A DNA stretch of 64,000 nt. Origin: Zygaena filipendulae (Eukaryota > Arthropoda > Insecta > Lepidoptera > Zygaenidae). The first letter of the stretch is position 1; each line of letters opens with the position of its first letter. The notes beneath the pieces were generated by a model. The model was not told the DNA's origin and searched no databases. It saw only the letters and a list, made by a program, of their open reading frames with translations. Of the stretch, positions 1 through 64,000 are shown piece after piece. The translations under genes and the position numbers were made by a program. The stretch spans positions 6,971,501-7,035,500 of the forward strand of contig OU015670.1 in assembly GCA_907165275.2 (NCBI GenBank), in the 5' to 3' direction.

Positions 1-584
1 AAGCGTCTTTATACGATAAACTTTCGATGCGACATTTGTACAGCATTGCATTGTTATTTTATCATCTTGTAATCAGTATTAAATGCTTTGTCCTGAATTT
101 ATGCTGTTTTTTTATTCAATTAGGGGCTTATAACAAAGGAAAAAGTTGGATAGGAATGAGGAATTAACGTTAAAATAAAAATAAAAAATGTAGGTCTTCC
201 ATCCTACTAATTGTTTTTTTTTCGTGTACGTTCTACGGTTGTTTTAGAAATCATTTATGTTACTGTAATTACAATTTATGTAGGAACCATAGGCCATACC
301 CATAATAAGCTTATTATCGTCCCTACATAAATAAACCCATAATCAGTCTCTTATTACAACTAATTTGTTAACTTTTTAAACACCTCTTCAGATGATCGAT
401 GAAATTATTTACAGTGATTTTATGGAACGAAGAGTTTATTAAACTCTGAAAAGAAACGAATCAATTCGCAAAATAAAAATCTTTGAAGACCGAACTATTA
501 TGTAATGAAAGAACGGCGTTCTTCTCTGTGATATGTGTTCATGTTTCTTAAAAGTAACTTTAACATATTTAACGGAAAAAATGT
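1..584. other. Array-type spacer, no gene seen
   Basis: This AT-rich stretch holds the spacer found between array genes further right: a block near 100-165 with TTTATGCTGTT, an ATTCAATTAGGGGC run and GGATAGGAATGAGG recurs near 12,925, 32,485, 44,885 and 53,560. No coding potential is apparent. Confidence 0.5.
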
Positions 585-1667
585 GGCCCTTAAAAGGGCC
601 TTTGTGTTAGACTCTGAGAAGAGCCTTTTCCAATTTTTTATCATGTTTCGATGGAGGACGACTGGAGAGCGCATCGGAGCATTTTTGGTTCCAAACACTT
701 TTCACTGATTTACGGCGGGGGCAGAGGCAACATTCACTGCGTGCGATTGGCTGACGTAAAGTAAACAAAATTTTTAGGACTGAAAAAAACAGTAACTAAA
801 AAAAATATCGATACCTACCGACAAATTTTTGACTTCTCATTGGTAAAAGTAAGGTCACACTGTTATGGAAGTACTACTATTTAGTTTAGGGATTGGTCTG
901 CGATGTGATTACGAGTTCGATTTTGAAATAATACACGTGATAAAATGTTAAAATACAGCTTTATTTTGAAACTAGACGTGCGTAAAACTCGGTTCATCTA
1001 TAATCTATAATTCTATATATATAAAAAGGCAAATCATTTTCAATGTCTTTTGATGAAGATGGTGTTCATGGGAGATGCTTGAATCAGCTGACGGTATCTG
1101 AAAAAAAAAATATCATTTTTTCTACACGTTTAACCAAAATAAACTAAATAAATTAAACACGTTTACCATATAAAAATAAACTAGAATTACCAGAGAAGGT
1201 AAATATAATGTAGGTACTGATGAGATATATAATCAGCGTCTATTTTTTAAATATTCAAAACAGTCTGTAGCGAAATGTCTGGAACATATATGATATAACA
1301 CTATCTTTTGTTGGGAAAAAATTATCTCTATGAGTAGCGTTGATCCATATTTCTTTCTGCGCGGCGTTTTTAGGAAATTGCAAATGTTAGAACGTACAAA
1401 AGTATATTTTCTTAACTATAAAGATAAATGATACACACAACTTTAATATTTAGGTTATAATAAAACAGTAATCATAATGGTAGTTAGATCTTATCTTTGA
1501 AAAGCTTCCCGGTCAAGATGTTAGCAAGAAAATTTAATAACAACATGATGGGTCTGCGCCTCATAGTTTCAAATATATATTAGATATCAATTTGACCATG
1601 TCATGGGTAGGTTTGACTCAACCGTCTTGCTCGTATAGACCGGTAAAGCTTCTTCTCCCAAAGCCAT
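585..1667 (-). pseudogene. Decayed type 1 array gene (copy 0)
   Basis: Remnant of the two-exon SUMO-motif gene. The start of exon A survives at about 1600-1667 (ATG at 1665-1667, reading MALGEEALPVYTS), and then the sequence diverges. Only the last codons of exon B survive, near 642-656. The two histone-type hairpins downstream are well kept: 585-600 reads GGCCCT-TTTA-AGGGCC on the minus strand and 610-625 is the second. Most of the coding sequence is gone, so this is a pseudogene. It is the leftmost array member and shares the orientation of all others. Confidence 0.7.
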
Positions 1668-2127
1668 TGAAACTAATATCTATGTATTTAAAAAACGAAA
1701 AAAAAAAATCTTCCGATTCACGTCCGTTCACTGTGGCTGTCCAGGCAATATTTACCTAATAATTGCGATGCTGTTATTCATTGATCGATATCTATGTTGA
1801 ATTTGTGACTGGTTCGTTGGGCAGTTCGATTTTTTCTTCCAATTTACTTTTCCATTTTCTCTGACTGACCTTAAGCACTACCTCATGACATGAAGAATAG
1901 TGAGCAAGAGTGACGGCATTCGAAACATGTTGCCTAATACCTACGATAAAAATAACCAAAAAGATATCCACATAGTCATGAGGGATCGTGTCCAATAGTT
2001 ACTTATGTGTTATCATACGATCTTTTGTTTATATTTTTGTAATGTGTTTAAAAGTTTGTTTCTCAAGTGTTGTGTTTTAAAATATAAATCTGATAAAAAC
2101 TTTTCGTAAAGTAGAAACAACTAAATC

Positions 2128-4837
2128 TTAACAGTCAACGTAATCTGATAACGTCTCTTTACATAAAGCCTCGAATGTTAGTAGTCTTTTCTTCGAAGTC
2201 TTGTTACGTTCAATGGTCTGGTTTGTTTTGGCTACTTTACTGATCGCGGGTTCCGTTACAAGTATTTCTCTTGGTCGGTGGACGTTTGGTTCCTCCCGTT
2301 TCCGCTTAAGTGATAGTTTTGGCACCATTTTTGGCTGTAAAGTTGACGCCGAAGTCACCCTTGTCTGAGTCACTGTCGACTTCGCACTTATTGGCAGCGT
2401 CGTTGTAGGCCAACTTATCTGCTGCTGTTTTGTCCCAGTATTTACATTCAGACCCGTAGTTGTAACCCTTACGTGTGATATCGTTGGCCTTTGCTTAATC
2501 TGTGAAGCCACTGTAACGTGCGGCACCGTCGATATTACTTTAACATTCGATGTCGTTGGTGTTGACGTAATTTGCGATATTTTTGAGGTCACTTTTTTGA
2601 ATGGAACCGTTAACATCACCCTTTCTTGTGGGACTATTGAGGCTAAGCTAATTTGTGGCTTCGTTGAAACTACGTTTAATTGAGATCCCGCTGAGACTGT
2701 TACACGTGGCATCGTTGACTGCAAACTTGTTTGCGATGAGGGGGACATAACTTCTACTTGTGGCTTCGTTGACGTTACTTTTACGTATTTGATACCCGTG
2801 GGCAGCGAAACTACTTCGTTTGATTTCGTTTTAAATAACATTGTTTGAGACGTTGATGTCGCTCCTAATGATGCTAATCTAATCTGATTTTTAATTTGAT
2901 GATTCGTTGATCCAGCTTTTAATTGAGTCCCCGCTGACACCACTTTTACATGTAGCATCGTTGATGGCAAATTCGTTTGCGGTGGGAGTGACACAATTCC
3001 TACTTGTGGCACTGTTAACGTCTTATTTTCGGATTTCAACCCCGTTGACACCGACACCATTTGAGACACTGATGATGTCGCGCCTACTTGTGGCACTGTT
3101 GACGCCAACTTAATTGGTGGCTTTGTTTGTGGCAAACTTATTTGCGTCACTGTTGGTGCTAATCTAAATCGCGGCGCTGTTGATTGCAACCTTATTGGTC
3201 GCACATTTGACGCCGGCCTTTTTTGCGACACAGTTGACGCCCCCGCTACACGCTCCTTTGTGATGTCATTCAAATGGATTTCGCTTGCGGGTTTAGTTAT
3301 CTGCTTTGGTGGAGCCTAAAAAAATATTAAATTGTCTTATTATAACCATGTTCCATAAATTTGATGCGTAGTTAAGACAACAATAATAATTAACAGATAG
3401 TTAAATATGGTATATATTATATAATAAATGATACCGATTTCTAATGTGCAAACACCCACCATAATGCATTTTCTGTTCGTTTGTAAGCATTACACAAGTA
3501 ATCTTTAATTTACAAACCTAACAATTTTAAGGCGTCATACTTAATTAACGACATTATATTTTATTATTAGTTCTGTATACATATAGTGCTAGTAATAATG
3601 CAAAACAAAATTAAAAAAATAATTGACAATATGCAAAAAAATAAAATGAAAAAATGCGTTTATTTGGTTAGACAAAGGTTCGTAACCTATGCCTACCTAG
3701 ACCTTAATGTACTCCAAATCTAATACGCAAAACATTGCAACAGAAAAAAGGTAGGATAGGAATGAGTTGGTGACCTGGGTTCTAAAATAAGTAAACTTGT
3801 ATCATAGAACCCAACAAGGCTTTGTGAAACGTGATTTTTTCATCAATAAATATTATTAATTAGACACATTCTGTCCCCCGCGGTTTTACCTGTGGTAATT
3901 TTAGTTTCCGCAGGAATTCCGGGATAAACTATACATAGGTATAAACCTTCCTCTTGAATCACTATCTATTAGTGAAAACAGCATGAAAGTCCGTTCTGTA
4001 GTCTTTGAGTTTATCGGACAGAGAGACGCGGTAGAGGACTATATTTTATAATAAGTAAGGATATAATCTATCTTGGCATACTGTGTGATATATCATATTT
4101 TCATGGAATTAAATATCTTACTTAACAATTATCCTTGAGTTTTAATAATTCACTCATACATAAGTTACATCAATTCAGTATGCGTACTTGAGTGTACTTA
4201 CCGTAGTTATCGTAACTTTTGAATTAGGAAAAGAATTATCGAAAATAGCACGAGACTCTTCCTTTTGTCCACCTTTCGTAGAGTGTGACTCTTCTGTGGC
4301 GGTGGATTGGATCACCGCCGTATTAGGGTCTTTATTTGTCGTATTATTGGCAACTTTTTCAGAATATGGAGATTCCTTATAAATTATTCTGAAGATTGGT
4401 TTGACCGTATGCTTTGACGCTGAAACTGTAGGTGTTGATTCGGCGGGGTCGCAACTTGCCTGCACTGTTGGTCGTTCTGTGGATAAATCTCTTGCTTTAG
4501 CCATTACTTCTTCAAAGTATTCTTCGTGCATGCAAGGAGGTTCATTGCTTTGCGTGACCATTTCCGCTTCATTAGATAAGCTTCCCAGTGTAGTGATCGC
4601 TTCTTCGAAGTTTTCTTCACGTATACCAGGAGGTGCAGACGCTGTTAGACTGGCACTTGGCTCCAACGGTACCGGTTCACTGAATGAGCCCTCAAATTTG
4701 GCCATCACCTCTTCGAAGTTCTCTTCATACGTGTATTGAGGTACAAGTTCTGCTAAGCCGTTGCTCGGTTCACTGGATGATGGCGAAAACTCAGTAAATT
4801 CTTCGAAATCCACAAATTGAGAGCAATGGTAATCCAT
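2128..4837 (-). CDS. Two-exon gene for a repetitive, probably nuclear protein
   Basis: Exon 1 runs from the ATG at 4837 down to 4202 and ends at a perfect donor (GTAAGT, 4196-4201). Exon 2 starts at 3315 after a TTTTTTAG acceptor and ends with TAA at 2128-2130. Both boundaries are phase 0, giving about 607 residues. Exon 1 contains three acidic repeats of the form EE(N/Y)FEE(V/A)(M/I) about 45 residues apart. Exon 2 is built of some twenty degenerate ~10-residue repeats rich in S, T, V, P and Q (pattern ST.PQV.V.S), followed by a basic C-terminal part with LKRKREE, a possible nuclear localisation signal. I do not recognise the protein. Low-complexity Ser/Thr/Val repeats suggest a disordered scaffold, but that is inference. 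No AATAAA is obvious close after the stop. Gene structure is fairly secure; function is unknown. Confidence 0.65.
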
Positions 4838-5001
4838 ATTGTTTCATAAATACTAGTAGGTACCCGTATGATTCGAAAACAATTTACACTTTAAACACTA
4901 TTTATTAATTTGCGATGCAAATTCAAAACTCGTGGTGTTTCTTAAAAAAATTAACTCAAGCAGTAACGCGAGACACGTGCTTTCGGTTCAGCGTTTAACT
5001 C

Positions 5002-5038
5002 AGTGACTGGCGAGCTAGCTACCGTACGCAGTTTTATA
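5002..5038 (-). promoter_or_regulatory. Candidate TATA and initiator of the 2128-4837 gene
   Basis: On the minus strand TATAAAA lies at 5038-5032. An initiator-like TCACT at 5006-5002 would place the transcription start near 5004, about 34 bases after the TATA box and 167 bases before the ATG. Spacing is plausible for an insect promoter; no expression evidence is available. Confidence 0.4.
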
Positions 5039-5059
5039 GTAAGAAGGGACAAAGTTGCC

Positions 5060-6560
5060 AGTGTTATTTACATATGAAAAAAAAGTATTAAGTAATTATT
5101 AAGTAATTAGATATAAATTTCGTCATTAGCTGTGGTGCATAATTATATTTATTTTCTTCTTTAGCTCCGTTGTTCACCTGTAATTTTTACCGAATGATCT
5201 TTATTTTGTGGTTTATATCGTGAGTTTTTTTATACTACTGTTTTTATTTCTCAATCTTTACCGGCTCTCTTTTTGAATTTGAGTTTCAGCCCTGGCAATA
5301 TGACAAGAGTCAGGTAGGTGTTCAGTTTACCTGATTTTAAACGAGTTAAAATTATTGTCTGGAAGCATTTCATTTAACAATAAACATCCTAGACCAAGCC
5401 AGGTAGTATTTTTCTTAATAGAACAGATTTAAAGCAGGTAGATCTATATCATTCGATATGGAAGAACAAAAAGCCTACCGTAGCCGCCACCGCAAGTTTT
5501 GATTCAAAATAGAGCGAGTAAATTAAAATTTTAATTCAAATCATTTCTTAATTGTATTTCTTTTGTATTTCATTTCTTTATTTATTTATTTATTAATTAA
5601 CTTCATCGATCTCATATAAAATGTAGATACACAATCAGCGTTAAACAATGTCCTCATGAAATGAGCGCCCACTTGAACATTTGGGTGCGCTTTTAAATAC
5701 CTTGTCCTACTGTCGGAAGTCGGTCGTAAAATATTGCATTTTGTAGATTGCTTTGTAAATATAACTTTAAGTCGAGTACTTAAGGTTAAATTTGCATTAA
5801 TTTATGTTTATACCAACTGTAACCACAGCTATAACTACGTAAACACGACTGTCGACAGTTTTTAAGTGAATTTTTTAAGGGACTGTGTATTTATATGAGT
5901 TCGATGATTAACTTGTAATGTTCTTATGTTAGTTGTTCGCACTTTCATAAAATCTTGCAAAATAATTTTTCATTAATTTGCTCGTATCCGATTGAAATGT
6001 TTTGCGTAGGTACTTATACAAGTATACTCGTAAGTTGAGTGACAATGCAATATTATGGCACCATTGAGCCAACCTGATGATGGGGCCGCGATGTAGGGAC
6101 TTACATTTTTGATGACAAATGGTAGGACAATCTAATTAGTTTGTTTTGTTGCCAGGTCTTTTCTTAGGTGCCAAGCTTAGAGCTAAACTAGGTGTGCTTG
6201 TGTATAAGTATCACAGTGGTCACATACAACGTTGCTAGCTTGGTGACACACACCAGTGTTGCCAACTCGAAATTTATACTGGAGCCGCAGTGTGGCCAAA
6301 ATAAAATAACCCATACTAATATTATAAATGCGAAATGTAGTAGTAACTTTTACTGTTTGAATATTTTAATGTTTGAAATGTAGATGAAATGAGATTATAC
6401 AAACTACAACAACTACAACTAATGCATTTTGTTGTATCTTGAAAATAACACTCTAATTAATTAGTAGGCATTTTTTCACAAGAAGCACAGAACGTATCAT
6501 GTAACGTAGTTAGTTTTAAACACGAGTGAGCGGGATAAGTCCTGCACTATCGAAGCGTTC
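5060..6560. other. Intergenic AT-rich DNA, no gene seen
   Basis: No convincing ORF, splice pair or repeat family was recognised. A short TTTA run occurs near 5579-5595. Confidence 0.4.
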
Positions 6561-6567
6561 AGTGGGC

Positions 6568-7616
6568 TGCGTTCATTTCAATATACCACACTCTCCCCCA
6601 CATATTTGAACGAGATATAATGCTGGAACTATCCAATCATTTTAGTGTCAACTACACCCAACCTATTTAAGTGCAACTTAAACTGAACAGATTAAAATTA
6701 TATGAAGTTACATTCCAACATGTTTGTTTATGTTTATGCCTACTACTACCAACCTCTTATACTAACTTAATCTTCTAAGCATTGCGAGCATGGCAACATT
6801 TGATTAATGTGGCGTTTCCATCTTAGGCCGTCTACATCAATAATGTAACTAACGCCTGCTTTATTCTCTCCTATAATCAAACCTTGAGTCCATGGCTTGT
6901 CTCCGTTCCTGGTGTCTGTGACCATTACTGTTTGCCCTACTTCAATTTTAGTGTCTCTATTACCCTGGTGTCATTTCGCTGCCTTCTCATGTACAATATC
7001 TGCAGCAGGAGGTGGTCGCAATAAAGTAAATCTATTCCTGATCTCCCTTCCCAACATTAAGCGGGCTGGTGATACACCAGTGGTTCGCTGGGATGAGCTT
7101 CTATATTCAAACAAGAATAAATTAACAGCTGAAACTAGACTATGTCCACTCTCCTTTATCTTAATTACTGCTGATTTAAAGGTTTCTACAAATCTTTTTG
7201 CGGCCCCATTGGTTGCAGGATGGTAGGGAGGGGTGAAGGTATGTCTGATCTGATTCAACTTACAGAAGTCTGAAATTCTTGGCTAGTAAAGGTGCGACCA
7301 TTGTCAGTGACCAGGTGTACTGGATAGCCAAATCGGGTAAATACCTGTTTGAACGTGTCTAGGGTACGATTACTAGTAATGTGTGACATTTCATAAGCTT
7401 CTGGCCATTTTGAGTAACTGTCTACAGTGACAAGATACATTTTATTATAAAAAGGACCTAAGAAATCTGCATGTATTCTATACCAGGTTGAGGGTGCTGC
7501 AGGCCATGGCTTCACAGTTTGTGGAGGTGTTTTACTATTTTGTAAGCAAATTATACATTGTTTAGGTATGTTTTCTATTTCTGAGTCTAAATTGCGTTCA
7601 TTTCAATATACCACAC
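6568..7616 (-). mobile_element. Fragment of a Ty3/gypsy LTR retrotransposon
   Basis: An integrase remnant is bracketed by a 24-bp direct repeat (6568-6591 and 7593-7616). On the minus strand the left copy follows a purine run (TGGGGGAGAGTG) that looks like a polypurine tract, so the repeat would be the start of the LTR (TGTGGTATATTG). The right copy may mark a second, truncated LTR. The LTR far end was not located. Confidence 0.6.
6775..7530 (-). pseudogene. Broken Ty3-type integrase
   Basis: Two overlapping frames encode the catalytic core: 7255-7515 carries HADFLGP and TDNGRTF (first and second catalytic Asp) and 6971-7258 carries the NGAAKRFVETF block with the catalytic Glu. A shift between them near 7256 breaks the reading frame. 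Further down to about 6775 the C-terminal integrase region continues (DVDGLRWKRH). There is no reverse transcriptase or gag beside it. Integrases of this kind are typical of mag-like Ty3 elements; clade is uncertain. Confidence 0.75.
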
Positions 7617-7920
7617 ATTTTAATGTCAATAAATCTGAATGGGCTGTATCGACTAAGATTACTTTGCCTTTCTGAAAAAAAAAAGTAAAATCACTACAAA
7701 AACAGATTGGAATAAATATTTGATACAATTAAAAGATAAGAAATAGTCTTACCATTTTTAAATCACGAATTCATGCGCACTATCTTTCTCTCTAATCCAC
7801 CTAGGAAATGTCACTCTCATTATGTAGCTATTATTATCATCTGATTATCATGTACGTTTATGTAGTACCAAATTATGTATGGTTTATATATGTATAATAT
7901 AGGTAATATGTATGTATGTG

Positions 7921-7926
<6 letters not shown>

Positions 7927-7956
<30 letters not shown>
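7927..7956. repeat. (TA)n microsatellite
   Basis: About 15 TA units, within a wider TATG/TATA-rich stretch (7875-8090) that creates a spurious low-complexity ORF. Confidence 0.95.
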
Positions 7957-7957
<1 letters not shown>

Positions 7958-8096
7958 CCTTTGTATTTATCGTACTGTCTATGTAATATTATATTTAGGT
8001 ATGTTTTTATGTATATATATGTATATGTGTAGTATATGGGTAGGTACTTATATATTGTTAATGTGTTTATGCTGAGTATTATTATATATTATAACA

Positions 8097-8276
8097 CCGC
8101 CTTCCTTCTAGATTATAATTTTCCCTATGCACCCTATGGTTGTCTGGAAGAGATCGCTCTGAGCGATAAGACCGCCGATTGTTCCACCTTATAGTAAAAT
8201 TTGTTTTTGTAATTGTTTATTTTTAAGTGGTGTTCAATAAAGAGTTTATTATTATTATTATTAATAGTGTATAACT
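8097..8276 (+). repeat. LINE/SINE 3' tail with terminal TTA repeats
   Basis: Contains GGAAGAGATCGCTCTGAGCGATAAG, a short hairpin (ATCGCT/AGCGAT) followed by CCGCC, then CAATAAAGAGTTTATT and an ATT-repeat tail. I recall this 3' end from many lepidopteran non-LTR elements and their SINEs. A related tail lies on the minus strand at 41,012-41,240. Confidence 0.65.
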
Positions 8277-8283
8277 GGATACA

Positions 8284-8344
8284 GGCACCTATCAGTTGCT
8301 TTAACTGCCTGCCTGAATTATAAATAAATAAATAAATAAATAAA
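8284..8344 (+). repeat. LINE 3' tail with AAAT repeats
   Basis: Ends in (AAAT)n after TTGCTTTAACTGCCTGCC; resembles the end of the LINE at 10,286-12,001. Confidence 0.45.
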
Positions 8345-10098
8345 AATTAACAACACGTTCTTTCGCTACGCGACTCACATGGTGATAACCTATAGGCACC
8401 TACCTAGGCGTGTCGCTTGCAGTGTGGCCAGTTGCTATACAATGCATAATAATATTGTCTGTTCACTAGAAACAGTCACCGAAGCTCCTTGTAGTATCAC
8501 CTTAGCCTAATGGAAATTCTAATGGAAAGAAGTTATGTTTGGGCAAGTTTGTTTTGTTCTTACGTTACTTAACAAATGAAGGTTGTTTAAGAAAAAAAAA
8601 AGACTTCATTATTTAGCCTCCCATTTTAGAGCATTCAGTATACTATTTTTTTTATTTATTTCAAAAAACAAATACATTAATAACATACTATACAAGACAT
8701 TTATTGGTGTCGCATCTGACTTTTTTATTTTGTGAGGTAGGAAGTTGTTATACCTTATTTTCTAATATCATACAGAATAGGTCCATATTTTACAATAAAT
8801 ACAAAATAGTAAACACCATGGGTGTACTTATAAACTCAGTTCGTTTTTTCAACAGCCTTCCTGTCCTCCCGAAATATGGGGGGGGAACTAGCATGATTTT
8901 TGTTGTCTTTTGTAAAGAAATACAGCCTACATATAATGCAAAACAAAAAAGAAAAGAAAATATTTAGGTAATTACAATTAAGTAAAGCTCTTAAAAGTTT
9001 TAATTTTTATAACATTACGCAATTTTACTCATAGATTGATCTGTGATAGAGATGTCACTGACATGTTGACAGGTTATGTCTGTCTATACAAAACTTCAGA
9101 AAAAGGAAAACATGTCATGGCTGTCTGCACCTCAGAAGAATATGCTAGTTATTCTTCTGAGGTCTGCACTTACTTAAAAAAAAAGAACGTGACGTACTAC
9201 GCTAGCCGTGGCTGTGAATGGCGTTTCGTTATTCGTTGTGTAGCATTCCGTTCCATCAAATACAATATGTTATGAATATTTTGGATAACATTGGTAATTT
9301 TTTTTTCATATTTCACGAGTATGTTTTCTCGGGCCTTTTAAAATATTGATCCAATTTCTAATTATGTCCCATGTCCCATGTCCCATGTCCAATTTCCCAT
9401 TTTTGACGTTAAGATTCCTAAACCTCAACCTAAAATCCAAACTCATGCCAACTCGAAGAGGACAACGGCATAAGTAGGTATTTTATTTATTTATGCTTTA
9501 TTTTCAACTAGAAATCCCCGTGGTTACACTTGCGGCAATTTCATAATTCCTCCCAATGTTACTCAGTGAAAGAATTTAAATAATAATAGGTAACATATAT
9601 ATGTTGTACATTTTAAGTCCCAGGTAACTATTACGTTATGAACTTTTACCTTTTAATTTTTTGTGTTACTTGGCCGATAAGACATTTAGGTTTAAAAATA
9701 ATTCTAGAATTCTACAGTAGATTTTTCTTTCGTGATCTGCCGAAATGACGTTAAAATTGTTGCGATATCACTCATATTGCAATAATAATAAATGCATTGA
9801 TAATAATAAGTTCACTTTTTTAGAAGTTACTATTGTCTCTATTTTCTAATCAACTTTAAAAGAGAAGTTTCACAAGTCTTCTCCCAAATATTTTCCAAAT
9901 TCCATTGTATTAGGTATGTGTTATATTTGTTCGTATTATTTGTATTAAATCGCCTGCGATTTAGTTGTCAATTGTAATACATTTATCTTATTCAACAAAC
10001 CGGCCAGAAATTCTGTTGTGCGATGTCATTGTAACAAAATGTTAGTTGACGTAGTTTCATATCCTTTAAGAAACCTGAACTATAATCGAAATTAGTGA
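8345..10098. other. Intergenic DNA, no gene recognised
   Basis: A short tandem repeat of the 7-mer ATGTCCC (about four units) lies at 9364-9390. Small ORFs at 8704-8967 and 9036-9275 show no recognisable motif, codon bias or splice context and are not called genes. The right end, just before 10,099, begins the 3' flank of the pseudogene that follows. Confidence 0.4.
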
Positions 10099-10285
10099 GG
10101 CCCCGAAAAGGGCCTTTTTTTTTGGCTTTAAAAACCTATTTATTTAATTTTCGAATCGCGTTCTTTGCTTGATTTCTCGAGGCGTGCATGCATATTCTTG
10201 TAGCGAGCCAGTTTCCGTAACTTTTCTTGTTTGACTCGTCGGACGTACTGATTTCTTACACGGGACAACACGTTTTTTAAATGGA

Positions 10286-11589
10286 TTCATTCCAGTATAT
10301 AAAAAAGGTGACAAGTCTGACGTACAAAATTACAGACCGATTTCTATTCTTTCCTGTTTCTCGAAATTATTTGAATCTCTCATATATCCAGTAGTTTACC
10401 ATCACGTCGAGGACAAGTTATCGGACTTCCAGCATGGTTTTAGAAGTGGACGGTCTGTAGAAACGAATCTGGCGACCTTAGTGTCCACTATAGCCCATGA
10501 AGTCGACAACAGGCAACAGGTAGACACTATTTACACAGACTTTAGTAATGCTTTTGATAAAGTCAGTCACTTCGCATTATTACTCAAGCTTCAAACATAC
10601 GGAATTGGTGGATCCCTGTTAAACTGGTTTTCCTCTTACTTAGTAAAAAGACCTCAATCAGTGGTGGTTAATGGTTTTGAATCTATGGTTTACACCGCTG
10701 TCTCTGGCGTCCCGCAGGGGTCCCACTTAGGCCCCATCCTTTTCTTGATTTTTGTCAATGATATTACCACCCAGGTAAAGTATAGCAGAATCTCCATGTT
10801 TGCTGATGATATCAAAATCTATAGGACTGTAAAAGACCCGACAGATGCTAAGCTAATTCAAGCCGACCTAAATAGTATACATAAATGGTGCTATAATAAT
10901 AACATGGTACTTAATACGAAAAAATGTCACCACATTACCTTTACGAGAAAGCAAAACCCTATAAACACCTCATTCTTAATTGATGGGGTAGCACTGACCA
11001 AAGTCAGCGAAATTCGTGACTTAGGAGTTATCCTAGATAGTAAATTGAAATTCTCAGTTCATATCGACAAAATAGTCAAGAAGGCCGCGCAAATTCTGGG
11101 CTTCCTCAAACGTAACTCTTGTGGATTTAGGCTGCCTCAAACGCGAATAATCTTGTACAACAGTCTTGTCCGCAGTCACTTAGACTTTGCCAGCGTTGCC
11201 TGGAGCCCTGTATATAGTGCATCCTCTCAGCGGATTGAAAGTATTCAGCGTGCTTTTACCAGACATCTTGCATATCTCTCATCAGGAATTTCTCATAAAA
11301 ATCCCTACGAACAACGGCTTAACTATTTCAAAATGTGTGATCTACGGAATAGAAGAATGATTTCTTAATGTTCCTGCATAAGATACTTAACAATAAACTC
11401 AAATCTGCTCATCTTCTTGAAAGCATAAAGCTGAAAATCCCCCACAAATACCCTCGTCATCAAATCACGAAAGCATTCGAGGTGGATGCCTGCAGGACTA
11501 ATTTAGGTTTGCATCGACCCCTCGCTAGGATCTGTATGCTTTACAACGAGGTAAATGCGAAAATATCTGATATCGACATATGTATATAA
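10286..11589 (+). pseudogene. Reverse transcriptase of the truncated LINE
   Basis: Open from the truncation point to 11,368. Reverse transcriptase blocks in order are NYRPISILSCFSKLFE, GFRSGRS, YTDFSNAFDKV, GVPQGSHLGP and the catalytic MFADDIKIY, then the thumb motif LGVILDSKLKF. At 11,365 the frame stops and the natural C-terminus continues in another frame (11,368-11,589), so there is a frameshift. No endonuclease domain remains because of the 5' truncation. Probably Jockey/CR1 group; the clade was not determined. Confidence 0.85.
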
Positions 11590-12001
11590 CGATTCGCAGA
11601 GCGCTTTTAAAAGTAAATTGCTGAAACACATTAATTGTACCACACGATCATAGTAATAAGCTTATGTTTTGGTTTGTTCGTGCTGACTTACCTAAGTATT
11701 TTTGTTTTTTTTTCCCCTTTTATTTCTCAATTTTATCATTGTTTAGCGTGCCTACGTGCAGTCGGCGTCGGAGATGTGTAGACACTTTATTGCAATAAGA
11801 TCCAACAACAGCTGTCAAGGGTGGCTGCATATTTCCCATGACGACTGTACATTATAAAACTTTTGTTCTTGCAGATTGTAACTTGCAATGATGTGCATAC
11901 CGCTAATTGGCATGCATGTATGTCTAATACTTAAACGATGTAACTTTTATAACCTAATACTATATATGCTGTGCTGTTGGTGTGCCAATAAATAAATAAA
12001 T
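10286..12001 (+). mobile_element. 5'-truncated non-LTR retrotransposon
   Basis: Bounded by a 7-bp target site duplication AAATGGA (10,279-10,285 and 12,002-12,008); the A-rich ending overlaps the (AATA)n tail at about 11,986-12,004. It starts inside the reverse transcriptase, so it is a classic 5' truncation, and it has inserted in antisense orientation to the type 2-like gene. Confidence 0.85.
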
Positions 12002-12041
12002 AAATGGACCATCCTCCTTATTTGCTGCACTTTTAGGACTT

Positions 12042-12488
12042 CAGGGAGGCAATTCTCACACATTCGAAGTAGACTCGAACTTGAGATAAAGTTCGAATTC
12101 GAACATTAAATCGAGATGAAGTCAAGTTGAGCAATTCTCGACATGTCGACTTCGACATTTCTCGAATGAAAGCCGTTCAAACTGCTTCGACTGGTCGGAA
12201 GCGGTCGTGACGTAAATTTCGAATTCGAATCTTCATAAATGTCCAATAGCGGTGCCGTGCGTGACAGTTTCAGAAGTTGTTGTTGTGTAGAATGGAATGG
12301 ATACGTCTTTGAATAAGCTTTTACTGGCAACATTTTACACTATAAACTCGAAGTCTAGTTCGATTTGTGTTGAGAATAGGAGATACGAAGAAACAGGTTC
12401 GAGTATCGAGATTTTGTGGTCGACATAGCGATCGAACAGCAAACTCGAGTTCGAGATTTTTTCGAAGGAGGCGAAAATTGGGCCCCTG
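12042..12488. mobile_element. MITE with TTCGAA-rich interior
   Basis: A 447-bp insertion in the diverged type 2 gene. Ends are imperfect inverted repeats starting CAGGG (CAGGGAGGCAATTCTCAC at the left, CAGGGGCCCAATTTTCGC at the right on the other strand), a start typical of hAT-type elements. The interior is full of TTCGAA/TCGAG palindromes. A clear target duplication was not found. Confidence 0.5.
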
Positions 12489-12573
12489 TTCTTTTCATTC
12501 TTAAATGCTTGATCCACACCTTAAAGTACTCTGCAGAACATATCCTAAGATCGTAAACGCCGTCTCTGAACAT

Positions 12574-13183
12574 TATGATTTCCTCGGAAATTGCTCGTTA
12601 AAAGTATGAGTGGCACTGCGGTCGGAAAGTAAATGAAGATTTTGTGCATTCGACTAGCTGATCTGACATTAATTCAAGAATAGTATTGTAGAATCTTATA
12701 CTTCATGTTTTCGTGAAATAACTTTACATTTGTTGTGATATCGTTCTCTCTGAGTGCGGCAGTTTCGTTTTTAAAATCTTTACTTAAAATTAATTAATCA
12801 TTAAAATTACTCTCAGTGCGGCCGATAGAGTCTTAAAATATAAGAAATGCATGTTTTCCTGAAATAACTTTACAGTTAACTTGTTATTTTTCTCATCATC
12901 GCGGTTTCTGGTTCAGAAACTCAATTTATGCTGTTGTTTTATTCAATTAGGGGCTTTTAACAATGGAAAAAGTTGGATAGGAATGAGGAAATAAAATAAC
13001 GTTAAAATACAAAATTAAATGAATGTAAGTCTTACAAATTGTTTTTTTTCGTGACCGTTCTAGTGTTGTTTTAGAAATTATTTATTTTATTTTATTGTAT
13101 GAAAAAATGGTGTTATTGCCTGTGGTGTGTGTTGACGTCATGTTTCTTGAAAGTAAATTTAATATACTTAACGAAACAAATGT
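12574..13183. other. Array spacer with half of a foldback repeat
   Basis: At about 12,751-12,829 lies one unit (GAGTGCGGCAGTTT ... CTCAGTGCGG) that matches one arm of the large hairpin at 28,462-28,694. The rest is the common spacer with GGTTTCTGGTTCAGAAACTC and GGATAGGAATGAGG. Near 13,133-13,152 (minus strand) is the conserved AAGAAACATGACGTCA block found after every well-preserved array gene. Confidence 0.55.
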
Positions 13184-13224
13184 GGCCCTGAAAAGGGCCT
13201 TTGTGTTCGACTCTGTCAAGAGCC
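13184..13224 (-). terminator. Pair of histone-type 3' stem-loops after type 1 copy 1
   Basis: On the minus strand, 17 bases after the TGA at 13,241-13,243, comes hairpin 2 (13,224-13,209, GGCTCT-TGAC-AGAGTC). Nine bases later comes hairpin 1 (13,199-13,184, GGCCCT-TTTC-AGGGCC) flanked by ACAAA and ACA. Six base pairs plus a four-base UUUC loop with these flanks is the consensus of the metazoan replication-dependent histone mRNA stem-loop bound by SLBP. A purine-rich CAAGAAAC lies about 35 bases further on, somewhat far for a histone downstream element. An AATAAA also occurs near 13,090, so ordinary polyadenylation is possible. Confidence 0.75.
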
Positions 13225-13240
13225 TTTTTCCAATTTTTGA

Positions 13241-14373
13241 TCATGTTTCGACATCCATGTCGTCGGATTCGTCGGTGAGGTCGATGATTGGATTCGCACT
13301 ATCCGGCGTTAGCTGCTCCAGAAACACCGTCATCATAGGCGTATCGCATGCACATCCGATCTTATTCACAATCATGATTTTTTTCCCTTGGTACACAAAT
13401 GTGCTCGTCGTGACCGGGATGTCTTCCAAGATGGTGATTGCAGGCTCTACCCTTGGAGGTGACTCTTGGATACGGCTCGCCTCATCGATAGCAGTGTTGC
13501 AATCCTGTAGAATGATTAATTATTTAATTGTTTATTTTTTAAATAACAATAGCAATATTACCAGACGATCCTAGACTACCGTAAGCTTCATATTTACTAA
13601 GAAATCGTATATAGTATACTACATATTTTTACTACAAATATGGAAATCGTAACCCTGTGATCATCACATAAAGTGTGTACCTATCCGCCGGGTCCGAACC
13701 CGGGACCTCTGGAACCTCCGAGTTTCTCACGGATCATGTTTTGTTACTTGCAGAATATATTCAATAACCTAAAAAGGTTTATGTAGCACTGTCAAGTTGC
13801 TACAATGTTTGTAAATTAGTAAATAAATAAATAAATAAATAATAAATCTATATAATAAAAATGAATCGTCAAATGTGTTGGTAAGCGCATAACTTAATAA
13901 CTTACAAACGACTGCACCAAATTGGAAAATTGATTTTTTTTGTGTTCGTTATTGTCAGGACAAGGTTTATATAAAAGAAGTTTTGAGTTCCTGCGGGAAT
14001 TCCGAAACTCACGCGGGTGAATCTCCGAAACGGTTGGACCGATATTATGTCTATGTCTAATTAGCTGTTATTATAAGGAGTACATTAGACTGCATTGGAG
14101 TTCTTGCGGGAATTCCGAAACTCACGCAGGTGAAACCGCGGGGCACAGCTAGTAAATAAATAAATTGAAAGTAGGACTTACCACTTCTAGAACCGGAGGA
14201 GGGCAGACCATCTTTTTTCGTCCCGTTTTAGATTTCTTTGTTGCCCCTATGCGTTTAGTTGCTTTGCCAGTAATTTTCACAATCCGCAACCTAATTTTCG
14301 GAGCCATCATGGGTAGGTTTGACTCAACCAACTCGCTCGTATAGACCGGTAAAGTTTCATCTCCCAAAGCCAT
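13241..14373 (-). CDS. Type 1 array gene, copy 1 (SUMO-interacting-motif protein)
   Basis: Exon A is 14,373-14,182 (ATG at 14,371-14,373, 64 codons), the donor is GTAAGT at 14,176-14,181, and exon B is 13,504-13,241 after a TTCTACAG acceptor. Both junctions are phase 0; the product is about 151 residues. Residues 1-35 contain LPVYTSELVESNLP and APKIRLRIVK, and residues 36-55 are strongly basic (KATKR..ATKKSKTGRKK), a likely nuclear or nucleic-acid-binding segment. The C-terminus carries PIIDLTDESDD, which fits the consensus SUMO-interacting motif: a hydrophobic core followed by acidic residues. No enzyme domain is visible and I recognise no family. The 0.68-kb intron contains a tRNA-like repeat and a Helitron. 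An initiator/DPE block lies upstream and twin histone-type hairpins lie downstream. Confidence 0.7.
13847..14152 (+). mobile_element. Lep1-type non-autonomous Helitron in the intron of copy 1
   Basis: Begins TCTATATAATAAAA after an A and ends CACAGCTAG before a T, as expected for Helitron insertion between A and T. The 3' end has the lepidopteran CACGCAGGTGAAACCGCGGG signature. It is not seen in the introns of the other type 1 copies, so it arrived after the family expanded. Confidence 0.75.
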
Positions 14374-14433
14374 TGAGACTAATATCTATGTAATTAAAAA
14401 ACGGAAAATATATTTCTTCCGATTCACTTGTCC

Positions 14434-14468
14434 ACGTCAGTTCACTGTGGCTGTTCGTTGAGAACTGA
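14434..14468 (-). promoter_or_regulatory. Initiator and DPE of type 1 copy 1
   Basis: On the minus strand TATCAGTT gives an arthropod initiator with +1 at 14,466, and TGACGT occupies +28 to +33 (14,439-14,434), matching the downstream promoter element RGWYVT in five of six bases at the exact required spacing. The 5' UTR would be 93 bases. The block recurs before other type 1 copies (some with TAACGT). Confidence 0.45.
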
Positions 14469-15005
14469 TAAATGACTGAACTAATTCTAAAGGAGAGCGA
14501 CAGCATGATAATCAATTGAGACCTAAGTTACCTGATACGGTAAAAATAAATAAAGGTATTTTCGCGGTTTCTGGTTCAGAAACTCAATTTATGCTTTTGA
14601 TTTATTAAATTAAGTAATTAATTAAGTAAATAATTAAATAATTTTAATGTTATTTTATTTATTATTTTATTTCCTCCTTCCTACATTCCTATCCAACTTA
14701 TTCCATTGAATACCCCTTAATTGAATAAAATGATAGCATAAATTGAGTTTCTGTAACCCCATAATCAGTCTCTTATTACAACTAATTTGTTAACTTTTTA
14801 AATAACTCTTTAGATGATCGATGAAATTAGTTACAGTGTTTTTATGGGACGAAGAGTCGATTTAACTCTGAAAAGAATCGAATCAATTTGCAAAATTAAA
14901 AACTTTAAGGACAGAATTGTATGAAAAAATGGTTATATTGCCTGTGATGTGTGTTGACGTCATGTTTCTTGAAAGTAAATTTAATATGCATAACGAAACA
15001 AATGT

Positions 15006-15044
15006 GGCCCTGAAAAGGGCCTTTGTTCGACTCTGAGAAGAGCC
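15006..15044 (-). terminator. Histone-type stem-loop pair after type 1 copy 2
   Basis: Hairpin 2 is 15,044-15,029 (loop TCTC) and hairpin 1 is 15,021-15,006 (GGCCCT-TTTC-AGGGCC). The second hairpin begins 17 bases after the stop at 15,061. Confidence 0.75.
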
Positions 15045-15060
15045 TTTTTCCAATTTTTCA

Positions 15061-15865
15061 TCATGTTTCGACATCCATGTCGTCGGATTCGTCGGTGAGG
15101 TCGATGATTGGATGCGCACTATCCGGCGTTAGCTGCTCCAGAAATACCGTCATCATAGGCGTATCGCATGCACATCCGATCTTATTCACAATCATGAATT
15201 TTTTCCCTTCGTACACAAATGTGCTCGTTGTGACCGGGATGTCTTCCAAGATGGTGATTGCAGGCTCTACCCTTGGAGGTGACTCTTGGATACGGCTCGC
15301 CTCATCGATAGCAATGTTGCAATCCTGTAGAATGATTAATTATTTAATTGTTTTTTTTTTTAAAATAACAATAGCAATATTACCAGACGATCCTAGACTA
15401 CTAAGCTTCATATAAGCTTCATAAGCTTCATATTTACTAAGAAATCGTATATAGTATACTACATATTTTTACTACAAATATGGAAATCGTAACCCTGTGG
15501 TTATCACATAAAGTCTGTACCTATCCACCGGGATTCGAACCCGGGACCTCTGGACTGGTGGAGTAGCATGATGACTATAATGCGAACTATAATGCGAACC
15601 TCGCCACAGAGTTTCTCACCAATCATGTTTCGTTTCTTGCAGAATATATTAAATAATTGAAAGTAGGACTTACCACTTCTAGAACCGGAGGAGGGCCGAC
15701 CGCCTTTTTTCGTCCCGTTTTCGATTTCTTTGTTGCCCCTATGCGTTTGGTTGCTTTGCGAGAAATTTTCACAATCCGCAACCTAATTTTCGGAGCCATC
15801 ATAGGTAGGTTTGACTCAACCAACTCGCTCGTATAGACCGGTAAAGTTTCATCTCCCAAAGCCAT
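15061..15865 (-). CDS. Type 1 array gene, copy 2
   Basis: Exon A is 15,865-15,674 and exon B is 15,324-15,061, with phase 0 junctions and the same donor (GTAAGT) and acceptor (CTACAG) as copy 1. The reading frame is intact with about 151 residues. Differences from copy 1 include a glycine replacing cysteine before PPPVLEV, FVYEGKKF, and His before PIIDLTDESDD. The SUMO-interacting motif is unchanged. This copy lies directly before the DNA transposon that later received the Ty3 element. Its counterpart in the duplicated block is copy 5. Function unknown; small basic, possibly nuclear SUMO-binding protein. Confidence 0.7.
15325..15673 (-). repeat. tRNA-like SINE in the intron of type 1 genes
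   Basis: The minus strand reads CCCGGGTTCGAATCCCGG, an RNA polymerase III B-box (GGTTCGAATCC at about 15,541-15,531), followed by a conserved ~190-bp tail (AAATATGTAGTATACTATA, CTAGGATCGTCTGGTAATA) up to the acceptor. No complete tRNA cloverleaf can be drawn. Equivalent copies occupy the introns at about 31,174-31,424, 38,963-39,290, 43,591-43,819 and 49,603-49,898, and a mutated one lies at 13,505-13,760. Confidence 0.55.
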
Positions 15866-16623
15866 TGAGACTAATATCTATGTAATTAAAAAACGAAAAA
15901 TATATTTCTTTCGATTCACTTGGCCACGGTAGTGCACTATGGCTGTTCGTTGAGAACTGATAAATGACTGAACCAATTCTAAAGAAGAGCGACAGCATAG
16001 GGCTTCCAATATTCGTCCATTTTTCCTATTCGAATATTTCGAATAGTTCCAAAGCCAATATTCGAATTATTCGAATATTTCGAATTTTTCGAATAATTAC
16101 TACTAAAGAAAAAAATGTCCTTCTAATTTTAATATAGCACATAATTCATCGATTTTAAAATTAAGCAATTAATATTCGAGTACAATATTACTGGTTTGTA
16201 ATAAAAAACAACGTTTTCTAAACATTTACTGGCACCAAAGACTTTTATCTAAACCATAAGACAAATATCTCTTTTATAGTATTATAATGTAATTACTAAA
16301 ATATCAGCATACTAATTAAATCAACTTCTTATCGTCAAAAATATTTAAAATTTCCTAGTCAAATTCCTTTAATATTGACAGAGAATTCTAACAAATTCTC
16401 GTGTTTTTTGACAAAAATGGAAAATAATCCCTACTTTAAAGCATACATAATTATAGTCTAAAACAAAAAAAAAGGCCTAATTCCGTAGAGATACTGATGA
16501 TGACGCTGTAACACGTGGGAAGCGAAGGACTTGTCTTTGTTATATGATGATGTCTTGTTCATCCAGGAGTTCTGTTCTCATTATAGGCAAGAGTGGCTAC
16601 GAGATTGAAATCACGTATGCCTA

Positions 16624-17550
16624 TGTGCACACCTTGCACATGAGCACAGAAATACTTACGAAAATACTCACATACTTCACAGCGGTTTACCTCCATGTAC
16701 CTACCATTACCAAACCGCGTACGTAACATACCTTCACCGGGGAATTGGATTAAGGATCAGGAAGGTTGAAGGAGCAAGAGAGAAATAACATACACAGTGG
16801 AATCACCTTATTATCAAATCACAAGAAAGAAACAGGACACGGACAATTTGTTATGTTATTCTTTATTGCCTAGCTGACTCAATTCCAACGAATTCCAGAC
16901 AGAGGAAAGTGCGAGGAGCAATCTTGAAAAAGACGACCTCGCTGGAGATTCGAAGGAACAGTCAAGCGACGTCACGTTCCTGGGTCACACTCACTGAAGT
17001 AACTACGCAAGCAAGATCAGGCAGTACATCAAATTGGAAAGAGTGGCTCTGAAAAGAGCCGTTTTTAATCGCCTGGATCTTGCGACGCTGTTGTACACCA
17101 TCAAGCACCATGGAACTACTCGGTCGGAGACACCTGTACGGCACCACACGCACATCCACGATTCGCGGTCCGGCGCGAGACGCGCGGCCTTGCGCTCTCA
17201 ACGATCGATGGCGACTGGCGCTTGAGACGCGGCGGACTGAGCTCCTGCGCGCGCGCCGCCCGCGTCCCCCGCGCCGTGCACCCCGCGCATGCGCGGTGCG
17301 AGTGTGCGACGAGAGGAGACTATGAAATTCTAGAAACTAGCATCTCGCTTGAATCTGTCCGCCGTTTAATGTACGATTTCTCATTGGTTGTTTGGTTGTA
17401 AATATTTAATGTTGTGTTTTTGATTGGTTGTTAGTTTTAAGGTTTTCTGTATATATAGCGCTAAGTTTTTAACAATAAATCACTTCCAAAATCCCATTTC
17501 TACAGCAAATGTGAGAGTAATACCTACCTGCTCGTAATACCTCCGCTACA
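16624..17550 (+). repeat. 5' LTR (927 bp)
   Basis: Starts TGTGCACACC and ends CCGCTACA. Contains a GC-rich central segment (about 17,100-17,310) and an AACAATAAATCAC region near 17,470 that could be the poly(A) signal. Confidence 0.9.
17045..17060 (-). other. Histone-type stem-loop inside the LTR, antisense
   Basis: The minus strand reads GGCTCT-TTTC-AGAGCC with flanks AAAAAC and ACTC, a canonical metazoan histone 3' stem-loop. It is repeated in the right LTR at 27,284-27,299, and in the third LTR (35,642-35,657) one arm has changed to AAAGCC. On the sense strand the same hairpin has a GAAA tetraloop, so it may instead be an RNA structure of the element. No histone coding sequence adjoins it. 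Confidence 0.5.
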
Positions 17551-17551
17551 G

Positions 17552-17560
17552 TGGTGACCC
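17552..17560 (+). other. Primer binding site
   Basis: TGGTGACCC one base after the LTR, complementary to the 3' end of tRNA-Trp as known for CsRn1-clade elements. Confidence 0.75.
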
Positions 17561-17605
17561 TCCGACAATCAAGAAGAAAAAAGGAATCAACAAAAGGCTG
17601 AAGCT

Positions 17606-17886
17606 ATGGCCGAGCAAGAACAGAAAAGCAAGCCACCGTATTCAGAGATCCTATTAAGATTGGAAAAACTCGCATTACAAGTGGCGGAATTGCGAGCACG
17701 AGATACCACGCGTCAAACATCTCGTCAACCATTTCGTGGACGTTACCGCTCTCACTCACGCTCATCATCATCCCATGTGAAGCCAGGCGATCCTACGTGG
17801 TTATGCAGATACCATCACAAGTTTGGCAAGGAGGCAATACGCTGCGAGTCACCGTGCGCACAACGTAACAAGACGTCGGAAAACTA
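17606..17886 (+). pseudogene. Reduced gag with CHCC zinc finger
   Basis: Only 93 codons from ATG to TAA. A short coiled segment (ILLRLEKLALQVAELRARD) is followed by an Arg/Ser-rich stretch and CRYHHKFGKEAIRCESPC, the C-H-C-C finger characteristic of CsRn1-clade gag. A normal gag would be several hundred residues, so most of the capsid region is missing, presumably by internal deletion. Pol begins in the -1 frame at the overlap near 17,878. Confidence 0.7.
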
Positions 17887-20800
17887 ACGTCGACACCGAC
17901 CGCGGCGGACGTCGGTGTCCCCAAGATCAGCAACCGCCTTTGTGTTCATGATCGCGACTCACACGAACGTTTCCTCGTGGACACTGGCGCAGATATATCC
18001 GTTTGGGCTGCAACATCGAAAACTAAGAAAAAGGCCGCACATACCTACAAACTTTACGCGGCAAACAACACACCGATAAATACCTACGGCGAGAAAACAA
18101 TCAAGCTCAACCTGGGACTACGGCGCAGTTTCACCTGGACATTTATTGTCGCAGACGTGAAGACTTCCATATTGGGTGCAGACTTCTTACGTCACTACAA
18201 GCTCCTTGTGGATCTTCACAGAAAAAAATTAATCGACGACGAAACCAAGCTTACCGTCGACGCCACTGAAGTATCAACAACCGCCGAGTCCATTCGCATC
18301 GTGAGCTCCGACCAACAATATCACGATATCTTGAAGCATTTTCCTGGCGTTCTCCGACCCATGTCTCTTAAGCAGCCAGCCAAACATGACGTCGTACATC
18401 ACATCGAAACGACGGGTCCTCCGCTTTCGGCACGCGCCCGCCCTCTACCGCCCGACAAATACAACGCCGCAAAAGCCGAATTTGATCGGATGATGGAGAT
18501 TGGCATTTGCAGACCTTCAAGCAGTCCATGGGCCAGCCCTCTACACGTCGTCACGAAAAAAGACGGCGGACTTCGTGTATGCGGCGACTACCGAAGATTA
18601 AACGCAGTGACGCAACCCGATCGCTATCCGATACCACGCATTCAAGATTTCACGTACCCACTCAACAACAAAAAAATATTTTCGAAACTTGATCTCAAGA
18701 TGGCTTACTACTGGATTCCCATGGCGAGTAAAGAAGATGCACAGAAAACAGCCATAATCACTCCGTTCGGGCTATATGAATTTACATGCATGACGTTCGG
18801 TCTACGCAACGCAAGTCAAACCTTTCAAAGATTCATGCATCAAGTTCTCCGAGGTATAGAAGACTGTTTCTGTTTCGTCGACGACATTCTCCTATTTTCT
18901 GAAGATGAAAACAACCATAAGAAGCTTCTCCATCAAGTCTTAGAACGTCTCGACAAACACGGCGTCACACTCAACGTCGACAAATGCCAGTTTGGAGTTG
19001 AAACTATAAACTTCCTAGGCTACGAAGTCTCCGCCAGCGGTATCAAACCTACGATAGATCGCATCGAAGCAATTTCCTCGTATCCGAAACCGAAGACAAT
19101 CGTCGAACTACGACGCTTCCTAGGCATGCTTAATTTTTACCGAGACTGCCTACCTCATCAAGCCGATCATCAACACGAACTCAACAAGTTTCTTCACAAC
19201 AAGAAAAAGAATGACAAAACGCCAATAGAATGGACACCGGAAGCGAACGAAGCTTTTGAAAAATGCCGCCAAAGCATTACCGAAGCAACAACGCTAAGCT
19301 ACCCCGTTCACGGTTGCAAACTCGCTATAATGACAGACGCCTCGGATCACAGTTTAGGCGCAGTACTACAACAAAAGGTTGAGAACAACTGGAAACCATT
19401 AGCATTCTTCTCGAAGTCAATGAGCCCTACGCAACGCCGCTACAGCGTGTACGATCGCGAATTATTAGCTATGTACATGGCTGTAAAACACTTCAGAAGA
19501 CTAATCGAAGGCTGCGAAGTAACTATACTCACCGATCACAAGCCTCTCTCTTTCGCACTCAGCAGACCCGCCAGTAGTAGCGACACACCGAGACGAGAAC
19601 GGCAGCTACATTTCATATCTCAATTTTGTTCGAGTATCAAGTACATCAAAGGTGAAGAAAATCCAATCGCCGACGCATTATCACGAATCGAAGACATCCA
19701 GAACCCAAATGTCATAGACTACAACCAACTTGCAATAGACCAAAGCAACGACGAAGACTTGAGAAATCTAAAGAAACAACCCAACTTGAAATTCGCCGAA
19801 GTAACTCTTCCCGGACTCGACCGACCAATCACATGCGAGCTATCGACTACGTCACCCCGTCCGTATTTACCTAAAACATACCGCTATGCCGCATTCAAAG
19901 CGCAACACGGGCTATGTCACCCCGGGGCAAGAACCACACGGAAGCAGATAGCATCGAAATTTTTCTGGCCAGCTATGAACAAAGACGTAGCAACATGGGC
20001 CAAAGCATGTATCGACTGTCAGCGCAGCAAGGTACATCGTCACGTCGTCACTCCTCTGGCAGAGTTTCCACCTTCTCAACGTTTCGAACACATACACATA
20101 GACGTCGTGGGACCGCTACGATTATCGCACGATTTCAAGTTTTGCGTCACCATAATAGACAGACGCACCAGATGGCCGGAAGCTGTTCCAGTTCAAGACA
20201 TCACCGCAGAAAGCGTCGCAAAAGCCCTCTACGAGAACTGGATAGTGCGATTTGGCGTCCCGCTCAGAATTACGACAGACAGAGCACAAAATTTTGAGTC
20301 AGCACTATTCAACACACTACTGAAGAGATGGGGTATATCTAGAATCCGCACTACAAGTTATCACGCCCAGTCAAACGGAAAAGTAGAACGACTTCATCGT
20401 ACAATGAAGGCAGCTCTCATGGCGCGCGGTGCAACCACAACATGGGTAGACGAGTTGCCCACCGTACTATTTGGTTTACGCACCGCACTACGAGAAGATA
20501 ATCTCAGCCCTGCACTGATGACCTACGGCGCAACACTACGAATACCGTCCGATTTTTTCGTACCTACACAGTCGAAAATCGAAGATGCAGAATACGTGCA
20601 ACGGCTAAGCCGAACAATGGCAACGTTAATACCCACAAATCGTGCCACAACGTCACGACCTACGTTCGTACACAAGAACCTAGCTACGTGTACACACGTT
20701 TTCGTTCGAAACGACGCGGTCAGACCGCCATTGACTCCGCCATATGACGGACCCTATCAAGTTCTACAACGTCACGAGAAGTATTTCAAGATACAGTTAC

Positions 20801-21015
20801 CACTACGCACAACCGTGATATCACTGGATAGACTCAAGCCTGCCTACCTACTCAACGAAGAAGACGTAAGCACGAGCGACACTGACGTCACGTCGGAACG
20901 CAAGAGATCGAGTTCACCGAACCGTGATCCAGTCGAAACACGTGGAACAAGGAATTCGACTCCAGCTGTCTTACCTACGTCACCTTACATCACCCGGAGC
21001 GGACGAGTCGTGAAG
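17878..21015 (+). pseudogene. Ty3/gypsy pol polyprotein, interrupted by LINE insertion
   Basis: Open for 1,046 codons. Domains in order: aspartic protease (LVDTGADIS near 17,974), reverse transcriptase (LDLKMAYYWIP; FVDDILLFS as the catalytic YVDD variant, about 18,877), RNase H (MTDASDHSLGAVL; DRELLAMYMAVKHF), integrase zinc region (H..H..C..C around 19,910-20,020) and core (IDVVGPL, TDRAQNFES, NGKVERLHRT). The reading frame runs on into LINE sequence until 21,885; the original final codons and TGA are found after the LINE at 26,832-26,852. The enzyme modules appear undamaged, but with little gag the copy is unlikely to be autonomous. Annotated as interrupted rather than as a gene. Confidence 0.9.
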
Positions 21016-21030
21016 CTCCAGGCCTTCTCT

Positions 21031-21057
21031 TGCTGCCTCCCCGAAGGGGAGGCAGCA
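21031..21057 (-). other. Perfect hairpin at the 3' end of the LINE
   Basis: Twelve-base arms (TGCTGCCTCCCC and its complement) around a three-base loop, 15 bases from the end of the element. It probably serves as the recognition structure for the element's own reverse transcriptase in place of a poly(A) tail; that role is inferred. Confidence 0.7.
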
Positions 21058-21213
21058 GAGGTGTCTGCGTCGGGGCAGAGCCCCCTGCAGTGGGCGATCC
21101 CACGCTGTCCGCCACTACGGACAGGAACTGGGGGGCGGTTCAAAGACCGCGTGGATCGTCGGGACGGAGCCGACGCCGCCCGTCAGGGCGGCGTCCAGGC
21201 TCCGTCAGCCAAG

Positions 21214-23898
21214 CTAGGTGGGCTGCGTTGGCTCGTCATCGCGAGCGATAAGCTCGCGCGGATATCGCCTCCCCTCGGGTGGACGGGCGTGGAGGGGGGC
21301 CAGACCACGGATGTGCTCGTGGTCCGACGCATCCGCCCGCTCGAACATCCGAGAGGTGAGCCGCTGGACGAACTCATCCAGCGGCTCGACCCTCAGGTCC
21401 CTCTGGATAGTGGAGTTCCTCACGTAGCGAGGAGCTCCGGCAGCGGCACGCAGTGCCAAGGCTTGCTGCGATTGCAGGCTCTCGAGCAGGGACGCACATG
21501 GCAGTGCGTACCATGCCGGAGCGGCGTAGGTGAGTCGGGGCCTAATGTAGGTCTTGTAGACCCCGACTTTTACCCTCAGAGGGAGCCGAGAGTCGAGCAC
21601 GCCGCGCAGCTGATACCGCGCGGCGCGGGCGCTCGCGATGACGTTTCTCACGTGAGGCCTCAACGTGAGCCGACGATCCAGCGTGACCCCCAGGTACTTT
21701 ACCTGAGGGGACCACGCAATGTCCTGCCCGTAGAGGCGGAGAGGTGGCGGTGGGCGTTTAAGATTGCCGACGCATATGGCCTGTGTCTTCCCGACATTGA
21801 CCGACAGTCTCCACTTGGAGAGCCAGTCCGGGAGGAGGTCGAGCGTGCGCTGCAGCCGTTTCGCGGCGAACGCAGAGCTCATTGATGAGGTGTAGTACGC
21901 CGCGTCATCGGCGTACAGAGCCAACTCGACCCCATCCCCCACTGGGATGTCGTCGGTGTATCGGGAGTAACAGGCCGGGGAGAGGCAGCTGCCCTGCGGC
22001 ACGCCGGCCCCGATCGGACGCTCAGTCGAGGTGACGTCCTCGACCGCCACACAGAAGCGACGGTCGGATAGAAAGGACGCCACCACCCGGACTATACGCC
22101 GGGGAAGCGCGGACGACGATAGCTTCAGCAGAAGACCCTCATGCCAGACCCTATCGAACGCCTTCTCCATGTCGAGGAGAACAGCGACGGTGGTTGTCCT
22201 CTTGTTGAGGGCCACCGTCATGTGCTGGATCACCCTCGACAGCTGGAGGGTGGTGGAGTGTCCCGCCCGGAACCCAAACTGCTCCTTTCTAGGAGTGATG
22301 TGCGGAGACATGCGTCGCAGCAGTAGCAACTCGAACAGCTTCGAGAGCGTAGGCAGCAACGTGATGGGCCGATAGCTGCCGGGGAGAGTGACATTCTTCC
22401 CCGGTTTGGGCAGCATGATGACCTTGCCGGTTTTCCACACGGTGGGATAGTGCCCCGTGCGCAGGATACCGTTATACAGGCGCGTCACCGCCGCTATGGA
22501 GCGAAACGGCAGGTGACGCAGCGCTGCATTAGTGATACCGTCTGCGCCCGGGGCCTTACGCGGCTTCAGCTTTCGGGTCATCCGCTGCACCTCACCGGGG
22601 GAGAACACGATTGGGTCCTCCTCCGGCGCTATCGGCGCCGCGAAGTACTCCCGAAGCTGGGCAACCACTGCTGCGACGTGCTCCACATCGTCAGTGGGGT
22701 TTGGGCGGAACTGGCGTTCGAGATGGTCGGCGAGGATCCTCGCGCGGTCTTCCGCGCGGTACCTCAGCGTACCGTCGTCCGCTGTGAGCGGTCTGATCGG
22801 GGGCCGGGCGCCAGAGAGTTGGCGGCAGAGGCGATGGACACTGGTCCAGTCCTCGCTTGCCGCCTCAATGCGCCTCTCCCATGCGTCGGCTTCTTGCTCC
22901 CTCAGGGCATCCTTGATCTTGTCCGTGAGGGCGTTGAGCTCCGTCTTCATCCGGGGGCAGCGACATTGCTGCCACCGCCTGCGCAGGCGCCTCTTCTCGC
23001 CAATCATGTTCCTGATGTCGGCGGGAAGCGGGGGCAACCTGCCCCCCGTCGGCATGGTGCGCGAGGAGGTGTTGAGGGCGCCTTGGACACAGGCGGTGAT
23101 GTCCGAAGCCAGGAGCTCAACGTCCCCCGGAGAGACGAGGGGCCTCGAGGGGGTGCTCGTCGCCATCGAGCTGGAGAAACTTTTCCAGTCTATCGATCGG
23201 CGCGGCGCTGGTGGCGAGACTCTTTGTGGCATGTTCGCCAGGACGACCAGGACCGGGACATGGTCAGAGCCCATGTCCTCGGGCAGGGCCTCTATAGAGG
23301 GCCGGCAGAGGAGCCCACGGTGGGCTATGAGGTCGATGACGTCAGGTTGAAACGACGTCCGGGCCGGATAATGCGTAGGAGTTTCCGGCCCTTCGACCTC
23401 GTAGCCGCGGGCCTCGGCGTCGCGGAGGAGTCGTCTGCCGTTCGGGCAGTCGTGAGTCGAGTTCCACGCCGTGTGCTTGCAGTTGAAGTCGCCGGCAACG
23501 GCAGTGGGGATGTTGGAGTCCAGCAGGGTGTGCATATCACCCGGCTGGAATCTCAGCTGCGGCGGTTTGTACGCAGCGTACAGCCGCGTTGGGTTGCCGG
23601 CGATGCACAGCTCGACGCCCAGGGCGCTGAACGCCGAGAGCTGCACGGCGGGAACTCGTTGGTGAATGACTCCTCGCTTGACTAGCACTGCCAGCCCTCT
23701 ATAGGCATGACCCTGAGGACCGGTTTCGTCCTGGCGGTAAACGTGATAGCCGGCGACTGTTACGTTAGTCGTCGGCCCTAGAAGAGTCTCGCAGATCAGC
23801 GCCACGTCGATCTGCTGGTCGCGCAGGACGGTCTTCAGGACGGATGTTTTGCCCCGAAGACCGTTGGCGTTCCAGTAGATCATCCTGAGCGAGGTCAC
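21214..23898 (-). CDS. LINE ORF2: endonuclease and reverse transcriptase
   Basis: About 890 residues. The first ATG is at 23,881-23,883 (MIYWNANGLRG, the usual start of an apurinic-type endonuclease); the frame is open a few codons further and overlaps the ORF1 stop. Endonuclease motifs: ICETLL, GDFNCKHTAWNS, SDHVPVL. Reverse transcriptase motifs: FRAGHSTTLQLS, LDMEKAFDRVWH, GVPQGSCLSPACY and the catalytic ALYADDAAYY, then LGVTLDRRL. The frame is intact to TGA at the end. It acts in target-primed reverse transcription. Jockey clade is inferred from its domain layout together with ORF1. Confidence 0.9.
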   Translation of the reverse strand: MTSLRMIYWNANGLRGKTSVLKTVLRDQQIDVALICETLLGPTTNVTVAGYHVYRQDETGPQGHAYRGLAVLVKRGVIHQRVPAVQLSAFSALGVELCIAGNPTRLYAAYKPPQLRFQPGDMHTLLDSNIPTAVAGDFNCKHTAWNSTHDCPNGRRLLRDAEARGYEVEGPETPTHYPARTSFQPDVIDLIAHRGLLCRPSIEALPEDMGSDHVPVLVVLANMPQRVSPPAPRRSIDWKSFSSSMATSTPSRPLVSPGDVELLASDITACVQGALNTSSRTMPTGGRLPPLPADIRNMIGEKRRLRRRWQQCRCPRMKTELNALTDKIKDALREQEADAWERRIEAASEDWTSVHRLCRQLSGARPPIRPLTADDGTLRYRAEDRARILADHLERQFRPNPTDDVEHVAAVVAQLREYFAAPIAPEEDPIVFSPGEVQRMTRKLKPRKAPGADGITNAALRHLPFRSIAAVTRLYNGILRTGHYPTVWKTGKVIMLPKPGKNVTLPGSYRPITLLPTLSKLFELLLLRRMSPHITPRKEQFGFRAGHSTTLQLSRVIQHMTVALNKRTTTVAVLLDMEKAFDRVWHEGLLLKLSSSALPRRIVRVVASFLSDRRFCVAVEDVTSTERPIGAGVPQGSCLSPACYSRYTDDIPVGDGVELALYADDAAYYTSSMSSAFAAKRLQRTLDLLPDWLSKWRLSVNVGKTQAICVGNLKRPPPPLRLYGQDIAWSPQVKYLGVTLDRRLTLRPHVRNVIASARAARYQLRGVLDSRLPLRVKVGVYKTYIRPRLTYAAPAWYALPCASLLESLQSQQALALRAAAGAPRYVRNSTIQRDLRVEPLDEFVQRLTSRMFERADASDHEHIRGLAPLHARPPEGRRYPRELIARDDEPTQPT

Positions 23899-26315
23899 AC
23901 CTGCTGCAGGATGCGGGACATCCCGCTCAGGATGACCTGGATGGGGTCGGCGTCGTCCCTGATGGCCACCAGCACATCTTGGAGGACGCCGATCACCATC
24001 TCGATGGCGACGAGCTTGTTGCTCTTGCCCGCTCCCGGGGCCCGGGGCTTAGAAGCGCCGGGCCTGCGGGCAGCGGGGAGAGCCGTTGCTGATGGAGGTT
24101 GGGGAGGAGCGGTGGCCGGACCAGAGGTCACCGCCGGGGGCGCTGAAGCAGCCCCCTCCCTGCTCCCCTTCTTCTTTTTGTTGCCCCTCTTTCTTTTCCT
24201 CTTCACGCCGGAAGAGGAAGGAGGGGCCGCCGCACCCGGAGCACGCCGCTTCGGGGTGTTCGCAGGCGCCATCAGAGTGGTGGCGCCGGCTTCCGCTGCC
24301 ACCTGCGCCACTTGCGGGGCAACAGGTCGGCCGGTGGACAGGGCGACCGTGCCTGCCTTTTTATTACGGGCTTCTCTCTTGAAGACAGGGCACGACGCCC
24401 TGTTGGCCGGGTGTGCCCCCCCGCAGTTGACGCAGGTGGGGGGCTCCTCTTTGGGGCGGGGGCAGTTGGCAGCGGCGTGCTCCTCGCCGCAGCGGACGCA
24501 CGCGAGCCTCCGGTGGCAGCCGAACGACGAATGCCGGAACTGCTGACACCGGTGGCATTGCGCGGGTCCGCGCTTGCCCCGCCAGGCGTCAATTTTGATC
24601 CCGGGCATACACAGCATCTCTGTGACGTTGTATATGCCCGGGGTAAGGTTCGGGGTGCGGCGCAGTTGGGCGTAATATATGCAGCCGGGCCTGCCGGCGC
24701 GGGCGCGAATGGGGCGGACGTACTCCGGCTCGTAGCCCATGGCTACGAGCTCCTGGGTAATTTCCGACGGATCGGTGTCGATCGGTAGCCCCCTTATTGC
24801 TACCTTGACACTCTGATCCGCCGGAAGGGAGTACGCGAACCAGGATACCGTCCGGTCTTCCTTTTCCAGCGCCGTTAAATAGCGCTGGACCAGACGGTAT
24901 TCCGATTCGTCCTTCGGAATGAAGCGCACGCCCTTGCCATATGGGCGTGCGCTAGGAGTCCGCCCCAGTTTTTCCCTGAGGACGCGGAAGTGGCGCGCCC
25001 AGTCGGGAAGGTTTTCCACGACCAGGGGGGGGTAGGCGCTCCTGCGCTTGTCCCCCTTTCGCGCCGCCCCCGCGCCGCCGCCGGCAGGCGCGGTTGGAGC
25101 GGCTGGAGCGGCGGGCTGTGCGTCCATCGGCGCAGCAGCGGGCGCCGGTGGGGACTCAGCCCGCGCGGCATCGGCGAAAGTGGGCCGTATGGGGGCCCTT
25201 GCAGGGCTCGCTCCGGACCTCGGAGGGCTCATGGGGGAGTCCAACGGAGGGCTCTCCGGCCTGGCGGCCGCGAGCGGACGTGCTCGCGGCTCGCGTTGCG
25301 GCCTGGGAGACGGGAGGCTCAGAGCGCCCTCTGGGGGCGACAAATTGTGGCAGGCTCGCTTGCCAGGCTCCTCGTCATCGGAGGAGTCGGGGACGCGCAG
25401 CCTGCGTGACGCCCCCGCAGGGGGAGTTTCCAGTGCCGGTAGGTGCAGAGGAGCCTTACGTGCGAGTTGTACGTGAAATTCCTCCTCCGCGGTCCTACCG
25501 GCCAAGCTCTCCGAGGAGCCATGTAGGGCGCGTCTGCGGTCCCGCAGCGTGCGCGCCATCGCCTCCAACAGCTCCCCGGACAAAAGCCCCGTCTGCTTCA
25601 ACCTGGAGGTTATGAGCATATCAACCTCCAGGTGGGCATTCGGGGACATGTCCGGGCGGTGAAGGGGTAGCTGAACCGGTGGGGGCGGCATTTCGGCCGC
25701 GGACGCGCGGCTGGTGTGCACGAGCGTCGCCGAGCCGGCGGTTGTTACAGGGGTGGGGGGATACTTAGATGCCCCCAGCCCCCGAGGCGCCGCCGACTCG
25801 GCGGCGCGCGGGGGTCCACGCTCCTTGAGCCCCTCCGAGGTGCGGGCACGCACCGGCGAGGGGGTCGGTCGCCCGAACTCCGGTCCGGCCCTCGTAGGGG
25901 ATGAGGGCGCGGAGCGGGGGGGCGGAGCTGCCCTTGACTTGGGGGCAGCGGGGCGCGGGGCCGGCGAGCTATGTTTCGCCGGTCGCGACGCGCTGTCCCC
26001 AGGCGAAGGGGGGGCCGTTCCGGGTGAGATGGCGCCCGGGAAGGCGGGCTGCGCCGGACGCGACGCGACGGTCATGGGCGGGGGCAAACTGTGCCCTGTG
26101 CCCCTGGCCGCCGCGGCGCGCGGGGCAGGAGACGAGGCCGCGGTGGCACCCGTTTGAGCAGACACCAGTTCGGGGGTGTGTGCGGTCGACTGAGTCGCCG
26201 GCCGCTTGCCCCCGGGCTGGGTCGCCGCGGAGCGCGACGGCGGGTGGTCGCCGTCGCGAGGGGGAGGCGCTTCCCGCGTTAGACGCGGGTCGCGTGACGG
26301 AGCCCTGCCCGCCAT
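23895..26315 (-). CDS. LINE ORF1: gag-like protein with three zinc knuckles
   Basis: Starts at ATG 26,313-26,315 and encodes 806 residues. The first ~400 residues are Pro/Ala/Arg-rich and presumably disordered. A PRE_C2HC-like region follows (SVKVAIRGLPIDTDPSEI), then three zinc knuckles: C-x2-C-x4-H-x4-C, C-x2-C-x3-H-x4-C and C-x2-C-x3-H-x6-C (around 24,560-24,390). The arrangement is typical of Jockey-clade ORF1. Its C-terminus has a KRKRKRGNKKKK basic patch. The stop overlaps the ORF2 frame by a few bases, so ORF2 is probably translated by coupling or reinitiation. Confidence 0.88.
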   Translation of the reverse strand: MAGRAPSRDPRLTREAPPPRDGDHPPSRSAATQPGGKRPATQSTAHTPELVSAQTGATAASSPAPRAAAARGTGHSLPPPMTVASRPAQPAFPGAISPGTAPPSPGDSASRPAKHSSPAPRPAAPKSRAAPPPRSAPSSPTRAGPEFGRPTPSPVRARTSEGLKERGPPRAAESAAPRGLGASKYPPTPVTTAGSATLVHTSRASAAEMPPPPVQLPLHRPDMSPNAHLEVDMLITSRLKQTGLLSGELLEAMARTLRDRRRALHGSSESLAGRTAEEEFHVQLARKAPLHLPALETPPAGASRRLRVPDSSDDEEPGKRACHNLSPPEGALSLPSPRPQREPRARPLAAARPESPPLDSPMSPPRSGASPARAPIRPTFADAARAESPPAPAAAPMDAQPAAPAAPTAPAGGGAGAARKGDKRRSAYPPLVVENLPDWARHFRVLREKLGRTPSARPYGKGVRFIPKDESEYRLVQRYLTALEKEDRTVSWFAYSLPADQSVKVAIRGLPIDTDPSEITQELVAMGYEPEYVRPIRARAGRPGCIYYAQLRRTPNLTPGIYNVTEMLCMPGIKIDAWRGKRGPAQCHRCQQFRHSSFGCHRRLACVRCGEEHAAANCPRPKEEPPTCVNCGGAHPANRASCPVFKREARNKKAGTVALSTGRPVAPQVAQVAAEAGATTLMAPANTPKRRAPGAAAPPSSSGVKRKRKRGNKKKKGSREGAASAPPAVTSGPATAPPQPPSATALPAARRPGASKPRAPGAGKSNKLVAIEMVIGVLQDVLVAIRDDADPIQVILSGMSRILQQV

Positions 26316-26862
26316 CCGCTTAGGTGCGAGATGGCCGACAGGGTCAACACGAGGGGGAGGGGGGGTTAGGACCCGCCCACAGTGCGCTCCGAATAGAGAA
26401 GACGCACGCCAGCACCTAACAGCGCCCCGCTACGGACATTTGATCCGAAGCGGTGCGCGCCGGCCGCTGGTTTGCGTCTCCCCTAGGCCGCAGGCTCGAC
26501 CGAGAGGCCACAGAAGGCCGCGACCTTCCTGCCGCTCCCGCCCGCAGCGCCGTACAGCACCGCTGCGACGATACCACGGTTAGCAAACTCAGTTGCCGCT
26601 CCCTGGTATCGCGCGCAGCACTGCACGAAGCCGTGCGCGGAAGACGGACGCGGCTCGGGGGGCGTAAACAAGAAATTACGCCGCCGAGACCGCGTTGGAG
26701 AGAGCCGGGAGCCGGAACAGAGCACGAACACGTCGCAGGACACAGCAACAGCAGCGGCAGCAGGATCAGGATCAGCTTGCAGCTCCGAAGTGTAGTCAGC
26801 GGTGGATGGGTAGCCAGTCCGAGTCGTGAAGAAAACCGTACGCTTTGCTTGAAGGGGGATAC

Positions 26863-27789
26863 TGTGCACACCTTGCACATGAGCACAGAAATACTTACGA
26901 AAATACTCACATACTTCACAGCGGTTTACCTCCATGTACCTACCATTACCAAACCGCGTACGTAACATACCTTCACCGGGGAATTGGATTAAGGATCAGG
27001 AAGGTTGAAGGAGCAAGAGAGAAATAACATACACAGTGGAATCACCTTATTATCAAATCACAAGAAAGAAACAGGACACGGACAATTTGTTATGTTATTC
27101 TTTATTGCCTAGCTGACTCAATTCCAACGAATTCCAGACAGAGGAAAGTGCGAGGAGCAATCTTGAAAAAGACGACCTCGCTGGAGATTCGAAGGAACAG
27201 TCAAGCGACGTCACGTTCCTGGGTCACACTCACTGAAGTAACTACGCAAGCAAGATCAGGCAGTACATCAAATTGGAAAGAGTGGCTCTGAAAAGAGCCG
27301 TTTTTAATCGCCTGGATCTTGCGACGCTGTTGTACACCATCAAGCACCATGGAACTACTCGGTCGGAGACACCTGTACGGCACCACACGCACATCCACGA
27401 TTCGCGGTCCGGCGCGAGACGCGCGGCCTTGCGCTCTCAACGATCGATGGCGACTGGCGCTTGAGACGCGGCGGACTGAGCTCCTGCGCGCGCGCCGCCC
27501 GCGTCCCCCGCGCCGTGCACCCCGCGCATGCGCGGTGCGAGTGTGCGACGAGAGGAGACTATGAAATTCTAGAAACTAGCATCTCGCTTGAATCTGTCCG
27601 CCGTTTAATGTACGATTTCTCATTGGTTGTTTGGTTGTAAATATTTAATGTTGTGTTTTTGATTGGTTGTTAGTTTTAAGGTTTTCTGTATATATAGCGC
27701 TAAGTTTTTAACAATAAATCACTTCCAAAATCCCATTTCTACAGCAAATGTGAGAGTAATACCTACCTGCTCGTAATACCTCCGCTACA
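26863..27789 (+). repeat. 3' LTR (927 bp)
   Basis: Same length as the 5' LTR, with no difference noticed on reading, which implies recent insertion. Followed by the CCTA duplication and the continuation of the DNA transposon. Confidence 0.9.
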
Positions 27790-28461
27790 CCTATTACTTG
27801 GTTAGCCATGGGCCAGCTGAAAATACTTTGGAAGAACCGTAATATCACAAAAGTTACAAAAACCTTACTGGGCTCTGGTGTTCCTCATAATGAAGCACGC
27901 TACTGAGATATGGCTCCTGAGAATTCGAGAAGAGGAACACAGGTGTCTTAGATATATGTCGCGGGAAAAAACCGTTGGGAGTACCGTGGACAGAGTTGCC
28001 CACCAACATTTGTGTACTATAAGAACTTCGCATCAAATGACGTTTATCAACTGTAGCTTAATACTCTCAATGCTGCAGACACGTGCCGCACGAGGACAAT
28101 ATTGCAGAGAACAAAGAAGAATGCATGAGACCGCGTGGCAGGTCACCCATGTGGTGAACCAACCAGATTAAATCTGCAGTAGACGGATCCTTGCTTGATT
28201 GCGCAAGTGTCACAGCAGACAGAGAAAGATGGATCTTGCTGCAACATGTTGACCTCGACCACTTCAAGAGTGTGCCAAAGAAGAAAAATAATTTACTTTG
28301 CTATGGTTATTTTTTTTTATCTATTTAATTTTTTAACATGTGGTTTGATAAATTGACATAAATCTAAGCATTTTCTATTTTATTCAACTGAAGAAGAGGA
28401 GAAGTTAATGTTAGAAGTCGATTTAATTTGTTTCCGTTAGGTTAATAAAATCACTCTCACG

Positions 28462-28694
28462 GCCGCACTCAGAGTCGACTTTAATGATTACTTAGTTAAG
28501 TATAGATTTTTAAAACAAAACTGCCGCAATCAGACAAGTTTAATAAATTAATGTTAATTGGCATTTAATGAGGTGTAACTTAATTAGTTAGATGCCAATT
28601 AACATTAATTTAGTAAACTTGTCTGATTGCGGCAGTTTTGTTTTAAAAATCTATACTTAACTAAGTAATCATTAAAGTCGACTCTGAGTGCGGC
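28462..28694. repeat. Large foldback hairpin (two ~103-bp arms)
   Basis: Arms at 28,462-28,564 and 28,592-28,694 are complementary with one mismatch seen, around a 27-bp loop. Arms begin and end with GCCGCACTCAGAG. The duplicate block lacks it (around 40,905 CACTC is joined to TTAATATC), so it was gained in copy A or excised from copy B. Confidence 0.85.
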
Positions 28695-29316
28695 GGTTAA
28701 TATCTTGAAATTTTTGGTACTAAATGTGATAAGATCTTTGCCTTATTGTTTTCGCAATAAAAATAGCATTTAATCATAATAAATGTTTAAAAACTTTTTT
28801 TATTACAAATTCGTGATATTTTACTTTAATATCTTTAAGCTATAAAAAAACAACTAATTACACACTAAATTCTATTTTAAAAGACTTTTTATTCTTTAGA
28901 TAGGAAGTATTCGAAAAATTCGAAATATTCGAATAGTGATGAGCCAAAATGTTCGAATAGTAAATAAGGCGAATATTCGAATAATACGAATATTTGAATA
29001 TTCGAATAGGAAGCCGTAAGCATGATAATCAATTGAGACCTGAGTTACCCGATACGGTAAAAATAAATAACGGTATTTTTAGGCCTCAGGTAGCCATGGG
29101 GTCGAGTCCTTTGTGCTGTTTTTTTTGCGTCTCGACTACGATAAACCCTTTGTCGTTGTTTGACTATATTTTGGTCTATACTAATTCTAGTCTTAGGCGT
29201 ATCTAATTTAAAGGTAAAACGGAAAATATTGCGTTATGTTTTAAAAAGTTATGTCGTTTATTTTATTTGCTTTATAACATCCAGAGTTCCCACGAGAGTT
29301 TCGAGATAAAAAGTAC

Positions 29317-29371
29317 CCTATGTCCTATGTACCCTATGTCCTATGTACCCTATGTCCTATTTTGTACCTAT
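29317..29371 (+). repeat. 16-bp minisatellite
   Basis: GTACCCTATGTCCTAT repeated three times; the paralogous block at about 41,750-41,785 has two units. Confidence 0.8.
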
Positions 29372-30017
29372 GACAAGGTGTAGTAAAATTTCTTTATGAT
29401 CGTTTGTGTAGTTATGTCGTGAATACGTAACAAACATTTTAACTCACATTCTCATTTTATAATATAAGTTAGGATTATAAACGTCGTTGAATTGCCAAAA
29501 GTTTTGTCTTGATAGCTACGCACTGGGTAGGATCTTGTCTAAGGCATTCCTCAATGATTTGCCGCACAGATATGAAATGTTGTATATGCATTCACTAACT
29601 TTTTAAAGCTCTCTTATAATTTTATTAATATAGAAATATTATATTTATAATTCCATATAATTATAACCTGGTTAAGTTTGTATGTTTGTAAGTTAATAAG
29701 TTGTAGGTAATGTAGGGGGTAATATTTGAAAATAATGATGTACTTCCGTACAAACTCTAACCTCCTTTTTACCCCTTTAGATGTGTCCAAAAACTCTTTC
29801 GTAGTGCTCACATCAAAATTTGAAAACCATTTTATGACCACTTGCTTGTATCCAACTGATATGAAACGGCATCCGTAAATTGCCTTTGCCTAAGAGTTCC
29901 GACCTAGATTTCGTTATGAAAGACCCATAATCTACCGTAGCTGTTGTCCAATACCGTCTTATTTCTTTTTTTACTGAAGACATTTTTCTAGAAATCATCT
30001 TCTGTTATAATAAAAAA

Positions 30018-30340
30018 TCTTGTGGCCCCGAAAAGGCCATTTTTGATTGTGCTCTGAAAATAACCTTTTTTAAATTATACTCGACACGCTTTCTTGAGTT
30101 TTTGGCAAACTGCATAAATCAGCCACCTGTGATAACATGTTCTTTAGATGGACCATCTTCCTTAACTGGTTCATTTTCACGGCTTCAGTCAGTTCAATTT
30201 CTAAATGTTACGTCCACGCCTTGAGGTACTCCATGGTACACTTCCTCAGATCATATAATAGCCGTCTCTGAGTTTTCCTTTTATCTTTTTTGCAGACGCC
30301 CTGTGTCTGGTTTCTGCACGGTCTTTTTCACAATATGTTT
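30018..30340 (-). pseudogene. Degenerate type 2 gene (block A)
   Basis: Keeps the C-terminal two thirds of the type 2 gene (from TGTCTGGTTTC near 30,308 to the end near 30,080) with changes that break the frame, and lacks the N-terminus. The downstream hairpins (about 30,019-30,069) are eroded. The counterpart in block B is 42,432-42,755. Confidence 0.65.
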
Positions 30341-30852
30341 TCCTGAAATAACTTTACAGCTGTTGTAATATTGTTTAATATCGTTATGAACTTGTTATTA
30401 TTCTTATCTTCGCGGTTTCTGGTTCAGAAATTCAATTTATGCTTCTGATTTATTAAATTAAGTAATTAATTAAGTAAATAATTAAATAATTTTAATGTTA
30501 TTTTATTTATTATTTTATTTCCTCCTTCCTACATTCCTATCCAACTTATTTCATTGTTATTAGCCCTTAATTGAATAAAATAGCATAAATTGAGTTTCTG
30601 TAACCCCATAATTAGTGTCTTATTACAACTAATTTGGTAACTTTTTAAATAACTCTTTATATGATCGATGAAATTAGTTACAGTGTTTTTATGGGACAAA
30701 GAGTCGATTTAACTCTGAAAAGAATCGAATCAATTTGCAAAATTAAAAACTTTAAAGACAGAATTGTATGAAAAAATGGTGTTATTGCCTGTGATGTGTG
30801 TTGACGTCATGTTTCTTGAAAGTAAATTTAATATACATAACGAAACAAATGT

Positions 30853-30893
30853 GGCCCTGAAAAGGGCCTTTGTGTTCGACTCTGACAAGAGCC
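30853..30893 (-). terminator. Histone-type stem-loop pair after type 1 copy 3
   Basis: Hairpin 2 is 30,893-30,878 and hairpin 1 is 30,868-30,853 (GGCCCT-TTTC-AGGGCC), directly after the stop at 30,910. No AATAAA was noticed in the ~100 bases after hairpin 1. Confidence 0.75.
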
Positions 30894-30909
30894 TTTTTCC
30901 AATTTTTCA

Positions 30910-31616
30910 TCATGTTTCGACAGCCATGTCGTCGGATTCGTCGGTGAGGTCGATGATTGGATGCGCACTATCCGGCGTTAGCTGCTCCAGAAATACCGTC
31001 ATCATAGGCGTATCGCATGCACATCCGATCTTATTCACAATCATGAATTTTTTCCCTTCGTACACAAATGTGCTCGTTGTGACCGGGATGTCTTCCAAGA
31101 TGGTGATTGCAGGCTCTACCCTTGGAGGTGATTCTTGGATACGGCTCGCCTCATCGATAGCAGTGTTGCAATCCTGTAGAATGATTTATTAATTAATTGT
31201 TTTTTTTTTTTAATAATAATAGCAATATTACCAGATGATCCTAGACTAACGTAAGCTTCATATTTACTAAGAAATCGTAACCCTGTGGTTATCACATAAA
31301 GTCTATACCTATCCGCCGGGATTCGAACCCGGGACTCTCGGACTGGTGGAGTAGCATGATGACTATAATGCGAACCCGGCCACCCGGGCCCCGCCGGTAT
31401 TAAATAATTGAAAGTAGGGCTTACCACTTCTAGAACCGGAGGAGGGCAGACCGTCTTCTTTCGTTCCGTTTTAGATTTCTTTGTTGCCCCTATGCGTTTA
31501 GTTGCTTTGCGAGTAATTTTTACTATCCGCAACCTAATTTTCGGAGCCATCATGGGTAGGTTTGACTCAACCAACTCGCTCGTATAGACCGGTATAGTTT
31601 CTTCTCCCAAAGCCAT
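30910..31616 (-). CDS. Type 1 array gene, copy 3
   Basis: Exon A is 31,616-31,425 and exon B is 31,173-30,910. The donor is GTAAGC, still acceptable, and the acceptor is CTACAG; both are phase 0. About 151 residues, frame intact. It starts MALGEETIPVY, has KSKTERKK in the basic part, and ends DESDDMAVET instead of DESDDMDVET. SUMO-interacting motif preserved. The short 251-bp intron carries the tRNA-like repeat. Nearly identical to copy 6 in block B. Confidence 0.7.
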
Positions 31617-32014
31617 TGAGAGTAATATCTATGTAATTAAAAAACGAAAAATATATTTCTTCCAATTCACTTGTCCACGTCAGTTCACTGTGGCTGTTCG
31701 TTGAGAACTGATAAATGACTGAACCAATTCTAAAGGAGAGCGACAGCATGATAATCACTTGAGACCTAAGTTACCTGATACGGTAAAAATAAACAAAGGT
31801 ATTTTTAAGCCTCAGGTAGCCATTGCCAGGAGTCCTTTGTGCTGTTTTTTTTTGGGTCAAGACTACGATGAACCCCTTGTCTTTGTTTGACTATATTGTG
31901 GTCTATATTAATTTTAAACTTGTATAGTTAATTTAAAGGTGAAATGGAAAATATTTCGTTATGTTTTCAAAAAAGTATTATCGTCTATTTTATTTGCTTT
32001 AGTTATATCGTGAA

Positions 32015-32125
32015 AACGCCCTGTTTCTGGTTTCTGCGCGGTCATTTTTCTCAATACGCAACACAAGTTTTGGTGCCGTCATTAGTTCATTAGACTCAAT
32101 CAATTGCCTTTTATGACATTTAGGT
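32015..32125 (-). pseudogene. Type 2 N-terminal fragment
   Basis: Matches the part of the type 2 gene encoding the SQLIESN/APKLVLRIV region (GTTTTGGTGCCGTCATTAG, TTAGACTCAATCAATTG) but has no downstream coding part. The same fragment occurs at about 44,415-44,525 and 53,085-53,195. Confidence 0.6.
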
Positions 32126-32148
32126 CTAAGAATAGTTTTATAGTCTTA

Positions 32149-32376
32149 CTAGTAGTGCCTGCGGTTTCACCCGCGTTAATTTCAGAGTTTCCGCGGGAAT
32201 TCTGGGATAAAAAGTACCCTATATGTTAATCTGATGTATAAGCTATATTATTGTAAAGTTTCGTTTAAATCCATCCAGTAGTTTCTGCGTGAAAGAGTAA
32301 CAAACATCCATCCAACCATCCATCCAGCCATCCATACGTTCTTACAAACTTTCGCGTTTATAATATTATAGTAGGA
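32149..32376 (-). mobile_element. Lep1-type Helitron (228 bp), block A
   Basis: On the minus strand begins TCCTACTATAATATTATAAA and ends GCACTACTAG between A and T. Contains a (CATC)n run. Copies in the duplicated blocks sit at 44,545-44,772 and 53,220-53,447, so it predates the block duplications. Confidence 0.75.
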
Positions 32377-32966
32377 TATTTTTATGTTTTCCTGAAGTAA
32401 CTTTACGGCTGTTGTGATATCGTTTAATATCGTTATTAACTTGTTATTTTTCTCATCTTCGCGGATTCTGGTTCAGGAACTAAATTTATGCTGTCGTTTT
32501 ATTCAATCAAGGGCTAATAACAATGGAATAAGTTGGATAGAGATATAGGAATGAGGAAGTAAAATAATAATAAATAAAATAACATTGAAACAAAGAATTA
32601 AATAAATCTAGGTCTTATAACTAGTCCTAATAATTTTTTTTCGCGTCTGTTCTAGTTGTGTTCGGAATTATTTTTGTTACTGTAATTAAGCTTATCATGG
32701 TTCCTATATAAATAAACCCATAATCAGTCTCTTTTTACAACTAATTTGTTAACTTTTTAAATAACTCTGCAGATGATCGATGAAATTAGTTACAGTGATT
32801 TTATGTGACCAAGAGTTAATTAAACTCTGAAAAAAAACACAAAACAATTTCAAAAATAAAAAACTTAAAAGATAGAATTATAATGAAAAAACGGTGTTAT
32901 TGCCTGTGGTGTGTGTTGACGTCATGTTTGTTGAAATAACTTTAATATTTTTAACGGAACAAATGT

Positions 32967-33007
32967 GGCCCTGAAAAGGGCCTTTGTGTTTGGCTCTGAA
33001 AAAAGCC
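32967..33007 (-). terminator. Histone-type stem-loop pair after type 1 copy 4
   Basis: Hairpin 2 is 33,007-32,992 (GGCTTT-TTTC-AGAGCC, one wobble) and hairpin 1 is 32,982-32,967 (GGCCCT-TTTC-AGGGCC). Confidence 0.75.
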
Positions 33008-33011
33008 TTTT

Positions 33012-33428
33012 CTATGGAAGCCTTTTTCTAATTTGTGATAATTTTTCGACGTCCATGTCGTCGGATTCGTCGGTGAGGTCGATGATTGGATGCGCACTAT
33101 CCGGCGTTAGCTGCTTCAGAAATACCGTCATAATGGGCGTATCGCATGCACATCCGATCTTATTCACAATCATGAATTTTTTCCCTTGGTACACAAATGT
33201 GCTAGTCGTGACCGGGATGTCTTCCAAGATGGTGATTGGGCAGACCGTCTTCTTGCGTCCCGTTTTAGATTTCTTTGTTGCCCCTATGCGTTTAGTTGCT
33301 TTGCGAGTAATTTTTACAATCCGCAACCTAATTTTCGGAGCGATCATGGGTAGGTTTGATTCAACCAACTTGGTCGTATAGACCGGTAAAGCTTCTAAGC
33401 TTAAAGGTTTTAAAAGACCCAAAGCTAT
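33012..33428 (-). pseudogene. Type 1 fused single-exon variant, copy 4
   Basis: Exon A and exon B are joined directly: the frame passes from KKTVCP straight to ITILEDIP. The intron, the last ~5 codons of exon A and the first ~24 codons of exon B are gone, so this is a deletion and not clean intron loss. The cognate start codon is ATA (33,428-33,426, in ATAGCTTTGGG) and a short insertion gives LLKPLSLEALPVY. The C-terminus is extended (DVEKLSQIRKRLP). The SUMO motif is intact. Without ATG, translation could only begin at the Met of MIAPKIRLRIVK. Possibly still expressed; scored as a pseudogene. Confidence 0.6.
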
Positions 33429-33660
33429 TTAAAATTCTAATTTGAAATCGTTTCTCTATTTTGCAATAACTGATTCATTAATCGCCTGACATGATATTCT
33501 TAAAAAATTGTTATTAAGACATATTTGTATAATTATAAACCAATAGCTTAGTTTGGAATTAAGTATACATATAATGTGTGTTGTGAAGTCTTATTTTGTT
33601 TTTATTTTTACTGACGTCATGTTTTTAGAAATCGTCTTTAGTTATAATAGAAAATTTTGC

Positions 33661-33702
33661 GGCCCTCAAAAGGGCCTTTTTGGTTTGGCTCTGAAAAGAA
33701 CC
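33661..33702 (-). terminator. Histone-type stem-loop pair after type 2 (block A)
   Basis: Hairpin 2 is 33,702-33,687 (GGTTCT-TTTC-AGAGCC, one G-U pair), 9 bases after the stop. Hairpin 1 is 33,676-33,661 (GGCCCT-TTTG-AGGGCC; G in the last loop position is atypical). An AATAAA at about 33,601-33,606 offers an alternative 3' end. Confidence 0.7.
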
Positions 33703-33711
33703 TTTTTTAAA

Positions 33712-34044
33712 TTACACTCGTACTCGACATGCTCTCTTGAGTTTTTTGACAAAGTGCATATCCTCCACCTGTGATAACATGTTCTTTAGATGGACCATCT
33801 TCCTTAACCGGTCCATTTTTACGGATTCTGTCAGTTCGATTTCTAAATGTTTCATCCACACCTCGAGGTACTCCACGGTACACTTCCTCAGATCATAGTG
33901 GCCGTCTCTAAGTCTCCCTTTTGTCTTTTTTGTAGACGCCTTGTGTCTGGTTTCAGCATGGTCTTTTTTCACAATGCGCAAGACAAGTTTTGGTGCCTTC
34001 ATTGGTTTGTTAGACTCAATCAATTGGCTTTTATAAAACGCCAT
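33712..34044 (-). CDS. Type 2 array gene (block A)
   Basis: Single exon, ATG 34,042-34,044, 110 residues, stop TAA. Residues 1-30 (FYKSQLIESNKP, APKLVLRIVKK) are clearly related to type 1 residues 10-38. A basic stretch (ETRHKASTKKTKGRLR) follows, then a probably helical part (YDLRKCTVEYLEVWMKHLE, RLRKMVHLKNMLSQVE) and a basic tail (KKLKRACRVRV). No known domain recognised; a small basic, probably nuclear protein. Unlike type 1 it has no intron and no SUMO motif. Twin histone-type hairpins follow the stop. Four further intact copies (46.1, 47.4, 48.7, 54.8 kb) are almost identical. Confidence 0.65.
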   Translation of the reverse strand: MAFYKSQLIESNKPMKAPKLVLRIVKKDHAETRHKASTKKTKGRLRDGHYDLRKCTVEYLEVWMKHLEIELTESVKMDRLRKMVHLKNMLSQVEDMHFVKKLKRACRVRV

Positions 34045-34097
34045 TGCGGATGAAAACAATTTCTCGAAATTTGATAAGTGGGTTGTATGCGTGAGAC

Positions 34098-34144
34098 AGG
34101 TGTCTTTACTTGGGTGATTCGTTAAGAACTGCGGCAGTTCTTAA
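34098..34144 (-). promoter_or_regulatory. Type 2 initiator region with 11-bp palindrome
   Basis: An exact palindrome (arms TTAAGAACTGC at 34,122-34,132 and its complement at 34,134-34,144) contains an initiator GCAGTT with +1 at 34,130. ACACCT sits at +28 to +33, five of six matches to the DPE. The block aligns with the type 1 promoter (CAGTTCT.AACGAA). The 5' UTR would be 86 bases. Confidence 0.4.
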
Positions 34145-34245
34145 CCGCCCAACTCTTTTGCACACTTTGCACTTAATGGTCATTAACATTTTACCGGAAA
34201 GAGCGAGACCACACTCCAACCCAATCACCTTACTCTGTCGCACAT

Positions 34246-34326
34246 AGGGCTTCCAATACTCGTCCATTTTTCCTATTCGAATATTTCGAATAGTTCCAAA
34301 GCCAATATTCGAATTATTCGAATATT
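34246..34326. repeat. 81-bp end of the ATTCGAAT transposon
   Basis: Terminal 81 bp of the 1.85-kb DNA transposon (AGGGCTTCC ... ATTCGAATATT) abutting type 1 exon B, 11 bases past its stop. Identical junctions are at 46,644-46,724, 47,944-48,024 and 49,247-49,327. At each of them the histone-type hairpins are missing. Confidence 0.8.
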
Positions 34327-34762
34327 CCAATTTTTCATCATGTTTCGACATCCATGTCGTCGGAATCTTCGGTGAGATCGATGATTGGATGCGCACTATC
34401 CGGCGTTAGCTGCTTCAGAAATACCGTCATAATGGGCGTATCGCATGCACATCCGATCTTATTCACAATCATGAATTTTTTCCCTTGGTACACAAATGTG
34501 CTCGTCGTGACCGGGATGTCTTCCAAGATGGTGATTGCAGGCTCTACCCTTGGAGGTGACTCTTGGATACGGCTCGCCTCATCGATAGCAGTATTGCACA
34601 GGGTTGGCATGATTAAATTACTTTGATTTAAATCACGATTTAAATCAAGTGACTTTTTTAATAAAAATCATTGATTTAATCAAACTGATTTATTTCTTGC
34701 CTTTTCGTCACACAAACCAAAAATTTTCATTTGCATAAAAGGATACAGATATATTTCAAACA

Positions 34763-35151
34763 TCATATTGTGTTACAATTATAATATTTAAATAAAAACA
34801 CCAACTTTCCAGCTTTTTCTGTTCCTAATCTGTTCCTGATTTTAGAATGTACAAATCCAAAGGTGGAAAAGACTCTTTCCACTGATGCTGACGATGCAAT
34901 GGCCCCAAATAACTGTCTCAAAATGGGGTATATTTTGTCTTGCGTATCTTCATCAAAAACATTTTTTTGGGACTGCCACCACTCTATAGCTGTAACATTT
35001 TGTAAAATTTCCTCACTAAACATCACTGATTTGAATGGATGTGACTTGGACTTCAGTTTAATTATGAGTGGCAGTAAACCTGACCCTTCATATTGAGTCC
35101 TAGCTTCCTCTAGCGCACTTTCTTCCTCTTCTTCCGAAAGGTGGTTTGTTG
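34763..35151 (-). pseudogene. hAT transposase C-terminal part
   Basis: Open from the Ty3 junction at 35,151 to the stop at 34,763. Contains EWWQSQK and LFGAIASSASVERVFSTFG, the conserved hAT dimerisation region near the transposase C-terminus. Separated from the rest of the transposase by the Ty3 remnant. Confidence 0.85.
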
Positions 35152-36078
35152 TGTAGCGGAGGTATTACGAGCAGGTAGGTATTAAACTCACATTTGCTGT
35201 AGAAATGGAATTTTGGAAGTGATTTATTGTTAAAAACTTAGCGCTATATATACAGAAAACCTTAAAACTAACAACCAATCAAAAACACAACATTAAATAT
35301 TTACAACCAAACAACCAATGAGAAATCGTACATTAAATGGCGGACAGATTCGAGCGAGATGCTAGTTTCTAGAATTTCATAGTCTCCTCTCGTCGCACAC
35401 TCGCACCGCGCATGCGCGGGGTGCACGGCGCGGAGGACGCGGGCGGCGCGCGCGCAGGAGCTCAGTCCGCCGCGTCTCAAGCGCCAGTCGCCATCGATCG
35501 TTGAGAGCGCAAGGCCGCGCGTCTCGCGCCGGACCGCGAATCGTGGATGTGCGTGTGGTGCCATACAGGTGTCTCCGACCGAGTAGTTCCATGGTGCTTG
35601 ATGGTGTACAACAGCGTCGCAAGATCCAGGCGATTAAAAACGGCTCTTTTCAAAGCCACTCTTTCCATTTTGATGTACTGCCTGATCTTGCTTGCGTAGT
35701 TACTTCAGTGAGTGTGACCCAGGAACGTGACGTCGCTTGACTGTTCCTTCGAATCTCCAGCGAGGTCGTCTTTTTCAAGATTGCTCCTCGCACTTTCCTC
35801 TGTCTGGAATTCGTTGGAATTGAGTCAGCTAGGCAATAAAGAATAACATAACAAGTTGTCCGTGTCCTGTTTCTTTCTTGTGATTCGATAATAAGGTGAT
35901 TCCACTGTGTATGTTATTTCTCTCTTGCTCCTTCAACCTTCCTGATCCTTAATCCAATTCCCCGGTAAAGGTATGTTACGTACACGGTTTGGTAATGGTA
36001 GGTACATGGAGGTAAACCGCTGTGAAGTATGTAAGTATTTTCGTAAGTATTTCTGTGCTCATGTGCAAGGTGTGCACA
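35152..36078 (-). repeat. Third copy of the 927-bp LTR
   Basis: Same family and length as the LTRs at 16,624 and 26,863, in opposite orientation. Several differences are visible, for example AAAGCC in the hairpin arm, so it belongs to an older copy. Confidence 0.9.
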
Positions 36079-37142
36079 GTATCCCCCTTCAAGCAAAGCG
36101 TACGGTTTTCTTCACGACTCGTCCGCTCCGGGTGATGTAAGGTGACGTAGGTAAGACAGCTGGAGTCGAATTCCTTGTTCCACGTGTTTCGACTGGATCA
36201 CGGTTCGGTGAACTCGATCTCTTGCGTTCCGACGTGACGTCAGTGTCGCTCGTGCTTACGTCTTCTTCGTTAAGTAGGTAAGCAGGCTTGAGTCTATCCA
36301 GTGATATCACGGTTGTGCGTAGTGGTAACTATATCTTGAAATACTTCTCGTGACGTTGTAGAACTTGATAGGGTCCGTCATATGGCGGAGTCAATGGCGG
36401 TCTGACCGCGTCGTTTCGAACGAAAACGTGTGTACACGTAGCTAGGTTCTTGTGTACGAACGTAGGTCGTGACGTTGTGGTACGATTTGTGGGTATTAAC
36501 GTTGCCATTGTTCGGCTTAGCCGTTGCACGTATTCTGCATCTTCGATTTTCGACTGTGTAGGTACGAAAAAATCGGACGGTATTCGTAGTGTTGCGCCGT
36601 AGGTCATCCGTGCAGGGCTGAGATTATCTTCTCGTAGTGCGGTGCGTAAACCAAATAGTACGGTGGGCAACTCGTCTACCCATGTTGTGGTTGCACCGCG
36701 CGCCATGAGAGCTGCCTTCATTGTACGATGAAGTCGTTCTACTTTTCCGTTTGACTGGGCGTGATAACTTGTAGTGCGGATTCTAGATATACCCCATCTC
36801 TTCAGTAGTGTGTTGAATAGTGCTGACTCAAAATTTTGTGCTCTGTCTGTCGTAATTCTGAGCGGGACGCCAAATCGCACTATCCAGTTCTCGTAGAGGG
36901 CTTTTGCGACGCTTTCTGCGGTGATGTCTTGAACTGGAACAGCTTCCGGCCATCTGGTGCGTCTGTCTATTATGGTGACGCAAAACTTGAAATCGTGCGA
37001 TAATCGTAGCGGTCCCACGACGTCTATGTGTATGTGTTCGAAACGTTGAGAAGGTGGAAACTCTGCCAGAGGAGTGACGACGTGACGATGTACCTTGCTG
37101 CGCTGACAGTCGATACATGCTTTGGCCCATGTTGCTACATCT
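36079..37142 (-). pseudogene. Truncated Ty3 pol (integrase part)
   Basis: Matches the CsRn1-type pol from the integrase zinc region (VATWAKACIDCQ) to the original C-terminus (RSGRVVKKTVRFA). A nonsense change (TAG at 36,331-36,329 where the other copy has CAG) cuts the reading frame near the end. There is no gag, protease, reverse transcriptase or 5' LTR. Confidence 0.88.
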
Positions 37143-38313
37143 TGGGCTCTTGTGTGAGTGGGATCTAGTAAATAAGCTAAAAAGTGACTAGGGGTCATCG
37201 CCTGCTCATACCGTTTTTTAAACATTGCCAGCTGTCTAATACTTATTTCAGTTTCCTCAAACTTAGCCTCTAGACCCTTCCATGCCTTTACTGCATCTGA
37301 CAATGACGCATTGTTTTTTTGTAGGGAATCTAACGTTATGGATATTGGTTTCAATAAACGAAGAAAATCTTCGACTGATCTTTTCAGAACAATGTTCTCA
37401 ATTTTGCGCTGAATAGCAGTATCTATTGAATTTCTGTTCTCTTCACAAATTTTCAGTAATTTTTGCCATTCAGAAATATAAACTTCGAAGCAATCATTCA
37501 AAGTATTCCAGCGCACATCTTGTGGTAACACCAAAGCTTTTCCTCCTTCTTTTTTATACAGTGCGCTTGCAGCGTGATTATTCCGAAAATATTTTATTAT
37601 TTGTACAACGTGCTCTTTTACGGTACCCATATCTAAATCCTGCGAAAGTAAATTCAGAAGATGCGCTGAGCAACCATATGTAATAGTGTTTGCATTTGTT
37701 ATATTTTTACGCATTTTTGCCATGTTAGCTGCGTTATCGGTTACCACGCTTGCTACTCTACAGCTGTACGGAGTTTTTAGGCGCTCGATTAAGTCAATAA
37801 CGAGTTCAGTTAGATATGCTGAAGTGTGTGGCTTTCCGGTTGTGTCTATGGTATCAAAAAGAAAGACTTCACCTCGCTCCGTAGTAATAGTTGCACATAT
37901 TATGGGTTCGTTGTGTATGTTCGACCAACCATCTATAGACAAATTGACATAACTGTTTGCAAGTTGTGAAAAACACTTTTCCTTTTCTTCTTGATATACT
38001 TCATCTAACAAACGATCTGATACTTCTTTACGAGACGGTGGTGGATATCCAGGGCGTAATAATGCAATAGCTTTTTTTACTTGAGGATGTTCTATGGAGC
38101 GGAAACTGCAGTTGGTAGCATAGATAGCCCTTGCTATTTGTTTGTCAATTACTTCTTTACTACTTTGCGGAGTTTTAACCATAAAAGTTGATAGATTCAC
38201 ACAAAGCTTCTTCTTCTTTAGAGCAGGGGCCTCTGTGTTGTTCTCTTCGGATGATGGTCCAGCACCGGCAGAAGTACTGCATTCTGGAATCGGTTCCGAT
38301 TCCAAACCCGATT
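36329..38313 (-). pseudogene. In-frame hAT transposase-Ty3 integrase fusion ORF
   Basis: Exon 2 of the hAT transposase begins at 38,313 after CTTGCAG and runs about 390 codons (LSIDGWSNIHNEPII, VVTDNAANMAKM, CSAHLLNLLSQDL, LPQDVRWNTLND are hAT core motifs). After LLDPTHTRAQ it passes in frame at about 37,142 into the Ty3 integrase and ends at the TAG at 36,331-36,329. Length about 660 codons. Similarity of the two parents at the join (GATGTAGCAAC versus GACGTAGCAAC) suggests a deletion at short homology. A chance fusion inside a dead element is the simplest view. Confidence 0.8.
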
Positions 38314-38482
38314 CTGCAAGATCATAGAAAATTTTGTTTTAGTATGTACGCAAATAAATTTACATTACAATATCAATCGTAACGCGAGCGTAGAGTGTTT
38401 TTTTATTCTATTTATTTTACAATTTAATACTTTTATTTTTTGAGTTATAGGTAGTTAGTTGTTAATATAATAAAGTACTTAC

Positions 38483-38663
38483 CAACATTAATAGTGACTA
38501 TTCCTTTTTTCTTACACTCCTCGTAATGAGTCTTCATTCTCGCGACAACTCCTTGGATTTCTTTTTTACACATCTTGCAGATTGCTCTACAACCAGTTTT
38601 AGTGTTACTGCTTTTCTCTATGAAAAATTGCCAAATGGCATCCTTTTGTCGTCCACCAGGCAT
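38483..38663 (-). pseudogene. hAT transposase exon 1, BED zinc finger
   Basis: ATG at 38,663; about 60 codons (MPGGRQKDAIWQFF, CRAICKMCKKEIQG, MKTHYEECKKK) forming a BED-type C-C..H-C finger. The donor GTAAGT follows at 38,482-38,477. One base is left over, which pairs correctly with the two-base start of exon 2 at 38,313 to make a Glu codon. The exon is intact but the transposase as a whole is broken. Confidence 0.8.
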
Positions 38664-39618
38664 TTTTACATAATTTTTAACTATTTTTATCAATCTGAAC
38701 TTGCGTTTCTTCCGAACGAATTTGATGGAACTGAACTACTAGCGTCATGTCACAACACAATGCACGGGAAATCCCCCAGCCGCCGCGCCGCCCGCGCTGT
38801 CAAATCAATGCGCGTTTCGTTTCACGCACTATTATGAGCACATTATAAAAATTCAAGCAAAAAATCGAAAAAATCATGATCTTTTGGATTTTTTGGAATA
38901 AATCAATGATTTTTGATTTTTTGCAAAAAATCGTGATTTTTTCCAACCCTGGTATTGCAATCCTGTAGAATGATTGATTATTTAACTGTTTTTTTTTTAA
39001 TAACAATAGCAATATTACCAGACGATCCTAGACTACCGTAAGCTTCATATTTACTAAGAAATTGTATATAGTATACTACATATTTTTACTACAAATATGG
39101 AAATCGTAACCCTGTGGTTATCACATAAAGTCTGTACCTATCCACTGGGATTCGAACCCGGGACCTCCGGACTGGTGGAGTAGCATGATGACTATAATGC
39201 GAACTATAATGTGAACCTCGCCACCGAGTTTCTCACCAATCATGTTTCGTTTCTTGCAGAATATGTTAAATAATTGAAAGTAGGACTTACCACTTCTAGA
39301 ACCGGAGGAGGGCAGACCGCCTTTTTTCGTCCCGTTTTAGATTTCTTTGTTGCCCCTATGCGTTTAGTTGCTTTGCAAGTAATTTTCACAATCCGCAACC
39401 TTATTTTCGGAGCCATCATGGGTAGGTTTGACTCAACCAACTCGCTCGTATAGACCGGTAAAGTTTCATCTCCCAAAGCCATTGAGACTAATATCTATGT
39501 AATTAAAAAACGAAAAAACTATATTTCTTCCGATTCACTTGTCCACGTTAGTGCACTGTGGCTGTTCGTTGAGAACTGATAAATGACTGAACCAATTCTA
39601 AAGGAGAGCGACAGCATG

Positions 39619-41445
39619 AGGGCTTCCAATATTCGTCCATTTTTCCTATTCGAATATTTCGAATAGTTCCAAAGCCAATATTCGAATTATTCGAATATTT
39701 CGAATTTTTCGAATAATTACTACTAAAGAAAAAAATGTCCTTCTAATTTTAATATAGCACATAATTCATCGATTTTAAAATTAAGCAATTAATATTCGAG
39801 TACAATATTACTGGTTTGTAATCAAAAACAACGTTTTCTAAACATTTACTGGCACCAAAGACTTTTATCTAAACCATAAGACAAATATCTCTTTTATAGT
39901 ATTATAATGTAATTACTAAAATATCAGCATACTAATTAAATCAACTTCTTATCGTCAAAAATATTTAAAATTTCCTAGTCAAATTCCTTTAATATTGACA
40001 GAGAATTCTAACAAATTCTCGTCTTTTTTGACAAAAATGGAAAGTAAGCCCTACTTTAAAGCATACATGATTATAGCCTAAAACAAAAAAAAGGCCCAAT
40101 TCCGTAGAGATACTGATGATGACGCTGTAACACGTTGAAAGCGAAGGACTTGTCTTTGTTATATGATGATGTCTTGTTCCTCCAGGAGTTCTGTTCTCAT
40201 TATAGGCAAGAGTGGCTACGAGATTGAAATCACGTATGCCTATTACTTGGTTAGCCATGGGCCAGCTGAAAATACTTTGGAAGAACCGTAATATCACAAA
40301 AGTTACAAAAACCTGACTGGGCTCTGGTGTTCCTCATAATAAAGCACGCTACTGAGATATGGCTCCTGGGAGAATTCGAGAAGAGGAACACAGGTGTCTT
40401 AGATATATGTCGCGGGAAAAAACCGTTGGGAGTACCGTGGACAGAGTTGCCCACCAACATTTGTGTACTATAAGAACTTCGCATCAAATGACGTTTATCA
40501 ACTGTAGCTTAATACTCTCAATGCTGCAGACACGTGCCGCACGAGGACAATATTGCAGAGAACAAAGAAGAATGCATGAGACCGCGTGGCAGGTCACCCA
40601 TGTGGTGAACCAACCAGATTAAATCTGCAGTAGACGGATCCTTGCTTGATTGCGCACGTGTCACAGCAGACAGAGAAAGATGGATCTTGCTGCAACATGT
40701 TGAACTCGACCACTTCAAGAGTGTGCCAAAGAAGAAAAATAATTTACTTTGCTATGGTTATTTTTTTATCTATTTAATTTTTTAACATGTGGTTTGACAA
40801 ATTGACAGAAATCTAAGCATTTTCTATTTTATTCAACTGAAGAAGAGGAGAAGTTAATGTTAGAAGTCGATTTAATTTGTTTCCGTTAGGTTAATAAAAT
40901 CACTCTTAATATCTTGAAATTTTTGGTACTAAATGTGATAAGATCTTTGCCTTATGGTTTTCGCAATAAAAATAGCATTTAATCATAATAAATGTTTAAA
41001 AACTTTTTTTATAAATAAAATCAAATCAAATATTCTTTATTGTCGCCAAAAACATAAATATAAAAAAAATACATGGTGGAAAATACAGGCAACAAAGGGC
41101 GGCCTTATTGCTTAAAAGCAATTTCTTCCAGGCAACCTTTCCTTATATTAGTAACATAATATAGGTACCTACTTAACTAGAAAGATAAAAAACAAAAAAA
41201 AGAGTGAGAGTGAAATTAAAAATATAAGTAGCTTAGTATAACAAATTCGTGATATTTTACTTTAATATCTTTAAGCTATAAAAAAACAACTAATTACACA
41301 CTAAATTCTAGTTTAAAAGACTTTTTATTCTTTAGATAGGAAGTATTCGAAAAATTCGAAATATTCGAATAGTGATGAGCCAAAATGTTCGAATAGTAAA
41401 TAAGGCGAATATTCGAATAATACGAATATTCGAATAGGAAGCCGT
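39619..41445. mobile_element. 1.8-kb DNA transposon, copy B (no LTR element)
   Basis: Same ends as copy A (AGGGCTTCC..GGAAGCCGT). Around 40,239-40,250 it shows the uninterrupted sequence TATGCCTATTACTTGG, where copy A holds the Ty3 element. It lacks the foldback hairpin but carries a ~230-bp LINE/SINE tail at about 41,012-41,240. Confidence 0.7.
41012..41240 (-). mobile_element. LINE/SINE 3' end inserted in copy B
   Basis: Reversed, it reads GGAAGAAATTGCTTTTAAGCAATAAGGCCGCC and ends GACAATAAAGAATATTTGATTTGATT, the same 3'-end type as at 8,097-8,276. Block A lacks it at the corresponding place (about 28,803). Confidence 0.65.
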
Positions 41446-42431
41446 ACTGCATGATAATCAATTGAGACCTGAGTTACCCTATACGGTAAAAATAAATAAC
41501 GGTATATTTAGGCCTCAGGTAGCCATTGGGTCGAGTCCTTTGTGCTGTTTTTTTGCGTCTCGACTACGATAAACCCTTTGTCGTTGTTTGACTATATTTT
41601 GGTCTATACTAATTCTAGTCTTCGGCGTATCTAATTTAAAGGTAAAACGGAAAATATTGCGTTATGTTTTAAAAAAGTTATGTCGTTTATTTTATTTGCT
41701 TTATAACATCCAGAGTTCCCACGAGAGTTTCGAGATAAAATGTACCCTATGTCCTATGTACCCTATGTCCTATTTTGTACCTATGACAAGGTGTAGTAAA
41801 ATTTCTTGATGATCATTTGTGTAGTTATGTCGTGAATACGTAACAAACATATTAACTCACATTCTCATTTTATAATATTAGTTAGGATTATAAACGTCGT
41901 TGAATTGCCAAAAGTTTTGTCTTGATAGCTACGCACTGGGTAGGATCTTGACTAAGGCATTCCTCAGTGATTTGCCGCACAGATATGAATGTTGGATATG
42001 CATTCACTAAGTTTTTAAAGCTCTCTTATAATTTTATGAATATAGAAATATTATATTTATAATTCTATATAATTATAACCCGGTTAAGTTTGTATGTTTG
42101 TAAGTTAATAAGTTGTAGGTAATGTAGGGGGTAATATTTGAAAATAATGATGTACTTCCGTACAAACTCTTACCTCCTTTTTACCCCTTTAGATGTGTCC
42201 AAAAACCCTTTCGTAGTGCTCACATCAAAATTTGAAAACCATCCTATGACCACTTGCTTGTATCCAACTGATATGAAAGGCATCCGTAAATTGCCTTTGC
42301 CTAAGAGTTCCGACCTAGATTTCGTTATGGAAGACCGATAATCTACCGTAGCTGTCGTCCAATACCGTCTTATTTCTTATCGTCTTTATTTCGACATTTT
42401 TCTAGAAGTCATCTTCTGATATAATAGAAAA

Positions 42432-42755
42432 TCTTGTGGCCCCGAAAAGGCCATTTTTGATTGTGCTCTGAAAATAACCTTTTTTAAATTATACTCGACA
42501 CGCTTTCTTGAGTTTTTGACAAACTGCATAAATCAGCCACCTGTGATAACATGTTCTTTAGATGGACCATCTTCCTTAACTGGTTCATTTTCACGGCTTC
42601 AGTCAGTTCAATTTCTAAATGTTACGTCCACGCCTTGAGGTACTCCATGGTACACTTCCTCAGATCATATAATAGCCGTCTCTGAGTTTTCCTTTTATCT
42701 TTTTTGCAGACGCCCTGTGTCTGGTTTATGCACGGTCTTTTTCACAATATGTTTT
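42432..42755 (-). pseudogene. Degenerate type 2 gene (block B)
   Basis: Counterpart of 30,018-30,340 with the same disabling features, so the decay predates the block duplication. Confidence 0.65.
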
Positions 42756-43269
42756 CCTGAAATAACTTTACAGTTGTTGTAATATTGTTTAATATCGTTA
42801 TGAACTTGTTATTATTCTTATCTTCGCGGTTTCTGGTTCAGAAATTCAATTTATGCTTTTGATTTATTCAATTAAGTAATTAATTAAGTAAATAATTAAA
42901 TAATTTTAATGTTATTTTATTTATTATTATATTTCCTCCCTCCTACATTCCTATCCAACTTATTTCATTGTTATTAGCCCTTAATTGAGTAAAATAATAG
43001 CATAAATTAAGTTTCTGTAACCCCATAATCAGTCTCTTATAACAACTAATTTGTTAACTTTTTAAATAACTCTTTATATGATCGATGAAATTAGTTACAG
43101 TGTTTTTATGGGACAAAGAGTCGATTTAACTCTGAAAAGAATCGAATCAATTTGCAAAATTAAAAACTTTAAAGACAGAATTGTATGAAAAAATGGTGTT
43201 ATTGCCTGTGATGTGTGTTGACGTCATGTTTCTTGAAAGTAAATTTAATATACATAACGAAACAAATGT

Positions 43270-43310
43270 GGCCCTGAAAAGGACCTTTGTGTTCGACTTT
43301 GACAAGAGCC
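43270..43310 (-). terminator. Histone-type stem-loop pair after type 1 copy 6
   Basis: Hairpin 1 is 43,285-43,270 (GGTCCT-TTTC-AGGGCC, one G-U). Hairpin 2 (43,310-43,295) has one mismatched pair. Confidence 0.65.
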
Positions 43311-43326
43311 TTTTTCCAATTTTTCA

Positions 43327-44011
43327 TCATTTTTCGACAGCCATGTCGTCGGATTCGTCGGTGAGGTCGATGATTGGATTCGCACTATCCGGCGTCAGCT
43401 GCTTCAGAAATACCGTCATAATAGGCGTATCGCATGCAGATCCGATCTTATTCACAATCATGAATTTTTTCCCTTGGTGCACAAATGTGCTTGTCGTAAC
43501 CGGGATGTCTTCCAAGATGGTGATTGCAGGCTCTACCCTTGGAGGTGACTCTTGGATACGGCACACCTCATCGATAGCAGTGTTGCAATCCTGTAGAATG
43601 ATTGATTAATTAATTGTTTTTTTTTTAATAATAATAGCAATATTACCAGATGATCCTAGACTAACGTAAGCTTCATATTTACTAAGAAATCGTAACCCTG
43701 TGGTTATCACATAAAGTCTATACCTATCCGCCGGGATTCGAACCCGGGACTCTCGGACTGGTGGAGTAGCATGATGACCCGGGCCCCGCCGGTATTAAAT
43801 AATTGAAAGTAAGGCTTACCACTTCTAGAACCGGAGGAGGGCAGACCGTCTTCTTTCGTTCCGTTTTAGATTTCTTTGTTGCCCCTATGCGTTTAGTTGC
43901 TTTGCGAGTAATTTTTACTATCCGCAACCTAATTTTCGGAGCCATCATGGGTAGGTTTGACTCAACCAACTCGCTCGTATAGACCGGTATAGTTTCTTCT
44001 CCCAAAGCCAT
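43327..44011 (-). CDS. Type 1 array gene, copy 6
   Basis: Exon A is 44,011-43,820 and exon B is 43,590-43,327, donor GTAAGC, phase 0. Frame intact, about 151 residues. It differs from copy 3 in IDEVCRIQES, FVHQGKK, IGSACDTPI and the last residue (MAVEK), but keeps PIIDLTDESDD. That replacements have accumulated around an unchanged SUMO motif suggests the motif is the constrained part. Block B counterpart of copy 3. Confidence 0.68.
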
Positions 44012-44544
44012 TGAGAGTAATATCTATGTAATTAAAAAACGAAAAATATATTTCTTCCAATTCACTTGTCCACGTCAGTTCACTGTGGCTGTTCGTTGAG
44101 AACTGATAAATGACTGAACCAATTCTAAAGGAGAGCGACAGCATGATAATCACTTGAGACCTAAGTTACCTGATACGGTAAAAATAAACAAAGGTATTTT
44201 TAAGCCTCAGGTAGCCATTGCCAGGAGTCCTTTGTGCTGTTTTTTTTTTGGGTCAAGACTACGATAAACCCTTTGTCTTTGTTTGACTATATTGTGGTCT
44301 ATATTAATTTTAAACTTGTATAGTTAATTTAAAGGTGAAATGGAAAATATTTCGTTATGTTTTCAAAAAAGTATTATCGTCTATTTTATTTGCTTTAGTT
44401 ATATCGTGAAAACGCCCTGTTTCTGGTTTCTGCGCGGTCATTTTTCTCAATACGCAACACAAGTTTTGGTGCCGTCATTAGTTCATTAGACTCAATCAAT
44501 TGCCTTTTATGACATTTAGGTCTAAGAATAGTTTTATAGTCTTA

Positions 44545-44772
44545 CTAGTAGTGCCTGCGGTTTCACCCGCGTTAATTTCAGAGTTTCCGCGGGAATTCTG
44601 GGATAAAAAGTACCCTATATATTAATCTGATGTATAAGCTATATTATTGTAAAGTTTCGTTTAAATCCATCCAGTAGTTTCTGCGTGAAAGAGTAACAAA
44701 CATCCATTCAACCATCCATCCAGCCATCCATACGTTCTTACAAACTTTCGCGTTTATAATATTATAGTAGGA
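44545..44772 (-). mobile_element. Lep1-type Helitron, block B copy
   Basis: Same 228-bp element and site as 32,149-32,376. Confidence 0.75.
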
Positions 44773-45363
44773 TATTTTTATGTTTTCCTGAAGTAACTTT
44801 ACGGCTGTTGTGATATCGTTTAATATCGTTATTAACTTGTTATTTTTCTCATCTTCGCGGATTCTGGTTCAGGAACTAAATTTATGCTGTCGTTTTATTC
44901 AATCAAGGGCTAATAATAATGGAATAAGTTGGATAGAGATATAGGAATGAGGAAGTAAAATAATAATAAATAAAATAACATTGAAATAAAGAATTAAATA
45001 AATCTAGGTCTTATAACTAGTCCTAATAATTTTTTTTTCGCGTCTGTTCTAGTTGTGTTCGGAATTATTTTTGTTACTGTAATTAAGCTTATCATGGTTC
45101 CTATATAAATAAACCCATAATCAGTCTCTTTTTACAACTAATTTGTTAACTTTTTAAATAACTCTGCAGATGATCGATGAAATTAGTTACAGTGATTTTA
45201 TGTGACGAAGAGTTAATTAAACTCTGAAAAAAAAAACAAAACAATTTCAAAAATAAAAAACTTAAAAGATAGAATTATAATGAAAAAACGGTGTTCTTGC
45301 CTGTGGTGTGTGTTGACGTCATGTTTGTTGAAATAACTTTAATATTTTTAACGGAACAAATGT

Positions 45364-45404
45364 GGCCCTGAAAAGGGCCTTTGTGTTTGGCTCTGAAAAA
45401 AGCC
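45364..45404 (-). terminator. Histone-type stem-loop pair after type 1 copy 7
   Basis: Hairpin 1 is 45,379-45,364 and hairpin 2 is 45,404-45,389, as in copy 4. Confidence 0.75.
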
Positions 45405-45408
45405 TTTT

Positions 45409-45825
45409 CTATGGAAGCCTTTTTCTAATTTGTGATAATTTTTCGACGTCCATGTCGTCGGATTCGTCGGTGAGGTCGATGATTGGATTCGCACTATCCG
45501 GCGTTAACTGCTTCAGAAATACCGTCATCATAGGCGTATCGCATGCACATCCGATCTTATTCACAATCATGAATTTTTTCCCTTGGTACACAAATGTGCT
45601 AGTCGTGACCGGGATGTCTTCCAAGATGGTGATTGGGCAGACCGTCTTCTTGCGTCCCGTTTTCGATTTCTTTGTTGCCCCTATGCGTTTAGTTGCTTTG
45701 CGAGTAATTTTTACAATCCGCAACCTAATTTTCGGAGCGATCATGGGTAGGTTTGATTCAACCAACTTGGTCGTATAGACCGGTAAAGCTTCTAAGCTTA
45801 AAGGTTTTAAAAGACCCAAAGCTAT
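45409..45825 (-). pseudogene. Type 1 fused single-exon variant, copy 7
   Basis: Same fused structure, ATA in place of ATG and extended C-terminus as copy 4. Frame open, SUMO motif intact (DSANPIIDLTDESDD). Confidence 0.6.
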
Positions 45826-46057
45826 TTAAAATTCTAATTTGAAATCGTTTCTCTATTTTGCAATAACTGATTCATTAATCGCCTGACATGATATTCTTAA
45901 AAAATTGTTATTAAGACATATTTGTATAATTATAAACCAATAGCTTAGTTTGGAATTAAGTATACATATAATGTGTGTTGTGAAGTCTTATTTTGTTTTT
46001 ATTTTTACTGACGTCATGTTTTTAGAAATCGTCTTTAGTTATAATAGAAAATTTTGC

Positions 46058-46099
46058 GGCCCTCAAAAGGGCCTTTTTGGTTTGGCTCTGAAAAGAACC
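46058..46099 (-). terminator. Stem-loop pair after type 2, array unit 1
   Basis: Same structures as 33,661-33,702: hairpin 1 at 46,073-46,058 and hairpin 2 at 46,099-46,084. Confidence 0.7.
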
Positions 46100-46108
46100 T
46101 TTTTTAAA

Positions 46109-46441
46109 TTACACTCGTACTCGACATGCTCTCTTGAGTTTTTTGACAAAGTGCATATCCTCCACCTGTGATAACATGTTCTTTAGATGGACCATCTTCC
46201 TTAACCGGTCCATTTTTACGGATTCTGTCAGTTCGATTTCTAAATGTTTCATCCACACCTCGAGGTACTCCACGGTACACTTCCTCAGATCATAGTGGCC
46301 GTCTCTAAGTCTCCCTTTTGTCTTTTTTGTAGACGCCTTGTGTCTGGTTTCAGCATGGTCTTTTTTCACAATGCGCAAGACAAGTTTTGGTGCCTTCATT
46401 GGTTTGTTAGACTCAATCAATTGGCTTTTATAAAACGCCAT
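46109..46441 (-). CDS. Type 2 array gene, array unit 1
   Basis: 110 codons, ATG at 46,439-46,441, frame intact, protein sequence the same as at 33,712-34,044 as far as can be read. The palindromic initiator region lies about 86 bases upstream and the twin hairpins follow the stop. As in all copies there is no intron; unknown small basic protein. Confidence 0.65.
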   Translation of the reverse strand: MAFYKSQLIESNKPMKAPKLVLRIVKKDHAETRHKASTKKTKGRLRDGHYDLRKCTVEYLEVWMKHLEIELTESVKMDRLRKMVHLKNMLSQVEDMHFVKKLKRACRVRV

Positions 46442-46735
46442 TGCGGATGAAAACAATTTCTCGAAATTTGATAAGTGGGTTGTATGCGTGAGACAGGTGT
46501 CTTTACTTGGGTGATTCGTTAAGAACTGCGGCAGTTCTTAACCGCCCAACTCTTTTGCACACTTTGCACTTAATGGTCATTAACATTTCACCGGAAAGAG
46601 CGAGACCACACTCCAACCCAAATCACCTTACTTTGTCGCACATAGGGCTTCCAATATTCGTTCATTTTTCCTATTCGAATATTTCGAATAGTTCCAAAGC
46701 CAATATTCGAATTATTCGAATATTCCAATTTTTCA

Positions 46736-47125
46736 TCATGTTTCGACATCCATGTCGTCGGATTCGTCGGTGAGGTCGATGATTGGATTCGCACTATCCG
46801 GCGTTAACTGCTTCAGAAATACCGTCATCATAGGCGTATCGCATGCACATCCGATCTTATTCACAATCATGAATTTTTTCCCTTGGTACACAAATGTGCT
46901 AGTCGTGACCGGGATGTCTTCCAAGATGGTGATTGGGCAGACCGTCTTCTTGCGTCCCGTTTTCGATTTCTTTGTTGCCCCTATGCGTTTAGTTGCTTTG
47001 CGAGTAATTTTTACAATCCGCAACCTAATTTTCGGAGCGATCATGGGTAGGTTTGATTCAACCAACTTGGTCGTATAGACCGGTAAAGCTTCTAAGCTTA
47101 AAGGTTTTAAAAGACCCAAAGCTAT
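46736..47125 (-). pseudogene. Type 1 fused variant, copy 8
   Basis: Fused exons and an ATA start as in copy 4, but the C-terminus is the standard DMDVET. The stop is followed after 11 bases by the 81-bp transposon end, so no histone-type hairpin. Confidence 0.6.
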
Positions 47126-47357
47126 TTAAAATTCTAATTTGAAATCGTTTCTCTATTTTGCAATAACTGATTCATTAATCGCCTGACATGATATTCTTAA
47201 AAAATTGTTATTAAGACATATTTGTATAATTATAAACCAATAGCTTAGTTTGGAATTAAGTATACATATAATGTGTGTTGTGAAGTCTTATTTTGTTTTT
47301 ATTTTTACTGACGTCATGTTTTTAGAAATCGTCTTTAGTTATAATAGAAAATTTTGC

Positions 47358-47399
47358 GGCCCTCAAAAGGGCCTTTTTGGTTTGGCTCTGAAAAGAACC
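47358..47399 (-). terminator. Stem-loop pair after type 2, array unit 2
   Basis: Same structures as at 33,661-33,702. Confidence 0.7.
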
Positions 47400-47408
47400 T
47401 TTTTTAAA

Positions 47409-47741
47409 TTACACTCGTACTCGACATGCTCTCTTGAGTTTTTTGACAAAGTGCATATCCTCCACCTGTGATAACATGTTCTTTAGATGGACCATCTTCC
47501 TTAACCGGTCCATTTTTACGGATTCTGTCAGTTCGATTTCTAAATGTTTCATCCACACCTCGAGGTACTCCACGGTACACTTCCTCAGATCATAGTGGCC
47601 GTCTCTAAGTCTCCCTTTTGTCTTTTTTGTAGACGCCTTGTGTCTGGTTTCAGCATGGTCTTTTTTCACAATGCGCAAGACAAGTTTTGGTGCCTTCATT
47701 GGTTTGTTAGACTCAATCAATTGGCTTTTATAAAACGCCAT
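47409..47741 (-). CDS. Type 2 array gene, array unit 2
   Basis: 110 codons from the ATG at 47,739-47,741; frame intact and indistinguishable by eye from unit 1. Promoter block, palindrome and twin hairpins are retained. The near identity of unit 1 and unit 2, flanks included, indicates recent duplication or gene conversion. Confidence 0.65.
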   Translation of the reverse strand: MAFYKSQLIESNKPMKAPKLVLRIVKKDHAETRHKASTKKTKGRLRDGHYDLRKCTVEYLEVWMKHLEIELTESVKMDRLRKMVHLKNMLSQVEDMHFVKKLKRACRVRV

Positions 47742-48035
47742 TGCGGATGAAAACAATTTCTCGAAATTTGATAAGTGGGTTGTATGCGTGAGACAGGTGT
47801 CTTTACTTGGGTGATTCGTTAAGAACTGCGGCAGTTCTTAACCGCCCAACTCTTTTGCACACTTTGCACTTAATGGTCATTAACATTTCACCGGAAAGAG
47901 CGAGACCACACTCCAACCCAAATCACCTTACTTTGTCGCACATAGGGCTTCCAATATTCGTTCATTTTTCCTATTCGAATATTTCGAATAGTTCCAAAGC
48001 CAATATTCGAATTATTCGAATATTCCAATTTTTCA

Positions 48036-48425
48036 TCATGTTTCGACATCCATGTCGTCGGATTCGTCGGTGAGGTCGATGATTGGATTCGCACTATCCG
48101 GCGTTAACTGCTTCAGAAATACCGTCATCATAGGCGTATCGCATGCACATCCGATCTTATTCACAATCATGATTTTTTTCCCTTGGTACACAAATGTGCT
48201 AGTCGTGACCGGGATGTCTTCCAAGATGGTGATTGGGCAGACCGTCTTCTTGCGTCCCGTTTTAGATTTCTTTGTAGCCCCTATGCGTTTAGTGTCTTTG
48301 CGAGTAATTTTTATAATCCGCAACCTAATTTTCGGAGCGATCATAGGTAGGTTTGATTCAACCAACTTGCTCGTATAGACCGGTAAAGCTTCTAAGCTTA
48401 AAGGTTTTAAAAGACCCAAAGCTAT
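48036..48425 (-). pseudogene. Type 1 fused variant, copy 9
   Basis: Like copy 8 but with RIIKITRKDTKR and YTSKLVES differences. ATA start, no hairpins, SUMO motif intact. Confidence 0.6.
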
Positions 48426-48661
48426 TTAAAATTCTAATTTGAAATCGTTTCTCTATTTTGCAATAACTGATTCATTAATCGCCTGACATGATATTCTTAA
48501 AAAATTGTTATTAAGACATATTTGTATAATTATAAACCAATAGCTTAGTTTGGAATTAAGTATACATACATATAATGTATGTTGTGAAGTCTTATTTTGT
48601 TTTTATTTTTACTGACGTCATGTTTTTAGAAATCGTCTTTAGTTATAATAGAAGATTTTGC

Positions 48662-48703
48662 GGCCCTCAAAAGGGCCTTTTTGGTTTGGCTCTGAAAAGA
48701 ACC
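48662..48703 (-). terminator. Stem-loop pair after type 2, array unit 3
   Basis: Hairpin 1 at 48,677-48,662 and hairpin 2 at 48,703-48,688. Confidence 0.7.
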
Positions 48704-48712
48704 TTTTTTAAA

Positions 48713-49045
48713 TTACACTCGTACTCGACATGCTCTCTTGAGTTTTTTGACAAAGTGCATATCCTCCACCTGTGATAACATGTTCTTTAGATGGACCATC
48801 TTCCTTAACCGGTCCATTTTTACGGATTCTGTCAGTTCGATTTCTAAATGTTTCATCCACACCTCGAGGTACTCCACGGTACACTTCGTCAGATCATAGT
48901 GGCCGTCTCTAAGTCTCCCTTTTGTCTTTTTTGTAGACGCCTTGTGTCTGGTTTCAGCATGGTCTTTTTTCACAATGCGTAAGACAAGTTTTGGTGCCTT
49001 CATTGGTTTGTTAGACTCAATCAATTGGCTTTTATAAAACGCCAT
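48713..49045 (-). CDS. Type 2 array gene, array unit 3
   Basis: 110 codons from ATG 49,043-49,045; frame intact. One replacement is visible relative to the others (DLTKCTVE for DLRKCTVE). The promoter palindrome and the twin hairpins are present. Unknown small basic protein as for the other copies. Confidence 0.65.
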   Translation of the reverse strand: MAFYKSQLIESNKPMKAPKLVLRIVKKDHAETRHKASTKKTKGRLRDGHYDLTKCTVEYLEVWMKHLEIELTESVKMDRLRKMVHLKNMLSQVEDMHFVKKLKRACRVRV

Positions 49046-49338
49046 TGCGGATGAAAACAATTTCTCGAAATTTGATAAGTGGGTTGTATGCGTGAGACAG
49101 GTGTCTTTACTTGGGTGATTCGTTAAGAACTGCGGCAGTTCTTAACCGCCCAACTCTTTTGCACACTTTGCACTTAATGGTCATTAACATTTCACCGGAA
49201 AGAGCGAGACCACACTCCAACCCAATCACCTTACTCTGTCGCACATAGGGCTTCCAATACTCGTCCATTTTTCCTATTCGAATATTTCGAATAGTTCCAA
49301 AGCCAATATTCGAATTATTCGAATATTCCAATTTTTCA

Positions 49339-50090
49339 TCATGTTTCGACATCCATGTCGTCGGAATCGTCGGTGAGGTCGATGATTGGATGCGCACTAT
49401 CCGGCGTTAGCTGCTTCAGAAATACCGTCATAATGGGCGTATCGCATGCACATCCGATCTTATTCACAATCATGAATTTTTTCCCTTGGTACACAAATGT
49501 GCTCGTCGTGACCGGGATGTCTTCCAAGATGGTGATTACAGGCTCTACCCTTGGAGGTGACTCTTGGATACGGCTCGCCTCATCGATAGCAGTATTGCAA
49601 TCCTGTAGAATGATTAATTATTTAACTGTTTTTTTTTTAATAACAATAGCAATATTACCAGACGATCCTAGACTACCGTAAGCTTCATATTTACTAAGAA
49701 ATTGTATATAGTATACTACATATTTTTACTACAAATATGGAAATCGTAACCCTGTGGTTATCACATAAAGTCTGTACCTATCCACTGGGATTCGAACCCG
49801 GGACCTCCGGACTGGTGGAGTAGCATGATGACTATAATGCTCACCAATCATGTTTCGTTTCTTGCAGAATATGTTAAATAATTGAAAGTAGGACTTACCA
49901 CTTCTAGAACCGGAGGAGGGCAGACCGCCTTTTTTCGTCCCGTTTTTGATTTCTTTGTTGCCCCTATGCGTTTAGTTGCTTTGCGAGTAATTTTCACAAT
50001 CCGCAACCTTATTTTCGGAGCCATCATGGGTAGGTTTGACTCAACCAACTCGCTCGTATAGACCGGTAAAGTTTCATCTCCCAAAGCCAT
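49339..50090 (-). CDS. Type 1 array gene, copy 10 (no histone-type hairpins)
   Basis: Exon A is 50,090-49,899 and exon B is 49,602-49,339, donor GTAAGT, acceptor CTACAG, phase 0. About 151 residues, frame intact, SUMO motif as IIDLTDDSDD. Unlike copies 1, 2, 3 and 6, its 3' flank has been replaced by the 81-bp transposon end 11 bases past the stop, so its transcript must end in some other way. It also provides the unoccupied reference for the hAT insertion in copy 5. Confidence 0.68.
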
Positions 50091-51208
50091 TGAGACTAAT
50101 ATCTATGTAATTAAAAAACGAAAAAACTATATTTCTTCCGATTCACTTGTCCACGTTAGTGCACTGTGACTGTTCGTTGAGAACTGATAAATGACTGAAC
50201 CAATTCTAAAGGAGAGCGACAGCATGATTCGCACAGTTGAGTGCACATCGAGATGTGCACACCAATCCAAAAATAGGAAACATTAATTTTACTATTTGAG
50301 TAATTAGTTAATGACCTCTCCAAATGAGTAATTTACAACGTGTAATTTAATATTAATTACCGCTCACTCCTAATATTTAATAATAATAACTTTTATTTCG
50401 CACCAAACATCCATATTGTGTTAGTAGATAACAATTTTTCTTAAAAATATAATTAATCTTCTTTTTATTAGTTTGTCTTGGCGTCTTGTTTCTTAAAAAA
50501 TAACTTTGCGTATTTCAGACGAAACTAATGTCGTCCTGAAAATAGCCATGTGCTTCCCACTGATCATGCTTTATTACGTATATTTACTAAATAAATGAAA
50601 TAATTGAGGGAATTTATTTATTTATATTAGAAGCAGTTACCACTGCTAGAACCGGACAAGGGCGGTCTTCTGTTGTCGCGTTTTAGATTTTTTTGCGACT
50701 GTCGTGCGTGTGGTTGCTTCGCGAATTCGTCTTTATTATCAAATTTTTGTAGCCATCATCGTTGGTTTGATTCTACTAACTCGCTCTTATAGACTGGCAA
50801 CGCTTCATCCTCAAAAGCTGTTTTAGATATACTAGGTAATATTTGGAAGACGAAAATGAGTTTTGTCCAATTCACTTGTTCAAATTAGTGCAATCTGGCT
50901 CTTCGTTAACAATTCATAACTGTATGTGTATAAGTATATCCTAAGCCAGAGCATTCAATTGAGAACTAACATATACCTAATCTGGTAAAGATAAACGAAG
51001 GAATAATTTGGGCCTCTGGTAGTGTTTTCTTTTTGCGTCACAAGTCACAACTAAGATAAACCTGGTTTCTTTGTTAGAACTATATTTTGGTCTATAGTCT
51101 ATACTAATCCTTATTGTATAATATCTGTCTAATACCTGTAAAGTAGATACTCTACAGGTATAATAGAACGGAAAATGTTTGCAGTAGCACACATTCTAAA
51201 AAAGTTAT
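49899..51208. repeat. Segmental duplication, block D1
   Basis: Matches 55,815-57,107 (block D2), including the stretch starting TTGAGTGCACATCGAGATG and the degenerate exon A. Confidence 0.8.
50519..50825 (-). pseudogene. Old degenerate type 1 gene (block D1)
   Basis: Exon A relic at about 50,825-50,641 reads EDEALPVYKSELVESN before a stop, and a donor-like GTAACT survives. Exon B is deleted. A ruined hairpin (GTCGTCCTGAAAATAGCC) remains at about 50,530-50,547. More divergent than other copies. Confidence 0.65.
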
Positions 51209-52090
51209 GTTAAGTTAATACGAAAAATATTGCGTTATGTTTTCAAAAAAGTATTATCGTCTATTTTATTTGCTTTACTTATGTCGTGAAAACATAACAA
51301 ACGAATAAACTCACATTCTCATTTTATAATATTAGTTAGGATTACAAACATTGTTGAATTGCCAAATGTTTTGCCTTGATAGCTACCCACAGGGTTGGAT
51401 CCTGACTAAGGCTTCCTCAGTGATTTGCCGCACAGATATAAAATGTTGTATGCATATACGAATACATAGTAAGTTTTGAAAGCTGTCTTATTATCTTATT
51501 AATATAGTAATATTATGTTTATAATTCTATAATATTATAACGAGGTTAAGTTTGTATGTTTGTAAGTTAATCAGTTGTACTGTAGGGGGTAATCTTTGAA
51601 AATACTGACCCGACTTTAAAATTCAATCAATGTACTTCCGTACAAACTCACCTCCTTTTACCCCTTTAGATGTGTTCAAAAACCTTTTCTTAGTGCCCAT
51701 ACCAAAATTTGAAAATCATTTTAAATAACTACGTGCTTGTATGCAACTGGATGAAAGGCATCCGTAAATTGCTTTTGGCCTAAGAGTTTCGACCTAGATT
51801 TCGTTACGGGTTACGAAAGACCTATCGTCTACCATAGCTGCTGTCCAAGTGAGTTTTAAAAGACATAAAGCGATTTAAAAATCTAATTTGAAACCGTTTC
51901 TCCAATTTTTCATTCACTGATTCATTAATTGCCTGACAATATTCTTAAAAACTGTTATTAAGACTTATTTGTATAATTATAGCTTAGTTTGGAATTAAGT
52001 ATACCTATCTGTGTATTGTGAAGTCATCTTTTTTGTTTTTACCGACGTCATGTTTCTAGAAGTAATTTTTAGTTATAATAATAGAAAATG
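50830..52090. other. Array spacer, no intact gene
   Basis: AT-rich spacer related to 29,020-29,990 and 41,450-42,340 (GTTTGTATGTTTGTAAGTTAA, CATCCGTAAATTGC). A short palindrome with TAGATACTCTA lies near 51,145-51,160. Confidence 0.5.
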
Positions 52091-52094
52091 TTGC

Positions 52095-52136
52095 GGCCCT
52101 GAAAAGGGCCTTATTGGTTTGGCTCTGAAAAGAACC
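52095..52136 (-). terminator. Stem-loop pair after the type 2 pseudogene
   Basis: Hairpin 1 is 52,110-52,095 with the canonical TTTC loop (other type 2 copies have TTTG), hairpin 2 is 52,136-52,121. This copy therefore shows the more histone-like state. Confidence 0.7.
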
Positions 52137-52155
52137 TTTTAATATGTATTATAAT

Positions 52156-52486
52156 TTATACTCGACATGCTCTCTTGAGTTTTTTGACAAAGTGCATATC
52201 CTCCACCTGTGATAACATGTTCTTTAGATGGACCATCTTCCTTAACCGGTCCATTTTCACGGATTCTGTCAGTTCGATTTCTAAAGGTTTCATCCACACC
52301 TCGAGGTACTTACTCCACGGTACACTTCCTCAGATCATAATGGCCATCTCTGAGTCTTCCTTTTGTCTTTTTTGTAGACGCCTTGTGTCTGGTTTCAGCA
52401 TGGTCGTTTTTCACAATGCGCAAGACAAGTTTTGGTGCCTTCATTGGTTTGTTAGACTCAATCAATTGGCTTTTATAAGACGCCAT
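52156..52486 (-). pseudogene. Type 2 gene with 4-bp insertion
   Basis: ATG 52,484-52,486. A duplicated TACT at about 52,307-52,314 creates an in-frame TAA after CTVE, cutting the protein at 58 residues. Replacements (MASYK, IVKND) and an earlier final stop show it is an older lineage than the five intact copies. Confidence 0.75.
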
Positions 52487-53219
52487 TGCAGATGAAAACA
52501 ATTTCCCGAAATGTGATAAGAGGGTTGTAGGCGTGAGACACGTGTCTTTACTTGGCTGATTCGTTAAGAACTATGGCTGTGCTTAACCGCCCAACCCAAC
52601 AAATATGCACACTATCTATTATTACTCTTTTGCTTACTTTGCACTTATTGTTCTGTATTCATTTCACCGGAAAGAGCGATACCACACCCTAAGCCCCAAT
52701 ATCCATTTGAAAGACTAAAAATATATTTCTTCCGATTCACTTGTCCACGTCAGTTCACTGTGGCTGTTCGTTGAGAACTGATAAATGACTGAACCAATTC
52801 TAAAGGAGAGCGACAGCATGATAATCACTTGAGACCTAAGTTACCTGATACGGTAAAAATAAACAAAGGTATTTTTAAGCCTCAGGTAGCCATTGCCAGG
52901 AGTCCTTTGTGCTGTTTTTTTTTTGGGTCAAGACTACGATAAACCCTTTGTCTTTGTTTGACTATATTGTGGTCTATATTAATTTTAAACTTGTATAGAT
53001 AATTTAAAGGTGAAATGGAAAATATTTCGTTATGTTTTCAAAAAAGTATTATCGTCTATTTTATTTGCTTTAGTTATGTCGTGAAAACGCCCTGTTTCTG
53101 GTTTCTGCGCGGTCATTTTTCTCAATACGCAACACAAGTTTTGGTGCCGTCATTAGTTCATTAGACTCAATCAATTGCCTTTTATGACATTTAGGTCTAA
53201 GAATAGTTTTATAGTCTTA

Positions 53220-53447
53220 CTAGTAGTGCCTGCGGTTTCACCCGCGTTAATTTCAGAGTTTCCGTGGGAATTCTGGGATAAAAAGTACCCTATATGTTAA
53301 TCTGATGTATAAGCTATATTATTGTAAAGTTTCGTTTAAATCCATCCAGTAGTTTCTGCGTGAAAGAGTAACAAACATCCATCCAACCATCCATCCAGCC
53401 ATCCATACGTTCTTACAAACTTTCGCGTTTATAATATTATAGTAGGA
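53220..53447 (-). mobile_element. Lep1-type Helitron, block C copy
   Basis: Same element and site as 32,149-32,376 and 44,545-44,772. Confidence 0.75.
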
Positions 53448-54027
53448 TATTTTTATGTTTTCCTGAAGTAACTTTACGGCTGTTGTGATATCGTTTAATA
53501 TCGTTATTAACTTGTTATTTTTCTCATCTTCGCGGATTCTGGTTCAGGAACTAAATTTATGCTGTCGTTTTATTCAATCAAGGGCTAATAACAATGGAAT
53601 AAGTTGGATAGAGATATAGGAATGAGGAAGTAAAATAATATAACATTGAAATAAAGAATTAAATAAATCTAGGTCTTATAACTAGTCCTAATAATTTTTT
53701 TTCGCGTCTGTTCTAGTTGTGTTCGGAATTATTTTTGTTACTGTAATTAAGCTTATCATGGTTCCTATATAAATAAACCCATAATCAGTCTCTTTTTACA
53801 ACTAATTTGTTAACTTTTTAAATAACTCTGCAGATGATCGATGAAATTAGTTACAGTGATTTTATGTGACCAAGAGTTAATTAAACTCTGAAAAAAAACA
53901 CAAAACAATTTAAAAAATAAAAAACTTAAAAGATAGAATTACAATGAAAAAACGGTGTTATTGCCTGTGGTGTGTGTTGACGTCATGTTTGTTGAAATAA
54001 CTTTAATATTTTTAACGGAACAAATGT

Positions 54028-54068
54028 GGCCCTGAAAAGGGCCTTTGTGTTTGGCTCTGAAAAAAGCC
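54028..54068 (-). terminator. Histone-type stem-loop pair after type 1 copy 11
   Basis: Hairpin 1 at 54,043-54,028 and hairpin 2 at 54,068-54,053. Confidence 0.75.
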
Positions 54069-54072
54069 TTTT

Positions 54073-54489
54073 CTATGGAAGCCTTTTTCTAATTTGTGAT
54101 AATTTTTCGACGTCCATGTCGTCGGATTCGTCGGTGAGGTCGATGATTGGATGCGCACTATCCGGCGTTAGCTGCTTCAGAAATACCGTCATAATGGGCG
54201 TATCGCATGCACATCCGATCTTATTCACAATCATGAATTTTTTCCCTTGGTACACAAATGTGCTAGTCGTGACCGGGATGTCTTCCAAGATGGTGATTGG
54301 GCAGACCGTCTTCTTGCGTCCCGTTTTCGATTTCTTTGTTGCCCCTATGCGTTTAGTTGCTTTGCGAGTAATTTTTACAATCCGCAACCTAATTTTCGGA
54401 GCGATCATGGGTAGGTTTGATTCAACCAACTTGGTCGTATAGACCGGTAAAGCTTCTAAGCTTAAAGGTTTTAAAAGACCCAAAGCTAT
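54073..54489 (-). pseudogene. Type 1 fused variant, copy 11
   Basis: Same as copy 4: fused exons, ATA for ATG, extended C-terminus, SUMO motif intact. Confidence 0.6.
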
Positions 54490-54721
54490 TTAAAATTCTA
54501 ATTTGAAATCGTTTCTCTATTTTGCAATAACTGATTCATTAATCGCCTGACATGATATTCTTAAAAAATTGTTATTAAGACATATTTGTATAATTATAAA
54601 CCAATAGCTTAGTTTGGAATTAAGTATACATATAATGTGTGTTGTGAAGTCTTATTTTGTTTTTATTTTTACTGACGTCATGTTTTTAGAAATCGTCTTT
54701 AGTTATAATAGAAAATTTTGC

Positions 54722-54763
54722 GGCCCTCAAAAGGGCCTTTTTGGTTTGGCTCTGAAAAGAACC
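54722..54763 (-). terminator. Stem-loop pair after type 2, block C
   Basis: Same structures as at 33,661-33,702. Confidence 0.7.
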
Positions 54764-54772
54764 TTTTTTAAA

Positions 54773-55105
54773 TTACACTCGTACTCGACATGCTCTCTTG
54801 AGTTTTTTGACAAAGTGCATATCCTCCACCTGTGATAACATGTTCTTTAGATGGACCATCTTCCTTAACCGGTCCATTTTTACGGATTCTGTCAGTTCGA
54901 TTTCTAAATGTTTCATCCACACCTCGAGGTACTCCACGGTACACTTCCTCAGATCATAGTGGCCGTCTCTAAGTCTCCCTTTTGTCTTTTTTGTAGACGC
55001 CTTGTGTCTGGTTTCAGCATGGTCTTTTTTCACAATGCGCAAGACAAGTTTTGGTGCCTTCATTGGTTTGTTAGACTCAATCAATTGGCTTTTATAAAAC
55101 GCCAT
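54773..55105 (-). CDS. Type 2 array gene, block C
   Basis: 110 codons from ATG 55,103-55,105, frame intact, same protein as at 33,712-34,044. Palindromic initiator region and twin hairpins present. Just upstream, block C ends and sequence of block D type (GTGCACATCGAGATG) begins, so its distal promoter differs from the other copies. Confidence 0.65.
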   Translation of the reverse strand: MAFYKSQLIESNKPMKAPKLVLRIVKKDHAETRHKASTKKTKGRLRDGHYDLRKCTVEYLEVWMKHLEIELTESVKMDRLRKMVHLKNMLSQVEDMHFVKKLKRACRVRV

Positions 55106-55516
55106 TGCGGATGAAAACAATTTCTCGAAATTTGATAAGTGGGTTGTATGCGTGAGACAGGTGTGTTTACTTGGGTGATTCGTTAAGAACTGCGGCAGTT
55201 CTTAACCGCCCAACTCTTTTGCACACTTTGCACCTAATGGTCATTAACATTTCACCGGAAAGAGCGAGACCACACTCCAACCCAATCACCTTACTCTGTC
55301 GCACACTTGAGTGCACATCGAGATGATGCACACCAATCCAAAAATAGGAAACATTAATTTTACTATTTGAGTAATTAGTTAATGACCTCTCTAAATGAGT
55401 AATTTACAACGTGTAATTTAATATTATAATGAAAAAACGGTGTTATTGCCTGTTGCCCCTGTGTGTTGACGTCATGTTTGTTGAAATAACTTTAATATTT
55501 TTAACGGAACAAATGT

Positions 55517-55557
55517 GGCCCTGAAAAGGGCCTTTGTGTTTGGCTCTGAAAAAAGCC
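55517..55557 (-). terminator. Histone-type stem-loop pair after type 1 copy 12
   Basis: Hairpin 1 at 55,532-55,517 and hairpin 2 at 55,557-55,542. Confidence 0.75.
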
Positions 55558-55561
55558 TTTT

Positions 55562-55959
55562 CTATGGAAGCCTTTTTCTAATTTGTGATAATTTTTCGAC
55601 GTCCATGTCGTCGGATTCGTCGGTGAGGTCGATGATTGGATGCGCACTATCCGGCGTTAGCTGCTTCAGAAATACCGTCATAATGGGCGTATCGCATGCA
55701 CATCCGATCTTATTCACAATCATGAATTTTTTCCCTTGGTACACAAATGTGCTAGTCGTGACCGGGATGTCTTCCAAGATGGTGATTGGGCAGACCGTCT
55801 TCTTGCGTCCGTTTTAGATTTCTTTGTTGCCCCCATGCGTTTAGTTGCTTTGCGAGTAATTTTCACAATCCGCAACCTTATTTTCGGAGCCATCATGGGT
55901 AGGTTTGACTCAACCAACTCGCTCGTATAGACCGGTAAAGTTTCATCTCCCAAAGCCAT
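55562..55959 (-). pseudogene. Type 1 copy 12, recombinant and frameshifted
   Basis: The 5' half is of the two-exon kind (ATG at 55,959, MALGDETLPVY). The 3' half is the fused kind with the extended C-terminus. One C is missing at about 55,810 (GCGTCC-GTTTT instead of GCGTCCCGTTTT), which shifts the frame before the join. Evidence for recombination between the two type 1 subfamilies. Confidence 0.7.
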
Positions 55960-57107
55960 TGAGACTAATATCTATGTAATTAAAAAACGAAAAAACTATA
56001 TTTCTTCCGATTCACTTGTCCACGTTAGTGCACTGTGGCTGTTCGTTGAGAACTGATAAATGACTGAACCAATTCTAAAGGAGAGCGACAGCATGATTCG
56101 CACAGTTGAGTGCACATCGAGATGTGCACACCAATCCAAAAATAGGAAACATTAATTTTACTATTTGAGTAATTAGTTAATGACCTCTCCAAATGAGTAA
56201 TTTACAACGTGTAATTTAATATTAATAACCGCTCACTCCTAATATTTAATAATAATAACTTTTATTTCGCACCAAACATCCATATAGTGTTAGTAGATAA
56301 CAATTTTTCTTAAAAATATAATTAATCTTCTTTTTATTAGTTTGTCTTGGCGTCTTGTTTCTTAAAAAATAACTTTGCGTATTTCAGACGAAACTAATGT
56401 CGTCCTGAAAATAGCCATGTGCTTCCCACTGATCATGCTTTATTATTTACTAAATAAATGAAATAATTGAGGGAATTTATTTATTTATATTAGAAGCAGT
56501 TACCACTGCTAGAACCGGACAAGGGCGGTCTTCTTTTGTCGCGTTTTAGATTTTTTTGCGACTGTCGTGCGTGTGGTTGCTTCGCGAATTCGTCTTTACT
56601 ATCCGTTATGAAATTTTTGGAGCCATCATCGTTGGTTTGATTCTACCAACTCGCTCTTATAGACTGGCAACGCTTCATCCTCAAAAGCTGTTTTAGATAT
56701 ACTAGGTAATATTTGGAAGACGAAAATGAGTTTTGTCCAATTCACTTGTTCAAATTAGTTCAATCTGGCTCTTCGTTAAGAATTCATAACTGTATGTGTA
56801 TAAGTATATCCTGAGCCAGAGCATTCAATTGAGAACTAACATATACCTAATCTGGTAAAGATAAACGAAGGAATAATTTGGGCCTCAGGTAGTGTTTTCG
56901 TTTTGCGTCACAAGTCACAACTAAGATAAACCTGGTTTCTTTGTTAGAACTATACTTTGGTCTATAGTCTATACTAATCCTTATTTTAGGTCGATATTAT
57001 ACCTGTAGAGTAGATACTCTACAGGTATAATATCTGTCTAATACCTATAGAGTATCTGTAGATATTAAACGGAAAATGTTTGCAATAGCACACATTCTAA
57101 AAAAGTT
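55815..57107. repeat. Segmental duplication, block D2
   Basis: Counterpart of 49,899-51,208; marks the right edge of the array. Confidence 0.8.
56389..56690 (-). pseudogene. Old degenerate type 1 gene (block D2)
   Basis: Duplicate of 50,519-50,825 with the exon A relic at 56,690-56,504, exon B missing and the hairpin ruined. Confidence 0.65.
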
Positions 57108-57133
57108 ATTTGTCCGTTTTTGTTTATAACATA

Positions 57134-57310
57134 CTAGCTGTTTCCCCGCGGTTTCATCCGCGTGAGTTTCAGAATTCTCGCAGGATCTTTTTATATCAGG
57201 ATTATTTGCGGACGCAGGCAGGACAATCCATCAAAGTTTCATCATAATTGGACTCATGGTTTAGAAAGGCATAGAGGGCAAACGTATAAAACATGATTTT
57301 TTATTTATAA
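57134..57310 (-). mobile_element. Helitron fragment at the array edge
   Basis: The minus-strand 3' end reads CGCGGATGAAACCGCGGGG followed by AAACAGCTAG. The 5' part is eroded. It sits exactly where array homology stops. Confidence 0.6.
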
Positions 57311-58115
57311 AGAAGGTTAGACACATTGTTTATTTTATTTTTTAAGAGCTTTTGTTTAACTCATCTAGATGTTGGGCGATCCTTCTTTCTTTTCTCTTTT
57401 GTTTCTCTCCATGAAGTCACTCTTGCATTTTTATCTCTGATTTTAAAGTATTCATTCAACTTGCAATGTTTTATGTGAATTGTTTAGGTTAAATATTCCG
57501 TAGACTAGACCCATCTCCTCTTATCCTACTTGTTGTAAATTAAGTGAATTATTGGTTCAGTTCAGACGATAGTGCATTTTTATGGTAAGCATAACCTGAA
57601 TCAACATCCAGGATTAGCTCCCGATGAAGTAATCCTTCAGCAGTCAACTGAAATTTGTGTACGCATTTTATTTCGTCATGATAAATTTTACCATGACACG
57701 GTCCTGAATGGAGCATTTCACAATATTGCCATGTGCAAAATTTCAAGTTTCTAGACCCAGCCGTTTGGGCTGTGCTTGTTTAACAGTATACTTAATAGGG
57801 TAGTTTCCTGAGTATGAAAATCAAAATTCAATTTAGTCCGTCAGTTAGACAATAAAAAATAATAGACACGTATTTTTTCCTTGTTTGAATTATTGAAAAA
57901 TTACTTAGATGAAACGACTACGAGGTTGCGAGTTGCGACGTCATTTTGACTCGACGTATATCTCCGTTATTTTTTGATTACGTAATACAATAAAAAATAC
58001 CTACGTGTGCAATATTTTTTATTAATCTACAAGACGGAAAAAAACTATTTACTAGTAATACTAGTCAGTCATGGCTATGTTTCTGACTTTAATAACTTTT
58101 TGTGGTGTCCCCTAG
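57311..58115. other. Intergenic or intronic DNA, no gene seen
   Basis: No exon of the carrier gene was recognised here. ORFs of 60-65 codons at 57,549-57,754 overlap on both strands and lack motifs. The right end (TGTGGTGTCCCCTAG) is the carrier exon's acceptor. Confidence 0.4.
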
Positions 58116-58254
58116 GACGGAGGGCGTGCGCGGCTTCTTCAAAGGGCTCAGTATGAACTGGGTGAAGGGTCCGGTGGCGGTCGGCATCTCCTTCGCCACA
58201 TACGACGCCATTAAGGCCGCGCTGCGTGACCTGGCGCTCACACTGCAGAGGTAG
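58116..58254 (+). CDS. Terminal exon of an SLC25A42-like mitochondrial carrier
   Basis: After the acceptor CCCCTAG, 46 codons end in TAG at 58,252-58,254. The first base completes a split codon. The sequence [19 protein letters not shown], then [11 protein letters not shown] and about 18 further residues to the stop, is the end of a mitochondrial carrier: the last matrix-helix glycines and the sixth transmembrane helix ([17 protein letters not shown]). This wording is characteristic of SLC25A42, the inner-membrane coenzyme A / adenosine 3',5'-diphosphate carrier. No other carrier exon was found in the 58 kb to the left, so either the preceding intron is very long and contains the array, or this is an isolated duplicated exon. 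The frame is intact, which favours a real gene end. Confidence 0.75.
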
Positions 58255-60950
58255 TGAAGTGATCTGACCCGCGGCGAAGCCTTGACCGCGTGGAAAGTGG
58301 CTGTTGGTCAGATGAGTGTGCGGTGAAGTGGCATGGCCTTTCCAGCAATACTTTGACTGAGTGAAGTGGTTCAGCTGGCAAGTGTAGTCGATATTTACGG
58401 AGTGGAACCCCTAGATTCCAGTGAACGAAGCAAATATGGAACTTGCAGTTGGCTCTTTAAGTATTTGGGTCAAAATGACGGGGGTAGTTTTTGAAATAAG
58501 TTTCCATGTCCTCTTAGTTTACTGGAGGGCTCACTTGCGTTAGTCAACGAACTATAGTGCCGACCAAAAAACATAATTTGAGGTTAAGTTAAAAACAAAT
58601 TATTGTTCATTATTGTGTTGAAATTGTCAACTGTCATGTTGCTTTACTTGTCTCTTTCTTAATTATATTTCCCACTCTCTCTTTTATTCATCACTTTTTT
58701 CAAAGTCAAAGATCAATGTTTTTATAAATCTTTCTTTCATTCAATGCCGTCAAACGCAAAATAGAACATTACAAACAAATTAATTTAGTAAACGCGTCAC
58801 TTTTATGTTATAGGTGTGGCCGCCCAGGTCATGCCTCCGCAATCCTCCATTTTTGGAACCTAAATTCCTCGGAGAAAATTAAAGCAAAATAAATCAATTG
58901 ATCAATTTTGGAATTTTGGGTAAGATTCAAAAGCAGTATCATTATATTATACCTACCAAGGTTGTTTGTTTATCAATTTGAAACGTTATAATGGCAAAGA
59001 TGAAATGTGAAATTGTGTATTGCATTTTAATATAATAATAATTAATTATTATTGATGAAACAGTTTTGAGACAATAAATAGAGTAAAATATTATAAAGCA
59101 GATATTTCTTCATCAAAGACATCAAATTAGTATCAAAGAATCACCAAATTAATATGTCAAGACATTATTGCCCTGAATCTACATTTGTCATCTGGAATAG
59201 ACCGATATGCGTACTTCCCATGGTGTATTATTTTTGGAAAAATTAGTAAGTAATATTTTACACCAGCTAAACAAAAGAAAGCACAAAGCCATTAGCGCTT
59301 TTCATTTCAATTTACTGATATACCTAAGTTCGGTGATGTCGTGCGTCACGCCAGGAAAAAGCGATGCTCCATCCATGCAAACGAGACGTTCGGTTCCGCC
59401 TCTACATTATCGCCGATGATCGTTGATCATGTGATCGGCGATAATGTGGACACCTCAACGCGACCACAGGCGATTCCCTTTGATGCGTGCCCAAAAACCG
59501 ACAGTTCACGGGTCGCAGGCGATCATAGACGATGATCGGCGAGTACAGCCGAGTATGCCCTCTACACTATCGCGATATCGTGATCGCGCATAATCGTCTG
59601 TACTCGGCGATAATGAAGTGCAGGCATCTGGTTCCGCTCAGCGTGGTTCGGATACTATCGTTATACTTGCTTACACTTGCGTAAATCATATTGTCATTAG
59701 TGAATGTTTGTGATTGTTTTCATATTTAATTTTATTGTTTTTCTTAATTATTTTATTTTGTGATAGTATATATTATGTATAATCGTTATCAATGTTTTGT
59801 TTTTGTTAGAATTCTTTTTAAATATGTAGTAATAATTTTTTTTTAAGCTGAAGATTGTAAATATATGTTGAATATATTGTTATGCTTATTTGATGCTTAT
59901 TTGCGTCTGCGCATGGTATTTTTTGAGATTTTTTAATCAAATCAATATTTATCATTATTGGTGTTAGTTCAATTGTTTGTTAAGCAGATGGCGTGTAAGG
60001 ATGCGGTTTTAGTAATTAATTTGACGCAAAAAATATGTTGCAAGTTTTCAATTATTTATTGTTTAATTTAGACGATTAATTGCAATACAATATCTTAAAG
60101 GTGCATACAGGAGTGAAAAAAGCGCTAACCTGTATAAAAAAATCATATCTTCTAAGAATCAAATGATTTAAAACCGAAGAAGATAGAATATGTAAAATAG
60201 AGTTAATGCCAGCCAAAAATACAAGTCACTTTTGGCGGAATTAAATTATTATTTTTATGTAAGAAGTATTTTCCAGTCCGGTGACATATCATATAAATGA
60301 ACTGATTCAAGTAACTTTCCACCTGTGCGTGTGTGAATATCGTGAGGTAACAGTAACTGTCAGCTGTCAGTGAATAATTTCCACATGAAGATTCTACATG
60401 TGACAATTTTTCACTGAAACTGCCACCAAACTTTCCCGGAGTCATGAATAGGTAGGCGGGGGATAGGAGGCGAAGAGTGTATCGGTTCTATACGTAGTAA
60501 TATTCTGTATTCTTTGGTGTTTTCACTCTTGTATGCACCTTAATATTGCATGCTTAGTTTACGACGTCTTATGACGGGCCGGCGCGGCAGCGTCGTTTTG
60601 GCATAGACGTCTCTGTCGAGACTTGAGGTGTTATCTAGTCTAAACAACTTTTTAAGCTTTTTACCAAAATATTAATTGTATAATTGAAATTCGTTGCAAA
60701 TAATTCGAGTGAGTACTTATATCAAAAATATTTGCTCTCAAAACGTATACGTATATTACGATGGAAGTCGTTGAACGCTGATTTTTGGGACCGCGGTAAC
60801 CAGCAAGCAGCAGACAAATATAATGTACAGGGTATTACCAAGTTATCTGCTTCCCCAGATTCAGAGACAGTAAGTGAATATCTACTATGTAAATTATACT
60901 TACAATTAGATTTTAGAAAAAATATCTGCTCAACCTAATATGTGTAGACC
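58255..60950. other. Carrier 3' UTR and downstream DNA
   Basis: Possible poly(A) signals AATAAA occur near 58,885 and 59,073. No further gene was recognised; small ORFs (59,207-59,535, 60,203-60,445, 60,684-60,938) show no motif. Confidence 0.4.
59401..59611. repeat. Cluster of ATCGGCGAT palindromes
   Basis: Inverted repeats at 59,401-59,417 / 59,434-59,450 (16 of 17) and 59,535-59,548 / 59,598-59,611 (14 of 14) share ATCGGCGA. Looks like a small foldback or nested MITE. Confidence 0.6.
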
Positions 60951-61013
60951 CGTGGATCATTAATCTTCTAATTCGTCAGGTTATTGACTTCTGAATAAAA
61001 AAATATATATATA

Positions 61014-61731
61014 TACAACGTGTTAATGAATTAACTGAAAACCCGATATACCCCATTTAAAAAAATAAACAATAATATGATTAAAATATATTTTATGTCG
61101 GAAAAATTTATACTTTAAAAGTTATATTATGTAAATTACGCGGGACTTGAACGCGATGTTTTTTATTACCTTTTTTGCCTGATAATTCAAAAAACAAAAA
61201 ATCGTTGCGGCCGTCCGAAACCGGTGAATGCGGACCGAGTGAGTGTAGTGTGCAGGGACCTTAAAAGTGCATCCAATAAAAAAGAACATCCAGTGAGGGT
61301 AGATGTGGAATCTGCCCGCGCGGCTCGCTATCGACGCCGCAATGCTTTAGTCAGCCTGTGACCACGGCGTGATGCAACTCAGCCGAAACGTCAGGCAAAA
61401 AAGGTAATAAAAAACATCGCGTTCAAGTCCCGCGTAATTTACATAATATAATGTGCTCAAAACGCGAAAATCTAAAAACTTTAAAAGTTATTCAACATTA
61501 GTTTGGAGGTGACCTATCTACGAAATTCCAAGCGCTACGCCCACGCCTACCGGTTCGATTTTTTTTGCTGCGGGCGGCGTACGCGCCAAATATTGTATTA
61601 TTAAATAATTTAGACATGGGCTAGTAAAAATGAAAAAATATAAACTATATTAAAACATAGTGCGATCGATTTGCTAGTTGATTCTGAGCAAACTACTTTC
61701 TAGTTTTCAGTTAATTCATTAACACGTTGTA
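61014..61731. mobile_element. 718-bp MITE with TA target site
   Basis: Exact 29-bp inverted repeats at 61,014-61,042 and 61,703-61,731, whose outermost TA dinucleotides are the likely target duplication, as for Tc1/mariner-type MITEs. It contains a nested foldback. Confidence 0.8.
61122..61451. repeat. Nested foldback with 61-bp perfect arms
   Basis: Arms 61,122-61,182 and 61,391-61,451 are exact reverse complements as read (GTAAATTACGCGGGACTTGA ...). The interior includes GTGACCACGGCGTGATGCAA. Probably a second MITE inserted in the first. Confidence 0.85.
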
Positions 61732-64000
61732 TATTAAACCAGCAAAAAATGCAGACAATCTGATATTACCTCATGCAGGTCATTCAAAAGCACGTCTATA
61801 CCTACATACATGTAAACAAAATTAAAGTTTCTGTTTGTAATTGCAAATTATCAGCTTTTCGCTAAATGCGTACGAATTATGAAAGTATATACGGTAATTA
61901 CATAAAAAAATTCATCCTTAAAAAGTTACTCGTTTGTCTGTCTGTTTGTTCCGGCTAGGTAATCTCTGAAACGGTTGAACCGATTTTAACGGGACTTTCA
62001 CTGGCAGATAGCTGATGTTATAAGGAGTAGATTAGGCTACTTTTATTTTAGAAAAAAATAGTTCCTGGGGGAATTCCGAAACTCACGCGGGTGCAATCCA
62101 CGTCAATTATAATTTTTACTTTTCTATGTAAGGTTGAAATTTTAATGGGCAAATATTCGATCATCGGCCTACCTACTGGTCTAACTAGTTGGAATAAGCC
62201 AAAAATTCTATCTAAAGTTACAAGACAAAGAGATGGTGATAGGGTCCTATACTCAATTGTTTAGTCCAACCTGCACCTATATCATATTATATTCGTAGCT
62301 ATAATATTAAGAAAACATTAATGACACCATATACTTTGTTATACCTATACCTATTGAATGCTTGTATGATTATGAGAAAACACAATATTATAATTTATAT
62401 ACGTAAATTAATGAAATTAAAGATGTATTACTGTTTGAATGTATTTTAGTTTAAGTACCTATCCTGCGTTTCTAACTCCTCAAACTAGTCAGGAGCACGA
62501 TTCCGCTATTGCACAATGACATTATAAAAAAAAAACCTTTAAAGCGTTAAATATTAAAATATTATTTTAAGCGATACTATATCAAGTTGATTATTATTTG
62601 GAAATAGATTATTCAACTCTTATTTAGAAGATAATGTTGATTAACCTTTGAACGAGCGTCAGAACCTTTCTTCTTCTTATTGACTTTCGCATATAATGCA
62701 TTTAGCCAGTTTCAAGTAAAATAAGTTAGTTAAATGCGTTCAAATTAGCGTTTAGCGTCGTTGTACGGTTTGAACTTGTAGGCCATGGTACTGAATAGAC
62801 TACAAGAACTTTCTCGGAGCTCTTGGAGGACACCGAAGAAATCAGCTCGAAATGTCATATATCTTCTTGAGCACACAAAAAACTGTCACTGCGTCAGAAC
62901 CTAACGAATTCTTAAAACAATACGTGAAATTTGATCTGTCACAAAAAGCACGATCATGCTCTATGTCTATGGGCGAGAACGTTCTGGTCAGAGGTAAGAC
63001 CTTGAAGGAAGCGGAATCTTTAGATAGGTACGAATATTCAGGAAATGTAAAAAAGAAATTGTTAAATCGTTTCAAAGGGGCTCATCTCTGGAACTACTGA
63101 ACCGATCCTAAGAATTCTTGTACCGATAGGAAGCTAGTATCGGATTTAATCTCGGAACAAAGAGTTTCCGCTTATACAGATAGTTGTTCTATTGAGTCCG
63201 TTTGGCTATGATTGTGTTGAGATGTCAGATGTGCACCTGCATATGTAGGTACCAACTGCCTACATTATTTTAATGTGCCTAACTTTGGGAGCGCTCCAGT
63301 TTCTATTGCAATGATCAATGTTGTATGCGCTCATCGGTACACGACGCTACTACAGCCGGCAGAGCGGAGTTCGTGAAATAGATTAACTTTAATTTGAAAT
63401 TTATGCGGGTGAAACCGCATGCAACGCGTTTGCGCGCGTGCGTTTGGTGTAAAGTTACGAGTAATTTAGGTCTTGGAATAGGAGATAGAGTAAGTACTTT
63501 CATTTCGATATAGGTAAGAGTCCTGCGGGAATTTTGAATTTGACCCTAAAATATAAAATGAAGTGAGCTAACAGATAGGCAAATTTGAGGTGAGTGTGAA
63601 GATAGTACCTTCTTGTAGTAAAAATTGCAAGTGAAGTCACGGGGTACAGGTAATATGTAGGCGTATTATAGCCGGGGAAAAACAGTCAAACTTCATATTT
63701 AATAATAGTTTATTGGTAAACTTATTGGTACCTATTTATTAATATTCACAAATGATTGCTTAATGATAGGCAGGTATTTGTTGGATCATTACATCAAATA
63801 CAAATTCTACCGTCCTACTAATATCTATCCCTAGTCCCTACTAATATTATAAATGCGAAAGTAACTCAGACAGAGTTACTGTCTGTCTTTCTGACTGTCT
63901 GTCTGTGTGTTACGCTTTCACGCCTTAACGGCTCAACCAATCGTCATGAAATTTTGCATACACGTCGTCAGGTGTACATAGAAGGACATAAGGTACTTTC
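61732..64000. other. Single-copy DNA with Helitron pieces
   Basis: Helitron-like fragments lie at about 61,930-62,105 (GAAACGGTTGAACCGATTTTAA, CTCACGCGGGTG), 63,070-63,130 and 63,831-64,000 (CTAATATTATAAATGCGAAAGT, the usual 5' start). An 82-codon ORF at 62,852-63,100 contains a donor-like GTAAGA but no recognisable domain. No gene is called. Confidence 0.45.

Follow-up and report, generated by a model that had tools for sequence, protein, structure and literature searches.

In Zygaena filipendulae, a family of small non-histone genes carries the stem-loop that ends replication-dependent histone mRNAs, and the pre-mRNAs of this family are, judging from sequence, probably processed like those of replication-dependent histones. 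In histone mRNAs, the hairpin is bound by SLBP and replaces the poly(A) tail (the SLBP/U7 pathway). The family occupies three loci: an array on C21, which lies in the 64,000-nt stretch of contig OU015670.1 analyzed here (the window, from whose first base positions are counted), and unlinked loci on C6 and C20. On balance, we lean towards reading these genes as a source of non-histone replication-dependent mRNAs in an insect, encoding a multi-locus family of mostly basic, chromatin-type proteins whose messages share the histone stem-loop 3′ end. The initial annotation had proposed histone-type 3′ stem-loops behind non-histone genes, and this holds: the hairpins are on the sense strand, and the distal type 1 hairpin is that of the animal's own histone genes.

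Paired stem-loops in the C21 array

Two consecutive 16-nt hairpins had been noted after a stop codon at 13184–13224, and both are present there on the minus strand. The pair belongs to copy c1 of a type 1 gene and begins 16 nt 3′ of its TGA stop, with 9 nt between the two hairpins. The proximal hairpin (SL1, 13209–13224) is GGCTCT-TGAC-AGAGTC. The distal hairpin (SL2, 13184–13199) is GGCCCT-TTTC-AGGGCC, identical to the stem-loop of the own histone genes, and scores 34.6 bits with the Rfam Histone3 model, RF00032, which has a curated gathering cut-off of 34 bits. A consensus stem-loop (GGYYYU, a four-base loop, ARRRCC) thus lies on the sense strand close 3′ of the stop; type 1 SL1 deviates from this consensus.

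A scan of the window with RF00032 returned 18 matches at E ≤ 1, all on the minus strand and seven of them above the cut-off. Copies of one gene family precede 16 of these hairpins, and the other two are in LTRs. Nine matches belong to type 1 copies, some of them short (hairpins 600, 13199, 15021, 30868, 43285, 32982, 45379, 54043, and 55532), six to type 2 copies (33676, 46073, 47373, 48677, 52110, and 54737), and one to a broken third lineage, X (10114). All six type 2 matches and three of the ten other family matches score below the cut-off. With a strict paired consensus as the hairpin pattern, GGYYYTTTNNARRRCC, we found 27 occurrences on the minus strand of the window, two of them in the LTRs, and none on the plus strand; 60 dinucleotide shuffles of the window yielded no match. 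These shuffles, together with the absence of the reversed 16-mer from the genome, reject an origin of the hairpins by chance, to which we assign a negligible probability.

The form GGCCCT-TTTC-AGGGCC, initially described as usual for the distal hairpin, is found exactly, as GGCCCTTTTCAGGGCC, in eight of the 16 family places of the window, but the five intact type 2 genes have the loop TTTG, one loop base off the histone 16-mer. The proximal hairpin is the full consensus in type 2 and is weaker in type 1, where the second pair is G-U and the loop is TGAC, TCTC or TGTC; in copy c5 one pair of the proximal hairpin (43310) is broken. In the folds predicted for a type 1 end and for a type 2 end, both hairpins form (z = −2.3 and −2.4, respectively).

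The two LTR stem-loops, at 17022 and 27261, were set aside as a second case, being antisense in a plus-strand Gypsy element. This element has two identical LTRs (16624–17550 and 26863–27789) and an apparent 4-bp target duplication, CCTA. Each LTR contains a perfect histone-like hairpin in antisense, which reads as a GAAA-loop hairpin on the sense strand; in a related LTR (35152–36078) the hairpin is broken by one base. By identity, the nearest named relatives of the Gypsy pol are from Bicyclus, Plutella, Helicoverpa, and Mythimna. GC-rich minus-strand frames between the LTRs (21214–26968), with endonuclease and reverse-transcriptase domains at 21214–23895, represent a non-LTR element.

Two gene types share an old N-terminal block

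All family copies in the window are on the minus strand. Type 1 genes encode 151 aa in two exons, a basic exon 1 of 64 aa (pI about 10.2) and an acidic exon 2 of 87 aa, separated by a GT-AG intron of 229–677 nt. Exon 2 terminates in IIDLTDESDDMDVET and the sequence IIDLTDESDD is present; this end of type 1 is a putative SUMO-interacting motif. The frame and splice sites are intact in five copies, with the open frame and GT donor of exon 1 in 5/5 and the AG acceptor and frame of exon 2 likewise kept, and four of the five carry hairpins. These are c1 (exon 1, 14182–14373; exon 2, 13241–13504), c2 (exon 1, 15674–15865; exon 2, 15061–15324; tandem hairpins, 15006–15044), c3 (30910–31616, with exons 31425–31616 and 30910–31173; tandem hairpins, 30853–30893), and c5 (43327–44011, with exons 43820–44011 and 43327–43590; tandem hairpins, 43270–43310); the hairpins of c2 and c3 are among the RF00032 matches. 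The fifth copy (49339–50090) has an intact frame and no hairpins, and the repeat TTCGAATATT adjoins its stop. Hairpins are missing from the copies ending at 49342, 34341, 46739, and 48039 because another repeat begins right at the stop; in these type 1 copies a TTCGAATATT-type repeat stands in place of the hairpins.

Good hairpins are also kept in copies with broken frames. Copy 0, a type 1 pseudogene (561–1667) of which only the start of exon 1 was found, keeps both hairpins (625 and 600). In a short type 1 copy at 33012–33422 (hairpins 33007 and 32982), exons 1 and 2 are fused by a deletion and the start codon is gone. Further short copies have hairpins at 45404/45379, 54068/54043, and 55557/55532. 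The match to exon 1 begins only at residue 6 in the short copies at 33, 45, and 54 kb; in the 55.5-kb copy the frame is broken.

Type 2 genes have one exon encoding 110 aa (pI 10.1). Four of the five intact copies encode an identical protein: 33712–34044 (tandem hairpins, 33661–33702), 46109–46441 (46058–46099), 47409–47741 (47358–47399), and 54773–55105 (54722–54763). The fifth, at 48713–49045 (48662–48703), differs by one residue. Another copy (52156–52486; hairpins, 52095–52136) has a frame break, and a type 2 pseudogene at 30024–30329, with a similar copy at 42502–42743, has mismatches in both hairpins. Lineage X (10099–12567) is broken into fragments at 12487–12567 and about 10140–10271, between which sits a reverse-transcriptase fragment; at its 3′ end SL2 (10114–10099) is preserved and SL1 is degraded. 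The family had been described as intron-containing, which is true of type 1; the type 2 genes and the relatives on C6 and C20, judged by their open frames, are single-exon.

An N-terminal block is common to types 1 and 2 (alignment score 98, against a best of 56 in 5000 shuffles). In two comparisons of this block between the types, dS was 1.4 and 2.1 and dN was 0.34 and 0.32; with synonymous sites saturated, types 1 and 2 must have parted long ago, and the block has been under constraint. Each of the 10 pairwise comparisons among type 1 copies likewise has a dN smaller than its dS, although the counts are small.

Growth of the array has been recent. Segments 28801–34537 and 41237–46935 are a 5.7-kb segmental duplication with 97% identity, and 1.3-kb tandem units are about 98–99% identical. 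Genes of both types have recurrent CAGTTCT and AACGAA-like blocks upstream, which, by eye, may be an initiator and a downstream promoter element.

Hairpins and a downstream element are the retained parts of the 3′ ends

To the 3′ side of the c1 hairpins lies a conserved sequence, TTTCAAGAAACATGACGTC (13134–13152, minus strand), a candidate histone downstream element containing the TGACGTC common to most family flanks. In an 11-row alignment of 3′ ends, c1 and type 2 agree at 15/16 positions of SL2, 12/16 of SL1, and 17/20 of the downstream element, against 11/27 in the spacer and 8/22 further downstream. The retained parts of type 1 and type 2 ends would therefore be those expected in histone-type processing, a hairpin, a variable stretch, and an element, with the presumed cleavage site in the less conserved stretch between hairpin and element. 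In two rows the element is not preserved (copy 0 versus type 2, 11/20; X versus c1, 12/25). The type 2 pseudogene compared with type 2 gives 12/16 for SL2, 14/16 for SL1, 16/20 for the element, and 20/25 for the spacer, and so shows no preference for the hairpins. RNAalifold recovered only SL2 from the alignment, not SL1, with no pair changed on both sides, and covariation therefore adds no support.

Of 21 family flanks, among them many near-identical duplicates, 18 have TGACGTC between +36 and +45, and those of copy 0, X, and C20 lack it; none of nine distinct histone flanks has it. The element therefore belongs to the family. It may be a U7 site or, equally, something else; TGACGTCA, as we read it, resembles a CRE site.

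The histone hairpin at unlinked loci

Tandem hairpins had been presented as a trait of the family. They are one in the C21 array, but the four relatives on C6 and the one on C20 have single hairpins. On C6, the relatives comprise a C6s gene of 57 aa and three T3 genes of 75 aa, each read as a single-exon gene with a TATAAA-like box 5′ of the start and one hairpin, downstream of which lies TTTCATAAAATATGACGTC or TTTCATAAAATTTGACGTC. A tandem repeat of about 70 bp found 5′ of the T3 genes (C6:722–811 kb) resembles, by eye, the T3 promoter region. The C20 relative, found by DNA pattern, is a 74-aa frame with one hairpin.

Protein similarity ties these loci together with uneven strength. The alignment scores of C20 with T2 and of T3 with C6s were each reached by 0 of 4000 shuffles, those of C20 with C6s by 4/4000 and with T3 by 14/4000. 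Direct comparison of T2 gave weak scores (433/4000 with T3, 120/4000 with C6s), so that T2 is linked to the C6 genes through C20, a weaker connection. In a genome search the C20 query matched, besides itself, seven T2 or T2-pseudogene places, with weak E values of 0.013–0.125. For T3 and C6s, pS is 0.19 and pN 0.20, which gives no sign of protein constraint and could reflect fast evolution or constraint that was lost; for T2 and C20, pS is 0.79 and pN 0.50.

We considered capture of a histone hairpin by a mobile element, for which Tm1-HH of root-knot nematodes provides a precedent (PMC3169594). The array is transposon-rich, but the family is not dispersed: all 31 genome matches of the T1 query, and 27 of the 28 of the T2 query, fall inside the one array, the remaining T2 match being C20 (E = 0.07). 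This explanation is very improbable.

A search of the genome (366 Mb, 56 contigs) found 56 copies of the exact 16-mer GGCCCTTTTCAGGGCC and none of the reversed control; type 2 hairpins with the TTTG loop lie outside this count. Histone genes before the copies were identified by tblastn of histone proteins on the flanks. Histone genes or remnants (H2A, H2B, H3, H4) precede 43 of the 56 copies and family genes the other 13; no copy lies elsewhere. Among the histone-linked copies, 31 are in C21:2.517–2.643 Mb (one of them behind a 25-residue H2A remnant), six on C22 (including 2212295, 2215348, and 2216910), three on C11, two at C6:3.83–3.85 Mb, and one behind a broken H2B on C28. The family-linked copies divide into eight in the C21 array, four at C6:722–811 kb, and one at C20:2.272 Mb; eight of the 13 follow intact frames (c1, c2, c3, three T3 genes, C6s, and C20) and five follow short or broken array copies. 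Since the animal's own H2A, H2B, H3, and H4 genes have a hairpin identical to the distal one of type 1, type 1 carries the hairpin of its own histone genes.

Genome-wide, RF00032 matches at least 72 places (from 75 of 60125 candidates scored). Of the 72 listed, 37 score 28.7 bits, many paired 4.4–5 kb apart; these are probably LTRs similar to those of the Gypsy element, and LTR-like flanks were seen for some. A match above the cut-off at C1:8044644 (34.2 bits, GGCTTT-TTTC-AAAGCC) has no evident open frame before the hairpin.

The census bears on whether the hairpins are decaying, functionless relics of a single ancestral capture of a histone 3′ end. Such passive hitch-hiking would account for hairpins on the pseudogene and short copies, and the main histone cluster (C21:2.52–2.64 Mb) is on the same chromosome as the array. 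The hairpins have nonetheless survived a saturated synonymous divergence between types 1 and 2, and the exact 16-mer occurs on the unlinked C6 and C20 members. We therefore hold hitch-hiking to be improbable and retain histone-type processing as the preferred reading.

Tests of the encoded proteins give no match to histones

Pfam returned no match for T1, T2, C20, or T3, and for C6s a non-histone match below the cut-off. In comparisons of C20 and T3 with H4 and of C20 and T2 with H2B, similarity was no better than in shuffles. The possibility of a histone-like protein was rejected on these two grounds, the lack of a Pfam histone match and the lack of excess similarity in the four H4/H2B comparisons; by the tests made, the family proteins are non-histone. 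A word-based search of 5.8 billion proteins with T1 and T2 as queries found no homologue, and scans of viral contigs and of one bacterial genome found no relatives. Predicted structures were too poor (pLDDT 43.5 for T2 and 49.2 for type 1 exon 2), and searches of solved structures gave chance-level matches only. The proteins are strongly basic (pI 9.9–10.4) in four of five types, and in type 1 the first exon is basic. Because of this basicity we infer a chromatin role beside the histones as the likeliest function.

Discussion

By its anatomy, the family 3′ end would work like a histone 3′ end. SLBP would bind the distal hairpin, the U7 snRNP would pair with the downstream element, and the cleavage complex would cut a few nucleotides 3′ of the distal hairpin, leaving an mRNA that ends without poly(A). 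Such an mRNA would be tied to DNA replication, with expression in S phase, in the early embryo, or in germline proliferation. The proximal hairpin, confined to the C21 array, is a full consensus in type 2 and weaker in type 1, and so could be a second SLBP site or a fallback. An SLBP RNA-binding domain is encoded on C12 in two pieces about 0.9 kb apart, which we read as one gene. Rfam gave no match to U7 snRNA here and none in control genomes either, which makes that search uninformative.

Poly(A)-type signals lie downstream of many family hairpins. AATAAA follows the hairpin at +55 in the five type 2 genes, between +75 and +80 in three of the C6 genes, at +88 in c1, at +145 in copy 0, and at +280 in C20. 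ATTAAA is found at +21 in eight of the nine type 1 copies, short ones included. Of seven own histone flanks checked, two show AATAAA in the first 300 nt. The family signals make dual 3′ ends possible, and such ends are the main rival to histone-type processing: the hairpin would be functional, in stability or localization, and the mature mRNAs would mostly be polyadenylated at the downstream signals. The intron of type 1 fits such ends, and precedents come from two papers, which place poly(A) signals right 3′ of the hairpin in nematode histone genes (PMC1924863) and report dual ends for H2A.X (PMC7807067). Against this, AATAAA is missing from the 300 nt that follow the hairpin in c2, c3, and c5, and the conserved parts of the 3′ ends are the hairpin and the downstream element. 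We consider polyadenylation as the prevailing mode unlikely, though less so than hitch-hiking, and return to histone-type processing for comparison with known systems.

The family resembles replication-dependent histone genes in its 16-nt stem-loop (identical in type 1, C6, and C20; one loop base off in intact type 2), in an A-rich 5′ flank and a short distance from stop to hairpin, and in the single exon of type 2, C6, and C20. It differs from them in its proteins, in a downstream element unlike that of the own histone genes, in the tandem hairpins of the C21 array, and in the type 1 intron. In type 2 genes and in three of those on C6, AATAAA follows the hairpin, as described for C. elegans histone genes (PMC1924863); the genes there encode histones, and c2, c3, and c5 lack a nearby AATAAA, though they have ATTAAA at +21. 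The Cg-1/Tm1-HH elements of Meloidogyne likewise have a histone hairpin outside histone genes. According to PMC3169594, they are transposable elements that have terminal inverted repeats and show no obvious coding potential, unlike the protein-coding gene array and unlinked members found here. These root-knot nematode elements and histone mRNAs proper are the closest known cases. Histone mRNAs are described in recent papers (PMC6303110 and PMC12775136) as the sole animal protein-coding messages with such an end, and our search of the literature, with most subscription journals outside its scope, found no protein-coding non-histone case of a histone hairpin end.

The present genes suggest that this rare type of mRNA end is not exclusive to histones. 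If histone-type processing holds, poly(A)-minus messages under SLBP control would form a class wider than the histones, and such genes would have been kept out of annotation by poly(A)-selected RNA-seq. Routine annotation may have a blind spot for short-frame genes whose messages end without poly(A), which would fit the failure of T1 and T2 to find relatives in the protein collection. A natural non-histone family of this kind would permit tests of the timing in the cell cycle, export, translation, and decay that the hairpin imposes, of the role of paired hairpins, and of the compatibility of an intron with histone-type processing.
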